DNA from: Sulfuritalea sp.
GTDB lineage: Bacteria > Pseudomonadota > Gammaproteobacteria > Burkholderiales > Rhodocyclaceae
Assembly (NCBI GenBank): GCA_030651305.1
Contig: JAUSCI010000051.1
Location: 1-64,000, forward strand
Direction: 5' to 3'
Length of the DNA: 64,000 nt
Part shown: positions 1 through 64,000 of the stretch, piece by piece
Numbering within the stretch: the first letter of the stretch is position 1
Layout: each line of letters opens with the position of its first letter
The notes under the pieces: model-generated
The model's input: the letters and a program-made list of their open reading frames with translations, nothing else
The model's database searches: none
Told to the model about the DNA's origin: nothing
Program-made: the position numbers and the translations under genes

Positions 1-2404
<2,404 letters not shown>

Positions 2405-2408
2405 GGCG

Positions 2409-3449
2409 TTACGACTGGCCGAAGACTTCATTCAACTGCCGCGCGACGCGGATGAAAGTGGTGCGCTTCGACAACTCCCGCAGCTTGTGCGCGCCGACAT
2501 AGGTGCAGGCCGATCGCACCCCGCCGAGAATCTCCTGCACGGTATCCGCGACCGGTCCGCGGTAGTCGAGCAGCACCTCCTTGCCCTCCGAGGCGCGATA
2601 GTTGGCGACGCCGCCCGAGTGCTTGTCCATTGCCGTGCGCGAACTCATGCCGTAGAAGCGCACCTTGCGCGTGCCGTCAATCTCGGCGACTTCGCCCATG
2701 CATTCGTCGTGGCCGGCCAGCATGCCGCCGAGCATGATGAAATCGGCGCCGCCGCCGAAGGCCTTGGCCAGATCCCCCGGCGAGGTGCAGCCACCATCGG
2801 CGCAGATCAAGCCGCCCAAACCGTGGGCGGCGTCGGCGCACTCGATGATGGCCGAGAGCTGGGGATAGCCGATGCCGGTCATCTTGCGCGTGGTGCACAC
2901 CGAGCCGGGGCCGATGCCGACCTTGACGATGTCGGCGCCGTCGAGAATCAGCTCTTCAGCCATTTCACCGGTCACGATGTTGCCGGCCATGATGGTGATC
3001 TGCGGCCAGGCGTCGCGCAGACGATGGAGAAAATCGACGAAGGACTTGGTGTAGCCGTTGGCGACATCGACGCAGACATGAGCAATGGCGTCGCCGGCCT
3101 GCTGCTTGACCCGGCAGAACTTCTCGTAATCCTCCCGGGTGATGCCCATCGAATAGAACACCGTCGAGGCTTCCGACAATACCCGGAAAAAATCTATCAG
3201 TTGGCGCTCCTCGTAGTGCTTGTGCAGCGCCGTCGATAGCTGATGTTTGCTCAGAACCGCGGCCATTTCGAAGGTGCCGACGGTATCCATGTTGGCGGCG
3301 ATGATCGGCACGCCCTGATAGCTGCGTCCGGAATGGCGGAACACGAACTGACGCGAGATATCGACTTCCGAGCGCGATGTCAGCGTCGAGCGCTTGGGCC
3401 GTATGAGGACGTCCTGAAAATCCAGCTTGAGTTCTTCTTCGATACGCAT
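2409..3449 (-). CDS. guaC: GMP reductase
   Basis: GuaC reduces GMP to IMP with NADPH, releasing ammonia, in purine salvage. The 346-aa protein has the length of the E. coli enzyme and its N-terminal pattern ([30 protein letters not shown]). The catalytic loop GSVCTTR holds the nucleophilic Cys, and ADGGC and GGMLAGHDE match phosphate-binding segments of the IMPDH/GMPR barrel. There is no CBS insertion, which separates it from IMP dehydrogenase. It is followed after 4 nt by the GDSL esterase gene and preceded by a HAD gene on the same strand. Confidence 0.95.
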
Positions 3450-3487
3450 TCCGGCTTCCTTCGTCGAATGTCGATACAGCGGTCAAT

Positions 3488-4219
3488 TTATCCGGCGATC
3501 AGCAGATCGACGAGCTCGCTCAATTCCGAAATCATGTGGTCGGGCGGAATGTCTGCAAAGGCGGCTTCGTCACACTCTCCGCCGCGGATGATGGCCACGG
3601 GAACTGCTGCCGCCCGGGCGCCAAACACGTCCGCGCGGCTGTCGCCGACGAAAAGCACCTGACCCGCCGCCAGTTGCCAATGAGAGAGGGTGCGCAAGAT
3701 ACCCTCCGCCCTCGGTTTCATGTAAGTCACATCGTCGCGGGCGATTACCGGCAGCAAGCATCCGCCGAAATCGAAACGCTCCAGAGCACCGCTGAGCGCC
3801 CCCCGCCCGACGTTGCTGACCATGCCTACGCGCAAGCCTTCACTCACCAGCTGGCCCAGCAGTTCAGCTGCGCCCGGCCGCGGCGCCCATCGGGTCAGCG
3901 CGTCAAAATCCCAGCGATCGTAAATGGGGCCAAGCGCCTGATGCAATTCGGTCATGCGCCCCTGCGGTGCGAGCGTGTCGGCGGCGGCGTTCCACATGGT
4001 GGCGTAGTTGCCCCGGGCAAACTCGTCGCCCGCGAAGCCGAGCCGGGCAAAGGCCGAACGCAACTCGGCTTCCGCTGGTTCCAGCTGCCACTGGAAATTG
4101 ACCAGCGTACCCTCGAAGTCAAAAATGACCGCCGCGTAAGCGTTGCTCGGTGCAGGACATACAGGTTTCGACCGCATGGGAGAAGTATCTTCCGTGTCGG
4201 CGCCCTGGTCAAACGCCAA
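3488..4219 (-). CDS. HAD-superfamily hydrolase with a DxE motif I
   Basis: A 243-aa HAD hydrolase resembling small-molecule phosphatases such as phosphoglycolate phosphatase. Motif I is IFDFEGTLV, motif II Ser is in MVSNVG, motif III Lys in MKPRAEG, and motif IV is FVGDSRADV. The second Asp of the canonical DxD, usually the general acid/base, is Glu here, which is unusual for a phosphatase. An alternative start at the ATG at 4177 would remove 14 residues that precede the Rossmann core. It is transcribed divergently from tetR. The fold is secure; substrate and activity are not. Confidence 0.8.
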   Translation of the reverse strand: MAFDQGADTEDTSPMRSKPVCPAPSNAYAAVIFDFEGTLVNFQWQLEPAEAELRSAFARLGFAGDEFARGNYATMWNAAADTLAPQGRMTELHQALGPIYDRWDFDALTRWAPRPGAAELLGQLVSEGLRVGMVSNVGRGALSGALERFDFGGCLLPVIARDDVTYMKPRAEGILRTLSHWQLAAGQVLFVGDSRADVFGARAAAVPVAIIRGGECDEAAFADIPPDHMISELSELVDLLIAG

Positions 4220-4331
4220 TCCTTGCCGGATTCCGTCCGCGCTGCGGCTATGGCCATGAACGGAACTGTATTTGTCGTCTGGCCGACGAATCAGCCGTCA
4301 GCCTTTGCCAAACGCCACATTAAACACAGGC

Positions 4332-4374
4332 TTGACGGCAGGCTTGGTATCTATATACTGACTGACCGGTCAGT
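4332..4374 (+). promoter_or_regulatory. Promoter and TetR-type operator of the efflux operon
   Basis: A -35-like TTGACG (4332-4337) is separated by 16 nt from a -10-like TATACT (4354-4359). Directly downstream, 4361-4374 is the perfect 14-bp palindrome ACTGACCGGTCAGT, which should lie at the transcription start. Such palindromes are typical TetR-family operators, and the tetR ATG is 17 nt further on. The layout predicts autorepression of tetR together with the cotranscribed pump genes. Confidence 0.75.
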
Positions 4375-4390
4375 AATTAAACGCTATCCA

Positions 4391-5047
4391 ATGGAAGCTC
4401 TCACCCATCCCCGCCAACGCCGCAAAGAAGCGCGTCCCGCCGAGCTCATGGCGGCGGCGCTGGAGCTTTTCGTCGAAAAGGGCTTCGCCGGCACCCGGCT
4501 GGAAGACGTCGCGGCGCGCGCCGGCGTGTCGAAGGGAACGCTGTATCTCTATTTCGACAGCAAGGAAGCGCTGTTCAAGGCCGTGATCCAGGAAGGCATC
4601 GTACCCATCCTGGACCAGGGCGCCGGCCTGGTGGACAGCTTCGAAGGCCGCGCATCCGACCTGCTGCGCGCCTTGATTCTCGAATGGTGGCAACGCATCG
4701 GCAGCACGCATCTGGCCGGCGTGCCCAAGCTGATGATCAGCGAGGCCGGCAATTTTCCCGAACTTGCCACCTACTACCACGATACGGTAATCGTGCGCGG
4801 CCGCGACTTGATGCGGCGCACACTGCAGCGGGGCATCGCCTCCGGCGAGTTTCGTGCGGTCGATGTCGAAACCGCGATCGACGTGATCTTCGCCCCGGTG
4901 CTGATGCTGCTGATCTGGCGCTACTCGCTGGGCGCCTGTTGCGGCACGGCGCACGATCCGCTGGTCTATCTGAACACCCACCTCGATCTGGCCCTGCGCG
5001 GGCTGGCGATGCCGGCCGCATCCGGCAAACGGAGAACATCAAAGTGA
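4391..5047 (+). CDS. TetR/AcrR-family transcriptional repressor
   Basis: A 218-aa one-component regulator. Residues about 15-60 form the TetR DNA-binding domain, with the helix-turn-helix around VAARAGVSKGTLYLYF. The C-terminal two thirds are a helical ligand-binding and dimerisation domain. The open frame extends far upstream, but the ATG at 4391 follows the promoter and palindrome and gives a normal N-terminus. Its stop overlaps the GTG of the adaptor gene (GTGA). It probably represses the whole downstream RND operon and is released by a pump substrate; the inducer is unknown. Confidence 0.9.
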   Translation: MEALTHPRQRRKEARPAELMAAALELFVEKGFAGTRLEDVAARAGVSKGTLYLYFDSKEALFKAVIQEGIVPILDQGAGLVDSFEGRASDLLRALILEWWQRIGSTHLAGVPKLMISEAGNFPELATYYHDTVIVRGRDLMRRTLQRGIASGEFRAVDVETAIDVIFAPVLMLLIWRYSLGACCGTAHDPLVYLNTHLDLALRGLAMPAASGKRRTSK

Positions 5048-6099
5048 AATCCGCCGCATTGCTTGCCTTGAGTCTGTCGCTGTTGCTGGTGGCCTGCGGC
5101 GAGAAGCCGGCCGCGGCGCCGCCGGCCGCGACCGTCCCGCTTGCCGTCGGCATCGTCCGCTACGCCGAACTGGGCTTCCACCCCGAACGCGAGGCGCCGG
5201 CGACGGTGCTGGGAAAGAACGAAGCCCGCCTCGCTGCCGAGTCCTCCGCGCGAATCGTGACGATCGCGGTCGATAGCGGCGACGCAGTCAAGGCCGGGCA
5301 GGTGCTGGTGCGGCTCGATGCCAGGGACGCCGAGCTGGCGCTGGCGCGCGCCGAGGCCGGGTTGGCGCAGAGTGCGGCACGCCAGGCGCAGGCCGCGGCG
5401 CAAACGGCTCGGGCGCGCTCGCTGAAAGAGAAGAACTTCATTTCCGCCGAAGCCCTGACCCTGCGCGAGACCGAGTTGACGGCAGCCCAGGCCGATGTGC
5501 AGTCGGCGCGCGCCAACCGGGATTCGGCGCGGCGCGGCGTCGACAAATGCACCATCACCGCACCTTTCAGCGGCATCGTGCGCGCACGCGCCGCCCAGGT
5601 CGGCGAACTCGCCGCGCCCGGCACGCCCTTGCTGACGCTGGCCGATACCAGTGATCTGCAGGTGGTGGCCCAGGTCCAGGCGCGCGACGCTGACGGGCTG
5701 ACCGCCGCTGCCAAAGTCGAGTTCGCCGCCGCCGGGCAGATCCATGCCTTGAGCTTGCTGCGCATCTCGGGCGCGATCAGTCGCGAGGCACGCACCGTCG
5801 AGGCGCGCTATCACGTCACCGGCGGCCCGGCACCGGCGCCCGGAACCGAGGGCCGGCTGGTCTGGCGCGACCCGCGTCCGCATATTCCGGCCGACTACAT
5901 CCTGCGCCGCAACGGGCGTTACGGCGTGTTCGTGCTCGACGGCGGCAAGGCGAGCTTCCGCGAACTGCCGCAGGCCCAGGAGGGGCGTCCCGCCAGCGCC
6001 GACTTTCCGCCCGAAGCGCGCATCGTCACGCGCGGCCGCCATGCCCTGCAGGACGGCATGAGCGTAAGCCTCGACGCCGCCAAGCCGGACACGAAGTGA
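5044..6099 (+). CDS. RND efflux periplasmic adaptor subunit (HlyD/MFP family), first copy
   Basis: A 351-aa membrane-fusion protein linking an inner-membrane RND pump to an outer-membrane channel. The GTG start at 5044 overlaps the tetR stop and leads into a signal sequence ending in a lipobox-like LLVACG, so it is likely lipid-anchored in the periplasm. It has a lipoyl/barrel-sandwich half (VDSGDAVKAGQVLVRLD), an Ala/Gln/Arg-rich helical hairpin around residues 95-165, the second half (TITAPFSGIV) and a beta-barrel domain. Its last four bases overlap the start of the pump gene. The function is clear at family level; the transported compound is not. Confidence 0.92.
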   Translation: MKSAALLALSLSLLLVACGEKPAAAPPAATVPLAVGIVRYAELGFHPEREAPATVLGKNEARLAAESSARIVTIAVDSGDAVKAGQVLVRLDARDAELALARAEAGLAQSAARQAQAAAQTARARSLKEKNFISAEALTLRETELTAAQADVQSARANRDSARRGVDKCTITAPFSGIVRARAAQVGELAAPGTPLLTLADTSDLQVVAQVQARDADGLTAAAKVEFAAAGQIHALSLLRISGAISREARTVEARYHVTGGPAPAPGTEGRLVWRDPRPHIPADYILRRNGRYGVFVLDGGKASFRELPQAQEGRPASADFPPEARIVTRGRHALQDGMSVSLDAAKPDTK

Positions 6100-9000
6100 A
6101 CTTCTACTCCCGCCTGATCCAGAACCATCCGCTGGCCAACATCGCCTTCGCGGTGGTGCTGGTCATGGGTGCGCTGGCCTACCTGGCCATGCCGCGCGAA
6201 CAGGACCCGGAAATCAACTTCAACTGGGTGATGGTCACCGACGTGCTGCCCGGCGCCTCCGCCGAGGATGTCGAGACGCGCGTGACCAAGCCCCTGGAGG
6301 ACGCGATCAAGGGCGTCGCCGACATCCGCTTCGTGATGTCGTCTTCGCGCGAAAACATCGCGTCCATCCTGGTCCGCTTCCGCGACATCGATGAGCGTGT
6401 CTTCGACAAGCGCATCAACGACCTGCGCCGCGAAATCCAGAACAAGGCCAAGAGCGAGTTGCCGGTCGAGGCCAAGGATCCGCGGGTGCTGGAAATCACC
6501 ACCTCGAACGGATTTCCAACCGCCATGGTGCTGGTCACCGGGCAGGCCGCCGACGAACTGCTGCGTTCGCGGTCCCGCCAGTTCAAGGAAGACCTCGAGC
6601 GCATTGTCGGCGTGGACCAGGTGTTCGCCACGGGCATGCGCGATCCGGAGCTGCAGGTCGAGTTCGATCCGGTCGCGCTGGCCAACCGGGGACTCACCGC
6701 CACCGACGTTTCCGACAACGTCATGGCCTGGTTCCGCGACACGTTCGCCGGCAAGGTCGAGACCACGGGCGGGCAGGATCGCACGGCGTGGCTGGTGCGC
6801 GTCGTCGGCCAGAGTGCCGACCCCGACGTGATCGCCCGCATTCCGGTCAGCAATTCCACACGGAAGGAACCGGTTCCGCTGGGCAACGTCGCCGAGGTCT
6901 CGCGCGGCCGCGCCAAGGCCGGCAGCCTGGCCAGTTTCCAGGGCAAGGGCGCGGTGATCCTGGCCGTGACCAAGAAGAGTCGCACCAACACGCTGCAATT
7001 GATCGAGCGGCTCAATACCTACATCGCCGAGCAGAACCCGCGCTTCGCCAGTGACGGCGTGCAGCTGCAACTGCTCGACGACCAGACCGTGCCGACGCGC
7101 GAGGCCATTTCGACCATGGAGAAAAATGCGCTGCAGGGTCTGGCGCTGGTGCTGGCGATCTGCTGGCTGTTTCTCGGCACGCGCATCGCGATCCTGGTCT
7201 CGCTGGGTATTCCCTTCGCGCTGGCCGGGACTTTCGCCATCCTCCATGCACTGGGCTACACGCTGAACATTTCGGTGCTGCTCGGCGTGGTCATCGTGCT
7301 CGGCATGCTGGTCGACGATGCCGTGGTGGTGGTCGAGACCATCTACTACCGCATGCAGCGCGGCGAGCCGGTGCATACGGCGGCCATCGAGGGCGTGCGT
7401 GAGGTTTTTGCGCCGGTGACGGCCTCGGTGCTGACCACTATCGCCGCTTTCCTGCCGCTGATGCTGCTGCCCGGCATCGTTGGCAAGTTCATGTTCGTGA
7501 TTCCCTTCGTCGTCACCCTGGGCTTGACCATCAGCCTGATCGAGGCCTACTGGATGCTGCCGGCGCACATGGCGGTGATGGCGCCCAAGCCCGGCGACGG
7601 CCACCTCAACACCTGGCGCGACCGCTTCAACCACTTCCTGCGCGTCAAGTATTCGCGCTGGCTGCTGTGGGTCATGCGCCGGCCCAAGCGCTCGCTGCTG
7701 ATCGCCGCCGCGCTGATGCTGGGTGCGGTGGCGGCGGTGGGTGTGGGCCTGGTGCGAATCCAGTTCTTCGCCTTCGATCCGATCCGGCTGTTCTACGTCA
7801 ACGTAGACATGCCGGCCGGCGCGCCGATCGAGCAGACGCTGGCCAACGCGGAGCGCCTCGAAGCCGTGGTGCGCAAGCACCTGCAGCCGGGTGAGGCGCG
7901 CAATCTGGCGGCCTACGCCGGCGTCAAGTTTTCCGACACCGAACCGCTCTACGGCGAGTCCTACGGCCAGGTCACGGTCTCGCTGAACCCCCGCAAGGGC
8001 GGCCGCGAAGTCGCCGAGATCGTCGAGGGCATGCGCGCCGACGTCGAGGCGACGCCGACGCCAGGCAAGATCACCTTCACCATGATTTCAGGCGGCCCGC
8101 CGCTGGCCAAGCCGGTCAAGGCGCGCGTTCGCAACGACGACCCGCAGGAACTGCGCGCGGCCGGCGATGCGCTGCTGGCCATCGTGCGCGCGGTGCCCGG
8201 CGCCAAGGACGTCGCCGACGACGACATTCCCGGTCGGCCCGAACTGGTGCTGGCGCTGGATCGCGGCGCCCTGCGCGCCTCCGGTCTCGATGCCGGCAAG
8301 GTGGCGCGCCTGCTGCGCCTGCATGCCGACGGCGAAATTGTGGCGATGATGCGCGACAAGGGCGAGAAGGTCGAACTGCGGGTGCGGGCGAAACATGGAT
8401 CGGGCGACGGCAAGTTCGCCGGCACGGTCGGCGCCGACATCACGCGCCTGCTCGACGATCCGATCGCACTTCCCGGTGTGGCAAATTCGGGCGGCAGCAC
8501 CACGCTGCGCGCCCTGGTGACCGAGGAGACGCGGATCGGCAAGGGCGTCATCAAGCACTACAACCTGCGCCGCGCGATAACGGTCGAAGCCGACCTCGAC
8601 AAGAGCGTGACCGATACCGTGGCGGCCAACCGCATCATTGCCGCCGAGTGGAAGAAACTCGCCAAGACATTTCCCAATACCGACATCGACTTCTCCGGCG
8701 AGCTCGACGACATCCAGGAAAGCCTCGACGCCATGGGCGTGCTGTTCCTGATGGGCGTGGGCCTGATCTACCTGATCCTCGCCGCCCAGTTCAGGAGCTA
8801 CATGCAGCCCATGCTGATCCTGGTTACCGTGCCGCTGGCCTTCACCGGCGTGATCCTCGGCTTGCTGGTGGCGCGCATTCCGCTGTCGCTCTACACGCTC
8901 TACGGTGTCATCGCGCTGACCGGCATCGCGGTGAATTCGGCCATCGTGCTGATCGACGCCGCCAACGAGCGCCTGGCTGCCGGCATGGGCGTGCTGCATG

Positions 9001-9230
9001 CCGCCGTGTATGCCGCGCGGCGACGCGTGGTGCCGATCCTGATCACCTCGGTGACCACCATCGGCGGCCTGTTTTCGCTGGCCGTGGGCTTGGGCGGCAA
9101 GTCGCTGCTGTGGGGCCCGGTGGCTGCCTCGATCGTCTGGGGGCTGGGTTTTTCGACGGTGCTCACGCTGTTCGTGGTGCCGCTTCTTTACTGGATGTTC
9201 ATGCGCCGTTTTTCCGGAGTTGCCCGATGA
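6096..9230 (+). CDS. RND efflux permease, first copy (AcrB/MexF superfamily)
   Basis: A 1044-aa inner-membrane proton antiporter. Its length and two-fold repeat (about 12 membrane segments and two large periplasmic loops) match the hydrophobe/amphiphile RND family. The TM4 proton-relay pair is in LGMLVDDAVVVVETI. The GTG start at 6096 lies in a GTGA overlap with adaptor 1, and the stop overlaps the ATG of adaptor 2. It presumably assembles with adaptor 1 and an outer-membrane channel encoded elsewhere, perhaps the TolC protein 5 kb downstream. The substrate cannot be inferred from sequence. Confidence 0.94.
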   Translation: MNFYSRLIQNHPLANIAFAVVLVMGALAYLAMPREQDPEINFNWVMVTDVLPGASAEDVETRVTKPLEDAIKGVADIRFVMSSSRENIASILVRFRDIDERVFDKRINDLRREIQNKAKSELPVEAKDPRVLEITTSNGFPTAMVLVTGQAADELLRSRSRQFKEDLERIVGVDQVFATGMRDPELQVEFDPVALANRGLTATDVSDNVMAWFRDTFAGKVETTGGQDRTAWLVRVVGQSADPDVIARIPVSNSTRKEPVPLGNVAEVSRGRAKAGSLASFQGKGAVILAVTKKSRTNTLQLIERLNTYIAEQNPRFASDGVQLQLLDDQTVPTREAISTMEKNALQGLALVLAICWLFLGTRIAILVSLGIPFALAGTFAILHALGYTLNISVLLGVVIVLGMLVDDAVVVVETIYYRMQRGEPVHTAAIEGVREVFAPVTASVLTTIAAFLPLMLLPGIVGKFMFVIPFVVTLGLTISLIEAYWMLPAHMAVMAPKPGDGHLNTWRDRFNHFLRVKYSRWLLWVMRRPKRSLLIAAALMLGAVAAVGVGLVRIQFFAFDPIRLFYVNVDMPAGAPIEQTLANAERLEAVVRKHLQPGEARNLAAYAGVKFSDTEPLYGESYGQVTVSLNPRKGGREVAEIVEGMRADVEATPTPGKITFTMISGGPPLAKPVKARVRNDDPQELRAAGDALLAIVRAVPGAKDVADDDIPGRPELVLALDRGALRASGLDAGKVARLLRLHADGEIVAMMRDKGEKVELRVRAKHGSGDGKFAGTVGADITRLLDDPIALPGVANSGGSTTLRALVTEETRIGKGVIKHYNLRRAITVEADLDKSVTDTVAANRIIAAEWKKLAKTFPNTDIDFSGELDDIQESLDAMGVLFLMGVGLIYLILAAQFRSYMQPMLILVTVPLAFTGVILGLLVARIPLSLYTLYGVIALTGIAVNSAIVLIDAANERLAAGMGVLHAAVYAARRRVVPILITSVTTIGGLFSLAVGLGGKSLLWGPVAASIVWGLGFSTVLTLFVVPLLYWMFMRRFSGVAR

Positions 9231-10288
9231 AGAATCCCGCCGCCCTGGCCGTGCTGGCCTTGTTCCTTGTCGCCTGCAGCGAGGCGCCACCACCCGCCGT
9301 CGCACCCAGGCTGGTGCGCACCCTGATAGTCGGCGCTGGTGGTACGGCGAGTGAGGGTGCGCAACGGAGCTACAGCGGCGAAGTCCGCGCACGGATCGAA
9401 ACCACGCTGGGCTTTCGCATTGCCGGCAAGATCGTCGAACGTCGCGTCGATGCCGGCACGCGGGTCAAGGCCGGCCAGGTGCTGGCGCGCATCGATGCGG
9501 CCGATGCGACACTGCAACTGACACAGGCCGAGGCGCAGCGGGCGCTGGCGGCAGCGGACCTGGCGCGCTACCGCGACCTCAAGGCGAAGAACTACATCAG
9601 CGCATCGGCCCTCGATGCCCGTGAAACAGCCTTCAAAGCCGCCGACGCACAGGCTCAGCTTTCGAAAAACCAGGCGGCCTACACCAGCCTCGTCGCGGAC
9701 CGCGCCGGCGTAATCGGCCAGGTGCTGGCCGAGCCGGGGCAGGTGGTGAGCGCCGGGCAAGCCGTGTTCCGCCTGGCGCCGGATGGCGAGCGCGAGATTG
9801 CCATCGCCTTTCCCGAGGGCGAAGTCAGCGCCTTCAAGCTTGGGCAGGCGGCGGAGGTCAGCTTCTGGGCTGGCTCGGGCGCGGCGGCGAAACCGCTGGC
9901 CGGGCGGCTGCGCGAGATGTCGCCGGTGGCCGACCCGGTGACTCGCACCTATGCCGCGCGCGTCAGCCTCAAGGATGCGGATCCGCTGCTGCCACTGGGG
10001 ATGACGGCGACCGTGCGCTTCCCCTCGGCGACACCAGGCGCGACGCTGCTGCTGGTGCCGCTGGCGGCAATTTTTCAGCAGGGCAATCAGCCGGCGGTGT
10101 GGAGAGTCGGCGCTGACAGCACGGTGAAGCTGCAGGCGGTCAGCGTGGCGGAATTCACCGACCGCGGGGCGGTGGTCGTTGCCGGCCTCACGGGAGGCGA
10201 GCAGATCGTCGCCGCCGGAGCTAACCTGCTCACGGCCGGTGAAAAGGTGCGCATTGCTACGTCCACCAAGGCAGCGGCGGGCAAATGA
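9227..10288 (+). CDS. RND efflux periplasmic adaptor subunit, second copy
   Basis: A 353-aa MFP-family adaptor with a lipoprotein-type signal (FLVACSE). It shows the barrel-sandwich segment RVDAGTRVKAGQVLARID, a short helical hairpin and a C-terminal barrel. It is clearly divergent from adaptor 1 rather than a recent duplicate. The ATG overlaps the stop of RND pump 1, and its own stop overlaps the ATG of pump 2. By position it should partner pump 2, but mixed complexes are possible. Confidence 0.92.
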   Translation: MKNPAALAVLALFLVACSEAPPPAVAPRLVRTLIVGAGGTASEGAQRSYSGEVRARIETTLGFRIAGKIVERRVDAGTRVKAGQVLARIDAADATLQLTQAEAQRALAAADLARYRDLKAKNYISASALDARETAFKAADAQAQLSKNQAAYTSLVADRAGVIGQVLAEPGQVVSAGQAVFRLAPDGEREIAIAFPEGEVSAFKLGQAAEVSFWAGSGAAAKPLAGRLREMSPVADPVTRTYAARVSLKDADPLLPLGMTATVRFPSATPGATLLLVPLAAIFQQGNQPAVWRVGADSTVKLQAVSVAEFTDRGAVVVAGLTGGEQIVAAGANLLTAGEKVRIATSTKAAAGK

Positions 10289-13200
10289 AGCAGCTCAATC
10301 TTTCCGAGTGGGCGCTGCGGCACCAGCAGATGGTGCTGTACCTCATGATCGTGTTCATGGTCGGCGGCGTGCTGGCGTTTCTCCAGCTGGGCCGCGCCGA
10401 GGACCCCGACTTCACCTTCAAGGTCATGGTGGTGCGCACCCTGTGGCCCGGGGCCAGCGCCCAGCAGGTGGAGCAGCAACTGACCGAGCGCATCGAAAAG
10501 AAGCTGGCCGAGACGCCCTGGGTGGATGTGCTGCGCACGGCTTCCAAGCCCGGCGAGTCGCTGACCATCGTCCTCCTCAAGGACTACACGCCGAAGACCG
10601 AGGTGCCGGAAGCCTGGCGCCAGGTGCGCAAGAAGCTCGACGACATTCGCCACACGCTGCCGCCGGGTGTGCAGGGACCGTTTCCCAACGACGAGTTCGG
10701 CGACGTGCAGATGAAGATCTTCGCCTTGACCGCGGGCGACAAGACCGGCTACGGCATGGGCGACCTGCGGCGCGAGGCCGATCGGCTGGCGCGCGAACTG
10801 CGGCGCGTGGAAGACGTGAAAAAAATCGAGCTGATCGGCGTCCAGGACGAAAAGATCTACATCGATGTCAGCCCGGCGCGCCTTGCCGCCATGGGCCTGG
10901 TGCCGACCCAGGTGTTCGACGCGCTGCAGCGGCAGAATGCCGTGGTGCCGGCCGGCCAGGTCGAAACCGCGACGGATCGCGTGCGCCTGCGCGTCACCGG
11001 TCCCTTCGACAGTGTGGACGCCTTGCGCGAAGCCACGCTTGCCGTCGGCGGCCGGGCCTTCCGGCTCGGCGACATCGCCCGCGTCACGCGCGGCCTCGTC
11101 GATCCGCCGCAACCGCGCATGCGCGTGGCGGGACGCGACGCGGTCGGGCTCGGCATTGTCATGGCCCGCGGCGGCAACGTCATCGCACTCGGCGAAAACC
11201 TCGAGAAGACGATGGACCGGCTCAAGCAGAATCTGCCGCTGGGCATCGACGTGCACGTGGTGGTGGATCAGCCGCAGATCGTCAAGACCTCGCTCAACCT
11301 GTTCGTCAGTACCCTCGGCGAAGCCATCGTCATCGTGTTGGCCGTGTCCTTCCTGTCGCTGGGCTGGCGCACCGGGACGGTGGTGGCGCTGTCGATTCCG
11401 CTGGTGCTGGCGATCACCTTTCTCGCCATGAAGGCTTTCGGCATCGACCTGCAGCGCATTTCGCTCGGCGCCCTGGTGATTTCGCTGGGCCTCCTGGTCG
11501 ATGACGCCATCATCGCAGCGGAAATGATGGTGGTCAAAATGGAGCAGGGCTGGGACCGCTTCAAGGCAGCCACCTTCGCCTACACCTCGACCGCTTTCCC
11601 GATGCTGACCGGGACGCTGATCACGGCGGCCGGCTTTACCCCGGTCGGCTTCGCCAAGTCGGCGGCCGGCGAATACACCATCTCGATTTTCCAGGTGGTG
11701 ACCATCTCCCTTCTGGTGTCGTGGATCGTTGCCGTGGTGTTTACGCCCTGGCTGGGCTACAAGCTGCTCGATCCCGCCAAGCTGCGTGCGATCGCCGAGA
11801 AGCATGGCGGCGACATCTACGAGTCGCCCTTCTATCGCCGCTTCCGGGCGCTGGTGGTGTGGTGCCTGCGCCATCGCTGGCTGGTGATTTTCGCCACGAT
11901 CGCCATGTTCGTGCTGTCACTGGTGGCGTTCAACAAGGGCGTGCAGAAACAGTTCTTCCCGTCAGCCAGCCGGCCCGAAATCATGGTCGACATCTGGCTG
12001 CCGCAGGGCGCCTCGCTGCAGGCCACGGCGCGCGAGGTCAAGCGCGTCGAGGCGCTGCTGGAAAAGGATGAAGGCATCGCTTCCTGGTCGTCCTACATCG
12101 GCAACGGCGCGCCGCGCTTCGTGCTGTCGCTCGACCAGCAGTTGTTCGCCGACAATTTCGGGCAGATGCTCATCGTCGCCAAGGGACTCAAGGAGCGGGA
12201 AGAAGTCAAGAGCCGCCTGGAGGCGGCATTCAACGCGCCGGACGGTTCGTGGTCGCACCTGCGCCTGCGCGTGGTGCGCATGGAAAACGGGCCGCCGGTC
12301 GGCTACCCGGTGCAGTTCCGCATTTCCGGCGAGGATCTGGCCGCCTTGCGCGACGGCGCGGAAAGCATCGCGACCGTGATGCGGGCCCATCCCAACCTGC
12401 GCAATGTGAACTTCGACTGGAACGAGCGGATCAAAGCGGTGCGCGTCGAGATCGACCAGGACCGCGCCCGTGCGCTGGGCGTTTCCAGCCAGGACGTGGC
12501 GCTGACCCTGCAGGGCTGGCTGGTGGGTGCCACCGTGACCCAGTTCCGCGAGGACGACCAGTTGATCGACGTGGTCTGGCGTGCCGGCGCCGAGCGCGGC
12601 GCCGGTAACGCCGACGGAGGCGCGGCCGATCCGCGCACCCTGACACGCCTGCCTGACCTCGACATCGTTGCCGCCAGCGGGCGGCACATTCCGCTGGCGC
12701 AGGTGGCGCGACTGGTGCCGGTGCTCGAGGAAGGCCTGATCTGGCGCCGCGACCGCTTGCCGACCATCACCGTGCGCGCCGACATCGTCGGCAGCCTGCA
12801 GCCGCCGGCGGCTTCGGCACAGGTGGATCAGCAACTCGGGGCGCTGCGCTCGAATCTGCCGCCGGGTTTCCGCGTCGAAATCGGCGGCATGACCGAGGAG
12901 TCGTCGAAGAGCGAGAAGCCGATCATGGCGGTGGTGCCGCTGATGGTGGTCGGCGTGACGATCCTGCTCATGATCCAGTTGCAGAGCATCAGCCGCACGA
13001 TCCTGGTGTTGCTCACGGCGCCGCTGGGCCTGATCGGCGTGACGCTGGCGCTGCTGGTACTGCAGGTACCCTACGGCTTCGTCGCCAACCTCGGCGTGAT
13101 CGCCCTGATGGGCATGATTTTGCGCAACTCGGTGATCCTGGTCGACCAGATCGAACAGGACGAGGCGTCCGGCAAGAGCGAATGGGAGGCGATCGTGGGC

Positions 13201-13416
13201 TCGACCGTGCGCCGCTTCCGACCCATTACGTTGACGGCAGCCGCCGCGGTGCTGGCGATGATTCCGCTGACGCGACAGGTATTCTGGGGGCCGATGGCGG
13301 TGGCCATCATGGGCGGTCTGGTCGTCGCCACGGTGCTGACCTGCCTCTTTCTGCCAGCCCTGTATGCGGCGTGGTTCAGGGTCAAGGAGCCGGCCGCCGA
13401 CTTGGCTGCGGCGTAG
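10285..13416 (+). CDS. RND efflux permease, second copy
   Basis: A 1043-aa RND transporter with the same topology as pump 1 but a different sequence. The TM4 acidic pair is in LGLLVDDAIIAAEMM. The ATG at 10285 is in an ATGA overlap with adaptor 2. The reading frame is uninterrupted and full length, so both pumps should be functional. The operon ends here without an outer-membrane factor gene. The coding strand also carries long antisense open frames, a by-product of the high G+C content. Confidence 0.94.
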   Translation: MKQLNLSEWALRHQQMVLYLMIVFMVGGVLAFLQLGRAEDPDFTFKVMVVRTLWPGASAQQVEQQLTERIEKKLAETPWVDVLRTASKPGESLTIVLLKDYTPKTEVPEAWRQVRKKLDDIRHTLPPGVQGPFPNDEFGDVQMKIFALTAGDKTGYGMGDLRREADRLARELRRVEDVKKIELIGVQDEKIYIDVSPARLAAMGLVPTQVFDALQRQNAVVPAGQVETATDRVRLRVTGPFDSVDALREATLAVGGRAFRLGDIARVTRGLVDPPQPRMRVAGRDAVGLGIVMARGGNVIALGENLEKTMDRLKQNLPLGIDVHVVVDQPQIVKTSLNLFVSTLGEAIVIVLAVSFLSLGWRTGTVVALSIPLVLAITFLAMKAFGIDLQRISLGALVISLGLLVDDAIIAAEMMVVKMEQGWDRFKAATFAYTSTAFPMLTGTLITAAGFTPVGFAKSAAGEYTISIFQVVTISLLVSWIVAVVFTPWLGYKLLDPAKLRAIAEKHGGDIYESPFYRRFRALVVWCLRHRWLVIFATIAMFVLSLVAFNKGVQKQFFPSASRPEIMVDIWLPQGASLQATAREVKRVEALLEKDEGIASWSSYIGNGAPRFVLSLDQQLFADNFGQMLIVAKGLKEREEVKSRLEAAFNAPDGSWSHLRLRVVRMENGPPVGYPVQFRISGEDLAALRDGAESIATVMRAHPNLRNVNFDWNERIKAVRVEIDQDRARALGVSSQDVALTLQGWLVGATVTQFREDDQLIDVVWRAGAERGAGNADGGAADPRTLTRLPDLDIVAASGRHIPLAQVARLVPVLEEGLIWRRDRLPTITVRADIVGSLQPPAASAQVDQQLGALRSNLPPGFRVEIGGMTEESSKSEKPIMAVVPLMVVGVTILLMIQLQSISRTILVLLTAPLGLIGVTLALLVLQVPYGFVANLGVIALMGMILRNSVILVDQIEQDEASGKSEWEAIVGSTVRRFRPITLTAAAAVLAMIPLTRQVFWGPMAVAIMGGLVVATVLTCLFLPALYAAWFRVKEPAADLAAA

Positions 13417-13442
13417 AATCCCACCCTTTCCAGCTTCGCTAG

Positions 13443-13464
13443 TATATTAGTGTGTGCTAATATA
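13443..13464. promoter_or_regulatory. Inverted repeat upstream of pcm (candidate operator)
   Basis: TATATTAG (13443-13450), a 6-nt TGTGTG spacer and CTAATATA (13457-13464) form a perfect 8-bp inverted repeat. It is strikingly A+T-rich in a G+C-rich neighbourhood and lies 17 nt before the pcm ATG. An operator overlapping the core promoter of the pcm - rhodanese - tolC genes is the simplest reading. The binding protein is unknown. A short RNA hairpin is the alternative. Confidence 0.5.
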
Positions 13465-13481
13465 TAAACCTTGGAGACATC

Positions 13482-14138
13482 ATGAATATCGAACAAGCCC
13501 GTTTCAACATGATCGAACAGCAACTGCGCCCCGGGAAGGTGCTGAATCCGGACGTGCTCGAGGTGCTGTCCGTGGTCAAGCGCGAAGAGTTTGTGCCGCC
13601 GGCCCATCGGAGATTGGCCTTTGCCGACACGCAGATTCCGCTGGGAGGGGCCGCCGGCGCACGCATGTTTTCGCCGCGAATCGAAGCCCACGCCCTGCAG
13701 GCGCTGGCGATGAAAGCGCATGAAAGTGTATTCGAAGTCGGCGCCGGTTCCGGTTACATGGCGGCCTTGCTGGGCGCCCATGCCGATCGCGTATGGTCGA
13801 TCGAGGTTGATCCGCAACTGGCCGTGATGGCTAGCGACAATCTGCGTCGGGCCGGGGTGAACAACGTTTCCGTCGAGGTCGGTAACGGCCTGGTCGGCTT
13901 GCCCGCTCACGCGCCTTACGATGTCATCATGGTTTCGGGCGCCGTCCCCGCGGTACCCCGGGCATTGCTCGACCAGCTCAAGCCGGGCGGGCGTCTGTTC
14001 GCCATCGAAGGTGCCGCTCCGGCCATGCAGGCGGTGTTGTATACCCGGGTGGGCCAGGATTTCCGGCGGGTAGCCGTATTCGAAACCGTGGTGGATTCCT
14101 TGCGCGACGCCGAACCGGCGCCGGCTTTCGTATTTTGA
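13482..14138 (+). CDS. pcm: Protein-L-isoaspartate O-methyltransferase family protein
   Basis: A 218-aa class I SAM methyltransferase of the PCMT family, which methylates isoaspartyl residues of damaged proteins. The SAM motif is EVGAGSGYMAALL, preceded by the family-typical N-terminus (MIEQQLRP, VKREEFVP, FADTQIPL). A purine-rich Shine-Dalgarno (ttggaga) precedes the ATG. The rhodanese gene starts 4 nt after the stop. In Betaproteobacteria this gene commonly sits upstream of tolC and waaA, as here. Some members of this subgroup lack demonstrated isoaspartate activity. Confidence 0.88.
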   Translation: MNIEQARFNMIEQQLRPGKVLNPDVLEVLSVVKREEFVPPAHRRLAFADTQIPLGGAAGARMFSPRIEAHALQALAMKAHESVFEVGAGSGYMAALLGAHADRVWSIEVDPQLAVMASDNLRRAGVNNVSVEVGNGLVGLPAHAPYDVIMVSGAVPAVPRALLDQLKPGGRLFAIEGAAPAMQAVLYTRVGQDFRRVAVFETVVDSLRDAEPAPAFVF

Positions 14139-14142
14139 GCCC

Positions 14143-14466
14143 ATGCGCCAGATGTCCGCGCTCGAACTCAAGGAATGGCTGGCCGATGCCCAGCGGACCA
14201 AGCCGGTACTGCTTGACGTACGCGAGCCCTGGGAGTTCGAAGCCTGCCGCATCGCCGGTTCGCAATCCATGCCGATGCGTGGCGTCCCTGCCCGCCATGG
14301 CGAACTGAAGCGGGACACGGATATTGTGATGATCTGCCATCACGGCGCGCGCAGCTTTCAGGCCGGAATGTTTCTGGAGCATATGGGTTTCACCAGCGTC
14401 ATCAACCTGCAGGGCGGTGTTGCCGCCTGGGCGCGGGATGTTGATCCAGCAATGCCAACGTATTGA
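14143..14466 (+). CDS. Rhodanese-like sulfurtransferase domain protein
   Basis: A 107-aa single-domain rhodanese. It has the LLDVREPWEFE segment and an active-site loop MICHHGARS, whose Cys would carry the persulfide. The C-terminal INLQGGVAAWA is typical. It lies 4 nt after pcm and 25 nt before the likely tolC start. It probably acts as a cytoplasmic sulfur carrier; its partner is not evident. Confidence 0.88.
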   Translation: MRQMSALELKEWLADAQRTKPVLLDVREPWEFEACRIAGSQSMPMRGVPARHGELKRDTDIVMICHHGARSFQAGMFLEHMGFTSVINLQGGVAAWARDVDPAMPTY

Positions 14467-14491
14467 TAGTGGAATAGAACGCGGAGTCCGT

Positions 14492-15826
14492 ATGCGAAAA
14501 GTACTTCCCCTGATGATTGCCGGCTGTCTTTCTGCCGGCGGGTTTGTCGAACTTGCCCAAGGCGCCGACCTGATGACCGTGTATCGGGACGCCGTCGCCT
14601 ACGATGCGCAATATGCATCGGCGCGCGCCGCGCTCGAGGCCGGACGCGAAAAACTGCCGCAGGGGAGAGCCGGCTTGTTGCCGACCGCCGGACTGTCCGG
14701 CAATACAACCTGGAATGACATTGACACTACACGGCGGGTGAGCGGCGCTACCGAAACCAACACTTCATACAACAGCAACGGTTGGACCGTGAGCCTCTCG
14801 CAACCGCTCTTCCGCTGGCAGAACTGGGTAGCCTACACGCAGTCGGAGCTTGCCGTGGCGCAAGCCGAAGCGCAGTTCGGACTGGCGCGGCAGGAGCTGA
14901 TCGTGCGCGCCGCCCAAGCCTACTTCGACGTGCTGCTGGCGCAGGATACGCTGGCGACGGCACAGGCACAGAAAGTGGCGATCGCCGAACAGCTCGAATC
15001 GGCCAAGCGCAATTTCGAGGTCGGCACCGCAACCATCACCGACACCCATGAAGCCCAGGCGCGCTATGACCTGACCTACGCGCAGGAAATTGCCGCCGAC
15101 AATGATCTGACCGTGAAACGACAGGTATTGCGCTCCGTCATCGGCAAGGAGCCGGAAGGCCTGAAGAACATCAAGCCCGGCGTGCAACTGGCCCGTCCGC
15201 AACCGGACGACATCAACAAATGGGTTGCAATGGCTGAGTCCGCGAGCGCGTCCGTGCAGATTTATCAGGCCCTGTACGAGATAGCGGTGCGGGAGATCGA
15301 AAAGCAGCGCGCCGGGCATTATCCGACTCTCGATCTGGTGGCGACCCGAGGCCGTAGTTCCGCTACCAACAGCACAACATTTGGCGTCGGCAGCGACAGC
15401 AATGCGAGCACTATCGGCCTCCAACTGGCGATCCCGATCTTCGCCGGCGGCGCGGTCGTTTCCAAGGATCGCGAAGCCGTTGCGCTGAAGGAAAAGGCCG
15501 GCGCCGATCTGGAAAATGCACGCCGCACTGCGGCGCTCAATGCCCGCCAGGCCTACCTCGGGGTGAGCTCCGGGCTGGCACAGGTAAAGGCTTATGAAGC
15601 GGCGTTGACGTCCTCGCAATCAGCGCTGGATTCGAACAAGCTGGGTTATGAAGTCGGTGTGCGCATCAACATCGATGTATTGAACGCGCAAAGCCAGCTC
15701 TTCGACACCCGCCAGAAGCTGGCCAAGGCCCGGCTGGACACGCTGGCGGCTTTGCTCAAGCTCAAGGCCGCGGCCGGCAGCCTGGGTGAAGACGACGTCG
15801 CGGCGATCAACGCCCTGCTGCAGTAA
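14492..15826 (+). CDS. tolC: TolC-family outer-membrane channel protein
   Basis: A 444-aa outer-membrane efflux protein with two repeats of the TolC/OEP domain, probably the exit duct for RND and type I systems. The ATG at 14492 begins a standard signal peptide (cleavage near AQGADLM). Longer in-frame starts are upstream but would precede the signal sequence. Conserved features include the repeats around residues 150-200 and 350-410, rich in Ala, Gln and Leu and forming the alpha-barrel. It closes the pcm - rhodanese - tolC set and may serve the two upstream pumps, which lack their own channel. Confidence 0.92.
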   Translation: MRKVLPLMIAGCLSAGGFVELAQGADLMTVYRDAVAYDAQYASARAALEAGREKLPQGRAGLLPTAGLSGNTTWNDIDTTRRVSGATETNTSYNSNGWTVSLSQPLFRWQNWVAYTQSELAVAQAEAQFGLARQELIVRAAQAYFDVLLAQDTLATAQAQKVAIAEQLESAKRNFEVGTATITDTHEAQARYDLTYAQEIAADNDLTVKRQVLRSVIGKEPEGLKNIKPGVQLARPQPDDINKWVAMAESASASVQIYQALYEIAVREIEKQRAGHYPTLDLVATRGRSSATNSTTFGVGSDSNASTIGLQLAIPIFAGGAVVSKDREAVALKEKAGADLENARRTAALNARQAYLGVSSGLAQVKAYEAALTSSQSALDSNKLGYEVGVRINIDVLNAQSQLFDTRQKLAKARLDTLAALLKLKAAAGSLGEDDVAAINALLQ

Positions 15827-15872
15827 GGCAAAGTTTCTCCGCTGGATAATAGGCAGCGACAGGAGAGTTCCG

Positions 15873-16442
15873 ATGCTGAATGAACAACTGGAGTACATCA
15901 GCCCGGAAGACTATCTGCGGCTGGAAGCGCAAAGCCCGGTGCGGCACGAATACGTGGCCGGCGGGATTTATGCGATGACCGGCGCCAGCCTGCGTCATAA
16001 CATCATTGCCCTGAATCTTGCATCCGCCCTTCGCGCCCACCTCAAAGCATCGCCGTGCCGGGTTTTCATCGAGGGCGTCAAGCTGCATGTCGCGCGCGAC
16101 AAAGCCTATTACTACCCCGATGTCATCGTCAGTTGCGATCCGCGTCTGCAATCCATCACCGGCGATTCGATGGCGATCGATCAACCCACCGTTCTGGTGG
16201 AGGTGCTGTCCACGTCGACCGAGGGTGTCGATCGCCGCGAAAAGTTCCTCGCCTACCGCAAGCTCGCCAGCCTCAAGGAATATGTGCTGGTCCAGCAGGA
16301 CCGAATCGAGGTCGAGCTGTTCCGGCGGCAGGGCGACGTTGGTTGGGAGCACTGGGTATTCAGTGCGGGCGACGAGCTGTTGCTGGCCAGCCTGGATTTT
16401 CGCTGTTCGCTGAGTGACGTCTATGACGGCGGCGGACTTTGA
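15873..16442 (+). CDS. Uma2-family (DUF820) restriction-endonuclease-like protein
   Basis: A 189-aa Uma2 protein with the PD-(D/E)XK nuclease-like fold. It has the characteristic SPEDYLRLEAQSPVRHEYVAG start, a central YYYPDVIVSC carrying the acidic residue, and VEVLSTSTEGVDRREKF with the ExxS/D-R-K pattern. AGGAG lies about 8 nt before the ATG. The family is abundant in cyanobacteria and sporadic in proteobacteria, with no established function, so this singleton is likely acquired. It is convergent with waaA, with 14 nt between the stops. Confidence 0.85.
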   Translation: MLNEQLEYISPEDYLRLEAQSPVRHEYVAGGIYAMTGASLRHNIIALNLASALRAHLKASPCRVFIEGVKLHVARDKAYYYPDVIVSCDPRLQSITGDSMAIDQPTVLVEVLSTSTEGVDRREKFLAYRKLASLKEYVLVQQDRIEVELFRRQGDVGWEHWVFSAGDELLLASLDFRCSLSDVYDGGGL

Positions 16443-16456
16443 TGCGGTGACAGCGT

Positions 16457-17695
16457 TCAGGCGATCAGCGCCAGCGTTCGTTTCGTGGCGCCGCTATGTC
16501 GCTCGGCAAATGCCCGCCCGGCTGCACCCATCTGTTGTCGCTGCCCTGCATCCGACAGCAGAAATTCGACCCGATGCACCAGGTCAAGCGCATCGGTGAT
16601 CGCCAGCGCCGCATTGCAGGCTATCGCTTCTCGTGCCGCTTCGGCAAAGTTCCGCGTTGACGGGCCGATCAGGATAGGCGTACCGCAGGCCGCCGCTTCG
16701 ATCAGGTTCTGGCTGCCGAAATCAAGCAGGCTGCCGCCAATGAAGGCAAGGTCGGCTGACGCGTAGTAGGCACACATTTCGCCCATGCTGTCGCCGATCA
16801 GCACCGCCGTTGATGCTGCAATGGCTGCGCCGTCGCTACGCCGCTGCACCTGAAAGCCACGCTCGGTCGCCAGCCGCGTCACCTCGGCGAAGCGTTGCGG
16901 ATGGCGCGGCACCAGCACCAGCAACGCTTCGCCGGCCCCGCAATTTTTCCACGCATCGAGGATCAGCGCTTCCTCGCCTTCGCGGGTGCTGGCCGCCAGC
17001 CAGACGGGGCGGCGGCCATGGCCGGCGCGAAGCTCGCGGCCCAGTGCAAGCTGTTCGGCCGGCGCCGCGATGTCGAACTTGATGTTGCCGGTGACAGTCA
17101 CTTTTCGCGCGCCGAGCTTTTCGAGGCGCAGAGCGTCATCGGCCGACTGCGCACCAATGGCTGTCAGCCCGTGCAGCGCTTCCCGCGTCAACGCGGGAAA
17201 TATCGCATAACGCCGCGCCGAGCGTTCCGACAGCCGGGCGTTGACCAAACTCAGCGGCACCTTCTCCCGCCGGCAGGCAGCAATCAGGTTCGGCCACAAC
17301 TCCGTCTCCATGATGAGACCGAATTGCGGCCGGTAGTGGCGCAGAAAGCGCCGCATCGCCCAGGGTGTGTCGTAGGGAAGGTAAACGCGATCCACGCTGT
17401 CGCCAAACAGCGCTTCGGACGTCGCACGCCCGGTGGGGGTCATGTGGGTGAACAGGATGCGGTGGCCTGGATAACGCTCGCGCAAGGCTGCCACCAGCGG
17501 CTGCGCGGCGCGCGTTTCACCGACCGAGACAGCGTGCAGCCAGATAGTCGGCGCTGACGGAGCGGCGGCGAAGTATCCCAAGCGCTCGCCCCAGTGTCGA
17601 AGGTATTCCGGTTGCCGGCGGGCGCGCCAGAGCAGATGCAGGACCGCCCAGGGCAACAGGGCGAGGACGACGAGGGTATAGATCAGGCGTGCCAT
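16457..17695 (-). CDS. waaA: 3-deoxy-D-manno-octulosonic acid transferase (Kdo transferase)
   Basis: WaaA (KdtA, GT30) adds Kdo from CMP-Kdo to lipid A precursor at the inner membrane. The 412-aa protein has an N-terminal hydrophobic anchor, then LHAVSVGETRAAQPL, FTHMTPTGRAT and LIMETELWPNLI, all family hallmarks, and the C-terminal half ends in the nucleotide-binding segment FIGGSLLDFGSQNLIEAAACG. The ATG at 17695 overlaps the waaC stop by one base (TGATG), indicating translational coupling. Confidence 0.95.
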   Translation of the reverse strand: MARLIYTLVVLALLPWAVLHLLWRARRQPEYLRHWGERLGYFAAAPSAPTIWLHAVSVGETRAAQPLVAALRERYPGHRILFTHMTPTGRATSEALFGDSVDRVYLPYDTPWAMRRFLRHYRPQFGLIMETELWPNLIAACRREKVPLSLVNARLSERSARRYAIFPALTREALHGLTAIGAQSADDALRLEKLGARKVTVTGNIKFDIAAPAEQLALGRELRAGHGRRPVWLAASTREGEEALILDAWKNCGAGEALLVLVPRHPQRFAEVTRLATERGFQVQRRSDGAAIAASTAVLIGDSMGEMCAYYASADLAFIGGSLLDFGSQNLIEAAACGTPILIGPSTRNFAEAAREAIACNAALAITDALDLVHRVEFLLSDAGQRQQMGAAGRAFAERHSGATKRTLALIA

Positions 17696-18663
17696 CAGAG
17701 CAATGACAGCGCCGCCGCGGTGGCGTCGTCGATGCCGGGCGGTCGGCCGCGGGTGCCGAGATTGACGGCCGGCGTTGTCGCAAGAACTCCGGTCAGCGCC
17801 GGATCGGATGCGCTGAACAGCGCCAGTGTCGGTCGCCCGAGCGCGGCAGCAAGATGCACCAGGCCGGTATCGACGCCAATGACGATGCGTGCGGCCGCGA
17901 GTTGTGCAGCGAGCTTGGTCAAACTCATCGGCGGCAAGACGACGGCGTCGGGAATTGCCAGCGCCAGCCGTGCTGCGCGCACTCGTTCCGTTGCGTTGCC
18001 GGCCGGCAGCAGACAAGTGAGCCCTTTCTCGCGCAAGCGGCAGCCCAGCTCGATCCAGCGCTCTTCCGGCCACAACTTGTCGTCGCGCGAGGTTGCGGTG
18101 AGCAGCACCGCGGTTGCCAGTTCAGAAGTTATGCAAAGCGGTATCCCCTGGTGGGACGGCTCTGGCGGGACGGCGATTCCATAGTCTGGTGTCGGCGATC
18201 CCGTGTAGCCGGCCGCTTGTGCGGCAAGACGGCGGTTGCGCTCGACGGCATGGAGATTTTTCGGCACCTCGAATGTCGCATCGTAAAAGCGCGACGCCAG
18301 CGATTCGCGCGCCGATGAAGCGGCATATCCGCAGCGCCGGCCCTGCGCCATGCGGGTGATCAGCGCGCTCTTCAGCAGACCTTGCGTATCGATCACCAGA
18401 TCGTAGCCTTGCTCTCGCAGCATGGAACGAAAGTCACGCATTTCCCGCCACGCGGTTGCGGCAAACAGCGAGCCGCGCCAGCGCCGCAGCGCCACCGGAA
18501 TCACGCGCCGCACGCCGGGATGCAATCGGGCTATGTCGGCAAAACTCTCTTCCACCACCCAGTCGATATTGGCTTCGGGATACTCGCGACGCAGGTCGGT
18601 AACGACCGGGAGGTTGTGAACCACGTCGCCAAGGGAGGATGTTTTGATGAGAAGAATGCGCAT
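17695..18663 (-). CDS. waaC: Lipopolysaccharide heptosyltransferase I
   Basis: WaaC (GT9) transfers L-glycero-D-manno-heptose from the ADP-heptose donor to Kdo2-lipid A in the cytoplasm. The 322-aa protein starts with MRILLIKTSSLGDVVHNLP, the near-invariant GT9 N-terminus, and contains NIDWVVEE and the donor-site segment VIGVDTGLVHLAAALGRPT. It is the first gene of a waaC-waaA unit, divergent from the WaaE-like transferase with an 80-nt gap. Confidence 0.94.
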   Translation of the reverse strand: MRILLIKTSSLGDVVHNLPVVTDLRREYPEANIDWVVEESFADIARLHPGVRRVIPVALRRWRGSLFAATAWREMRDFRSMLREQGYDLVIDTQGLLKSALITRMAQGRRCGYAASSARESLASRFYDATFEVPKNLHAVERNRRLAAQAAGYTGSPTPDYGIAVPPEPSHQGIPLCITSELATAVLLTATSRDDKLWPEERWIELGCRLREKGLTCLLPAGNATERVRAARLALAIPDAVVLPPMSLTKLAAQLAAARIVIGVDTGLVHLAAALGRPTLALFSASDPALTGVLATTPAVNLGTRGRPPGIDDATAAALSLL

Positions 18664-18743
18664 CGTTAGGGGCGGGATGACGCCTTGCGCCGTAAAATGC
18701 GTCCCGAGCGCAATTATAGCTGCCCACGACTTCCGACGACCGC

Positions 18744-19511
18744 ATGCCGATATCCGCAGTCCTGATAACCAAGAACGCCGCCCGCCAGCTTGACGACTGT
18801 CTGGCGAGCGTGAGGTTTTGCGATGAAATCATCGTCGTCGATTCAGGCAGCATCGATGGCACCGCAGAGATTGCGCAACGGCATGGCGCAAGAGTAATCC
18901 AGTCCGACTGGCACGGCTTCGGCCCGCAGAAGCAGTTTGCCGTCGAACAGGCGACCCACGACTGGGTACTCTGTATTGATGCCGATGAGCGGGTGAGCGA
19001 GAACCTGCGGAGCAGCATCAACGCGGTATTGTCAGCGCCAGCGCGGTGCGTCCCTTCGGGAACTTTCACTGCCTATCGTTTCGCCCGCTGCAACCGTTTC
19101 ATGGGGCGCTACCTGCGGCATGGCGAGGGTTATCCCGACTGGAACGTGCGTCTCTTCGACCGCCGCCATGCGCGCTGGTCGGCCGACGCGGTACACGAGA
19201 AAGTGCTTGTTGCCGGTGAAATCGGAACGCTGCAAGGCGATCTGCTGCACGAGTCGGCGGAGTCGCTGGAAAACTATCTCGCCAAACAAAATCGCTACAG
19301 CACTCTTGCAGCGCAGGAGGCCTTGGCGAGCGGAAAGCGGGCGACGGTGATGCATCTGTTGTCCTCTCCCTTGCTGCGCTTTGTCAAGTTCTACTTCTTC
19401 CGTTTGGGTCTGCTCGACGGCCTTCCCGGCTTCGTGCACATCCTCGCCGGCTGTTCGGCCAGCTTCGCCAAGTATGCGAAAATGCTGGCTTTTCAGAGAA
19501 ACAGCGAATGA
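18744..19511 (+). CDS. Family 2 glycosyltransferase, WaaE/KdtX-like (LPS core)
   Basis: A 255-aa GT-A enzyme. [18 protein letters not shown] and VDSGSIDGT are the nucleotide-sugar-binding start, CIDADER is the DxD-type metal motif, and [13 protein letters not shown] plus VHEKVLV are typical of the WaaE group that adds a beta-linked hexose to inner-core heptose. The C-terminal third has amphipathic/hydrophobic segments likely to associate with the membrane. It overlaps the following epimerase gene by 4 nt and is divergent from waaC, which fits LPS core assembly. The exact sugar is an inference. Confidence 0.85.
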
Positions 19512-20507
19512 AAGTTCTGCTTACCGGCGCCGCCGGTTTTATCGGCATGCACGTCTGTGAGCGTTTGCTGGCACGTGGTGACGAGGTGGTCGGGGTGGAT
19601 AACCTTAACGACTACTACGACGTGGCCTTGAAGGAGGCGCGCCTGGCGCGCCTCACACCCAATCCGCGCTTCAGTCTTTTCCGGCAGGATATCGCCGACC
19701 GGGAAGGAATCGCCGAACTGTTCGCCCGCGAACGCCCGCAGCGCGTCATCAATCTGGCCGCGCAGGCCGGTGTGCGCTATTCGCTGCAGAATCCGCATGC
19801 CTACGTCGATAGCAACGTGGTCGGCTTCGTGAATATTCTCGAAGGCTGTCGCCACAGCGGAGTCGAGCATTTCGTCTATGCCAGCAGTTCCAGCATCTAC
19901 GGCGGCAACGAGCGCATGCCCTTCTCGGAGCACGACAACGTTGACCACCCGGTCAGCCTCTACGCCGCGACCAAGAAGGCCAACGAACTGATGGCACATA
20001 CCTACAGCCATCTGTTCGCACTGCCGACTACCGGCCTGCGCCTATTTACCGTCTACGGGCCGTGGGGCCGCCCAGACATGGCCCTGTTTCTATTCACCAA
20101 GGCCATCCTCGAAGACCGTCCGATCGACGTCTTCAACCACGGCAGGATGCGGCGCGACTTCACTTACATCGACGACATTGCCGAATGCGTGATCCGCGTA
20201 CTCGATCGTCCGCCGCGGGCCAACCCGGACTTTGACAAGCAGACCCCCGATCCGGCGACAAGCTGGGCGCCCTATCGCGTGTTAAACGTCGGCAACCACC
20301 AGCCGGTGGAACTGATAGCCTACATCGAGGCGCTGGAACAGGCTTTGGGCAAGAAGGCGACGAAGAACTTTCTGCCGCTGCAGGACGGTGACGTGCCGGC
20401 AACCCATGCCGATACCGCTGAACTCACCCGCATCACCGGCTTTTCACCCGCTACGCCCGTGGTCGACGGTGTGTGCCGCTTTGTCGATTGGTACCGGACC
20501 TACATGA

Positions 20508-20515
<8 letters not shown>
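19508..20515 (+). CDS. UDP-glucuronate 4-epimerase-type NAD-dependent epimerase
   Basis: A 335-aa extended SDR with [10 protein letters not shown] (NAD-binding), [34 protein letters not shown] and catalytic YAATKK. The NDYYDV...LK pattern and the [13 protein letters not shown] segment are the signature of UDP-glucuronate 4-epimerases, which supply UDP-galacturonate for capsule or core. The ATG overlaps the preceding GT2 stop, and the 3' end overlaps manC by 8 nt. A different UDP-hexose substrate cannot be excluded. Confidence 0.88.
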
Positions 20516-22114
<1,599 letters not shown>

Positions 22115-22124
22115 TGGCCACATT

Positions 22125-22415
22125 ATGAAGTTATCCTCTGTGTCTCAGACAAAGAATCAGTTGAGCGCCCTTCTGGAGCAGGTGCGCCAAGGCGAAACCG
22201 TGGTTATTACCGACCATGATCGTCCGGTGGCCAAGATTACGGCCATGGCATCGAATGACGGAGTCGGCTTGCGAGGCGATATCGAGTGGCTCGAGCGCAA
22301 CGGAATTGTCCGGCGCGGCGGCGGCGGCTTTTATGCCCTGAAGCCGCCTGTGGTGCCGACGCAGGGGAGCAGTGCCCTGGCCGCCTTGCTGGATGAGCGC
22401 CAGACCGGGCGATGA
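22125..22415 (+). CDS. Phd/YefM-family antitoxin
   Basis: A 96-aa protein with the Phd/YefM pattern KNQLSALLEQVRQGETVVIT and PVAKI in the N-terminal DNA-binding dimerisation half, and a flexible C-terminus expected to wrap the toxin. It overlaps the PIN toxin gene by 4 nt, the usual antitoxin-first order. A consensus TATAAT (22110-22115) lies only 9 nt before the ATG, so the transcript would be leaderless or nearly so. No convincing -35 was seen. Autorepression with the toxin is expected from the family. Confidence 0.9.
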   Translation: MKLSSVSQTKNQLSALLEQVRQGETVVITDHDRPVAKITAMASNDGVGLRGDIEWLERNGIVRRGGGGFYALKPPVVPTQGSSALAALLDERQTGR

Positions 22416-22843
22416 ACTTCTGGGACAGTTCGGCGATCCTGCCGCTGCTGGTGGCGGAATCCGATACTGCGGAGATGCGGAACTTCTACCAAGCTCAGCC
22501 CGAAATGGTCGCGTGGTGGGGTACACCCGTCGAATGCACATCGGCGCTGGCTCGCCTGGAGCGTGAAGGCAAACTCGATGCACCGGCGGTCGGCAGGGCT
22601 CAGCGTCAGCTCAAGTTTCTGCAAGACCAGTGGCACGAGGTGCAGCCGGTCGAATTGGTCCGCCAGACCGCGCAGCGGCTGCTTCGCGTTCATCCCTTGC
22701 GGGCGGCTGATGCCTTGCAGCTTGCATCGGCCGTGGTCGTGTGCGATCACCGGCCGCAAACCTGGGGTTTCGTTTGCCTGGACGACCGACTGTCCGCCGC
22801 CGCCGAGCGGGAAGGCTTTCAGCTTATGCCGGGTCGAGAATAA
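22412..22843 (+). CDS. VapC-like PIN-domain ribonuclease toxin
   Basis: A 143-aa PIN-domain protein. The acidic metal-binding residues are visible: Asp5 (NFWDSSA), Glu41 (TPVECTSAL), Asp100 (HPLRAADALQLA) and Asp124/125 (CLDDRL). It would cleave RNA unless bound by the overlapping antitoxin. The pair sits between a broken and an intact gmd, which marks it as an insertion into the GDP-sugar genes. All catalytic positions are present, so it appears active. Confidence 0.9.
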   Translation: MNFWDSSAILPLLVAESDTAEMRNFYQAQPEMVAWWGTPVECTSALARLEREGKLDAPAVGRAQRQLKFLQDQWHEVQPVELVRQTAQRLLRVHPLRAADALQLASAVVVCDHRPQTWGFVCLDDRLSAAAEREGFQLMPGRE

Positions 22844-22876
22844 TGCGGCCTGAAAAGCCGAACAAGGAGCATCCAA

Positions 22877-23008
22877 ATGGCTGAGCAACTGCGGCGGTAT
22901 GACCCCAAGATCGTTGATGCCGTGCGCGAGATCATCCTCAAGCACGCCTCGATATCTCGCTGCATTCGAGTCGTTGGCAAATCGCCTGCGCAGGACATTA
23001 TCAAGTAA
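22877..23008 (+). CDS. Small hypothetical ORF or gene remnant
   Basis: A 43-codon frame from an ATG preceded by AAGGAGC at good spacing to a TAA 13 nt before gmd. The first 20 residues look like an amphipathic helix (MAEQLRRYDPKIVDAVREII). No family was recognised. It may be the start of a gene cut off when the region was rearranged, or a short coupled leader of gmd. Confidence 0.35.
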   Translation: MAEQLRRYDPKIVDAVREIILKHASISRCIRVVGKSPAQDIIK

Positions 23009-23021
23009 AGGCTAAATTTCA

Positions 23022-24113
23022 ATGAGCATGCAAAAAGTGGCACTCATCACCGGCGTCACCGGCCAGGACGGCGCCTACCTTGCCGAGTTCCTGATCGACA
23101 AGGGTTACGAGGTGCATGGCATCAAGCGCCGGACCTCGCTGTTCAATACCGACCGCATCGATCACCTCTACCAGGATCCGCACGAGAAGAACCGCCGTTT
23201 CACCCTGCACCACGGCGACATGACCGACAGTTCGAGCCTGGTGCGCATCATCCAGCAGGTGCAGCCCGACGAAATCTACAACCTCGCGGCGCAGAGCCAT
23301 GTCGCGGTGAGTTTCGACGAGCCCGAGTACACCGCCAACTCCGATGCGCTGGGCACCCTGCGCATTCTCGAGGCGATGCGTATTCTCGGCATGGAGAAGA
23401 AGACTCGCTTCTATCAGGCCAGCACTTCCGAACTCTTCGGCCTGGTGCAGGAGACGCCGCAGAAGGAAACCACGCCCTTCTATCCGCGCAGCCCGTATGC
23501 GGTGGCGAAGCTCTACGCCTACTGGATAACGGTGAATTACCGCGAAGCCTATGGCATGTACGCCTGCAATGGAATCCTCTTCAACCACGAGTCGCCGGTC
23601 CGCGGCGAGACCTTCGTTACGCGCAAGATCACCCGTGCCTTGGCACGCATCAAGCTAGGTTTGCAGGATTGCCTGTTCCTCGGCAATCTGGATGCAAAGC
23701 GTGACTGGGGCCACGCCCGCGACTACATCGAAATGCAATGGCGGATGCTGCAGCAAAGCCAGCCCGAGGATTTTGTCATCGCTACCGGCGTACAGTACAG
23801 TGTGCGCGATTTCGTCAATGCCGCCGGCGCCGAGATCGGCATCACGGTGGACTGGCGCGGTACGGGCGTGGACGAAAAAGGCTACGACGTCCAGGGCAAG
23901 TGCATCGTCCAGGTCGATCCGCGTTACTTCAGGCCGACGGAAGTCGAAACCCTGCTGGGCGACGCGACCAAGGCGCGCGAAAAACTGGGATGGACGCCAA
24001 AGATCACATTCGCCGAACTCGTCGCCGAAATGGCGCGCGAGGATCTCAAGGCGGCCGAGCGCGACGAGTTGATCAAGAAGCATGGCTACCAGGCCATGGA
24101 TCGTCACGAATAG
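23022..24113 (+). CDS. gmd: GDP-mannose 4,6-dehydratase (intact copy)
   Basis: Gmd converts GDP-mannose to GDP-4-keto-6-deoxymannose. The 363-aa protein is full length, with [15 protein letters not shown] (NADP binding), [18 protein letters not shown], catalytic YAVAKLYAY and RDWGHARDY, matching bacterial Gmd throughout. It is separated from manC by the gmd relic and the PIN-toxin module. With manC upstream and fcl downstream it completes GDP-L-fucose synthesis. Confidence 0.96.
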
Positions 24114-24114
24114 A

Positions 24115-24237
24115 ATGCCAAAGCTCTACGAGTATTTCGGATTGATCGTGATGTTCTACGCCAACGAACACGAGCCGGTGCATGTCCACGGGAAGTTTCG
24201 GGGCCGAGCTGAACGAATTACCAGGAGGCTCAAATGA
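24115..24237 (+). pseudogene. Internally deleted DUF4160-family gene
   Basis: A 40-aa frame starting 1 nt after gmd. The start MPKLYEYFGLIVMFYANEHE and PVHVHG match the N-terminus of DUF4160 proteins, which are normally about twice as long. The end (RITRRLK) resembles the usual C-terminus of one DUF4160 subgroup, so the middle appears to have been lost in frame. The stop overlaps the ATG of DUF2442 (ATGA), the standard pairing of these families. Probably non-functional, although the remnant remains translatable. Confidence 0.65.
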
Positions 24238-24515
24238 TTACCGGCGGGATTAACGTGATCTCCGCAACGCAAGCTGAAAGGTATCGTATTCACCTGCGTT
24301 TTGATGACGGCACCGAACAGGAAGTGAACTTTGAGTCGTTCCTGAGCCATTCTCTCCATCCGGATATCCGGGCTTATCTCGACCCGGTTCGCTTCGGATC
24401 TTTTCGGGTCGAATACGGCGAACTTGTTTGGGGCGACTACGATCTCTGCTTCCCGGTAATCGATCTCTACCGAAATCAGATTGAGCATGGCGAGCGGTTC
24501 GAGACGGCAGCATGA
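24234..24515 (+). CDS. DUF2442 domain protein (partner of DUF4160)
   Basis: A 93-aa protein with the DUF2442 pattern: a beta-rich core, YRIHLRFDDGTEQEVNF, LDPVRFGSFRVEYGELVWG and DLCFPVIDLY. DUF4160-DUF2442 pairs are thought to act like toxin-antitoxin modules, with DUF2442 as the antitoxin-like partner; the biochemistry is not established. It is intact while its partner is internally deleted. It is followed after 56 nt by fcl. Confidence 0.8.
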   Translation: MITGGINVISATQAERYRIHLRFDDGTEQEVNFESFLSHSLHPDIRAYLDPVRFGSFRVEYGELVWGDYDLCFPVIDLYRNQIEHGERFETAA

Positions 24516-24571
24516 TGCGAAGACTGCAACCTTCTGTCTGAAGATGGTCTTCAGCAAGACGAATCGCTAAC

Positions 24572-25504
24572 ATGAACCGTGATGCAAAGATCTATGTCGC
24601 CGGCCATCGCGGCATGGTGGGCTCGGCTCTGGTGCGCCGTCTGGAGCAGGCCGGCTACGGCAACATCCTCACTCGCACACATGCGGAATTGGACCTGCTG
24701 AATCAGGCCGCGACGCACGCTTTTCTGGCGCAGGAAAAACCTGACTTCATCTTTATTGCGGCGGCCATCGTCGGCGGCATAAATGCCAACAACACTTTCC
24801 GTGCCGACTTCATCTATCAGAACCTGATGGTCGAGGCCAACCTGATCCATGGTGCCTGGCTCTCGGGTGTCCAGCGTCTGTGTTTTCTCGGCTCGAGCTG
24901 CATTTATCCGCGCGACTGCCCGCAACCGATCAAGGAAGACTACCTTCTTACCGGTCCGCTGGAACAGACCAACGAGCTCTATGCCATCGCCAAGATCGTC
25001 GGAATCAAGCTGTGCGAAAGCTATAACCGCCAGCATGGCACGCAGTATTTTTCGCTCATGCCGACCAATCTCTACGGTCCCAACGACAACTACGATCTGG
25101 CCAACAGCCATGTGCTGCCGGCGCTGATCCGCAAGGCGCATGAAGCCATGCAGCGCGGCGACGACGAACTCGTGGTGTGGGGAAGCGGCGCGCCGCGGCG
25201 GGAGTTTCTGTATGTCGATGATCTTGCAGATGCCTGCGTCTTCCTTATGGAGTGCGGAATTACCGACGGCTTCTACAACATCGGCGCCGGAGAAGACGTC
25301 ACCATTCGCCAACTCGCCGAGACCGTCATGTCTGTTACCGGTTTCCCGGGCAGCATCGTGTTCGACGCCACCAAGCCGGACGGCACGCCGCGCAAGCTGC
25401 TCGACGTCAGCCGCCTGCGTGACATCGGCTGGCAGGCGCGTACCCCGTTGCGCGAAGGCATTGCGCTGGCCTATCGGGATTTCCTGGCGCGACATGGCGG
25501 CTGA
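24572..25504 (+). CDS. fcl: GDP-L-fucose synthase
   Basis: Fcl (WcaG) epimerises and reduces GDP-4-keto-6-deoxymannose to GDP-L-fucose. The 310-aa SDR has [15 protein letters not shown], the family-defining [28 protein letters not shown], catalytic YAIAKI and [12 protein letters not shown]. It completes the manC-gmd-fcl pathway. The 3' end overlaps the ligase gene by 11 nt. Confidence 0.96.
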
Positions 25505-26375
25505 CTGCCGTTATCGGGCCAGGCTGTTGCAGCGTATAGTCGGCGTGTTGCTCGCGCTGCTTGCCGCAGCAACGTCCGCATTGGTATTTGCCGCCGAGTC
25601 GGCACCTCCAACCCTGCTTCTGGCGGAGCGCTATCGCGGCGAGATCGATATCTCTCGCTACTGGGTTAGCGAGAAACTCGACGGCGTGCGTGCCAGTTGG
25701 GACGGGAAGGCTCTGCAGTTTCGCAGTGGCAATCCGGTCCCCGCTCCGAAGTGGTTTCTCGACGCCTTGCCGAATCAGCCGCTGGACGGCGAACTCTGGC
25801 TTGGACGCGGCAGCTTCGATCAACTCTCGGCCATCGTCCGCCGTCAATCGCCCGATGACGCCGAATGGCGGCGCGTGCGCTACATGATCTTCGAATTGCC
25901 GGATGCCCCCGGCAGCTTTACCGACCGCGTCGCGCAGATCAAGGCCATCACCGCCGCAGCGAATCTGCCCTGGTTGCAAGCCGTTGCTCAATTCCGGCTG
26001 CCCGACGCGGCGGCGCTGCAGAAGAGGCTGCGCGATATTGTTCGTAGCGGCGGCGAAGGACTCATGCTTCACAGTGACGATGCCGCCTACGAAACCGGTC
26101 GTTCCAGCGCCTTGCTCAAGCTAACCCCGTGGCTCGACGCCGAAGCGACCGTCGTCGCCCATCTGCCCGGTAAAGGAAAATACGCCGGCATGCTCGGCGC
26201 ACTGCGCATGGAGTTGCCCGACGGCCGCCGTTTTGCCCTGGGCAGCGGCCTGACCGACGCCCAGCGCCGCAACCCGCCGCCGGCTGGTACGCAGATCACC
26301 TACCGCTATCGCGAATTGACGAAGAACGGCATGCCGCGCTTCGCGCGGTATCTGCGGGTGCGTGATAAGCTTTGA
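25494..26375 (+). CDS. Minimal ATP-dependent DNA ligase with signal peptide (Lig E type)
   Basis: A 293-aa minimal ligase with only a nucleotidyltransferase and an OB domain. Motif I is [11 protein letters not shown] (adenylated Lys), motif III-like RYMIFELPD, motif IV GEGLML and motif [16 protein letters not shown] hydrophobic signal segment ([18 protein letters not shown]) predicts periplasmic export, the mark of Lig E, which is suspected to act on extracellular or incoming DNA. The ATG at 25494 overlaps fcl by 11 nt. A GTG further in would shorten the signal peptide. It has no functional link with the surrounding sugar genes. Confidence 0.88.
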
Positions 26376-26401
26376 TATGGTTTCGTGACGAACCTTGGCG
26401 C

Positions 26402-26830
26402 ATGACAAACAATCCTGATATCCGTTGGCAGCAGCGTTGTTCAAATTTTCAGCGCGCCTTCGCCAGCCTCGCCGCTGCCGTAGGACTTGCCCGTGCGCGC
26501 CCGTTGTCAGACCTCGAAAAGCAGGGTCTCATTCAGGCGTTCGAATTTACCCACGAACTCGCCTGGAACGTTATGCGCGATTACTTCGCCTATCAGGGAA
26601 ATGCCGCCATTACCGGGTCCCGCGATGCGGTCCGCGAAGCGTTCAGCAAGGGGTTGTTGGACGACGGCGAAGGATGGATGGAAATGATCAGTAGCAGAAA
26701 CCTTACGTCTCATACCTACAACCAGGCGGTTGCCGATGAAATCGTCGCTCGGATCATGGGCTCGTACTTTGAGCTTTTTGAGGTGTTTCTGGCCCGGATG
26801 ATCAATCTGGCCCAAGATGGTGGTACATAG
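26402..26830 (+). CDS. HEPN-domain toxin (HI0074/HepT-like nucleotidyltransferase substrate-binding protein)
   Basis: A 142-aa helical HEPN protein of the HI0074 group, with the FEFTHELAWNVMRDYF core and an RxxxxH-type motif in SSRNLTSHTYN, the presumed RNase site. It is followed 2 nt later by a minimal nucleotidyltransferase, the standard HEPN-MNT module. In characterised modules of this type the MNT partner inactivates the HEPN toxin by AMP transfer to a Tyr near the motif, and a Tyr lies just after the His here. Confidence 0.88.
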   Translation: MTNNPDIRWQQRCSNFQRAFASLAAAVGLARARPLSDLEKQGLIQAFEFTHELAWNVMRDYFAYQGNAAITGSRDAVREAFSKGLLDDGEGWMEMISSRNLTSHTYNQAVADEIVARIMGSYFELFEVFLARMINLAQDGGT

Positions 26831-26832
26831 CC

Positions 26833-27165
26833 ATGCTTTACGGTTTGCCCGACTCAGTCATCGAAAAACTGAGAAGCGTATTCAAGCAGTACCCCAAAGT
26901 CACTCGTGTCAGCTTGTATGGTTCCCGCGCCAAGGGCAACTTTCAGCCCGGCTCCGATATCGATCTATGCGTCGAAGGGAGCGTTCTGAACTTGGCGGAT
27001 TTGTTCGAGATCGAGAACCGAATCGATGACCTCCTGCTGCCGTGGAAAGTCGACTTGTCGCTGAGACACAGAATTCATAACCCCGAGTTGCTCGAGCATA
27101 TTGACCGCGTTGGGGTGAAATTGTTTGAGACTGATTCGTCCCACGTCCTTTCGGCGAATAGCTGA
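26833..27165 (+). CDS. Minimal nucleotidyltransferase antitoxin (MNT/MntA-like)
   Basis: A 110-aa nucleotidyltransferase with the signature YGSRAKGNFQPGSDIDLCVEG: Gly-Ser, then the Asp-x-Asp that binds metal. A third acidic residue follows in WKVDLSL. It starts 2 nt after the HEPN gene, so the two are cotranslated. The family adenylylates or binds the HEPN partner to neutralise it. Complete and apparently functional. Confidence 0.88.
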   Translation: MLYGLPDSVIEKLRSVFKQYPKVTRVSLYGSRAKGNFQPGSDIDLCVEGSVLNLADLFEIENRIDDLLLPWKVDLSLRHRIHNPELLEHIDRVGVKLFETDSSHVLSANS

Positions 27166-27285
27166 AGGTCAAAGAGTCAAAGACCGCACGCGAAAGGCAG
27201 GCGGCAACAGTAACTTGCCAATACCGGAGCAGCCGGCTAAACTCCCGTTCAATCTCTGAACAGGCCCAGCCGACACCCCATTTCC

Positions 27286-27618
27286 GTGTTCCCCAACCCC
27301 CATCACTACAAACTCCTGAAACTCATCCAGGCCAACCCCGCCATTCAGCAGCGGGAAATGGCCAAGGAAATGGGTGTCAGCCTGGGCAAAGCCAACTACT
27401 GCCTGCAGGCGCTGGTGCAGAAGGGGCTGGTCAAGATGGACAACTTCCGTCGCAACGATAACAAACTCGCCTATAGCTACCTGCTTACCCCAGGTGGCAT
27501 TGAAGAAAAAGCCCGTCTCACCGTCAGCTTCCTCAAGCACAAAGTCGCCGAATACGAAGCCATCCGGAAAGAGATCGAAGAACTGCGACGCGACGCGGAA
27601 AGAGACGCTATCGCATGA
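27286..27618 (+). CDS. MarR-family EPS-associated transcriptional regulator
   Basis: A 110-aa winged-helix protein. HHYKLLKLIQANPAIQQREMA and KEMGVSLGKANYCLQAL form the HTH, RRNDNKLAYSYLLTPGGIEEKA the wing and linker, and a C-terminal coiled coil follows. This matches the EPS-associated MarR family found at exopolysaccharide/exosortase loci in Betaproteobacteria. GTG start at 27286. The stop overlaps the ATG of rfaH by 4 nt, so the two regulators are made together. The preceding 120 nt hold no gene that I recognise. Confidence 0.88.
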   Translation: MFPNPHHYKLLKLIQANPAIQQREMAKEMGVSLGKANYCLQALVQKGLVKMDNFRRNDNKLAYSYLLTPGGIEEKARLTVSFLKHKVAEYEAIRKEIEELRRDAERDAIA

Positions 27619-28139
27619 GCACTCCAAACGGAGCAGCAAATCTCCCCTGGTATGTCGTCCATACCAAAGTCCGGCAAGAACAGACCGCCTGCGATAACCT
27701 TGCCCGCCAAGGCTTTACCGTCTATCTGCCGCGAATCAAGATACTCAAACGCATTCGAAGTCGGCAGCAGGCGCAACAGGAACCGCTGTTCCCTCGTTAT
27801 CTCTTTCTCCAGCCCGGCTCGATCGCTCATTCCATAGCCCCGGTGCGATCCACCCCAGGCGTCACGACCATTGTTCGCTTTGGTCAGGAACCCGCTGTCA
27901 TGCGACCGCAGACCTTAGAGATCATCCGCGATTTTGAAACGCGTCGCAATGACGCCCGTGAAGAAGACATCAGCCCTTTCCAGCCCGGCGAACGCATCCG
28001 AGTTGCCGCTGGCCCGCTGACCGGTATGGAGGGCCTGATCTCCGATATTTCGCACGAAAGAGTCGTCGTGCTGATGCACCTGCTCGGACAAGACACCCGG
28101 GTGAGCCTGAGCCACCACCAGTTGCTGATTGCCGCCTGA
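27615..28139 (+). CDS. rfaH: RfaH-type specialised transcription elongation factor (NusG paralogue)
   Basis: RfaH binds RNA polymerase paused at ops DNA, suppresses termination and promotes translation of long surface-polysaccharide operons. The 174-aa protein has the NGN domain (PWYVVHTKVRQEQTACDNL, VYLPR, PLFPRYLFLQ) and a C-terminal KOW-like region (FQPGERIRVAAGPLTGMEGLI). A perfect ops element begins 127 nt after its stop, ahead of the 28-41 kb operon. This makes a local regulator-target pair and favours RfaH over a general NusG. Confidence 0.92.
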   Translation: MSTPNGAANLPWYVVHTKVRQEQTACDNLARQGFTVYLPRIKILKRIRSRQQAQQEPLFPRYLFLQPGSIAHSIAPVRSTPGVTTIVRFGQEPAVMRPQTLEIIRDFETRRNDAREEDISPFQPGERIRVAAGPLTGMEGLISDISHERVVVLMHLLGQDTRVSLSHHQLLIAA

Positions 28140-28411
28140 CTGACGAATTGATTGGCTAAGGCCAGTAGTTCCCTGTGTGTGCCAGAAAACTTTGGCCACC
28201 CGGGTTGATACAAGGAAATGGAGTATCGAATTTCGCCTCTGCTGTGCGCCTCGGTGCACGGGCATGGCGGTAGCGTGCTCAAGAGCCCCATCGCCTTTCG
28301 CATCAGAAAGACCGCGCAGGCAAAGCTTTTCAGGCAGTCGGCCTCTGCGGCAATAGGCCCAAACGACGCAACCTATGTTTCGATAACCTGCCGCAGCTTT
28401 ACCCCTCACAC
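28140..28411 (+). other. Leader region of the nonulosonate operon
   Basis: A 272-nt stretch without a credible gene between rfaH and the ABC transporter gene. It contains the ops element. Upstream of that, a TTGATA around 28204 is the only -35-like string, and no matching -10 was found. I see no intrinsic terminator. It should be transcribed as a long 5' leader, as in other RfaH-controlled operons. Confidence 0.5.
28266..28279 (+). promoter_or_regulatory. ops element (RfaH recruitment/pause site)
   Basis: GGCGGTAGCGTGCT is identical over 14 bases to the core of the E. coli ops element, which pauses RNA polymerase and presents a short non-template hairpin (around GGTAGCG) to RfaH. It lies in the leader 133 nt before the first start codon of the operon and just downstream of an rfaH homologue, the expected position. 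A match of this length next to rfaH is very unlikely by chance. Confidence 0.9.
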
Positions 28412-30190
28412 GTGGACTCCATTCAACCCATCAACCAACTCCTGGCCCGGCTCTGGCATCACATCACTCCCCGGCGCAGGGCGCAGTTCGGGCTGTTGCT
28501 GATACTGATGATCCTGGCTTCGATCGCAGAGATTTTCAGCATCGGTGCGGTGCTGCCGTTTCTGGGCGTGCTGACTGCGCCGGTTCGTGTTTTCGAGCAT
28601 CCCCTTGCTCAGCCATTCATCGAGGCGCTTGGTCTTAAAGCCCCGGAACAACTCTTGCTGCCGCTGACCCTGATTTTTGGACTAGCGGCACTCATGACGG
28701 GTGCGATTCGTTTGCTGCTGCTCTGGGCTAGTACCCGCCTATCGTTCGCAACCGGTGCTGACCTCAGCATGAGCATCTACCACCGCACGCTGTATCAGCC
28801 ATACGCGGTTCATGTTGCCCGCAACAGCAGTGATGTGATCAGCGGTATCTCCGGCAAAGCCAACGGTGTCATCTCCGCCACTATTGTGCCGGGTTTGACC
28901 CTGATTAGCGCCAGCATCATGTTGAGCACGATCCTTGTCGCCTTGTTGTCTGTTGAACCCGTCATTGCTTTGGTGGCCTTTGGCGGTTTTGGTTTGATTT
29001 ACGTTTTCATCATCAAGTTTACCCGCAATCGGCTGTTGATCGACAGCCAGCGCATAGCCCGAGAATCAACCCAGGTCATCAAATCGCTACAAGAAGCTCT
29101 GGGCGGGATACGTGACGTGCTGATCGACGGCAGCCAGGCCACCTTTTGCCAGATCTACCGTGACGCCGATCTCCCCCTGCGCCGCGCTCAGGGGAATAGC
29201 GCTTTTATCAGCGCCAGCCCTCGTTATGGCATGGAAGCGCTGGGAATGATACTCATCGCCGCGCTGGCTTATACGCTGGCCAATCAATCGGATGGTATCG
29301 CCAAGGCGATTCCGGTTTTGGGGGCCATGGCGCTTGGCGCCCAGCGCTTGTTGCCTGTCTTGCAGCAGGCGTATGCGGCGTGGTCATACATTCGGGGCGG
29401 GCAAGCTTCGCTGCAGGACACACTGGACTTACTTGATCAGCCACTCCCGGATTACGCCAACCAGCTTGTCGCCAAGCCGGTGCCCTTTCGGCAACAGATC
29501 AATTTGAAGCAGCTCTCGTTCCGCTACAGCCCAAAAACTCCATGGGTGCTAAGAAACCTTGACTTCACGATCATCAAGGGCAGTCGCGTCGGCTTCATCG
29601 GGATAACCGGCAGCGGCAAGAGCACCTTGCTTGATATCGTCATGGGACTGCTGCAACCCACGGAAGGTGCTATCGAGATCGATGGCCTGCCAGTCACGAA
29701 CTGCGACCGGCGCGGCTGGCAAGCCCATATCGCCCATGTTCCACAGGCCATCTTTCTGGCTGACAGCACTATCGAAGAAAACATTGCGTTTGGCGTTTCC
29801 AGGGATCAGATCGATCATCAGCGTGTCCGGCAGGCGGCTCGCCAGGCGCAGATCGCCGAGCTTGTCGAAACCTGGCCCCGGCAATACCAGACTTTCGTCG
29901 GTGAGCGTGGCATCCAGTTGTCCGGTGGTCAGCGCCAGCGCATAGGCATCGCCCGCGCGCTCTACAAGAAAGCCGATGTCATCATCTTCGACGAGGCCAC
30001 CAGCGCGCTGGACAACGAAACCGAACAGGCCGTCATGCAAGCCATCGAAAGCCTCAGTGAGGATCTTACAGTTCTCATCATTGCCCACAGGCTTACAACC
30101 CTGAAAAACTGCACTCAGGTAGTTGTGTTGGGTAATGGCGGCATTGAGCGAATCGGCACCTATCAAGACATCATGCCTCAATCGACATGA
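28412..30190 (+). CDS. ABC transporter/flippase with fused membrane and ATPase domains (PglK/MsbA-like)
   Basis: A 592-aa half-transporter. Residues 1-330 contain about six membrane helices, followed by an ATPase domain with Walker A GITGSGKST, signature LSGGQRQRIGIARAL, Walker B IIFDEATSALD and the H-loop IIAHRLTTL. The layout matches the PglK type that flips lipid-linked oligosaccharides across the inner membrane, a plausible role as first gene of a glycan operon with no Wzx in view. GTG start at 28412. The stop overlaps pseC (ATGA). Confidence 0.85.
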   Translation: MDSIQPINQLLARLWHHITPRRRAQFGLLLILMILASIAEIFSIGAVLPFLGVLTAPVRVFEHPLAQPFIEALGLKAPEQLLLPLTLIFGLAALMTGAIRLLLLWASTRLSFATGADLSMSIYHRTLYQPYAVHVARNSSDVISGISGKANGVISATIVPGLTLISASIMLSTILVALLSVEPVIALVAFGGFGLIYVFIIKFTRNRLLIDSQRIARESTQVIKSLQEALGGIRDVLIDGSQATFCQIYRDADLPLRRAQGNSAFISASPRYGMEALGMILIAALAYTLANQSDGIAKAIPVLGAMALGAQRLLPVLQQAYAAWSYIRGGQASLQDTLDLLDQPLPDYANQLVAKPVPFRQQINLKQLSFRYSPKTPWVLRNLDFTIIKGSRVGFIGITGSGKSTLLDIVMGLLQPTEGAIEIDGLPVTNCDRRGWQAHIAHVPQAIFLADSTIEENIAFGVSRDQIDHQRVRQAARQAQIAELVETWPRQYQTFVGERGIQLSGGQRQRIGIARALYKKADVIIFDEATSALDNETEQAVMQAIESLSEDLTVLIIAHRLTTLKNCTQVVVLGNGGIERIGTYQDIMPQST

Positions 30191-31410
30191 ATTCTGCAGG
30201 AAAGCCAGGCCAGCAATCCAACGTTCAGGAATATACGAAACATCCCGTGAAAATGATCCCCTACGGACGACAAGACATCAATCAGGCTGACATCGATGCC
30301 GTCGTGGAAGTGCTGCGTTCCGACTACCTGACCCAGGGTCCGGTCATCCCTGCATTTGAACAAGCCGTTGCCAGTTACTGCGGCGCGCAGCGCGCGGTTG
30401 CCGTCAACAGCGCCACCAGCGCGCTGCACATTGCCTGTCTGGCCTTGGGCGTAGGCAAAGGCGACGTGGTGTGGACGACGCCAATCACCTTTGTGGCAAG
30501 TGCCAACTGCGCGCTTTACTGCGGTGCGACGGTGGATTTTGTGGATATCGATCCGCGCACCTACAATTTAAGCGTAGATCGTCTGGCCGAAAAGCTGGCA
30601 CAAAGCACCGGCAATTTGCCCAAGGTCGTTATCCCCGTGCATTTGAGCGGACAAGCCTGCGACATGGCCGGGATTCATGCGCTCAGTCAGCAATACGGGT
30701 TCAAGATCATCGAAGATGCCTCGCATGCCATTGGCGGTCGCTACAGAGATGAACCCATTGGCAACTGCCGCTATAGCGATATCACGGTCTTCAGCTTTCA
30801 CCCGATCAAGATAATCACCACGGGCGAGGGCGGCATGGCGCTTACCAACGATGTGCACCTGGCCAAACAGTTGAAGCTCTACAGCAGTCATGGCATTACC
30901 AGCAGCAAGGTAGATATGCACCCCAGGGCTTCTGAAGAAATTTGGAACTACCAGCAGATAGACCTCGGTTTCAACTACCGCATGACCGACATACAAGCTG
31001 CCCTGGGCCTCAATCAAATGCAGCGATTGGATGAATTTGTCACCAAGCGCAACATCATCGCCAAACGCTACGACCAACTGTTATCCGGTCTGCCGATCGT
31101 CAGACCCTGGCAGCACCCCGACACCCATTCCAGCTTCCATCTTTACCTTGTGCGCTTCAAGCTGGCGGAAATCAATAAGACTCAACGCCAAATGTATGAT
31201 GAACTCGTTGACCTGGGGGTAGGCGTAAATCTGCATTACATCCCGGTTTACCGGCAGCCATACTATGAAAGAATGGGATTCAAGGCCGGGTACTGCCTTC
31301 AGGCTGAGCAATATTACTCAGAAGTCCTCAGCATCCCGATGTATCCACGGATGACGGAAGCACAACAAGATCATGTGGTCGCTGCGTTAAGGGCGGTGAC
31401 AAGAGCATGA
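30187..31410 (+). CDS. pseC: PseC-like UDP-4-keto-sugar aminotransferase (DegT family)
   Basis: PseC installs the 4-amino group on UDP-4-keto-6-deoxy-L-AltNAc in the pseudaminic acid pathway. The 407-aa PLP enzyme has IPYGRQDINQADI, SDYLTQGP, NSATSALHIA, IIEDASHAIGG (PLP-binding Asp), SFHPIKIITTGEGG (Schiff-base Lys) and LGFNYRMTDIQAALG, closely following PseC proteins. The ATG at 30187 overlaps the ABC gene. An internal ATG at 30253 (MIPYG...) matches the usual N-terminus and could be the true start. It is followed by pseF with a 4-nt overlap. Confidence 0.88.
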   Translation: MNSAGKPGQQSNVQEYTKHPVKMIPYGRQDINQADIDAVVEVLRSDYLTQGPVIPAFEQAVASYCGAQRAVAVNSATSALHIACLALGVGKGDVVWTTPITFVASANCALYCGATVDFVDIDPRTYNLSVDRLAEKLAQSTGNLPKVVIPVHLSGQACDMAGIHALSQQYGFKIIEDASHAIGGRYRDEPIGNCRYSDITVFSFHPIKIITTGEGGMALTNDVHLAKQLKLYSSHGITSSKVDMHPRASEEIWNYQQIDLGFNYRMTDIQAALGLNQMQRLDEFVTKRNIIAKRYDQLLSGLPIVRPWQHPDTHSSFHLYLVRFKLAEINKTQRQMYDELVDLGVGVNLHYIPVYRQPYYERMGFKAGYCLQAEQYYSEVLSIPMYPRMTEAQQDHVVAALRAVTRA

Positions 31411-32090
31411 ACATTGCCATCATTCCCGCCCGCGGCGGCAGTAAGCGGATACCTCGCAAGAACATCAAGTGTTTTGGCGGTAAACCCATGATTGCCTACG
31501 CCATCTCTGCTGCGAGGGATTCCGGGCTCTTCGAGCACATCGTGGTGTCCACCGATGACGAAGAAATCGCTGCCATTGCACGGGAATGTGGCGCAGAAAC
31601 GCCGTTTCTTCGCCCGGCGGACCTGGCAAACGACCACACTGTAATAGTGCCGGTGATTGCCCATGGAATTCAGGCCTGCCAAGCCTTGGGCTGGAAATCA
31701 GATCACGTATGCTGCATTTTTCCAGCAGTCCCCTTCATTCAGATCGAGGATATGAAAGGAGCTTTCGCCCGTCTAATGGAAGCAGGCGCGGATTACTGTT
31801 TCCCGGTCACCGAATTCCCGTCTGCTATTCAGCGGGCATTCAGGCGTTTGGACGACGGGACGATGCAAGCTTTTTATCCTCAATTTGCAGCGACCAGAAC
31901 TCAGGATCTCGAACCCGCATATCACGATGCAGGGCAGTTCTATTGGGGCAAGACAAGTGCCTGGCTAAGGGATGGCGAGATAATCAACGGCGGAATCGGC
32001 TATGTGATTCCCAGCTGGCGTGTAGTCGATATAGATACCCATGAAGACTGGCTTCGCGCCGAAATTCTGTTCAAAAGTATCTCATCGTGA
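31407..32090 (+). CDS. pseF: Pseudaminic acid cytidylyltransferase
   Basis: PseF activates the nonulosonic acid to its CMP form for glycosyl transfer. The 227-aa protein has the CMP-sialate synthetase signature IIPARGGSKRIPRKNIK, VSTDDEEIAAIA, and the PseF-typical C-terminal half (DAGQFYWGK, VVDIDTHEDW). It overlaps both neighbours by 4 nt. pseG and pseI in the same operon support pseudaminic rather than legionaminic or sialic acid. Confidence 0.92.
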   Translation: MNIAIIPARGGSKRIPRKNIKCFGGKPMIAYAISAARDSGLFEHIVVSTDDEEIAAIARECGAETPFLRPADLANDHTVIVPVIAHGIQACQALGWKSDHVCCIFPAVPFIQIEDMKGAFARLMEAGADYCFPVTEFPSAIQRAFRRLDDGTMQAFYPQFAATRTQDLEPAYHDAGQFYWGKTSAWLRDGEIINGGIGYVIPSWRVVDIDTHEDWLRAEILFKSISS

Positions 32091-33127
32091 CGATGCCCCT
32101 GACTTTCGCGCCTACCCGACGCGCTATAGCCAACTTCGCTGGCACCGCGCCGGTTAGCCTCGCCGATGTGCAGCGCGCTTTCGACCCGTCCAGCCAGGGG
32201 GAAATCTTCTGGACCTCGACGGCGCGCAGTGCGCTGCGCGCCGTGCTGCTCCACCTTCGCCAAACGGGGACTCTGCGCGACAAGAATGCCGAAATGCTTG
32301 TGCCACGTTGGGCATGCACGAGTCTATACAACACGATGCATAAGGTTTGCTTTCCCACCATTCAGGACTCTCCTGCGCTACGCGGGGTACTTGCCTACCA
32401 TCAATACGGCTTTCCTCAACGCCTCGACGTCATCGCCCAACGCTGCCGAGACCGCGGACTGATTTTGATTGAGAATTGCGTCAACTGTGCCTTTGACGGG
32501 TCTTCGCCACACGGAATGGGCGAAACCGGCCTCGCAAGCATTTTCAGTCTGCCAAAAATGTTCCGCACAGTGCTGGGCGGTGTCTTGATTTCGCGCGATT
32601 CCGACCTATCGGCTTTCTGCGCCGAGTATTTCCTCGAAGACGAACCCTGGATCGGGAGGCTATCCCGTGCCGCCCGGCGGCTCTCGGAAATCTTTCCCGG
32701 CCGCGGTTCGCAATACCTGCAGGAGATGGTCTACGGCGTCACCGACTATGGCCGCAAGGCGGCGCCCGGGGACATCACACTTTTGCGCAATGACTTCACC
32801 GCAGGGGCTGCTGCTCGCCGTAAGGAGAACTACACGCGCTTACGCCAGGAATTTGTCGATACTCCGTTCTTCGTTGGCCTGGAGCCAGACGTCATTCCCT
32901 ACGTCGCACCCTTGTTCGGCCCGCCGGAGTTCCTCTCGCGCTTGTCTACCCGGCTTTCAGAGCTGGGCTGGGAATCGGGCATCTACCACTTCGATGCTGC
33001 GCGCAATGTCTTTGCGCCCGATTTTGTCGCCTGCGTTCCGCTGCCAGTGCACCAAGGTTTGTCCACCGCGGACGTGGATACCCTGATCGAGGCTATCCGC
33101 TTTGAATGGAGATCCCGCAATGGATAG
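32087..33127 (+). CDS. Divergent DegT/DnrJ/EryC1-like PLP protein
   Basis: A 346-aa protein with the DegT/StrS aminotransferase fold but weak similarity to pseC. TSTARSALRAVLLHL matches the PLP phosphate segment, and FSLPKMFRTVLGG aligns with the Schiff-base Lys loop. In the segment LIENCVNCAFDG the Asp that normally contacts the PLP ring nitrogen is Asn. The usual N-terminal pattern is also missing. It may be a non-transaminating PLP enzyme or a structural partner of pseC. It overlaps pseF by 4 nt; the function is unknown. Confidence 0.7.
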   Translation: MTMPLTFAPTRRAIANFAGTAPVSLADVQRAFDPSSQGEIFWTSTARSALRAVLLHLRQTGTLRDKNAEMLVPRWACTSLYNTMHKVCFPTIQDSPALRGVLAYHQYGFPQRLDVIAQRCRDRGLILIENCVNCAFDGSSPHGMGETGLASIFSLPKMFRTVLGGVLISRDSDLSAFCAEYFLEDEPWIGRLSRAARRLSEIFPGRGSQYLQEMVYGVTDYGRKAAPGDITLLRNDFTAGAAARRKENYTRLRQEFVDTPFFVGLEPDVIPYVAPLFGPPEFLSRLSTRLSELGWESGIYHFDAARNVFAPDFVACVPLPVHQGLSTADVDTLIEAIRFEWRSRNG

Positions 33128-33224
33128 CGACAAGACCCGGATCATCGCCGCTATCCTTGATGAGGGCGGCCGCATTACTGCTCCCGGCTTGCCATGCGAC
33201 AACGGCTACTGGCTGTACTTCTGA
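33120..33224 (+). CDS. Possible 34-aa coupled small ORF
   Basis: An ATG overlapping the end of the DegT-like gene opens a 34-codon frame ending 7 nt before the preferred start of the FemAB-like gene. The peptide has charged N-terminal and aromatic C-terminal halves (ends in GYWLYF). No family was recognised. An in-frame upstream extension of the FemAB-like gene from 33106 would compete with it. Evidence is positional only. Confidence 0.25.
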   Translation: MDSDKTRIIAAILDEGGRITAPGLPCDNGYWLYF

Positions 33225-33231
33225 CCTCTCC

Positions 33232-34623
33232 ATGGAAATAGTTCCTCTTACGCCTGAGTACCGCTCTGCATGGGACAACTTCTGTCTGACGAGTCCTGAC
33301 GCCTGGTTCTGGCATACGACAGCCTGGATCGATTTCAACCTTGCCTATCGGCCCGAGTTGCAACAAAAGTCACTGAGTTTTCTATACAAGGAGGGTGACC
33401 GGATACTGGCTGTCGTTCCGCTGCTGCTTGGATGCGACCAACGGGATGGAAAACCCTATCGATTTTTCTCGTTCTGCGGAATTCCGATTCCGGCGCCGGC
33501 GCTGGCAGAAGGATTGTCTGCGGCGAGGCGGATGAAGTTGATGGAGTCCATCTTCGAGCTAATCGAAGGCTTGGCGCAGGAGCTCGAAGTAGCCCATTCC
33601 CACTTCAGGATTGTGCCGCTGTCCCCCGCCTGCCTCAAGCCCAAATACGCGATTTACAACGATCTGCTTCGATATCGCTATCTCGATTGCTCATCTGCGA
33701 CACAGATGATAGATCTGCGATTGAATGAACAGGAGCTATGGGCAGGGGTTCGGCGTGATCACCAGCGGAATATTGTGAAGGCGCGGGAAGCCTTACGAAT
33801 CCAGATTCACTCCGGCGATCGACTGACGGAAGCAAAGTTTGATGAATACCGCTTGATGCACGCACGCGCCGCGGGAAGAGTCACGAGACCCGCGGAGACC
33901 TTTCGTATGATGAGGGATTGGATCAGATCAGGCGACGGCTTCATTGCAGAGGCCTGCCTAGCGGACGGAAAAAGCGTCGGTTTTGAGACTTTTCATGGCT
34001 ACAAGGGTAGCGGCTACAGCATGTCCGCGTGCAATGAACCTGGATATGGGCGCCTGCCGATACGGCACTTGGTGCAGTGGGAATCGATCCTGTGGATGAA
34101 GACGCAGGGTTTAGAGTTTTACGAAGTCGGCCCCCAGCATTTCGGGTTTTCTATTTGCGATTTTCCCGATCAGAAGAAGCGCGACATTAGTCTTTTCAAG
34201 AGTGGTTTCGGTGGCGTGACCGTCCCGGTTCTTCAGGCGGAGCGCTTCCACAGCAGATTGCACTGGGATCAAGAGCATCGTCGCCGCACGGATCTTTTCA
34301 CTTCCGGGTACTCATGGGAAATTTCCGCGAATGCGGAACAAGCACGTTCTCTGCTCCAACTTCTGGAGGAAACCGGGAAACCCCATGCTCCGAAACCTGA
34401 GGAGACCGAGCTAATTCCAGAGTCAGTGCGCACACTTGCGGCAGAAGCAGTGCACGCCAATCCCGACGCCGTTCAACGCTACAGGAATGGAAGCACCAAA
34501 GTCGTCGCGTTTCTTGTTGGTACCACTATGCAGCGGGTATCTAAAGATGTTGCTCCGCAGTTCGTGCGCCGCGCCATTGAGGAACTCCTCGCACAAAGTA
34601 TCGCGGCTGAGAAGCAAAGCTGA
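33232..34623 (+). CDS. FemAB/GNAT-fold transferase fused to a GatB/YqeY tRNA-binding tail
   Basis: A 463-aa two-part protein. Residues 1 to about 370 look like the FemAB/CelD acyltransferase fold (AWFWHTTAWIDFNL, then VRRDHQRNIVKARE and an FEVGPQ-like YEVGPQHFGFS segment). Residues about 385-460 match the C-terminal tail of GatB/YqeY: NPDAVQRYRNGSTK, AFLVGTTMQ and APQFVRRAIEELL align with NPxxVxxYRxGKxK, FxVGxxM and P..V...L..LL. That tail binds tRNA in amidotransferases, and FemX-type enzymes use aminoacyl-tRNA donors, so a tRNA-dependent aminoacylation of a sugar amine is a reasonable inference. The ATG at 33232 starts at the domain boundary; an in-frame ATG at 33106 is less likely. Confidence 0.8.
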   Translation: MEIVPLTPEYRSAWDNFCLTSPDAWFWHTTAWIDFNLAYRPELQQKSLSFLYKEGDRILAVVPLLLGCDQRDGKPYRFFSFCGIPIPAPALAEGLSAARRMKLMESIFELIEGLAQELEVAHSHFRIVPLSPACLKPKYAIYNDLLRYRYLDCSSATQMIDLRLNEQELWAGVRRDHQRNIVKAREALRIQIHSGDRLTEAKFDEYRLMHARAAGRVTRPAETFRMMRDWIRSGDGFIAEACLADGKSVGFETFHGYKGSGYSMSACNEPGYGRLPIRHLVQWESILWMKTQGLEFYEVGPQHFGFSICDFPDQKKRDISLFKSGFGGVTVPVLQAERFHSRLHWDQEHRRRTDLFTSGYSWEISANAEQARSLLQLLEETGKPHAPKPEETELIPESVRTLAAEAVHANPDAVQRYRNGSTKVVAFLVGTTMQRVSKDVAPQFVRRAIEELLAQSIAAEKQS

Positions 34624-34691
34624 TGCATGACGATTTTGCTCCGCACCATGCCGACGAAAGCCGAATGCTGACAAGAGGACAAGGAAAATAA
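34623..34691 (+). CDS. Possible 22-aa coupled small ORF
   Basis: The FemAB-like stop overlaps an ATG (TGATG) that opens a 22-codon His/Asp-rich frame. Its stop in turn overlaps the ATG of the next small frame (TAATG). No homology was recognised. Two consecutive stop-start overlaps in a 150-nt gap suggest translational coupling, but frames this short also occur by chance. Confidence 0.2.
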   Translation: MHDDFAPHHADESRMLTRGQGK

Positions 34692-34789
34692 TGGCAGCAG
34701 CATTGATGAATATCGAAAGCGCTTTAGTAGCTGAATCCCCAATTCTCTTCACAACTCCATTCGGAGGCGGCCTATGGCGGGACAAATAG
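34691..34789 (+). CDS. Possible 32-aa coupled small ORF overlapping the methyltransferase start
   Basis: An ATG at 34691, overlapping the previous small frame's stop, opens a 32-codon frame. It runs through the strong Shine-Dalgarno (GGAGG) and the ATG of the methyltransferase gene and stops 16 nt inside it. The peptide is hydrophobic and ends with a Gly-rich PFGGGLWRDK. It could be a coupling leader; there is no homology-based support. Confidence 0.2.
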   Translation: MAAALMNIESALVAESPILFTTPFGGGLWRDK

Positions 34790-35565
34790 TGGACAATTAT
34801 CAATCGAAAGCCCGTCAGGACTACGCCAGCAAATCTCGCGAAGCCAACAAAATGTTGAGAGTGGGTCGCTACCTTGAGGATGCCGACAAGGAGCCTCTAA
34901 TCTGGGAAAATATTTTCGACAATCTGGGTCTGGGGAGCGCACTTTCCGGGGCAAAGATTCTCGACGTAGGATGCGGATGCGGAAATTTTACTGACAATAT
35001 GATCCTGCTCGCACAAGAAAAGTCACTGGCACTGACCTTGGTGGACTTTCCCGAAGTCATGGATGCTCTCCGTAGCCAGTACTCACAAGCTGAACTTGGC
35101 AGCGATATCTCTTTAATTGCCGGGGCTTTCCCGGATGGGCTGGACGCGGACTTCTTGTCAGGGCAGCGTTTCGATTACATCCTGATGTACAACATGATTC
35201 AGTGCTCGGGGCAACCTGTCGAACTGATTCGGGCCGCCGCGCGCCTGCTTGCGCCATATGGGTGTCTATTTGTAGGAGACGTCCCCAATGTAAATAGGAA
35301 GGGGCGCTTTCTGGCTTCGGCGAAGGGGCGTGTATTTGATGCCGCCTACAAGAAACTAACGCTTGAGCAACTCCCCGTCTACACCAGTCACGAGGATTTC
35401 GTAACACAATGCCAAGTGGGTAACACAAGCGTAAATGATGGCCTGGTTGTCACCGTCTTCACCGAGTTTCGCAAGGCGGGGTATGACGTGTTTGTTTTGC
35501 CTCAGCCGATGGCATTCCCGTTTTCTTTCACACGAGAGGATATCCTCATCCGCAGGTATGACTGA
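34774..35565 (+). CDS. Class I SAM-dependent methyltransferase
   Basis: A 263-aa methyltransferase with motif I ILDVGCGCGNF, motif II-like TLVDFPEV and post-motif FDYILMYNMIQ. A strong GGAGG Shine-Dalgarno sits 7 nt before the ATG. It lies between the FemAB-GatB fusion and pseG and may methylate a nonulosonate or its acyl group. No closer family was recognised. Confidence 0.8.
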   Translation: MAGQIVDNYQSKARQDYASKSREANKMLRVGRYLEDADKEPLIWENIFDNLGLGSALSGAKILDVGCGCGNFTDNMILLAQEKSLALTLVDFPEVMDALRSQYSQAELGSDISLIAGAFPDGLDADFLSGQRFDYILMYNMIQCSGQPVELIRAAARLLAPYGCLFVGDVPNVNRKGRFLASAKGRVFDAAYKKLTLEQLPVYTSHEDFVTQCQVGNTSVNDGLVVTVFTEFRKAGYDVFVLPQPMAFPFSFTREDILIRRYD

Positions 35566-35616
35566 CTGCTATAAATGGTATTTTTGAGCGAGCGATTCAA
35601 AAATTCTTGTCCCCAA

Positions 35617-36645
35617 ATGAATGTAGCAATTCGAACGGACGCCACGCCGCAGATCGGCACGGGCCATGTCATGCGCTGCTTGACTTTGGCCGATGTGCTC
35701 TCGACCAAAGGCGTCGCAGTCTCCTTTCTTTGCTGCGAACTGCCGCTGCACCTGGAAGAACTCATCACCAGCAAGGGTCACAAGTTCATGCGCATGGATG
35801 CCGCGCGGGACGATGCTGAAGAAACACGCATGCTGCTCAAGAGCCTGCCCGTCGTCGATTGGCTTGTCGTCGACCACTACGGACTGGACGCGGGCTGGGA
35901 GACGGCTGTGCGCCCCGCGGTCAAGGGCATCGTGGTCATCGACGATTTGGCCAACCGGTCTCACGATTGCGACGTACTGCTCGACTCGACCTTCGGCGAA
36001 GATGGCTGCCGGTATCGGGGCCTCATCCCGGCGACGTGCCGTAAGCTTTTTGGTGCCACCTATGTGCTCCTGCGTCCCCAATTTGCAGAAGCCCGAAAGC
36101 GCCGATTGCTCAGCCCCAACGATGGCGAGCTTGTCGCCCATGTTTTTTTCGGCGGCTCTGACCTGCGTGGGTACACGTCACGCTTTGCGCAAGCGCTGGC
36201 GTCCCGGTTGCCTCACCTGCGGCAGGAGATTGCCGTCGGCGCGCTGTATCCGGACACAGATGGCCTCGGTCGGCTTCAACGTGAGTTTCCAGGGCGAATC
36301 GTCTGGCAGAGAGAAGTCGACGATATGGCCGCGCACATGAGTCGATGTTCGGTCGCTCTCGGCGCTCCGGGCATCGCGACCTGGGAGCGCGCCTGCCTCG
36401 GTCTTCCTTCAGCCTATCTTGCTACCCACCACAATCAGCGGCCTATACTTCAAGCGCTCGAAAAAAGAGGCTTGTGCCGCTTTCTCGGAGATGCCGACCT
36501 CATCACCGACGACGCATTCATCGATGGCGTTCGTGAATTTCTGGCCGACACCCGCGGTCTGGCTGGCATGCGCGAAATCGGTTTGTCGGCAATAGACGGA
36601 AACGGCGCCGAACGAGTCGCTCACAGCCTGTTGGGGACCGAATGA
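35617..36645 (+). CDS. pseG: UDP-2,4-diacylamino-trideoxyaltropyranose hydrolase (PseG)
   Basis: PseG removes UDP from the bis-acylamino sugar intermediate before condensation with PEP. The 342-aa protein starts at ATG 35617 with the PseG pattern AIRTDATPQIGTGHVMRCLTLA, whose His is the proposed catalytic residue. It also has VVDHYGLDAGWE, IDDLANRSHDCDVLLD and APGIATWERACLGLPS. An upstream in-frame start at 35575 adds 14 residues that do not fit the family. It is a core member of the pse set. Confidence 0.9.
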   Translation: MNVAIRTDATPQIGTGHVMRCLTLADVLSTKGVAVSFLCCELPLHLEELITSKGHKFMRMDAARDDAEETRMLLKSLPVVDWLVVDHYGLDAGWETAVRPAVKGIVVIDDLANRSHDCDVLLDSTFGEDGCRYRGLIPATCRKLFGATYVLLRPQFAEARKRRLLSPNDGELVAHVFFGGSDLRGYTSRFAQALASRLPHLRQEIAVGALYPDTDGLGRLQREFPGRIVWQREVDDMAAHMSRCSVALGAPGIATWERACLGLPSAYLATHHNQRPILQALEKRGLCRFLGDADLITDDAFIDGVREFLADTRGLAGMREIGLSAIDGNGAERVAHSLLGTE

Positions 36646-36676
36646 CGCGCCCCATATGGATAGAGGACAATTGAAC

Positions 36677-37498
36677 ATGGTAACAGTCGGCTATATCGGG
36701 AATCTCATGCAAGTGGCGGAATACTTGTTTCATGAGAAAGATCTCTCAGTCGCCGGCGTCATTTGCGAAGCAGGAAAGCTGAGCGACGATCTCCTGACGT
36801 TTTCGGCGGTGAGGAATATCCCGCTTTACGAAGTTGGTGGGCCGGAGGATTTGATCAACGCCGCTGGAAGGATTCAGGCCGACTTCTTCGTGATGTGCGC
36901 TTTCGGAATAAAGATACCGCAAGAAATGATCGAGAAAATGGATACATACAATATTCATCCAAGCAGTCTCCCCGACTACCGGGGGAGACATCCCACATTC
37001 TGGGCAACCGTTCGCGACGAAAAATCGATGGGAATAACGCTGCACAAGGTGGCCGCGAAGATCGATGCCGGAGAAATCATAACCCAGCGGTCATGCCCTT
37101 ATTATCTCTGGATGACCGAACAGGATATGTTCGATGAGTTGATCAAAAAGGTGCCGGAACTGCTCGGCGACCTTCAGGCTTATTTGAAAGGAATGCTGGA
37201 AAGCAGATCAAATTCTGGTGGCAGCTATTTTAAGCCGGTGCTGGAGAGCGACTTCACGATCAATATCGATAAAGATTCGCCCGCGGAAATGGTCAATAAG
37301 GTTCGGGCCCAGAAGCGCTTCAAAGGCGCCAAGTTGCAGCTCGACGGGAAAACCTTGTGGCTTAAGAAAGTCAGGCTCACGCGGCCCCAGCCCGTGCAGC
37401 TCACGCGAGGCAAATCTTACGAAAGCGGCGATGGCCTGCTTTGCGTTTCTTACAACGAGTATCTCTCTTTGAAGCTTATCGAATATGCAGAAGAATAA
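36677..37498 (+). CDS. Fmt-fold N-formyltransferase, likely sugar-amine formylation
   Basis: A 273-aa protein with the methionyl-tRNA formyltransferase catalytic pattern NIHPSSLPDYRG (Asn-x-His) and a later Asp in AKIDAGEI, plus a short C-terminal domain (SPAEMVNKVRAQ). Sugar N-formyltransferases using N10-formyl-THF share this layout. The ATG at 36677 is preceded by AGAGGA. No PseH acetyltransferase is seen, so this enzyme may formylate the C-4 amine of the PseC product, giving a 7-N-formyl pseudaminic acid. It overlaps pseI by 14 nt. Confidence 0.85.
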   Translation: MVTVGYIGNLMQVAEYLFHEKDLSVAGVICEAGKLSDDLLTFSAVRNIPLYEVGGPEDLINAAGRIQADFFVMCAFGIKIPQEMIEKMDTYNIHPSSLPDYRGRHPTFWATVRDEKSMGITLHKVAAKIDAGEIITQRSCPYYLWMTEQDMFDELIKKVPELLGDLQAYLKGMLESRSNSGGSYFKPVLESDFTINIDKDSPAEMVNKVRAQKRFKGAKLQLDGKTLWLKKVRLTRPQPVQLTRGKSYESGDGLLCVSYNEYLSLKLIEYAEE

Positions 37499-38522
37499 AA
37501 CCGCTACTCCTGTAAAACCTTCCGTCGAAATCATCGCCGAGATCGGCAGCAACCATAACCGTGATCTCGGTCTGATCAGCAAGATGGTGACAGCCGCGGC
37601 CAACGCCGGCGCACATGCCGCGAAATTTCAGACGTTTCGGGCGGAAACACTCTACTCGAAGAATACGCCCGTTGCCGCCTATCTCAAGGACACCGATTTC
37701 GTCCGGGGAAAATCGACGACTGAATTTATCCGGGAACTGGAGCTTCCCCGGGAATGGTATCCCGAGGTCAGGAAAATGGTTCTCGGCGCGGGTCTGGAGT
37801 TTTTGTCCACGCCCTTTGGGCTTGAAGAGCTCGAATTTCTGATTGCTCAAGGAATCCGCCGCATCAAGATCGGCAGCAGCGAACTCACGAATTATCCGCT
37901 TCTGGAGGCCGCCGGCGCCGCGAAGCTGCCCGTCATCCTTTCCACCGGGATGTCCAACCTGGGAGACATCGAAAAGGCACTTGCCGCCGTTCGCCGCGGG
38001 GGCTCTGCGGAAGTGATTCTGTTGCACTGCCTGGTTGCCTATCCGTCGCTACCTGAAGAATACAATCTCAAGGCAATCCTGACGCTCAAGCAGGCCTTCG
38101 GCCTCGCGGTGGGCATCTCCGATCACACTCTCGGCACGCTCATCCCCGTCTTGTCAGTCGCCTTGGGCGCCTCGATGATCGAGAAGCATGTGACGCTTGA
38201 TCGGGGGCTTCCCGGTCCCGACCATAAGCACGCCATGACGATGCCCGAATTCGCGGCGATGTGCGCGGAGGTCCGCCTCGCGGAGCAAGCCTTGGGGGAT
38301 GGAATAAAACGGGTGATGCCGTCGGAGGTGCCGCTGTACAACTATAGATCAGGTCTGATCGTGAAGCGCCTCGTCCGTGAGGGGCACGAGATCGCACGCG
38401 AAGATCTCGAGGTGAAGCGCCCCTGTTTTGGCATCCATCCCGAATTCATGGAGATCGTCGTCGGACGGAAAGCGCGCGCCACCCTCGAACCCGACGCCAT
38501 CCTCACCTGGGACATGGTCTGA
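37485..38522 (+). CDS. pseI: Pseudaminic acid synthase (NeuB family)
   Basis: PseI condenses the free bis-acylamino hexose with phosphoenolpyruvate to form the nonulosonic acid. The 345-aa protein has a NeuB barrel (IIAEIGSNHN, AAKFQTF, STPFGLEELEFL, STGMSNLGDIEKAL, GISDHTLG, IEKHVTLDR) followed by an antifreeze-like SAF domain (RLVREGHEIAREDLEVKRP). PseF and PseG neighbours favour the pseudaminic assignment over NeuB or LegI. Confidence 0.9.
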   Translation: MQKNKTATPVKPSVEIIAEIGSNHNRDLGLISKMVTAAANAGAHAAKFQTFRAETLYSKNTPVAAYLKDTDFVRGKSTTEFIRELELPREWYPEVRKMVLGAGLEFLSTPFGLEELEFLIAQGIRRIKIGSSELTNYPLLEAAGAAKLPVILSTGMSNLGDIEKALAAVRRGGSAEVILLHCLVAYPSLPEEYNLKAILTLKQAFGLAVGISDHTLGTLIPVLSVALGASMIEKHVTLDRGLPGPDHKHAMTMPEFAAMCAEVRLAEQALGDGIKRVMPSEVPLYNYRSGLIVKRLVREGHEIAREDLEVKRPCFGIHPEFMEIVVGRKARATLEPDAILTWDMV

Positions 38523-38531
38523 CAAGCGTCG

Positions 38532-39245
38532 ATGAAGTGCGTCATCATGCAGCCGACGTACCTTCCCTGGTCAGGATACTTCAACCTGATTTCGCAGGCC
38601 GATGTCTTCGTCTTTCTTGACGATGGCCAGTATGAGCGCTCCTCATGGCAGAATCGAAACCGTGTGCTTGTCGACGGCAAGGCGCAATGGCTTACCGTAC
38701 CGGCGCGCCGCCTGGAGCTTTCTCAGGCGTTCAACACGGTACAGGTTGACGACAAGCGCGGGTGGCGGCAGAAGCATTTCCGGCTCATCAAGCAGACCTA
38801 TGGCAAGCACCGGCATGGCAGCGAGATACTGGACGTTGTTAGTGGCATCACTGATCCTGCCGTCATCGGTCTGGTCGACTTGAACACGAAGCTTATCCTC
38901 GAATTTTCTCGGCGCCTTGATCTGACACCACGCTTCGTGCGCTCGAGCGAGATCGGCATCAGCGGCCAGCGCTCCGAGAGGCTATTGCGGATCTGCGAGC
39001 ATTTCGGCTGTGACGAGTATCTGAGCCCCAAGGGTGCGGCAGAGTACCTCGCCCGGGACAAAGTGTTCGACGATGCGCCCGTCAAATTATCGTTTCAGCA
39101 GTTTGCAGTTAATCCCTACCCCCAGAACAAAAACCCGGTCTTCGTCGAATCTCTGTCGATTGTCGATGTCGTTGCCAATCTCGGCTGGATCCGGGCCCGG
39201 GAATATATTCTGGGTCGATACTCGCCCACCCTCGAGGATATATGA
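38532..39245 (+). CDS. WbqC-family protein
   Basis: A 237-aa member of the WbqC family, common in O-antigen and nonulosonate loci, with the signature IMQPTYLPWSGYFNLI, DVFVFLDDGQYERSSWQNRN, WLTVPA and YLSPKGA. The biochemical role is not established; it is suspected to handle acylated sugar intermediates. It starts 9 nt after pseI and overlaps the next methyltransferase by 4 nt, so it belongs to the same translational unit. Confidence 0.9.
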   Translation: MKCVIMQPTYLPWSGYFNLISQADVFVFLDDGQYERSSWQNRNRVLVDGKAQWLTVPARRLELSQAFNTVQVDDKRGWRQKHFRLIKQTYGKHRHGSEILDVVSGITDPAVIGLVDLNTKLILEFSRRLDLTPRFVRSSEIGISGQRSERLLRICEHFGCDEYLSPKGAAEYLARDKVFDDAPVKLSFQQFAVNPYPQNKNPVFVESLSIVDVVANLGWIRAREYILGRYSPTLEDI

Positions 39246-40156
39246 CAGATACGACAATTCCCGGCAGCAAATATAGTCTTGTGGCTCATCCGCGTTTCGG
39301 TTTTCTCCAGATCAAGCCCACTCCGTCCGCTGAAGTGATAACCCAGTTCTATGAGAAAGAGTTCTATACCAGCAAGTACCCTCGATGCAACGCTTCGAGC
39401 CTGAAGATCCAGCTTCGCGACAAGGAATTCTATGACAACAGCCGCGAAGATATTTGCCGGAACATCGCCGAGCTCACCGGCAAACCACTGAAAGGAATGG
39501 AAGTACTTGATATTGGCTGTGGCTGGGGCCAGGCCTTGCTCGCCTTTCAAAAAAGAGGAATGATCTGTTACGGATTTGACCCGGCACCGGAGGGCGTCGA
39601 GTACGCCAGCAAGAAGGGCCTCAACGTCGTGCGCGCCGGCATGGAAACGATGGACGTTTTCGGCGGCAAGCGCTTCGACGTCGTGACACTGACCGACGTT
39701 CTGGAGCATCTTTCGGATCCGGTCAGCGTTCTCAAGGAGATTCGTACGCGCCTCCTGAAGCCGGGCGGTATTCTTTTCATTGACGTTCCCAATGAGTTTA
39801 ATCCATTCCAAGTCTGCGGCCAGAAAACACACGGGCTCGATCCATGGTGGGTTGCCCCTCCCGGGCATCTCAACTATTTCACGCCAAAGACGCTAAAGAA
39901 GCTTTTGCGCGGGACTGGTTTTAAGGTGCTCTGCGCGGAGGCATCGTTTCCACTTGAGATGTTTCTGCTTTTCGGCCGCCAATACATCGGAAACGCCAAG
40001 CTCGGCCGAGAATGCCACCAACAGCGTATGAACTTTGAGCATAACCTGCGTGAGCAAGGCTACGGAAAGCTCCTGCGCAAGCTCTATCGAAGCTTCGCCG
40101 AGCTCGGAATTGGACGCAAGATTGTCATGTATTCCCGATCGGCCAATAAGCGATGA
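39242..40156 (+). CDS. Class I SAM-dependent methyltransferase (methyltransf_13/23 type)
   Basis: A 304-aa protein with motif I VLDIGCGWGQALLAF and the acceptor-side TLTDVLEHLSDPVSVL typical of methyltransferases acting on sugars or polyprenyl-linked glycans. The C-terminal part (GHLNYFTPKTLKKLL) is family-standard. It overlaps both neighbours by 4 nt. It could O-methylate the nonulosonate or terminate a chain; the substrate is not inferable. Confidence 0.85.
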   Translation: MTDTTIPGSKYSLVAHPRFGFLQIKPTPSAEVITQFYEKEFYTSKYPRCNASSLKIQLRDKEFYDNSREDICRNIAELTGKPLKGMEVLDIGCGWGQALLAFQKRGMICYGFDPAPEGVEYASKKGLNVVRAGMETMDVFGGKRFDVVTLTDVLEHLSDPVSVLKEIRTRLLKPGGILFIDVPNEFNPFQVCGQKTHGLDPWWVAPPGHLNYFTPKTLKKLLRGTGFKVLCAEASFPLEMFLLFGRQYIGNAKLGRECHQQRMNFEHNLREQGYGKLLRKLYRSFAELGIGRKIVMYSRSANKR

Positions 40157-41445
40157 AACTTATCAATATCGGTGGGGCAACGGCGATCCTCGAGCACAAG
40201 GGACGCAGGATGTTGTTCGATCCATGGCTCAATGACGGGATATACAACGGAGCCTGGTACCACTATCCGCCACTCAAGATGGGAATAGCGGATCTCGGTC
40301 GCTTCGATTACATCTACATCTCGCATATCCACGAAGACCATTGCGCCCCCGGAACGATCAAGCATCTCAACATGGATGCCGAAGTCATCATCATCGACCG
40401 CGAGCCGAATTTCGTGAAGAAGTTCCTCGACATGTACGGCTTCAAATTCAAGAAGGTGCATCTGATCAAACCTTACGCGCCAACCCGCATAAGTGAGGAC
40501 CTGCTCGTTGACATGGTCGAGGCAGACCCTGAGCACGATCTCAACAGCATGATCGATTCGGGCCTCGTGATGAACTGGGACGGTTTTGTCATCTACAACG
40601 GCAATGATTGCGCGCCGCATAAAGCTGGTCTTGAGCACATCCTGAATACATTCAACAAGGTTGATTTGGCGTTGATGTACTACGCAGGCGGTTCCTCCTA
40701 TCCCCCTTGCTATTCGAACCTGACGCATGAGCAGAAGATGCTGGAGAAAAAGCGGATTTTTGAGCGAGGGCTCGGCATCTTCGCAGACGCGGTCAAGACT
40801 CTTCAGCCTCGCTACGCCATGCCTTTCGCCGATCAGTACGTTATAGGCGGATCGCGATCCAGTCTAAACAGCTATCTTCCCCACCCCCCGGACGGCAGCG
40901 CGGTGCTCGCAGCGCTGCGGCGGATTGGCCTGGAGTCGAAAGCGCTGCTGCTGAACTCCGGCCAGGCTTTCGACTTCGACGCCGGAACCAAAGTCCCCGA
41001 CGAGGCATATCACGTGCACACGGAGGAAGACAAAGAGGCCTATATCCACGAACACCTAGAGGACAAACCCTATGACCACGAGGCATTCGTCCTCGATCAT
41101 CGCGTTCCGCTGGGCCGAATGGTGGCGTTGGCCAGAGCGCAGCTCTGGAAGATGCAGCAGCGCGGAGACTATTTCCCTGCTTTCCGCTACTACCTTGACG
41201 TACCAGATCGTAAACTGAGATTCGAGATTGCACTTGACCAGGAGATGCATCAAGAGCCTGCCTGGGACGCTCCGCTTATCAATCCCTACCTGCGTATGTC
41301 GGTCCCGAGCACCTTGCTCGCGCTGCTGCTCATCGGCCATGTCTCGTGGAATATTGCCGACGCTGCGCTATTCATAGACTACGAGCGGGTGCCGAATGTT
41401 TACGTCCCAAAAATTCACGCCTACGTCAATCACATCCGAATCTAA
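40153..41445 (+). CDS. Metallo-beta-lactamase-fold protein resembling CMP-Neu5Ac hydroxylase without Rieske domain
   Basis: A 430-aa MBL-fold protein with the metal motif HIHEDH at residues 58-63. The flanks (LFDPWLNDG, FDYIYISHIHEDH, then LALMYYAGGSSYPP and LQPRYAMPFADQYVIGG) follow the order and spacing of the hydrolase-like domain of vertebrate CMP-N-acetylneuraminate hydroxylase (DPWL, IYISHLHSDH, FAGGASGFP, LQPR..PFAGY). The N-terminal Rieske domain of that enzyme is absent, as the protein starts directly in the MBL fold. The setting, a CMP-nonulosonate operon, suits a modifying enzyme. The activity is unknown. Confidence 0.75.
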   Translation: MKLINIGGATAILEHKGRRMLFDPWLNDGIYNGAWYHYPPLKMGIADLGRFDYIYISHIHEDHCAPGTIKHLNMDAEVIIIDREPNFVKKFLDMYGFKFKKVHLIKPYAPTRISEDLLVDMVEADPEHDLNSMIDSGLVMNWDGFVIYNGNDCAPHKAGLEHILNTFNKVDLALMYYAGGSSYPPCYSNLTHEQKMLEKKRIFERGLGIFADAVKTLQPRYAMPFADQYVIGGSRSSLNSYLPHPPDGSAVLAALRRIGLESKALLLNSGQAFDFDAGTKVPDEAYHVHTEEDKEAYIHEHLEDKPYDHEAFVLDHRVPLGRMVALARAQLWKMQQRGDYFPAFRYYLDVPDRKLRFEIALDQEMHQEPAWDAPLINPYLRMSVPSTLLALLLIGHVSWNIADAALFIDYERVPNVYVPKIHAYVNHIRI

Positions 41446-41576
41446 CGAAAGGCTTTGCGGCGCCGCCGTATAAGAGGCGGAGACGATACTTCTCGCTGTG
41501 TCCGCACCCACGGTTGGTGATCCCAAGCTTCGGCACCATTCCTGTATTTTGCTGCCTTATAGAAGGAAGAACGAAA

Positions 41577-42677
41577 ATGGAACTTATCGATTTGTCCAAG
41601 TATTTTGAAATTAGCGACCCCAAACTACTATCTTTCGACGAAATGAAAAAGATAAGAAAGGTATGGCTTACACATGAATTGGAGCTTGTGGATGAACTGG
41701 ACAACGTCCAGTATGCAAAGTCCTTGGTGCAACGCGGAATTACCGTAGCGCCTATCAGCCGAAAGCCCCCAGTCTCCAAGTATATTGATCGGGATACCTT
41801 TCCCAGAAGAGTCATCCTGGAGATGACCAGTAGGTGCAACTTTCTGTGCAAAATGTGTCCGCAACACGACCTCGAACGGCCTCGCATCGATATGCCCGGA
41901 GAGCTTTTCCGGAAAACCGTCGATGAACTGGACAAGCACGGGATCGAGGGCTTGTGGATCTACCATCTTGGTGAATCCATCCTTCATCCTGAATTCAAAA
42001 AGAACATTGAATACATCAGCACCAAAAAGAATCTCGGCGCGATCTGGATGAGTACGAATGGTCAGCGGTTTAATGAGGATATAGCTACCTCAGTGCTTAA
42101 ATCAGAAATCCATTTCATCAACTTCTCGGCACACGCAATCACTGAAGAAACCTACAAGAAGGTCGCCCCGAAAGGAGGAAATTTTAAAACCGTTCAAAAG
42201 AATTTGGAGCGGCTTTATGCGATGAAAGGTCTTGGTGGCAAACCAAGACGGCCTTACGTCCATACCCAAATGATAGAGCAGGATGTGACGAAACATGAGA
42301 TCGACGGCTTCATATTGAAACACTACAAGAAAGCAGACATCGTTAGCGTCAACATGCTCGAGTATGCGAACTTGCCTAACAACCAATATGGCCACGAAAC
42401 AACTCGAGTCAGAAGGGAACTGACCTCTTGCCCCAGAATCTCTCGTAACAGCGCATTTATTCTGTCAAATGGCGCTGTGACTCCGTGTGACGCGACTTAC
42501 AACGGCGAGATATGCTATGGAAATATAACGAAGAACTCTTTGGAAGAAATCTGGGCGGATACTGAAAGATTGAGAGTCGCCAGCTTAAATAGCTCCGGCA
42601 GAATGCACGAAATTGATCATTGTGCAAAATGTCCTGATCACGACATTATTCTGATGGGGATTGAAGCCGTCAAGTAA
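41577..42677 (+). CDS. Radical SAM/SPASM-like enzyme
   Basis: A 366-aa radical SAM enzyme with the CxxxCxxC cluster at Cys87, Cys91 and Cys94 (TSRCNFLCKMC). Several C-terminal Cys (SNGAVTPCDAT, HCAKCPDHD) fit a SPASM auxiliary cluster. The ATG at 41577 follows AAGGAAG; an in-frame extension reaches back into the MBL gene but is not protein-like. The gene is visibly A+T-richer than the operon before it, with 131 nt of non-coding sequence between. SPASM enzymes act on peptides or sugars, so dehydrogenation or epimerisation of a sugar is possible. The substrate is unknown. Confidence 0.85.
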   Translation: MELIDLSKYFEISDPKLLSFDEMKKIRKVWLTHELELVDELDNVQYAKSLVQRGITVAPISRKPPVSKYIDRDTFPRRVILEMTSRCNFLCKMCPQHDLERPRIDMPGELFRKTVDELDKHGIEGLWIYHLGESILHPEFKKNIEYISTKKNLGAIWMSTNGQRFNEDIATSVLKSEIHFINFSAHAITEETYKKVAPKGGNFKTVQKNLERLYAMKGLGGKPRRPYVHTQMIEQDVTKHEIDGFILKHYKKADIVSVNMLEYANLPNNQYGHETTRVRRELTSCPRISRNSAFILSNGAVTPCDATYNGEICYGNITKNSLEEIWADTERLRVASLNSSGRMHEIDHCAKCPDHDIILMGIEAVK

Positions 42678-42684
42678 TTACCCC

Positions 42685-42897
42685 CTAGTGGGCAGCGCCA
42701 TTTTTCGCGCGTTGGCGTTCCAATAATATGTCGCAGAATTCTGTGAATCGGAGCCGATCGTCAGACTCGCGCAAGATGAGATCGTTGAAGATGCAAGGTT
42801 CAAGAATCCTCGTGCGGGCGAAGATAGTTTTCGCCGTGTTTTCCTCCACTAGCAAATATGTTATTTCAATAGTGAGCTTTCCGAATGCTTGGCACAC
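42685..42897 (-). other. Unassigned region with a short minus-strand frame
   Basis: Between the radical SAM gene and the next transferase lie about 207 nt. The minus strand is open for 70 codons and reads like a plausible globular fragment (TRILEPCIFNDLILRESDDR). The plus strand also has a 65-codon frame of poor composition. Neither matches a family known to me. It may be a gene remnant. Confidence 0.25.
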
Positions 42898-44672
42898 CGA
42901 GGTTTTTGATCACCACCGCAGATGAGAGAAGCTGGCATACGGATCGACCCGTACTCTTCCTAGGAGAATGGTGTCGGCAACGTGCTCGGCGTCCTGCTTG
43001 GGAGAGTATCGACGCTGTGGTAGTTCCTGATTACGGATGGGGCGAGGGGCAGCAGGATGCTGATTATGCCTATTCATTGCGTCTATATGAACAATTGTTG
43101 GTCGAGTTAAGCGAGTCACTCAATCAATTTCACGGCACGGCTCACTCGCTGCGCTACTGGCGCATCTTGCTTGGCCCGTGGCTCCACATATTTACGGCCA
43201 TTGTGATTAACCGGTGGGCAACCATTGAGCTCGCTCTTCGGGACTTCGACATTACTGGAACGGTGGTGCTTGAGTTCCTAGCCGAACAAATCACCCCTAG
43301 TTCTTTTGATGATTTTTCGGATATGTACTACAGCCACAGTTGGAATCACGCCATCATGGGCCGTATTCTGAACGGGTGGACCAAGGTGCCGTGTGATCGG
43401 ATTGTCGCACCGAAATCAGAATGCGGTTTGCCAGAAAAGGCATCCTCCCCTCCGCTTGCCCTGCGGCGTCGGCTGAGACGTGCGGTTGAACGAGGGTTGC
43501 GCCCAATCTTCCAAACATTGAGTCGCCCGACCGATGCGTTGCTTGTTGCCACAACATTGACGTTAAAGCATGACGTGCTTCTGCAACTCGCGCTGGGCCA
43601 GATCCCAAATTGTTTTTGGCAAACTCCACTAGTGCCTCGGATTGCGCCGGACGTTCGAGCTCGTGCCCAGCTTAGTCTCGGCTCAGCTAACCACTTAGGT
43701 TTCGAGCAATGTATTCGTACCTTGATCGCCGAGCAAATTCCTACGCTGTATCTTGAGGGTTACCAAACGCTGCAAATGGCAGCGACCGAATTGCCTTGGC
43801 CAAAGCGGCCAAAGGTAATCTTCACATCGATTAATCATACGGCGGACGATGTCTTTAAAATATGGGCCGCCGAAAAAGCCGAGCAAGGTATTCCTTACGT
43901 CATTGGCCAACATGGCGGCAACTATGGGACGGCAAAGCATAATTCTTACAATCAAGTTAACGAAGTAGCAACCGCAGATCGATATCTGACGTGGGGCTGG
44001 AGCGAAGGCAATTCCAAGCACTATCCAAGTGCGGCCCTGAAGATTGTCGGTAAGCCGAGCGGAACCTGGGATCCGGACGGAGGGCTGCTTCAGGTGACGT
44101 GGCTCGAAAGCGGATACTCGCGTATGCCATGGTCACATACCAATTTTCGTGTCGATTATTTGGAGGATCAATTTAGATTTGCATCGGCTCTTCCACGGGC
44201 CATTCGCACTGCATTGACGGTTCGTCTCCAGTTTGGCGGCTTAAGATATGGCGGAGAACCACACGACGTGCAGTGGCGAGCCCGCGACCCAGACATACGA
44301 ATTGATCCCGGTAGCAGCCCGATAGAACCCATGATCCGCCGGAGCCGCTTGTCTATCTTTACGTACAACTCAACGGGTTTTCTTGAGACAATGGGGCGGA
44401 ACATTCCAACCATCGTCTTTTGGGACCCAAAGTATTCAGAGGTGCGGCCCAGCGCCCAGTTCTATTTCGATTTGCTAAGAAAGGTCGGCCTCTTACATGA
44501 AAGCCCAGAATCAGCTGCGGCGAAAGTCGCAGAAGTGTGGGATGAAGTGGCCACTTGGTGGAGCCAACCGGGCGTGCAAGAGGCCCGGCGTGTTTTTTGC
44601 GACCGCTTTGCTCGTGTGCCGGTGAATCCTGTTGGCGCGCTTAAGCATGCCCTGACCACGGTGGGCAGTTAG
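42885..44672 (+). CDS. LIC12162-family putative transferase
   Basis: A 595-aa protein starting TPRFLITTADERSW and PVLFLGEWC, the hallmark of the LIC12162 family of putative surface-carbohydrate transferases first noted in Leptospira. Later segments (YVIGQHGGNYGT, YLTWGWSE, IFTYNSTGFLETMGRNIPT) resemble the nucleotide-sugar-binding half of GT-B or CDP-glycerol-type transferases. It is probably one of only two glycosyl-transferring enzymes in the 28-64 kb region. Donor and acceptor are unknown. Confidence 0.82.
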   Translation: MLGTPRFLITTADERSWHTDRPVLFLGEWCRQRARRPAWESIDAVVVPDYGWGEGQQDADYAYSLRLYEQLLVELSESLNQFHGTAHSLRYWRILLGPWLHIFTAIVINRWATIELALRDFDITGTVVLEFLAEQITPSSFDDFSDMYYSHSWNHAIMGRILNGWTKVPCDRIVAPKSECGLPEKASSPPLALRRRLRRAVERGLRPIFQTLSRPTDALLVATTLTLKHDVLLQLALGQIPNCFWQTPLVPRIAPDVRARAQLSLGSANHLGFEQCIRTLIAEQIPTLYLEGYQTLQMAATELPWPKRPKVIFTSINHTADDVFKIWAAEKAEQGIPYVIGQHGGNYGTAKHNSYNQVNEVATADRYLTWGWSEGNSKHYPSAALKIVGKPSGTWDPDGGLLQVTWLESGYSRMPWSHTNFRVDYLEDQFRFASALPRAIRTALTVRLQFGGLRYGGEPHDVQWRARDPDIRIDPGSSPIEPMIRRSRLSIFTYNSTGFLETMGRNIPTIVFWDPKYSEVRPSAQFYFDLLRKVGLLHESPESAAAKVAEVWDEVATWWSQPGVQEARRVFCDRFARVPVNPVGALKHALTTVGS

Positions 44673-44752
44673 TGATCTTGGCAACATCCACGACTATAAG
44701 AATAGGGACGTGGACGAGCGTTGCGCAATACTGAATTCAGCGGGATACGGTT

Positions 44753-45463
44753 ATGAACACAGCAATTGTTCTCGCAGGCGGCTTGGGTACTCGGCTGCGC
44801 AGTACAGTCCCCGATCGACCGAAACCGATGGCACCTATCAACGGACGGCCCTTCCTTGAGCATCAACTTGATTATTGGATTGCACAAGGGATCAGGCGAT
44901 TCGTTGTTTCAGTGTGCTATCGCCACCAGCAAATCATCGATCATTTCGGCAACAGCTACAACGGCGCCGATCTCGATTACGTCATCGAACAAACGCCCCT
45001 GGGTACCGGCGGCGGTCTTTTGTTAGCCGCTGACCGATTATGCAGCGATGCGCCTTTTCTGCTGTTGAATGGCGATACGTACTTTGCAGTTGACCTGAAG
45101 ACCCTGGCCGAGTTTTCTCTGGCAAATGATGCGGACTGGTGTTTCTCGCTGTTTCGTACAGATGAGGAAGGCCGGTACATGGGCATGGATATCACAGCAC
45201 AAGGAAAAATTCAGTCCCTCAATTCGGGAGCTGGCCGACCTGGGCGCCTGGCAAATGGAGGGGCTTATCTGGTTAACCCTCGCGCTCTTGGCGGCAAATA
45301 TTCCAGTGGTGACAGGGTTTCGTTGGAGGACGATATTTTTCCAGCGGCTATGGCTTCCGGTCAGCGTTTGTTCGCCATGGAGTTCGCGGGCACCTTCATT
45401 GACATAGGTGTGCCCGACGACTACCGTCGCGCCTCGGCGTTATTGGCAGGACACAGCAAATAG
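44753..45463 (+). CDS. hddC: HddC-like sugar-1-phosphate guanylyltransferase
   Basis: A 236-aa nucleotidyltransferase with IVLAGGLGTRLRSTVPDRPKP, PFLEHQLDYW, LLLNGDTYFAVD and GTFIDIGVPDDYRRA, typical of D-glycero-alpha-D-manno-heptose-1-phosphate guanylyltransferase and related enzymes. A kinase of the matching HddA type is at 57197, so a GDP-heptose pathway is likely. A hexose-1-phosphate substrate is the alternative. Confidence 0.78.
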   Translation: MNTAIVLAGGLGTRLRSTVPDRPKPMAPINGRPFLEHQLDYWIAQGIRRFVVSVCYRHQQIIDHFGNSYNGADLDYVIEQTPLGTGGGLLLAADRLCSDAPFLLLNGDTYFAVDLKTLAEFSLANDADWCFSLFRTDEEGRYMGMDITAQGKIQSLNSGAGRPGRLANGGAYLVNPRALGGKYSSGDRVSLEDDIFPAAMASGQRLFAMEFAGTFIDIGVPDDYRRASALLAGHSK

Positions 45464-45500
45464 AGAGTGATTTTTTGATAATTTTCGCTAAGGAAAAAAC

Positions 45501-46439
45501 ATGAGTTACAACATCCTCGTCACAGGTGGTGGCGGTTATCTCGGTTCCACGATGGTTCCGGAACTACTCAGTGCGGGCCACAAGGTGACGGTGCTCGACA
45601 ACTTCATGTATGGCCAGAATAGTTTGGCGCATGTCTGCCACGATCAGAATTTCAAGGTAGTACGCGCCGACATTCGCCAGGAAAATGTCATGCTGCCGTT
45701 GATGAAGAAGGCAGACGTTATCATTCCACTTGCCGCTTACGTGGGTGCGCCGTTATGCGCGAAAGATCCGATTGGTGCCTCGACGGTCAATCACGATGCA
45801 ATAATCATGATGCTCAAGAACCTGAGCAAGGAACAGTTGGTTCTCATGCCGACTACGAACAGCGCTTATGGAACCGGGGATGAGAACAATTTCTGCACGG
45901 AAGAGTCGCCTCTCCGCCCGATTTCCCAATACGCAATTGAAAAACTCGAAATTGAGATGGCGGTTATGCAGCACGCCAATGCCATCAGCTTTCGCCTGGC
46001 TACCGTATTCGGCATGTCACCGCGAATGCGCATAGACCTGCTCGTAAATGACTTTACTTATCGCGCCGTTTATGACCGCTTTGTGGTTCTATTCGAGCCG
46101 CATTTCAAGCGCAACTATGTCCATGTTCGCGATGTCGCCCGTGTTTTCATGCATGGAATTGCGTGTTTTGACAAAATGAAGGGACAGATCTACAACGTAG
46201 GTCTGTCCAATGCAAACATTTCAAAAATGGAGCTGTGTCAAGAAATTCAGAAGCAAATTCCCGATTTCACTTTTCCGGAAGCCGAGGTAGGCAAGGACCC
46301 GGATCAGCGTAACTACATCGTCTCGAATGCCAAGATTGAAACCACAGGATTTAATCCCATTCATTCACTCGAACTGGGTATCGCGGATTTGATCAAGGGC
46401 TTTACCATGATCAAGAATACTCGTTATGGGAATGTTTGA
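45501..46439 (+). CDS. NAD-dependent epimerase/dehydratase (extended SDR)
   Basis: A 312-aa SDR with ILVTGGGGYLGSTMV, LDNFMYGQNSLAHV, IIPLAAYVGAPLC, NSAYGTG, catalytic YAIEKLE and RNYVHVRDVARVF. It resembles sugar epimerases/reductases of surface-polysaccharide loci but has no specific family signature that I recognise. It directly follows hddC, so a GDP-heptose derivative is a plausible substrate. Confidence 0.8.
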   Translation: MSYNILVTGGGGYLGSTMVPELLSAGHKVTVLDNFMYGQNSLAHVCHDQNFKVVRADIRQENVMLPLMKKADVIIPLAAYVGAPLCAKDPIGASTVNHDAIIMMLKNLSKEQLVLMPTTNSAYGTGDENNFCTEESPLRPISQYAIEKLEIEMAVMQHANAISFRLATVFGMSPRMRIDLLVNDFTYRAVYDRFVVLFEPHFKRNYVHVRDVARVFMHGIACFDKMKGQIYNVGLSNANISKMELCQEIQKQIPDFTFPEAEVGKDPDQRNYIVSNAKIETTGFNPIHSLELGIADLIKGFTMIKNTRYGNV

Positions 46440-46490
46440 GGGATAGCGTCCTGGCCTTCGCCGCCAGGCGAGGGCTGCCAAGCCATTTTT

Positions 46491-47213
46491 ATGTCTTATA
46501 TAGCCAAGTCCCTTGCCAATAAACGTGGCCTACGCCGATATTTTGGCCCCAAACGGGCGATTGTGCTGCTGGTATTCATGGCGGCCATTTTTTGGATATG
46601 GCGTTATTACCAAAGTGGCGCACTAAGCCCTGGCATTATTGAGCAGTACCATGCCGAACACCCTTTGACGTCAATCATGCTCTTCATCCTGGTCTATGCT
46701 GTGTCGGTATTTGCCCTGATACCGGCACTACCCATGAATCTTGCCGCAGGATACTTTTGGGGCGCAATTGCTGGTGGCGCATATGCAACCTTAGGTGTAA
46801 CCATCGGCGGCTTGATGTCGTTCGTTACCGCAAGATGGTTGGTCGGGCAACCGCTGGCCGCGCACTTCGACAATAAAATGGTAAGCGAAATACAGCAGGA
46901 GTTCGCGCGTAACGGATGGAAGTTTGTGGCATTTCTGCGAATTAATCCTGTGGTTCCAACAGGGTTACTCAACTATATTCTGGGACTTACCTCGATATCC
47001 ATTGTCAATTTTGTGTGGGTTACCATGGTTTTTCTGCTGCCTCCCGCAATAGCTGTTGCATACATCGGTGAAGTGCTGCAGTCGTTCACGGCTCATTCGT
47101 CAGAAGCGGATCAGGTTATCAAGACGGTCCTCGCGGTATCTGCCGTAGTGCTTCTGCTTGGATCTGCGAAGTATTTTGCCAGATTAATTAAGAAACATTA
47201 CTTTGCCAAATAG
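46491..47213 (+). CDS. TVP38/TMEM64-family (DedA-like) membrane protein
   Basis: A 240-aa protein with five or six hydrophobic segments and the VTT/SNARE-associated core: PALPMNLAAGYFWGAIAGG, VTARWLVG and FLRINPVVPTGLLNYILG. Proteins of this superfamily help to translocate phospholipids or polyprenyl phosphate across the membrane, so a role in recycling the lipid carrier is possible. It is A+T-rich like its neighbours. Confidence 0.88.
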   Translation: MSYIAKSLANKRGLRRYFGPKRAIVLLVFMAAIFWIWRYYQSGALSPGIIEQYHAEHPLTSIMLFILVYAVSVFALIPALPMNLAAGYFWGAIAGGAYATLGVTIGGLMSFVTARWLVGQPLAAHFDNKMVSEIQQEFARNGWKFVAFLRINPVVPTGLLNYILGLTSISIVNFVWVTMVFLLPPAIAVAYIGEVLQSFTAHSSEADQVIKTVLAVSAVVLLLGSAKYFARLIKKHYFAK

Positions 47214-47308
47214 ATACAGTGGCACGACAAAACTTATTGGTACCTGCCCGGCGATGCATTCTGGTTTTGCTGAATTAGCAAACTAATCAGCCTATTGCAA
47301 CCCAGGAA

Positions 47309-49081
47309 ATGGTTTTGAAACTCATCAAAGATTACTTGTTGAACACGACAAATTTGAACGCTCTGAGAATTTGCCTGTGCTTCATTGCGGCCATATTCTT
47401 CTTGCACTATTGGCTTAATATTTTTCTGTTTTTCAGGGCATTGTCGTCCACCACCACCAATTTTTCGTGGGGTGATATCGCATGGATACATCAGGCATTC
47501 TACAATTTCGTCAACGACCGCCCGATGCAAACGTCCATTTACTACTATTCCGGGGCCGGCAACATAGGAAACCCATACGCATACGCTAATCAGCTGGCTA
47601 TGCACATTAACTTCACGCCCTACATCTTCTCCGTGTTCTATAAGTTGTTTCCGGGTCTATCCACAGTTTACTCAATAGTAATTTTCTTCAATCTGATTGG
47701 CTTTCTCGGATTCTTCTATTTGATCCTGGACTTCTATAACAAGGAACAGCTAATAGTCCGATATTGTTTTGCCGTGTCCGTTCTGTTCGCGGGAAATTTT
47801 CTAACCATGTGCCTGCATAACTGGGCCGTATTCCCCTTGTATCAAGGCGTTTTTATTCTCGCAATGTTTTACGCAATGCTAAGGGAAAGTAGATGGGCGT
47901 TTATTGCGGCATCGGTCCTATTTTTACTGGTTTCGGATGATGCTGCACTGTTTGCATTCAGCTTCGGAGTCTTTTTGTATCTTTATCGGCCTCAAGAGAA
48001 GTTTTATTCATATTTTCTGATGACGAGTTCTGTCGGATATTTCCTATTTACGTCATTTTTTCTATTTCCGGTGGTTAAGTTTGATATCAATACGTCGAAT
48101 TTGGCATCCTCAGACACAATCATCAGGCTGAGTAATCTTTTCAATGGATTGTATACACATAGTTACCACGAAATTCTGGTGTATTTCGGATTTATTGGAT
48201 TTATCTATGCGATGGCAGTAATTGCAATGCGTCGAATTTCAATGGCAGTCTTTCACAAAAGTCTGCTGTTTATTTTTATTGCCCCATTGAGTCACTGGTT
48301 TATTACTTGGGCCACCGGTGGTGGCGGGCAGCACCTGATGCCCGTTTATACGATGATCATGCTGGCCACGCTATATATGATCGGCAAATGGACGATCGAC
48401 AAGGAACTCAAAATTGAGAACTTTCGTATCTTGCTGATTATCTCGGGTTTCCTCGCGTTATTTGTGTTTAATTTCAATCATTCGACAAAGCATTATCTCG
48501 GTCACCATGTCGATCTCGCGCAAAAAAGCAGCAACGAGGCCGTGATAAAGGTACTAAGTGACATTCCTCCGCAATATAGTGTTGTGTATTGGACAAACAG
48601 AGGCGTTGATGGGTTTGCCGTTGCCAGAAACGATGTCTGGAAATTTCCGAGTTATTTTGACTTGGCAGATTATCTGGTCATTCAGAAGGATGCCACCGAG
48701 TCATTTTTTGAGGGCGATTCTTTGGTTGGACCCGCTAAAGCTTGGGATGGAAACAAAGAGGACTGTGAGGAAGCCTTTGGTCTGAATATTGGAAATCCAA
48801 CGGATGCCAGATTAAGGCACATGCTTTATTGTGGACACTACTTTACATCGGGTGGCAGAAACACAAAGATGGATCCCGGCATCCTGAAAGCAATCACCGA
48901 TGAACTGGTCGGGACCAATAAGACCTACGTAATTGAAAAGGATAATGAAAATTTGTTGGTTCTGAGAAGAATCATTTCGCACAAATTTCCGATGCCCAAT
49001 TCGTCGATCGGGTTTGGTTGGATCGAAAATATTCCGAAGTTCATGTCGAAAATCTTTCACCTGAATAGCGCCGCAAATTGA
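47309..49081 (+). CDS. Polytopic membrane protein, DUF2079/GT-C-like
   Basis: A 590-aa protein with about ten hydrophobic segments in the first 400 residues and a soluble C-terminal domain. The N-terminal loop FSWGDIAWIHQAFYNFVNDRP resembles the D-x-x-x-x-x-QA.WN pattern of DUF2079 and GT-C glycosyltransferases that use lipid-linked sugars on the periplasmic side. It is the most A+T-rich gene of the window, indicating recent transfer. Glycosyl transfer is an inference. Confidence 0.65.
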   Translation: MVLKLIKDYLLNTTNLNALRICLCFIAAIFFLHYWLNIFLFFRALSSTTTNFSWGDIAWIHQAFYNFVNDRPMQTSIYYYSGAGNIGNPYAYANQLAMHINFTPYIFSVFYKLFPGLSTVYSIVIFFNLIGFLGFFYLILDFYNKEQLIVRYCFAVSVLFAGNFLTMCLHNWAVFPLYQGVFILAMFYAMLRESRWAFIAASVLFLLVSDDAALFAFSFGVFLYLYRPQEKFYSYFLMTSSVGYFLFTSFFLFPVVKFDINTSNLASSDTIIRLSNLFNGLYTHSYHEILVYFGFIGFIYAMAVIAMRRISMAVFHKSLLFIFIAPLSHWFITWATGGGGQHLMPVYTMIMLATLYMIGKWTIDKELKIENFRILLIISGFLALFVFNFNHSTKHYLGHHVDLAQKSSNEAVIKVLSDIPPQYSVVYWTNRGVDGFAVARNDVWKFPSYFDLADYLVIQKDATESFFEGDSLVGPAKAWDGNKEDCEEAFGLNIGNPTDARLRHMLYCGHYFTSGGRNTKMDPGILKAITDELVGTNKTYVIEKDNENLLVLRRIISHKFPMPNSSIGFGWIENIPKFMSKIFHLNSAAN

Positions 49082-49115
49082 TTTCCGAATTCGACCGGCC
49101 AGGAACAGCGACGAG

Positions 49116-49820
49116 ATGAGCCGGCGGAACTTGGCAAAATTGCTTCAGGACCCACGCGCGCTTCTGGCCGATGAATGGGGGCTTCGGTTGCGCGCCGAGA
49201 GTGGTATGGGTCCGGATGCCGAAGCGGCCTTCCTGCAATCATCGCAATTACGCCTGGGCTCTGAGCATAGCCTTGCGGTGGTCGATGCGCTGAAGTACGC
49301 GTCGTCGATTGAATATCATCACAAGGGACTATCCTCTCGCGCCTATCTGGAGCATCCTATCCGCGTCGCAACGTTCGTTCTCGAAGAAGAGTCGCTACTC
49401 GACTCTGACACGGTGGTCATAGCGCTAATCCACAATTTGCTTGAAGTCTCTGACGTCAGCGCATCCGACCTCGCCGCCGAATTTGGCGAAGCGATCGCAC
49501 ACGCGGTCGAGAGTTTGACGGTGGATCGCACCCGAATGGACGAGCCATACAAGCAAGCCTACTACGCGCGGCTTCGACAAGGCTCGCGCAGTGCGCGGAT
49601 CGTCAAGATTCTTGATAAATTGGATAATATCTTCATGATCTGTTTCAATCCTGACGCTGACGTCCGGCGTTCATACCTGGAAGAGATTGCGCGGTGGGTC
49701 CAGCCGATGGCCGACACCGATTTGCCGTCCGTTGCTGAGTTTTTGAGGCACTTGACCGAGGTCATGCGACTGATCGGATATCAGGACAAAGGCACCGTCC
49801 CCGGTATTTCACTCAACTAA
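49116..49820 (+). CDS. HD-domain (RelA/SpoT hydrolase-like) protein with HN instead of HD
   Basis: A 234-aa helical protein resembling the (p)ppGpp-hydrolase HD domain: YLEHPIRVATFVLE, then ALIHNLLEVSDV, AHAVESLTVDR and KILDKLDNI. The metal-binding His-Asp pair is His-Asn (IHN), so hydrolase activity may be lost or altered. It starts a G+C-richer block and is 10 nt upstream of an SDR gene. A small-molecule phosphodiesterase or an inactive ligand-binding role are the alternatives. Confidence 0.65.
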   Translation: MSRRNLAKLLQDPRALLADEWGLRLRAESGMGPDAEAAFLQSSQLRLGSEHSLAVVDALKYASSIEYHHKGLSSRAYLEHPIRVATFVLEEESLLDSDTVVIALIHNLLEVSDVSASDLAAEFGEAIAHAVESLTVDRTRMDEPYKQAYYARLRQGSRSARIVKILDKLDNIFMICFNPDADVRRSYLEEIARWVQPMADTDLPSVAEFLRHLTEVMRLIGYQDKGTVPGISLN

Positions 49821-49830
49821 GGTCTCTCGC

Positions 49831-50619
49831 ATGGACACTGGACTCTCGAAGCGCGTAGCACTTGTTAACGGCGCAAGCAAAGGTATCGGCAAGGCGATTG
49901 CCATGGGCCTTTCCAAAGAGGGCGCGTCGGTTTGCCTCGTGGCTCGCAACAAGACGATGCTCGCAGCCGCGGCAGCGGAGATCAGCGAAGCCACGGGCGG
50001 CAAGGTGGTGTTTATGGTCGCCGACGTCGCTGAGCCGGATGCCGCCAAAAGATGCGTCGACTTCGTCCGTAAGACGTTTGGCCGAGTCGACATCCTCATC
50101 AACAATGCCGGGGGACCCGCCTTCGGAACCTTGATGAACATCAGCGAGACCGATTGGGACAATGCCCTGCAGTTGTCACTCCGCAGCGCCATCCGATTCA
50201 CAAAGGAAGTGATTCCGGGAATGCTCGAGCATCAGTGGGGCCGGATCGTCAATGTTTCGTCTACCGTCGCCAAAGAGCCAGGTCCGAACATGATTCTGTC
50301 GGCGACCGCACGCGCCGGACTCGCGGCGTTTTCCAAAGCGGTTTCGACCGAGTATGCGCCGGCCGGCATCACCGTTAATACGGTCTGTCCCGGCGGGGTC
50401 TTGACCGATCGCCTCAAGAGCCTGCTGGAGGCGCGCTCCAAAGCCGAGGGCAAGCCCTACGATGAGCTTCTCGAACAGAGTCAGAAAAGCATTCCGATCG
50501 GACGTTTCGCTTCCCCAGAGGAATTTGCGGAGACCGTGGTCTTCCTTTGTTCGGAGCCTGCACGTTACGTCACCGGTACGTATTTGTCGGTTGACGGCGG
50601 ACTGACCAAAGGGATGTGA
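49831..50619 (+). CDS. SDR oxidoreductase with atypical active site
   Basis: A 262-aa classical SDR by fold: NGASKGIGKAIA (NAD(P) binding), ILINNAGGPAFG and NVSSTVAK (catalytic Ser). The usual YxxxK is replaced by LSATARAGLAAF, as in a subgroup of 3-oxoacyl-reductase-like SDRs whose activity is uncertain. The C-terminus (PIGRFASPEEFAETVVFL, VDGGLTKGM) is standard. It overlaps the kinase gene, suggesting a small HD - SDR - APH operon. Confidence 0.82.
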   Translation: MDTGLSKRVALVNGASKGIGKAIAMGLSKEGASVCLVARNKTMLAAAAAEISEATGGKVVFMVADVAEPDAAKRCVDFVRKTFGRVDILINNAGGPAFGTLMNISETDWDNALQLSLRSAIRFTKEVIPGMLEHQWGRIVNVSSTVAKEPGPNMILSATARAGLAAFSKAVSTEYAPAGITVNTVCPGGVLTDRLKSLLEARSKAEGKPYDELLEQSQKSIPIGRFASPEEFAETVVFLCSEPARYVTGTYLSVDGGLTKGM

Positions 50620-50624
50620 CCTGC

Positions 50625-51731
50625 ATGGTCGATGCTTTCACACCAGACATTTTCTCCGTTTCAACGCCGACATTTCATGTCCTGCCGGACGCGAAAGCGG
50701 CGCAGATTGCTGCGATCCTGAGTGAGCATTATCCCGACCGTCGCGCCGACCCTCGCGATATCGCACAGGCTGGCGGCCTCGAGATCAATTCCAATAACTT
50801 CAGGTTCACCGATCGCAGTGAAACCTTTCTGTTGAAGCGAACGGGAACGACGGTGAAACAAGCGGTCTTGAACGCGCAGTTTCAGATTTCGGAGACTCTG
50901 AGGAAACGCGGCGTTCCCTTTCCGGCAGCGGTCCCCAATCTGGATGGAAACGTCGTGTCCAGAGGCTCGGATGGGAGGTGCTGGATTCTGACTCAGTTCG
51001 TCGACGGCGCCTACTTTGCCGGCGGTAGATCCGAACTCCTGAACGTAGGCAAAGGGATCGGTCTACTTCAGCGGCATCTCCATGATCAAGCCTCATCTGA
51101 CCTCACGGCAAGCAATTCGCTTGACGCGATATCCTGCTTCCAGGAGTCAGTGGCACGGCTTTTCGACAGCAGGCAGCACTGGCACGAGATCTTTCCGGAA
51201 CAAGCGACGAAGCTCCTCACTGAAGATGAGGCCCTGCTCAGGAAAATCGCTGCTCGAATTGTCGACACGCTTCCTCGTCTGGCTCAGTTACCGAGCGAGG
51301 TCTGTCACTTCGACCTTCACCCCCACAATATTCTTGTCCGGTTGGAAAAGCTCGCTGCATTTGTTGACGTTGATTCGCTTCAGATTAACCGAAGAGCATT
51401 AGCGATCGCGTTTTCGACGTTCAAGCTGGTGCGTCAGCACGCAGCTCAATTGGGGCTGGCCCTGTGCGACAAGGATGAAATAGCGGAGGCGGCAGCTGAT
51501 TTTGTCGGCGCCATCCGCGAAGGGATTGAGCTTCTGCCATCCGAAGTCGAAAGCCTGGAGGACCTGGCGATGTTTGAGGTTTTCCGCCGGATTCTGAGCA
51601 TCACGGACCTGAACATCGTTAGTCGCGACATCACCTGGAACCGCGTACTCATCATGCAGTTGGCCGCACTCCGGGAGATCCCGATCATCTTCGCGCGCCT
51701 GCCGGGGCAGTCTGCCAGGGCGTTGCCATAA
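50625..51731 (+). CDS. APH-family phosphotransferase
   Basis: A 368-aa protein-kinase-like small-molecule kinase. The catalytic loop CHFDLHPHNIL gives HxDxxxxN, and VDVDSLQ gives the metal-binding Asp. The phosphate-binding region around NNFRFTDRSETFLLKR is family-like. It could phosphorylate a sugar (a heptose or amino sugar) in the adjoining pathway. The start may instead be GTG 50616, which overlaps the SDR stop. Confidence 0.78.
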   Translation: MVDAFTPDIFSVSTPTFHVLPDAKAAQIAAILSEHYPDRRADPRDIAQAGGLEINSNNFRFTDRSETFLLKRTGTTVKQAVLNAQFQISETLRKRGVPFPAAVPNLDGNVVSRGSDGRCWILTQFVDGAYFAGGRSELLNVGKGIGLLQRHLHDQASSDLTASNSLDAISCFQESVARLFDSRQHWHEIFPEQATKLLTEDEALLRKIAARIVDTLPRLAQLPSEVCHFDLHPHNILVRLEKLAAFVDVDSLQINRRALAIAFSTFKLVRQHAAQLGLALCDKDEIAEAAADFVGAIREGIELLPSEVESLEDLAMFEVFRRILSITDLNIVSRDITWNRVLIMQLAALREIPIIFARLPGQSARALP

Positions 51732-51822
51732 GCTTGTATGTCATGCCCGGCACCAAGAGCTGAAATTTGAGCCGCTGCACAGTCTATTACTCCATTCTTC
51801 ACATGCTACATCTGAGGTTCAA

Positions 51823-52827
51823 ATGAACATTGTCGGCACAGACATCAAGCGGGTACTGATCACTGGGATCAGTGGTTCTGGCGGAAGCTATCTGGCTGAA
51901 TACATCGTTCGACACCATCCTGGCGTGGAAGTCCATGGCATGGCCCGTTGGCATAGCACAAGCACTACGGATAACCTGAGTGGTATTCGTTCCCGCGTGA
52001 CTGTTCATGAGTGCGACTTGATGGATTTCAGTTCCCTGCTTGCTACGTTGAAGGCAAGTCGGCCAGATGTCATCTTTCATCTTGCTGCGCACGCCAATGT
52101 ACGCGCCTCATTTCAAACGCCGCTAAGCGTATTGAATAACAACATCATGGGTACAGCAAATTTGTTTGAAGCAATTCGTGCGGCAGAACTAAATCCCATA
52201 TTTCAGTTGTGCAGCACGTCGGAAGTCTATGGACAAGTCGGGCCGGAGGACGTACCCATTCGCGAAGAGACGCCAATGTGCCCATCGAGCCCCTACGCTG
52301 TCTCCAAAGTAGCCCAGGACTTGCTCGGCTACACCTATTTTGTCGCGTACAAAATGCCCGTCATTCGTACGCGCATGTTTGCTTACTTGAACCCCCGTCG
52401 TGCGGACCTGTTTGCCACTTCCTTTGCACGACAGGTGGCACGAATTGAGCTCGGACTGCAAAAGGAACTGGTTCACGGCAATCTTGATTCAGTGCGAACC
52501 ATTATTGACGTGCGTGACGCAATGCGGGCTTATTGGGATGCTGCACTGCATTGCTTGCCCGGCGAGGCCTACAACATTGGCGGTAAAACTACGATACGAG
52601 TTGGTGATTTTCTCGATCTTCTCAAATCCTTAGCCACCAAACCCATACTTTCACGCGAAGATCCCGGATTGCTCCGGCCTGCCGATGTGACCTTGCAAAT
52701 TCCATCAACAGAAAAATTTGAAAAGGCGACGGGGTGGCAGCCGCAATACAAGTTCGAGGAAAGCGTGGCCTTCCTCCTTGATCATTGGCGAATTGAAGTT
52801 TCCAAAGAAATTACCAAGACAAATTGA
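51823..52827 (+). CDS. GDP-sugar 4,6-dehydratase-like SDR (GMD/RMD family)
   Basis: A 334-aa extended SDR of the GDP-mannose 4,6-dehydratase/reductase group: LITGISGSGGSYLAEYIV, FHLAAHANVRASF, CSTSEVYGQVG, catalytic YAVSKVAQD, and a C-terminus with ARIELGLQKELVHGNLDSVR as in Gmd. It is clearly different from gmd at 23022. The next genes (E1-type and ColD-like) fit a GDP-4-keto-6-deoxy sugar as its product. A heptose version (DmhA-like) is possible given hddA and hddC nearby. It could also be a 4-reductase. Confidence 0.78.
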   Translation: MNIVGTDIKRVLITGISGSGGSYLAEYIVRHHPGVEVHGMARWHSTSTTDNLSGIRSRVTVHECDLMDFSSLLATLKASRPDVIFHLAAHANVRASFQTPLSVLNNNIMGTANLFEAIRAAELNPIFQLCSTSEVYGQVGPEDVPIREETPMCPSSPYAVSKVAQDLLGYTYFVAYKMPVIRTRMFAYLNPRRADLFATSFARQVARIELGLQKELVHGNLDSVRTIIDVRDAMRAYWDAALHCLPGEAYNIGGKTTIRVGDFLDLLKSLATKPILSREDPGLLRPADVTLQIPSTEKFEKATGWQPQYKFEESVAFLLDHWRIEVSKEITKTN

Positions 52828-52831
52828 TTCC

Positions 52832-54856
52832 GTGAATATTGAAAATACCTACCGTTCGCTATATCTCATCCGTCGCGCAGAAGAGGAAGTCGTTCGCCTT
52901 TATCCCACTGACAAGATAAAAAGCCCTGTACATCTGTCCATTGGGCAGGAAGCCGTATCCGTTGGCGTATGTGAAGCATTGGATGCTGGCGACATCGTAT
53001 TTGGCACTTACCGCAGCCACGCCCTCTATCTCGCCAAGACGGGTGACTTGAGGGGCTTCTTCGCAGAGCTGTATGGCAAGGCCACCGGCTGTTGCAAGGG
53101 CAAGGGAGGGTCAATGCACCTCGCTAACGTCTCGCAAGGCATGATGGGCACATCTGCGGTTGTTGCCACCACCATTCCACAGGCAGTCGGCTACGCTTAT
53201 GCGATAAAACAGCGCGGTGAGAAAACGGTAGTAGCTGTATTTATGGGTGACGGCGCTACCGAGGAAGGGGTCTTCCACGAGAGCCTGAATTTCGCCGCAA
53301 TCAAAAATCTGCCCATCATTTTCATTTGCGAAAATAATTTATACGCTATCCACACGCATCAGCATAAACGCCAGCACCTGGCCGAGATCGGTGGCATGGT
53401 GCGTGCGCATGGCATCCCGGCCGAGCGCATAGAAAATAACGACATTGCCGCAATTCGTGCGCGAGTGACGAGCGCCGTGGCTGACATCCGCGCAGGTCTA
53501 GGTGGGCCGGTTTTTATTGAATGCATGACCTCCCGCTGGAAAGAACACGTTGGGCCGGGGGATGATTTCAGCCTTGGTTATCGCAGCAGTGGTGAGGTCC
53601 AGAAATGGAAAGACAACGATGAAATGAAAGTCATCGGCCAAAGAATTTCCATTGAATGCCGCACAAGGATTGAGGCTGATGTTGAAAAGGAAATTCAGGC
53701 AGCCATTCAGTTCGCCGAAGAAAGTCCTTTCCCCAATGTCGCAGAGCTTTACACAGAGGTATTCAAGGAAAATACCGACCCAAAATTGAAGTCGCCAACG
53801 CCGGCGACAGGCGAGCGTGAAATTGGATTTGTAGACGCCATACAGGAGGCATTGGACCAGGAGATGGGTCGCGATAAATCCGTGATCGTATTCGGTCTCG
53901 ACGTGGATGACCCGAAGGCAATTCTCGGAACGACGCGCGACCTGCCGCAAAAATACGGCGCCGACCGCGTGTTTGGTACTCCGCTCGCCGAGGATGCGAT
54001 GACTGGCGCGGCTATTGGCATGGCGCTCGCTGGCTTGCGGCCGGTGCATATTCACATTCGCATGGACTTTTTGGCGTTGGCCATGAATCAATTGATCAAC
54101 ATCGCCGCGAAGAGCCGTTACACTTTTGGTGGCCAGGTTTCCGTACCGCTTGTGGTCCGCGCAATGATCGGGCGCAGTTGGGGGCAGGGCGCGCAACATT
54201 CTCAAGCCTTGCACTCGTTTTTCATGCACGTACCCGGATTGAAAGTTGTTGCCCCCTCCAATCCATACGATGCAAAAGGGTGCTTGATTGCCGCCATCCG
54301 TGACGATAATCCCGTTATCTACGTCGAGCATCGACTGGTGCATTATCAAAAAGGACCGGTTCCCGCAGAAGCCTATGAAGTGCTTCCCGGCAAGGCGCGC
54401 GTCACCGCTTCAGGCAAGGACGTAACGCTGGTGGGCATCTCGTATATGCAAATTGAATGCATTCGAGCGCGCCGTTACCTTGAGGCTGTAGATATTCATG
54501 CTGAAGTCATTGATCCGATCTGGTTGAGCCCGCTCGATCTGGAAACTATTTTCACATCCGTTCGAAAGACACGCCGGCTGGTTATCGTTGATAACGGCTG
54601 GACGACTTGCGGCGCAGCAGCGGAAATCGCCGCCCAAGTGGCGCAATATTTTGAGGGCAATGCTGACATTCGCATTCGACGGATGGGCTTCGAGCCCGTC
54701 ACCTGCCCAACGTCACCATCGCTCGAAGCGGCGTTTTATCCCAACCCCCGCAACATCGCTTCCATGGCCCACAAGATTGTTTCAGGAGATAAGGCCGACT
54801 GGTTTCCAGAGGAACGCCATGATTTGAAAGCCTATGAATTCAAGGGGCCATTTTGA
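52832..54856 (+). CDS. Fused alpha/beta thiamine-diphosphate E1 enzyme (2-oxoacid dehydrogenase-like)
   Basis: A 674-aa fusion of E1-alpha (about 1-330) and E1-beta (about 345-670). The ThDP motif is GDGATEEGVFHES followed by ICENN. The beta half has VFGTPLAEDAMTGAAIG and GAQHSQALHSFFMHVPGLKV. No E2 or E3 gene accompanies it, so classical oxidative decarboxylation is unlikely. Comparable E1 pairs in avilamycin synthesis add a two-carbon unit to a keto-sugar. GTG start at 52832, 4 nt after the GMD-like gene; an in-frame upstream extension is not protein-like. Confidence 0.82.
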   Translation: MNIENTYRSLYLIRRAEEEVVRLYPTDKIKSPVHLSIGQEAVSVGVCEALDAGDIVFGTYRSHALYLAKTGDLRGFFAELYGKATGCCKGKGGSMHLANVSQGMMGTSAVVATTIPQAVGYAYAIKQRGEKTVVAVFMGDGATEEGVFHESLNFAAIKNLPIIFICENNLYAIHTHQHKRQHLAEIGGMVRAHGIPAERIENNDIAAIRARVTSAVADIRAGLGGPVFIECMTSRWKEHVGPGDDFSLGYRSSGEVQKWKDNDEMKVIGQRISIECRTRIEADVEKEIQAAIQFAEESPFPNVAELYTEVFKENTDPKLKSPTPATGEREIGFVDAIQEALDQEMGRDKSVIVFGLDVDDPKAILGTTRDLPQKYGADRVFGTPLAEDAMTGAAIGMALAGLRPVHIHIRMDFLALAMNQLINIAAKSRYTFGGQVSVPLVVRAMIGRSWGQGAQHSQALHSFFMHVPGLKVVAPSNPYDAKGCLIAAIRDDNPVIYVEHRLVHYQKGPVPAEAYEVLPGKARVTASGKDVTLVGISYMQIECIRARRYLEAVDIHAEVIDPIWLSPLDLETIFTSVRKTRRLVIVDNGWTTCGAAAEIAAQVAQYFEGNADIRIRRMGFEPVTCPTSPSLEAAFYPNPRNIASMAHKIVSGDKADWFPEERHDLKAYEFKGPF

Positions 54857-54910
54857 ACAGAAAAATGTACAGCGCATTTTCCTACCTAATATTGGTCTGG
54901 TGAGAAAACC

Positions 54911-56080
54911 ATGAAATTCCCACTGATGCGCAACAATATTCTGCGCGAAGATCTGGACGCAGTCATTGAGTATTTGAAACAGGACGACCCGATCCTTACC
55001 CATGGTGCCCAGGTACGCGCCTTTGAAGCCGAATGGTCCGAATGGCTGGGCGTAAAGTACAGTGCGTTCGTCAATTCCGGTGCATCAGCCAATTTGCTGA
55101 CGATGGCTATTCTCAAGATTCGCCACCCGGAAGGCGGTGAAGTCATTACTCCGCCACTGGCATGGGTTTCAGACGTCGCATCGGTACTGCAAAACGGGTT
55201 CAAACCCGTGTTTGCAGATATCGATCCACGTACTCTGGCGATGGATCCAGTTCAGATACTGGCAAAAATTACTGACAAAACGCGGGCGGTATTTCTCACG
55301 CACGTGCAGGGTTTCGATGGGCTGACCGACGATCTGATTGACGAGCTGCAACGCCGCAATATTCCGCTAATCGAAGATGTCTGCGAATCGCATGGCGCAA
55401 CACACAACGGCAAGAGACTGGGTAGCCATGGGTGGATATCGAATTTTTCCTACTACTATGCTCACCACATGAGCACCATCGAAGGTGGCATGGTCTGCAC
55501 CAATGACCCTGAGGTCTATCAGCAGGTTCGGATGCTGCGCTCCCATGGCATGGTTCGAGAAGCCAGTGATCCTGCCGTGCGCGCCTCGTATCAGGAGGCC
55601 AATCCAGAGTTGAACCCGGACTTCATCTTTGCCTTTCCCGCCTACAACACCCGCAACACCGAGATTGGCGGGATCATGGGGCGCAGCCAGCTCAAACGAC
55701 TGGATCAAATCGTAAAGCGCCGGACTGAAAACCTGCACCGCTTCTTGAAGCAAATCGATTCGTCAAGATATCGTACGGACTTCAGGCTGGAAGGCTCCAG
55801 CAACTATGCTTTCAACCTGATTTTGAAGAAACCGGATGATGACCTGGCCCAGCGCCTCATGCAAAAAATGCGGGAATGCGGTGTCGAGTTCCGAAGAGGC
55901 AGCGCGGGTGGTGGCAATCAGATTCGCCAGCCCTATCTGAAGGGTATCGTGCCGGACGGACATCATCGCGAGTTTCCTGAAACGGAGCACGTTCATTTCT
56001 ACGGCTTCTATATTGGTAACTTCCCCGACTTGACGAGTGAGGAAGTGGACGAGATCTGCGCAATTTTGAATGCGGTGTAG
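54911..56080 (+). CDS. ColD-like PLP-dependent 3-dehydratase (DegT family)
   Basis: A 389-aa DegT-fold protein. The Schiff-base Lys position is His: residues 184-193 are AHHMSTIEGG, with H185 aligning to the usual Lys. The PLP Asp is kept in IEDVCESHGA. Lys-to-His is the diagnostic change of ColD (GDP-4-keto-6-deoxymannose 3-dehydratase) and of CDP-hexulose E1, which remove the 3-OH instead of transaminating. It therefore likely makes a 3,6-dideoxy-4-keto sugar from the GMD-like product. The preceding E1-type enzyme could then act at C-4. Confidence 0.85.
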   Translation: MKFPLMRNNILREDLDAVIEYLKQDDPILTHGAQVRAFEAEWSEWLGVKYSAFVNSGASANLLTMAILKIRHPEGGEVITPPLAWVSDVASVLQNGFKPVFADIDPRTLAMDPVQILAKITDKTRAVFLTHVQGFDGLTDDLIDELQRRNIPLIEDVCESHGATHNGKRLGSHGWISNFSYYYAHHMSTIEGGMVCTNDPEVYQQVRMLRSHGMVREASDPAVRASYQEANPELNPDFIFAFPAYNTRNTEIGGIMGRSQLKRLDQIVKRRTENLHRFLKQIDSSRYRTDFRLEGSSNYAFNLILKKPDDDLAQRLMQKMRECGVEFRRGSAGGGNQIRQPYLKGIVPDGHHREFPETEHVHFYGFYIGNFPDLTSEEVDEICAILNAV

Positions 56081-56141
56081 GGCAGCTAATAGTTGGCAAT
56101 GAATTTGCCTGATGGATCCTCAAGACAAGACTAGACGAAAT

Positions 56142-56858
56142 ATGAAAACAACCCTTTTGGTTATGACGCTCAATGAAGTCAATGGCGTGAAGGTAATCAT
56201 GCCGCGAATCGACAGGACTTGGGTGGATCAGATTATTGTGGTAGATGGCGGTTCAACGGATGGCACCATCGAGTGGGCGAAAGAAAACGGCTACGAGCTC
56301 TACGTGCAGAAGCAGCGCGGGTTTCGACATGCCTATACCGAGGTCTGGCCACAGGTGACGGGTGACGTTGTCATCACCTTCAGTCCCGATGGAAATTCAG
56401 TGCCCGAATTAATTCCCGATCTGATTGAAAAAATGAAGGACGGCAACGACATGGTCATTGCCTCTCGTTATCTGGGCGATGCCAAGAGCGACGATGACGA
56501 CATTGTCACTGCTTTTGGAAACTGGTTGTTTACACACACGGTAAACTTTCTTCATGGTGGCCATTACACCGACGTAATGGTGATCTATCGAGCTTACCGA
56601 AAGAACATGGCTTACGAACTTGGCCTGGATCGTGAGGATGCCCACGCATTGCCTGAAAAATTGTTTGGCACCAATATCAGCTGGGAGCCGTTATTGTCGG
56701 TCAGAGCGGCGAAGGCCAAGCTGCGAATAGCGGAAATCCCTGGTGACGAGCCTGCGAGAATTGGCGGGGAGCGCAAGTTGCAGGTGCTGCGTTGGGGGGC
56801 TGCCTTCTATTTCCAGTTTATTCGGGAATTATGGTTTTGGAGGCCGGCAAACAAGTGA
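56142..56858 (+). CDS. Family 2 glycosyltransferase
   Basis: A 238-aa GT-A enzyme of the dolichyl-phosphate-mannose-synthase-like type: LLVMTLNEVNGVKVIMPRI, IIVVDGGSTDGT, ITFSPDGNS (DxD-like) and VIASRYLGDAKSDDDD. It lacks the C-terminal membrane helices of DPM1-type flippase-coupled enzymes. The ATG at 56142 gives the standard GT2 start; 56112 adds ten residues. It may transfer the sugar made by the preceding three genes. Confidence 0.82.
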   Translation: MKTTLLVMTLNEVNGVKVIMPRIDRTWVDQIIVVDGGSTDGTIEWAKENGYELYVQKQRGFRHAYTEVWPQVTGDVVITFSPDGNSVPELIPDLIEKMKDGNDMVIASRYLGDAKSDDDDIVTAFGNWLFTHTVNFLHGGHYTDVMVIYRAYRKNMAYELGLDREDAHALPEKLFGTNISWEPLLSVRAAKAKLRIAEIPGDEPARIGGERKLQVLRWGAAFYFQFIRELWFWRPANK

Positions 56859-57196
56859 ATTGTGAATCTTTGACTCGAAGATAGCGTCATAAATTAATCG
56901 AACATGGCCGTTATTGCCAACATCGCACAGTTCTACCTGCTGCACTGCGAATAGAAGCTGGGGCCTAAACTGATTAATTTGAACGAGCTATGTCCGCATT
57001 TCATACGAAACTCCGTCCCTATCCACCGGGTAAACTAGCGCAGCGGATGTTCTAAGATGCCGTGATGGCGCTTGGATGCAGTATTTTTTCTGCATGGCTA
57101 ACCCGAGTCGGCTTAGCCATGAATTTGGCGAATTTGAAAAATCCCGAAGACATGCCTGGCTTCCACGCTAACCGAATAAATTCTGGGTAATTGAGT
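56859..57196. other. 338-nt intergenic region with two adjacent hairpins
   Basis: The longest gap in the last 20 kb. It holds ATGCAG-(8 nt, T-rich)-CTGCAT at 57076-57095 and, directly after, a near-perfect 23-nt inverted repeat at 57096-57118 (GGCTAACCCGA / TCGGCTTAGCC with one mismatch). No T-tract follows, so neither looks like a standard terminator. A 41-codon frame at 57065-57190 runs through both arms and is probably not coding. Confidence 0.5.
57096..57118. repeat. Near-perfect inverted repeat
   Basis: GGCTAACCCGA pairs with TCGGCTTAGCC around a central G, with 10 of 11 pairs matching. It lies 78 nt before the hddA-like gene and abuts a second hairpin. It could be a protein-binding site or an RNA leader structure. 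Confidence 0.5.
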
Positions 57197-58192
57197 ATGA
57201 TCATCACGCGAACCCCGTTCAGAATCTCTTTTTTCGGTGGCGGAACCGACTATCCAGGGTGGTACAGAAATCATGGCGGCGCGGTATTGGCGACCACCAT
57301 CGACAAATACTGTTTCATTACATGCCGCCGTTTGCCACCGTTTTTTGAGCACAAGCATCGCATTGTTTACTCCCACATTGAGAATGTGCGTCATATCGAT
57401 GAAATCAAGCATCCTGCAGTGCGCGCAGTATTCAATTGGGCAAATGTGGTTGACGGGCTGGAGATCCACCATGACGGGGATCTGCCGGCACGTTCCGGCT
57501 TGGGCTCCAGTTCAGCCTTTACCGTTGGCTTGACGCATGCGCTGTATGGCCTTGGTGGCCAAATGGCCACCAAGGAAGCCCTTGCAAAGGATGCTATTCA
57601 TATTGAACAAGATCTCATCGGCGAGAACGTCGGCTCGCAGGATCAGGTGTCCGCAGCTTATGGCGGATTCAACCGCATTGAATTTCACCGCGATGACTCT
57701 TTTGATGTCGCACCGATCATCCTTCCCGGGTCCAGGCGCGAAGAGCTTCGTGACCACCTGATGCTCTGCTTCACCGGGTTTTCTCGCATCGCCGACGAAA
57801 TTGCAAAATCCAAAATAGAAAATCTGAAAAATCGTGAAACAGAGCTTAAACGTATGAGAGAAATGGTCGATGAAGCAATTTCTATTCTGGGCAATAGTGG
57901 CGTCAGTATTGCCGAGTTTGGCAAACTGCTTGATCTGAGCTGGAAATACAAGCGCAGCCTGTCCGACCGGGTTTCAACCCCCGCAATCGACCAGATTTAC
58001 AGTGAAGCCCTGAGTGCAGGCGCAATTGGCGGCAAGATTCTTGGCGCCGGCGGTGGCGGATTCATGCTGCTGTTCGCGAAACCCGAAAGGCACGCTGCAA
58101 TTCGGGAACGCCTTAACAATCTCGTGCATGTCTCTTTCGATTTTGATGATTCAGGTAGCCGCGTCGTGCTCTATCAGCCCAACGGCCTGTGA
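57197..58192 (+). CDS. hddA: GHMP kinase, D-glycero-D-manno-heptose-7-phosphate kinase-like
   Basis: A 331-aa GHMP kinase starting TRTPFRISFFGGGTDYPGWY, the HddA/fucokinase-group pattern, with the ATP motif ARSGLGSSSAFTVG and C-terminal GGKILGAGGGGFMLL. HddA phosphorylates heptose 7-phosphate at C-1 on the way to GDP-heptose, and the hddC-like gene is at 44753. No gmhA or gmhB was seen nearby; these may come from the core heptose pathway. A TTG at 57191 is an alternative start. Confidence 0.82.
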   Translation: MIITRTPFRISFFGGGTDYPGWYRNHGGAVLATTIDKYCFITCRRLPPFFEHKHRIVYSHIENVRHIDEIKHPAVRAVFNWANVVDGLEIHHDGDLPARSGLGSSSAFTVGLTHALYGLGGQMATKEALAKDAIHIEQDLIGENVGSQDQVSAAYGGFNRIEFHRDDSFDVAPIILPGSRREELRDHLMLCFTGFSRIADEIAKSKIENLKNRETELKRMREMVDEAISILGNSGVSIAEFGKLLDLSWKYKRSLSDRVSTPAIDQIYSEALSAGAIGGKILGAGGGGFMLLFAKPERHAAIRERLNNLVHVSFDFDDSGSRVVLYQPNGL

Positions 58193-58256
58193 TGCTTGTT
58201 TTCAACAGAATGCAAAGTGATTGCAGTCAATATACGAATCAGTTTGGAACATCCAT

Positions 58257-59360
58257 ATGCCGACGAAGACTTCAATCACTCTTAAACCGGAGCAAGCTGA
58301 CAGACTCAAACAGTTCATCGACTCGAAGTTTTTCAACTATGGGTCAGTCGATGTAGCCAAGAGCAGCTATTGGCAATACCACAGCAGCCAATTGGTTACC
58401 GAGATTGATTCCCCGGGTAGCGTTCGTGTTTCGGGTGAATCCGGGTTTTACGTTCCGCCACCGAGCTCATTTATCAAGCGCTCGCTCCTCAAGCTTGTAA
58501 AAGCGTTCCAGCATCCGTCGCTGATAGGAACTGCGCTTCGCGGAAATTTTCAAACTCGTTTCGGTACCCATCGCTTGATGTCATATCGTGATGCGTTCGA
58601 TGCAGTGATGAACCATGATGCTATTTCCGATTCCGACCTCTCGCCCTGGAGAGTGAATCACCTGAACCTCGCCAGGAAGCCGAATGTATTCCCGAGTTCA
58701 GCCTCTATTGAAAAACGCTATCAGTCCTGGTCCTCTTATGCTGCATCGCCCAGCATAATAAATCACTACTATTATCAGAACCTGATGCGGAGTTTCATCT
58801 CTGGCACTGAGTTGCGCACGGTCCTCGAGATTGGTGCCGGAAACGGGAACTTTTCGTCCATTATTTTTCATGAATGGTCCCCGGTAAGACTTATTCTGGT
58901 AGATCTGCCGGAAACGATTTGCCTTGCGTTTTCATTTCTGTCCAACCTTTTCCCGGAAGCCAGAATTGTCTTGCCAACTGAACTCGAACAAGGCTTGCCC
59001 GAGCAGTTTGACTTTGCCTTGCTTACCGTTGACCAGCTGGATCTGGTTGAAAGTGACAGTGTGGATTTGGCCATCAACTGTCATTCTTTTCAGGAAATGA
59101 CCCAGGCGCAGATAGCCATCTATTTCGTCTTTATCCAGCGCATCTGCCGTAACTTGGGTTACTTCTTTACCGCTAATCGGATTGACAAGATTCCTTGCGG
59201 CCCGGATTCGCTCACGCAAGAACAGCTTGAGCCGCCAAACCGCTTCGCAGAGTATCCGTGGGACGTTCACAACAAAGTCTTGATCTATGAGATTTCGCGT
59301 TTACTTAGGCTGGTCCAGCTGGATGACGTCGCGATCAGGCTCGAACAAATCCATAAATAG
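58257..59360 (+). CDS. Putative sugar O-methyltransferase (NanM-like group)
   Basis: A 367-aa SAM-dependent enzyme. The SAM motif TVLEIGAGNGNFSSI begins around residue 200, after a long N-terminal domain, and is followed by LILVDLPETI and AINCHSFQEMT. The SYAASPSIINHYYYQNLM segment before the motif is typical of putative sugar O-methyltransferases of polysaccharide loci. The ATG at 58257 has GGAAC upstream; a TTG at 58221 is in frame. Confidence 0.75.
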   Translation: MPTKTSITLKPEQADRLKQFIDSKFFNYGSVDVAKSSYWQYHSSQLVTEIDSPGSVRVSGESGFYVPPPSSFIKRSLLKLVKAFQHPSLIGTALRGNFQTRFGTHRLMSYRDAFDAVMNHDAISDSDLSPWRVNHLNLARKPNVFPSSASIEKRYQSWSSYAASPSIINHYYYQNLMRSFISGTELRTVLEIGAGNGNFSSIIFHEWSPVRLILVDLPETICLAFSFLSNLFPEARIVLPTELEQGLPEQFDFALLTVDQLDLVESDSVDLAINCHSFQEMTQAQIAIYFVFIQRICRNLGYFFTANRIDKIPCGPDSLTQEQLEPPNRFAEYPWDVHNKVLIYEISRLLRLVQLDDVAIRLEQIHK

Positions 59361-59399
59361 CGACAAAGCCATTTTTCGTAATATCGGTTGCCTGGGTAA

Positions 59400-60254
59400 A
59401 TGAAGATGATGGGTATCAAGACCAAGTTACTTGAATATTTCGCCGCTTTGCTGACGGCATTTGTTCGTTTGCTGGCGGGCAGGCAGGCATCGCAAGCACT
59501 GGCAACGCTCGCCGAGCGGATTGCGCCTGTGGTGGTCGAAGACGCGGGGATCGGGCGGCTGAAGTTCTTCTGTCCGAGCCGTTTTCCAGAATGGCGTGCC
59601 CGTACTCTAATGACCAAGGAACCTGAAACTATCCGGTGGATCGACGGTTTTGAGAAGACAGACGTGCTCTGGGATGTTGGTGCGAATGTAGGTGTTTTCT
59701 CTCTGTATGCGGGCCTGCGAGGACTCTCTGTCGTTGCTTTCGAACCGTCTCCGGGGAATTCCTATGTGCTTAGTCGCAATATCGAACTCAATGGATTTAG
59801 CGAGCGGGTTTCGTCCTATTGCATTGCCTTCAATGACGAGACTCGCCTCGATTCGTTTCATATGTCGAGTACCGAACTGGGGACGGCGCTCAGCAGTTTT
59901 GGAGAGGCTGTCGATTGGAAAGGCGAAGCCTACACGGCGAAATTCAAACAAGCGATGCTTGGCTTTACGATTGACGACTTTATTCGCCACTTCAATCCGC
60001 CATTCCCAAACCATATCAAGATTGACGTTGATGGTATAGAAATGAAAATCGTTCGGGGCGCGGCAATCACGCTTGCTGACAAGCGCGTGAGGTCAGCGTT
60101 GATAGAATTGAATATCAAGCTTGACGACTGCCAGGAGACAATTGCCCTCATGGAGTCGTACGGGTTCCGGCTGGACAAGCGAGAACATGCGGACGAGTTC
60201 TATGCCGGCGACGAAAACAGTGTTTTCAATCACATCTTTGTACGCAAGTCGTGA
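59400..60254 (+). CDS. FkbM-family methyltransferase
   Basis: A 284-aa FkbM methyltransferase: VLWDVGANVGVFSLYA (motif I), VVAFEPSPGNSYVLSRNI, and the FkbM-specific NHIKIDVDGIEMKIVRGA followed by ALIELN. An N-terminal amphipathic stretch may contact the membrane. FkbM enzymes O-methylate sugars or polyketides. It overlaps the next methyltransferase gene by 4 nt. Confidence 0.88.
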   Translation: MKMMGIKTKLLEYFAALLTAFVRLLAGRQASQALATLAERIAPVVVEDAGIGRLKFFCPSRFPEWRARTLMTKEPETIRWIDGFEKTDVLWDVGANVGVFSLYAGLRGLSVVAFEPSPGNSYVLSRNIELNGFSERVSSYCIAFNDETRLDSFHMSSTELGTALSSFGEAVDWKGEAYTAKFKQAMLGFTIDDFIRHFNPPFPNHIKIDVDGIEMKIVRGAAITLADKRVRSALIELNIKLDDCQETIALMESYGFRLDKREHADEFYAGDENSVFNHIFVRKS

Positions 60255-61057
60255 GCCTCGAACCTGTCCGACCTGATTCAGCGCCAAGCGGCGTAAAAGG
60301 GAATATTGTTTTTAGCACGCCTGAACTGAGAAGGTACTTCAGTCAAAACCGTGTCCGTTGGGATCAGTTCTATGAATCCGAACGAAAAACCATCGAGAAA
60401 GTATGGCCCGGTGGCGTGCCAAATGTACTGGATATTGGATGTGGCTGCGGTGGCTTGGGACTGGCGTTGGAGGAGCGTTTCGGATCGGTCATCTATACGG
60501 GGGTGGAGATCAATACCGACGCCGCAATTGCTGCGGCACGCCTCAATCCAAAGGCCAGGGTCTTGCCTGGAGATTTTCTCAGCATGGGGCAAAGTGAAAT
60601 TGGCGATTCCTTCGATATGGTCGTATCCCTGAGCTGCATTGACTGGAATCAGACTTTTGCCGAGATGCTGTGCAAGGCCTGGTCGAAAGTCAGGCCTGGC
60701 GGGACGTTCATCGCGAGTTTTCGACTGACAACCGATACCGGGCGAGATGATATCAATGAGTCGTACCAATATATTAATTATGATGGGCATCTCGAAGGTG
60801 AGATTGCCCCGTATGTCGTTTTGAACGCGCCTGACTTGATGAGGCGGCTGTTGTCTTTGGGATGTGTGGGTCGAGTCTTTGGTTTTGGCTATTTTGGCGC
60901 TCCCGGCAAGACGGCGGTAACACCGTTTAGCCAATTGTGTTTTGCCGTTTTGGCGCTCAAAAAATCCTCCGCAAACGAATGCGGCGAAGTTGAACTGATG
61001 CTGCCGGAAGAGATAGCCACGCCCATGCTGGAAGTTTGTGCCCGGAATCGCCCATAG
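60251..61057 (+). CDS. Class I SAM-dependent methyltransferase
   Basis: A 268-aa methyltransferase with VLDIGCGCGGLGLALEE (motif I), VEINTDAAIAAA, and MVVSLSCIDWNQ after it. GTG start at 60251 in a GTGA overlap with the FkbM gene. It lies between two FkbM genes, so three methylations of one glycan are plausible. The substrate is unknown. Confidence 0.82.
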   Translation: MSLEPVRPDSAPSGVKGNIVFSTPELRRYFSQNRVRWDQFYESERKTIEKVWPGGVPNVLDIGCGCGGLGLALEERFGSVIYTGVEINTDAAIAAARLNPKARVLPGDFLSMGQSEIGDSFDMVVSLSCIDWNQTFAEMLCKAWSKVRPGGTFIASFRLTTDTGRDDINESYQYINYDGHLEGEIAPYVVLNAPDLMRRLLSLGCVGRVFGFGYFGAPGKTAVTPFSQLCFAVLALKKSSANECGEVELMLPEEIATPMLEVCARNRP

Positions 61058-61092
61058 CAACCAACGCTTGATCTCTACTTAGGACGAATTAC

Positions 61093-62106
61093 ATGTTTAA
61101 AGCATTCAAGGCGTTGGTAATGTCGGCGCTTGCCCGACGGACAAAGCGCGTTGACCGGAAGAATTCGGTGGATATTCATCGGCTGCTAGATGGCGAGGCA
61201 ATCCGGATGATAGACGTCGGCGCGTCCGGAGGCATATTGCCACGCTGGAATCCATATCAGGCTGACATCGCTTTCGTGGGACTGGAGCCGGACAGCAGAT
61301 CATTCAGGCAACTTCAGGTTTCAGAAGACGCGAAGCAGTTCAACAGTTACAAGCTGATCCCCTGGGGGGCGTGGAATACGGAAGGAAAGATCAATATCTC
61401 GTTCACCCGGAAGCCAATGTGTTCTTCGCACTTTCAGCCGAATACCGCATTCTTGTCGCGATTTCAGAATGCTGAACGATTTGAAGTTGTCGGATCTGGC
61501 GAGGTGGAGTGTCAAACGCTTGATAGTTTGCAACCGGACCTTGGCGATGGTGTCGACTTCATCAAACTTGATCTCGAGGGAGGCGAATTGGCGGTTTTGC
61601 AGGGGGCGAAGAGTGTTTTATGCACTTGTCTCGGCCTCCACGTGGAGGTATGTTTTCAGCATTTGAGAGTTGGTCAGCCGCTATTTGGCGATATCACCGC
61701 TTTTCTCGTCAATCAAGGCATGGAGTTTGTTGATTTTGTCACGATGATGCGCTGGGAGCGTGACCACTATAGAGAAATTGGGCAAGCGGTTTTTGCTGAC
61801 GCCTTGTATCTGCGATCTCCGGAAGGCGTAATAGAAATGATTGGAAGCGGTGCTCTCGCAAAGAGTAGAGCGACGCGTTACCTGGCAATCCTGGCGATTT
61901 ATGACCGGGTCGATTTGGCCGTCATATTTCTGGAGTTGGCGAAGGCTGCGGGGGTATTTACCGACAGCGTCTATTTGTCGCAGGCCCAGGCGGTGATGGC
62001 CAGAAAGGCGGCCTTAATGGACAAACGGGTACGCTTTCTTAACCGGTTAAGCTTTGCCTATGCGCAGTGGTCGAATCCAAATAGCGCACTTCATTACATC
62101 TATTGA
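61093..62106 (+). CDS. FkbM-family methyltransferase with C-terminal extension
   Basis: A 337-aa protein. The FkbM part (about 1-215) has MIDVGASGGILPRWNPY, FVGLEPDSRSF and DFIKLDLEGGELAVLQGA. The remaining 120 residues form an additional helical region not typical of the family. Its last bases overlap the next frame (TTGA). It resembles the FkbM methyltransferases of O-antigen loci. Confidence 0.85.
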   Translation: MFKAFKALVMSALARRTKRVDRKNSVDIHRLLDGEAIRMIDVGASGGILPRWNPYQADIAFVGLEPDSRSFRQLQVSEDAKQFNSYKLIPWGAWNTEGKINISFTRKPMCSSHFQPNTAFLSRFQNAERFEVVGSGEVECQTLDSLQPDLGDGVDFIKLDLEGGELAVLQGAKSVLCTCLGLHVEVCFQHLRVGQPLFGDITAFLVNQGMEFVDFVTMMRWERDHYREIGQAVFADALYLRSPEGVIEMIGSGALAKSRATRYLAILAIYDRVDLAVIFLELAKAAGVFTDSVYLSQAQAVMARKAALMDKRVRFLNRLSFAYAQWSNPNSALHYIY

Positions 62107-63263
62107 AGCCGGATGATCGCGAACAATTATTTTTGTGTAACTCGTTTGGGGGCAATGTCTTGACCGTACGTCCTCGCAAGCCGCTGCTGAATCCCAATCT
62201 CATTCGACCGGACTGGCAGTCCGCCATCCCGCGCTCGCCCGATTCTCTATGGCTGGACAAGAACGAGAATCTGGATCCCGGTTTGCAATTACTTACCGCC
62301 CGCATCCTGCGCGAACTCGATCCGATGCTTCTGGCTACTTATCCGGAATGCGGCGAACTATATCGCAAGCTAGGCCGCTGGCTTGGAGTGCCGGCTGAGG
62401 CATTGATCCTGACACCCGGCAGCGACGGTGCGATTCGCATGACCTTCGAAGCCTTTGTCGACGAAGGCGCTTCAGTGATGCATACGGCGCCGACTTTCGC
62501 CATGTACCCGGTTTACTGTCAGATGTTCGGGGCGCAATCATCTCTTGTGACTTATGAGCGCGGCGAGCAAGGACCAAGTCTGACAACCGAGCGCATTCTG
62601 GCGCAACTCGACCTCGTCAAGCCCAGGCTTTTTTGTCTGCCGAATCCGGACAGCCCCACTGGCACAGTGTTTTCAGAGCTTGAATTGCGCGCCATTATTG
62701 AACAATGTGCGCGACTGGATACGGTCGCCCTGATCGATGAGGCCTACCATCCGTTTTACCAGCCAACCTGTGTTCCCTGGACTCGGGAATTTCGACATCT
62801 GATCGTTGCACGTACGTTTGCCAAGGCGTGGGGGTTGGCCGGCCTGCGCATGGGCTACGCTGTCGGGCACCCTGACACCATTCGTTATTTTCATAAACTG
62901 AGACCGATGTACGAGGTCAGCACGGTTGGTGTCGCGTTCATGGAGCGCATGCTTGATCACGTCGATGCAATGACTGCTTCGGTCGAGCGATTGAATGACG
63001 GGAAGCGCTGGTTTGCCGGCCAGATGGAGGCGCTGGGATTCAACGTTCTGCCGACCCGGGGAAATTTCCAGCACGTCGCATTCGGTTCATGCGCCGATGT
63101 CGTTCATCGTGCGCTGGAAGGCATGGTGCTCTATCGCAAGGATTTCAATGACGAGTGCCTTAGGGGCTATAGCCGATTTTCGGTTACCACTGTTGAAAGA
63201 TTCGGGCCCATCGTGCAGGCGATCCGCTCGGCTATAACTGATTCTGTGAAAGACAGGAAATGA
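62103..63263 (+). CDS. Class I/II PLP aminotransferase, HisC-like
   Basis: A 386-aa fold-type I enzyme: LWLDKNENLDPG (the HisC-like start), YPECGELYRKLGRWLGV, LTPGSDGAIRMTFE, PNPDSPTGTVF, LIDEAYHPF and the Schiff-base loop VARTFAKAWGLAGLRMGY. It could transaminate a sugar-linked or amino-acid-like precursor; histidinol phosphate itself is unlikely in this setting. TTG start at 62103; another TTG at 62160 nearer the domain start is possible. It overlaps the oxidoreductase gene. Confidence 0.82.
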   Translation: MKPDDREQLFLCNSFGGNVLTVRPRKPLLNPNLIRPDWQSAIPRSPDSLWLDKNENLDPGLQLLTARILRELDPMLLATYPECGELYRKLGRWLGVPAEALILTPGSDGAIRMTFEAFVDEGASVMHTAPTFAMYPVYCQMFGAQSSLVTYERGEQGPSLTTERILAQLDLVKPRLFCLPNPDSPTGTVFSELELRAIIEQCARLDTVALIDEAYHPFYQPTCVPWTREFRHLIVARTFAKAWGLAGLRMGYAVGHPDTIRYFHKLRPMYEVSTVGVAFMERMLDHVDAMTASVERLNDGKRWFAGQMEALGFNVLPTRGNFQHVAFGSCADVVHRALEGMVLYRKDFNDECLRGYSRFSVTTVERFGPIVQAIRSAITDSVKDRK

Positions 63264-64000
63264 ATGAAGAGTTAGCAAAGATCGCAATTATCGGGTGCGG
63301 GCGTGTGTCGGGACACCACTGCCGTTCTGTCATGGAAACGGCAGGTGCCGAACTGATTGCGGTGTGTGATCTTGAAATCGCCAAGGCCCATGCCTATGAG
63401 GAGCAGTTTGGTGCCAAGGCTTTCACCGATTATCGAAAGATGCTTGTCGCTCATCCGGAAATCAATACGGTTGCAATCGTTACCCCATCAGGCATGCATT
63501 TCGAGCACGGCCTCGAGATCATCGAAAAGTTTCGAAAGAACCTGATTGTCGAAAAGCCGACGTTCATGAGACCATCGCAGATGGAACAGGCGTACGCAAC
63601 GGCCTCAAAGTATGGATTGAACTTGTTTCCGGTATTTCAGAACCGCCACAATCTGGCGGTAAGGCGGGTCAAGCAGGGCCTCGACTCAGGAGAGTTGGGC
63701 CGAGTGCGCATTGTCTCGGTTCGCGTTCGCTGGTGTAGGCCTCAACGCTACTATGACCTGGCGCCATGGCGAGGCACTTTCGCGATGGACGGAGGCTGCT
63801 TGACCAATCAGGGAGTTCACCACATTGACCTGATGCGACATTTTGGTGGAGAAGTTGCGCGAGTGTGTGCGTCGATGTCGACGCTTGGCGCCGACATCGA
63901 GGTGGAAGATGCGGCAGTTGGCTCGGTTTCGTTCAACAGCGGGGCGCTGGGAAGCGTCGAGGTTACGACCGCGGCGCGACCGATTGACTATGAGGCCAGT
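63260..64000 (+). CDS. Gfo/Idh/MocA-family oxidoreductase (C-terminus beyond window)
   Basis: 247 codons of an NAD(P)-dependent sugar oxidoreductase: KIAIIGCGRVSGHH (Rossmann motif), AVCDLEIAKA, VAIVTPSGMHFEHG, the catalytic VEKPTFM Lys and GGCLTNQGVHHIDLMRHFGG with the active-site His. The ATG overlaps the aminotransferase stop (ATGA), so the pair probably act in sequence (oxidation then amination, as in amino-sugar pathways). Cut by the window edge. Confidence 0.88.
   Translation, partial: MNEELAKIAIIGCGRVSGHHCRSVMETAGAELIAVCDLEIAKAHAYEEQFGAKAFTDYRKMLVAHPEINTVAIVTPSGMHFEHGLEIIEKFRKNLIVEKPTFMRPSQMEQAYATASKYGLNLFPVFQNRHNLAVRRVKQGLDSGELGRVRIVSVRVRWCRPQRYYDLAPWRGTFAMDGGCLTNQGVHHIDLMRHFGGEVARVCASMSTLGADIEVEDAAVGSVSFNSGALGSVEVTTAARPIDYEAS

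Follow-up and report, generated by a model that had tools for sequence, protein, structure and literature searches.

Colitose, a hexose, is made by GMD, ColD and ColC; a GMD-type enzyme and then a ColD-type 3-dehydratase act on a GDP sugar, followed by an epimerase/reductase. AviB1/B2, Pau11/Pau12 and KbDH belong to antibiotic clusters of Gram-positive bacteria, in which the sugars are TDP-linked. These E1 alpha/beta homologs are proposed to place a two-carbon branch on a keto sugar, and for KbDH there is an in vitro assay that used pyruvate and ketones (PMC12247030, PMC4753412). In Gram-negative surface glycans, YerE and ErwE of the decarboxylase superfamily carry out thiamine diphosphate (ThDP)-dependent branching of CDP-3,6-dideoxy-4-keto-glucose, which yields yersiniose and erwiniose (PMC12247030). 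The same 2025 review places E1-type and transketolase (TK)-type branching enzymes mainly in specialised metabolites; it describes the split TKs of miharamycin and amipurimycin (13 sequences, all from Streptomyces) as proposed, unproven keto-sugar branching enzymes, and its accessible text contains neither "GDP" nor "heptose" (PMC12247030). The GDP-heptose pathways of Campylobacter jejuni comprise HddA, HddC, GmhA, a 4,6-dehydratase, Cj1427 and a PLP-dependent C3-dehydratase; GDP-3,6-dideoxy-4-keto-heptose and GDP-3-deoxy-4-keto-heptose have both been obtained in vitro (PMC10680097, PMC10440746).

Here we describe a triad of genes (P0001, P0002 and P0003; Table 1) that probably introduces the carbon branch in a GDP-heptose pathway leading to a surface polysaccharide. 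ThDP-dependent branching of keto sugars, known for the CDP-hexoses of lipopolysaccharide and for antibiotic sugars, appears to run on GDP-heptose here, in surface-glycan loci from several phyla. In the open-licence literature, we found no description of a ThDP-dependent two-carbon branch on a deoxygenated heptose; Krug et al. 2024, who reportedly surveyed such clusters, may list some of the genes. The locus resembles the colitose pathway in its GMD-type and ColD-type enzymes, but P0003 is only ~30% identical to ColD. With YerE and ErwE it would share a ThDP enzyme that adds an acyl group to a 3,6-dideoxy-4-keto nucleotide sugar of a Gram-negative surface glycan (PMC12247030), whereas the sugar here is predicted to be GDP-linked and probably a heptose, and the enzyme is of the E1 type. 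Compared by description, the antibiotic E1 systems have the same protein type and proposed branch; unlike them, P0002 is fused in this genome and belongs to a polysaccharide locus with a predicted GDP-linked sugar. The C. jejuni pathways offer a precedent for the route to the 4-keto-heptose, but there the ketone is reduced, and the accessible parts of those papers mention no ThDP enzyme (PMC10440746, PMC10680097).

The triad and its conserved neighbours

Three genes lie head to tail on the + strand (51823-56080). As the original prediction had it, they are adjacent and encode a GMD-like dehydratase, a fused E1 enzyme and a ColD-like protein with His in place of Lys. Family models found no E2 or E3 family among the ~30 genes scanned in the window (the whole 64-kb stretch analysed), in line with the prediction that the E1 stands without these partners. 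The neighbourhood is not a product of chance, because the same neighbours recur across dozens of genomes.

Table 1. Genes of the triad and related features of the window
Feature	Position	Strand	Description	Basis
P0001	51823-52827	+	334 aa; GMD-like SDR, most likely a GDP-heptose 4,6-dehydratase	Nearest solved structure and operon context
P0002	52832-54856	+	674 aa, GTG start; fused E1 alpha/beta ThDP enzyme, proposed acyl-branching enzyme	Pfam
P0003	54911-56080	+	389 aa, His185 for Lys; predicted ColD-like PLP/PMP 3-dehydratase	Nearest solved structures
GT2 glycosyltransferase	56112-56858	+	Recurrent in the P0003 cluster family (65-84% matches at 7/80 loci)	Pfam
HddA-like GHMP kinase	57191-58192	+	Heptose 7-phosphate kinase family	NF049969 (143 bits, below the cut-off of 600); PDB best 3k85, also 4n3o
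HddC-like protein	44753-45463	+	Heptose 1-phosphate guanylyltransferase-like	NF049965 (162 bits, below the cut-off of 300)
Cj1427-like SDR	45501-46439	+	Proposed GDP-heptose C4-dehydrogenase, 2-oxoglutarate dependent	6vo6/6vo8, presumably Cj1427 (375 bits; sole PDB match at 1e-18)
FabG-like SDR	49831-50619	+	Possible ketoreductase of the branch (speculative)	Family-model match

We examined 80 loci from several phyla that carry relatives of P0003 (60-88% identical), 45 of which were full-flank loci, where the sequence extends 7 kb or more upstream and 3 kb or more downstream of the P0003 ortholog. A ThDP enzyme was present at all 45, at 51/51 loci whose upstream flank reaches 7 kb (including L172, read by hand) and at 72/80 overall. 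At those 51 loci, it lay in the same stretch as the P0003 ortholog, usually next door; the ThDP gene ended within 200 bp of the ortholog or overlapped it at 52 of the 69 loci with a measured distance (two further rows were left out as artefacts of the stop search). An unranked phylum sample gave a ThDP enzyme at 5/5 loci, four of them new, since L190 and L098 are one record. No ThDP gene was in reach at 4 of 70 loci with at least 2 kb upstream (L106, L149, L160 and L162), nor at the order locus L085. The sole linkage control, a small one, gave no ThDP match in four HddA operons without P0003 (L186-L189). Types of the neighbouring genes also recurred at full-flank loci: HddA at 43/45, HddC at 41/45 and the Cj1427-like SDR at 44/45, with a cobalamin radical-SAM gene, apparently absent from this genome, at 41/45. 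Methylomonas sp. LW13 (L128) is a cultured environmental bacterium with such a cluster, including the TK and radical-SAM genes. The FabG-like type was found at 1/45 and is not conserved across the P0003 family.

The predicted ThDP partner of the ColD-like protein is thus its constant companion wherever at least 7 kb upstream was available. The E1 form is one of several ThDP types that accompany it, and the P0001 type is rare. The triad is one variant of a wider, multi-phylum surface-sugar pathway.

The probable dehydratase and the precursor sugar

P0001 matched Pfam GDP_Man_Dehyd (1.2e-68). Its best solved structure was 7us5, a GDP-D-glycero-D-manno-heptose 4,6-dehydratase (200 bits), which was also the best solved match of the L173 ortholog; 2pk3, a GDP-4-keto-6-deoxymannose reductase, came second with almost as high a score (180 bits). 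The P0001 motifs CSTSEVYG and NPRRAD look dehydratase-like, whereas the two reductases compared carry GPGQ. The GDP-mannose 4,6-dehydratase model TIGR01472 scored 147 bits, short of its cut-off of 415. Relatives of P0001 (42-47% identical) adjoin HddA- and HddC-like genes in 4/4 genomes. On its nearest structure and these heptose-gene operons, P0001 is most likely a GDP-heptose 4,6-dehydratase and less probably a reductase.

The original prediction of a GDP-linked sugar is supported in its linkage by the ColD-, HddC- and GDP-heptose-type relatives. GDP-mannose is a less likely precursor than GDP-D-glycero-D-manno-heptose, judging from the HddA-, HddC- and GmhA-like genes, the Cj1427-like SDR and the P0001 relatives in HddA operons. 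The sugar could differ from a heptose, since the scores against the HddA, HddC and gmd models are far under the curated cut-offs.

Among full-flank loci, the P0001 type was found at 1/45, so its putative 6-deoxy step is a local addition to the wider cluster. Because the window has both a 4,6-dehydratase and a C4-dehydrogenase, P0001 may serve another sugar. The corresponding alternative, somewhat doubtful but the strongest of those considered, assigns P0001 to a separate GDP-6-deoxy-heptose branch and has P0002 and P0003 use a C4-dehydrogenase product that keeps its C6 hydroxyl. The prevalence of the Cj1427-like gene over the P0001 type speaks for it, as does the co-occurrence of the two in the window and in L093. 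Against it, the stop of P0001 is 4 bases from the GTG start of P0002, and P0001 orthologs lie within the same cluster type in L093 (56%) and L173 (70%).

The ThDP enzyme and the ColD-like protein

The ThDP slot of the 80 loci was filled by split TKs (38, for example at L084), short E1-like pairs (23, for example at L083), E1 enzymes (9), an L91-type E1-like protein (1) and an acetolactate-synthase type (1, at L172, the one locus closer to YerE and ErwE in this respect). Unlike the miharamycin and amipurimycin enzymes, these split TKs adjoin a 3-dehydratase gene and come from several phyla. That distantly related ThDP enzymes fill one slot argues that acyl-anion addition to a 3-deoxy-4-keto sugar is what selection keeps, and their exchange can be read as an experiment by nature on ThDP enzymes that accept ketones.

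Alternatively, the ThDP enzyme might supply a precursor, such as a longer ketose phosphate or an aldehyde, rather than act on a nucleotide sugar. We consider this unlikely, even though split TKs are the commonest partner and L093 also has a transaldolase-like gene. The same slot also takes E1, short E1-like and acetolactate-synthase enzymes, none of which is known to make sedoheptulose phosphate. The closeness of the ThDP gene to the P0003 ortholog also favours branching, as does the substrate of the known branching enzymes YerE and ErwE, a 3,6-dideoxy-4-keto sugar (PMC12247030).

P0002 has the Pfam domains E1_dh, Transket_pyr and Transketolase_C and gave no match at 1e-5 to the YerE-like decarboxylase domains TPP_enzyme_N/M/C. 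Glu387, His456, Asp140 and Asn168, ThDP-binding and catalytic residues of such enzymes, are kept. It would be very surprising if P0002 had come to this locus by accident and served a lipoyl E2 as the E1 of a 2-oxoacid dehydrogenase: its best family models are indeed pyruvate dehydrogenase (PDH) E1 alpha (276 bits) and beta (268 bits), but both scores are under the curated cut-offs (393.85 and 321), and TK and acetolactate-synthase types occupy the slot in other genomes. A PDH role is unlikely because the genome has a separate AceE (C13:22759-25401, 1523 bits) beside an E2 (C13:21355-22044), with a second E2 on contig C24, all away from the triad on contig C33; the outcome named beforehand as refuting, an E1 that acts with lipoyl-E2 in 2-oxoacid oxidation, is thus disfavoured.

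In sequence grouping, P0002 clustered with other ColD-linked E1s. The closer E1s (57-80%) come solely from loci picked by P0003, so that this linkage is partly due to sample choice. In an order search independent of P0003, three of the four best P0002 relatives were sugar-linked (L005, L006 and L008, from one genus); around the other, L007, no window homolog except the E1 was found. E1 fusion by itself was rejected as a diagnostic feature: fused E1s (~40%) in five genomes of the order (G070, G065, G016, G039 and G126) fall outside the P0002 group, and the stretches examined near them gave no match to HddA, HddC, P0001 or P0003. Searches of viral contigs for P0002 and of plasmids for P0003 (at 1e-60) returned nothing.

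P0003 belongs to the DegT family, and its four best solved sequences are all ColD (177-182 bits; next, 138 bits). His185, which aligns with the ColD residue that is Asn in 3b8x and Lys in 2r0t, is kept at 95/95 aligned loci, at least one of which (L091) duplicates another. The ColD-type reading of the third gene is therefore supported, with P0003 predicted to deoxygenate a GDP-4-keto sugar at C3. Although P0003 has the DegT fold and many of its relatives are aminotransferases, this invariant His in place of the Lys of transamination, together with ColD as the best solved relative, makes an aminotransferase forming an amino sugar highly improbable. At L032-L034, a split E1 and HddA-, HddC- and GmhA-like genes likewise accompany a protein of the ColD clade, which scored 438 bits against ColD.

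Proposed reactions and a possible carbocyclic product

In the route suggested by the relatives of each enzyme, GDP-D-glycero-D-manno-heptose would come from GmhA-, HddA- and HddC-like enzymes together with a GmhB, for which no gene was found in the window or in the 39 kb beyond it. A 4-ketone would arise by 4,6-dehydration (P0001) or C4 oxidation (the Cj1427-like SDR), and P0003, with PMP and glutamate, would take off the C3 hydroxyl to give GDP-3-deoxy- or GDP-3,6-dideoxy-4-keto-heptose. P0002 would then decarboxylate a 2-oxoacid, most likely pyruvate, and transfer the resulting acyl anion to the ketone at C4. The product would be a nonose with a 4-C-acetyl branch, which may be reduced afterwards. 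YerE and the antibiotic E1-type (alpha-KADH2) enzymes are the models from which we infer the donor and the attacked carbon, and with them the product; the TK-type partners may use another donor. Such a route would give GDP-3-deoxy-4-keto-heptose a possible biological use.

Because most full clusters add the cobalamin radical-SAM protein, a carbocyclic sugar such as caryose, produced by Trinickia caryophylli, is suggested. On a speculative and rather doubtful reading, the conserved cluster, which is incomplete in this genome, is the source of such a carbocyclic nonose. The Cj1427-like enzyme would oxidise GDP-heptose at C4, the P0003 family would remove the C3 hydroxyl and the ThDP enzyme would add a 4-C-acetyl group, after which the radical-SAM enzyme would join C7 to the acetyl carbon to form a 4,8-cyclo-3,9-dideoxy-nonose, the name given to caryose (PMC9026286). 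By our own derivation, the atom count fits: seven heptose and two acetyl carbons, deoxy C3 and C9, and the C6 oxygen kept. The nearest NCBIfam models of the L084 radical-SAM protein were HpnJ (99 bits) and BchE (85 bits), both far under cut-off; a preprint counts these among the few such cobalamin enzymes whose reaction is ring formation or rearrangement rather than methylation (PMC13142503). The cluster provides a testable route towards sugars like caryose. L084 also matched the L-2-hydroxyglutarate oxidase model above cut-off, which fits the L-2-hydroxyglutarate made by Cj1427 (PMC10680097).

Triad genes and the E1 enzyme

The three adjacent genes of the original prediction are present at 51823-56080. 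All are on the plus strand in a head-to-tail arrangement, and their content, order, conservation, and residues were directly observable. The P0002 gene starts with GTG, 4 bases 3' of the P0001 stop codon. P0001, a GMD-like SDR, scored 147 bits against the gmd family model (cutoff, 415); its best solved match was the GDP-heptose 4,6-dehydratase 7us5 (200 bits), followed by a GDP-4-keto-6-deoxymannose reductase (180 bits). The predicted fused E1 enzyme and ColD-like DegT protein with His were likewise found: P0002 carries its three domains in a single chain, and P0003 is nearest to ColD, with His185 aligned with the residue changed in two ColD entries.

Features of the sugar cluster on contig C33
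Feature	Position	Strand	Location	Basis
SDR, Cj1427-like	45501-46439		window	6vo6/6vo8, 375 bits
HddC-like guanylyltransferase	44753-45463		window	under curated cutoff
P0001, GDP_Man_Dehyd-domain SDR	51823-52827	+	window	domain and PDB comparison
P0002, fused E1-type ThDP enzyme	52832-54856	+	window	E1_dh, Transket_pyr, Transketolase_C domains
P0003, ColD-like protein	54911-56080	+	window	nearest to ColD, 182 bits
HddA-like kinase	57191-58192		window	under curated cutoff
GmhA-like isomerase	L047 3240-3898		same contig, outside window	34% to GmhA of locus L084

A role for P0002 as a PDH E1 is unlikely: it scored under the PDH E1 family cutoffs, and the genome has AceE (1523 bits) with an adjoining E2 on contig C13 and another E2 on C24. 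Elsewhere in the genome, P0002 had three weak matches, by eye a DXS-like gene (two of three) and a split transketolase. A further split transketolase pair on contig C12 (L002 1324-3068) adjoins an SDR distantly like P0001.

ThDP enzymes beside P0003 orthologs

Orthologs of P0003 (55 to 84% identity) were found in 11 of 398 other genomes of the order and 7 of 397 of the phylum (G264 being common to both sets), and a scan of GTDB species genomes yielded at least 298 relatives. We used the best 80 of these (60 to 88% identical), picked by similarity, so the counts apply to the nearest relatives of P0003. Labels included Nitrospira, Methylomonas, Pseudomonas, Rhizobium, Planctomycetes, Verrucomicrobia, Omnitrophota, and others, single labels being uncertain because many are MAGs.

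ThDP enzymes were detected by tblastn in 71 of the 80 loci (TK type, 38; short E1-like pair, 23; E1 type, 9; L91 type, 1). Reading the ORFs of L172 revealed an acetolactate-synthase-type enzyme, raising the total to 72; a search of all loci with this protein found no second one. The eight loci without a match were L102, L106, L137, L148, L149, L160, L162, and L163; upstream sequence was <400 bases in L102, L137, L148, and L163, and a 27-residue scrap of a short-type ThDP gene remains in L102. The enzyme was present in 51/51 loci with ≥7 kb upstream (L172 included), 45/45 with 7 kb upstream and 3 kb downstream, and 66/70 with 2 kb upstream (no match in L106, L149, L160, and L162); L091 and L152 are one record. 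It occurred in 10 of 11 order loci (no match in L085), and all 5 fetched phylum loci had a TK pair (L190 is the same record as L098; the contig-end match L185 and G264, equal to L087, were left out). In a small control, none of four HddA operons without P0003 (L186 to L189) had a ThDP match. Of 69 loci for which the distance was measured, 52 had the gene overlapping the P0003 ortholog or ending ≤200 bp from it (two artefact rows not being taken as near) and 15 others had it 0.2 to 6 kb upstream; it lay downstream in L151 and L173. Very short pairs (199 to 208 plus 178 aa; L083 2726-3898 and L088 8065-9216) had E1_dh and Transket_pyr without Transketolase_C, with GEM at the GDG motif position in L083.

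Among E1 enzymes in P0003 loci, the one-chain L132 protein was 80% identical to P0002, the two-chain enzymes of L156, L157, L169, L170, and L171 were 57 to 71% identical, and those of L153, L164, and L168 were 38 to 48% identical; their sugar linkage is partly a sampling choice because they were reached through P0003. A search with P0002 only (1e-100) matched 27 of 399 genomes, its own included. The best other identities (43 to 45%) came from L007 and from L005, L006, L008, L015, and L016, the last five all belonging to a single genus. A closely similar HddA adjoins the E1 gene in all five; near the L007 E1, no sugar homologs were found. Three of the five (L032 to L034) have a complete cluster with a ColD-clade protein (438 bits to ColD in L032), HddC, and GmhA; the two remaining genomes gave contig scraps only. 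The L032 cluster also has GmhB-like HAD and class II aldolase-like genes (15724-17420; named by eye). In a midpoint-rooted FastTree phylogeny of 35 rows, the 13 sugar-linked E1s (P0002, L132, L153, L156, L157, L164, L168 to L171, and L032 to L034) grouped with L007 (support, 1.00). All 13 have Glu387, His456, Asp140, and Asn168 (P0002 numbering); L164 has Gln in place of His63.

Candidate heptose precursor and companion genes

Several weak sequence signals and two stronger ones suggest that the precursor sugar is a heptose, an assignment kept tentative because the window HddA and HddC score under curated cutoffs. GDP-mannose or GDP-heptose had been proposed as the substrate; neighboring genes point more to heptose than to mannose. 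The first stronger signal is the Cj1427-like SDR, for which the single solved sequence matched at 1e-18 is presumably C. jejuni Cj1427. Excerpts of PMC10680097 describe Cj1427 as a GDP-heptose C4-dehydrogenase converting 2-oxoglutarate to L-2-hydroxyglutarate. The second is the neighbors of P0001 relatives. At 1e-60, such relatives occurred in five of the 398 other genomes of the order; one is L093, and the remaining four (42 to 47%) all directly adjoin HddA- and HddC-like genes. No matches to GmhB, LhgO, radical-SAM, or the L093 AKR were seen in the window and the next 39 kb.

By author-set identity thresholds, the 45 full-flank P0003 loci contained the C4-dehydrogenase (44), HddA (43), HddC (41), a B12 radical-SAM protein (41), a GDP-fucose-synthase-like SDR (27), GmhA (18), and an L-2-hydroxyglutarate-oxidase-like gene (7). 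The P0001-type dehydratase was present in 1 of 45. The L084 oxidase exceeded its curated cutoff (345 versus 299), which fits recycling of L-2-hydroxyglutarate made by a Cj1427-type enzyme. Because of these counts and this oxidase, most P0003 clusters may form the 4-ketone by oxidation, with the C6 oxygen retained; in the window, L093, and L173, a P0001 type is present in addition or instead.

The GT2 gene at 56112 had 65 to 84% matches in 7 of 80 loci. In L091 (2045-5449) and L092 (14015-17419), the cluster is close to a large flagellin-like gene (named by eye), so flagellin may carry the sugar there.

Proposed C4 branching and other sugar genes

Excerpts of PMC10440746 and PMC10680097 describe conversion of GDP-heptose to a 4-keto sugar and, via a C3-dehydratase, to a 3-deoxy-4-keto sugar. 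By analogy, GDP-heptose would be oxidized or dehydrated to a 4-keto sugar, a P0003-type dehydratase would yield the 3-deoxy-4-keto sugar, and the C4 ketone would then accept an acyl anion from the adjacent ThDP enzyme. This last step is argued most strongly by replacement: members of three superfamilies occupy the one slot beside the 3-dehydratase, namely, decarboxylases, alpha-KADH2/E1, and TK, the same three for which the review PMC12247030 names ketone-accepting members (YerE among the decarboxylases).

The L084 B12 radical-SAM protein was nearest to the HpnJ and BchE models. It had no match at 1e-15 in the Sulfuritalea genome, an empty answer that proves little by itself; by tblastn, the same query gave 35 to 84% matches in other loci. 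Given such proteins in most full clusters and the atoms of caryose, ring closure of a 4-C-acetyl-3-deoxy-heptose there is a speculative further step.

Other sugar genes were also observed. The window has another GMD-like gene (33% to P0001), with one resembling GDP-fucose synthase (47% to the L084 copy) after it; this pair, at 23022-25504, is probably of the ordinary GDP-fucose type. An apparent nonulosonate cluster at 30187-39245 comprises DegT aminotransferase, CTP transferase, formyltransferase-like, NeuB, and WbqC genes. The row at 62103-64000 and L047 260-5648 (class I/II aminotransferase, two Gfo/Idh-like dehydrogenases, KdsB-like cytidylyltransferase, GmhA-like isomerase, and IMPase-like and hydroxyacid-dehydrogenase-like genes, most named by eye) is perhaps a separate CMP-sugar pathway. 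A further GMD-like gene on C33 (L048 6392-7396; 29% to P0001) has SREVFG at the position of the GMD TSE. G+C falls from ~0.65 in the first 14 kb of the window to 0.46 to 0.56 from 40 kb onward, in keeping with acquired genes.
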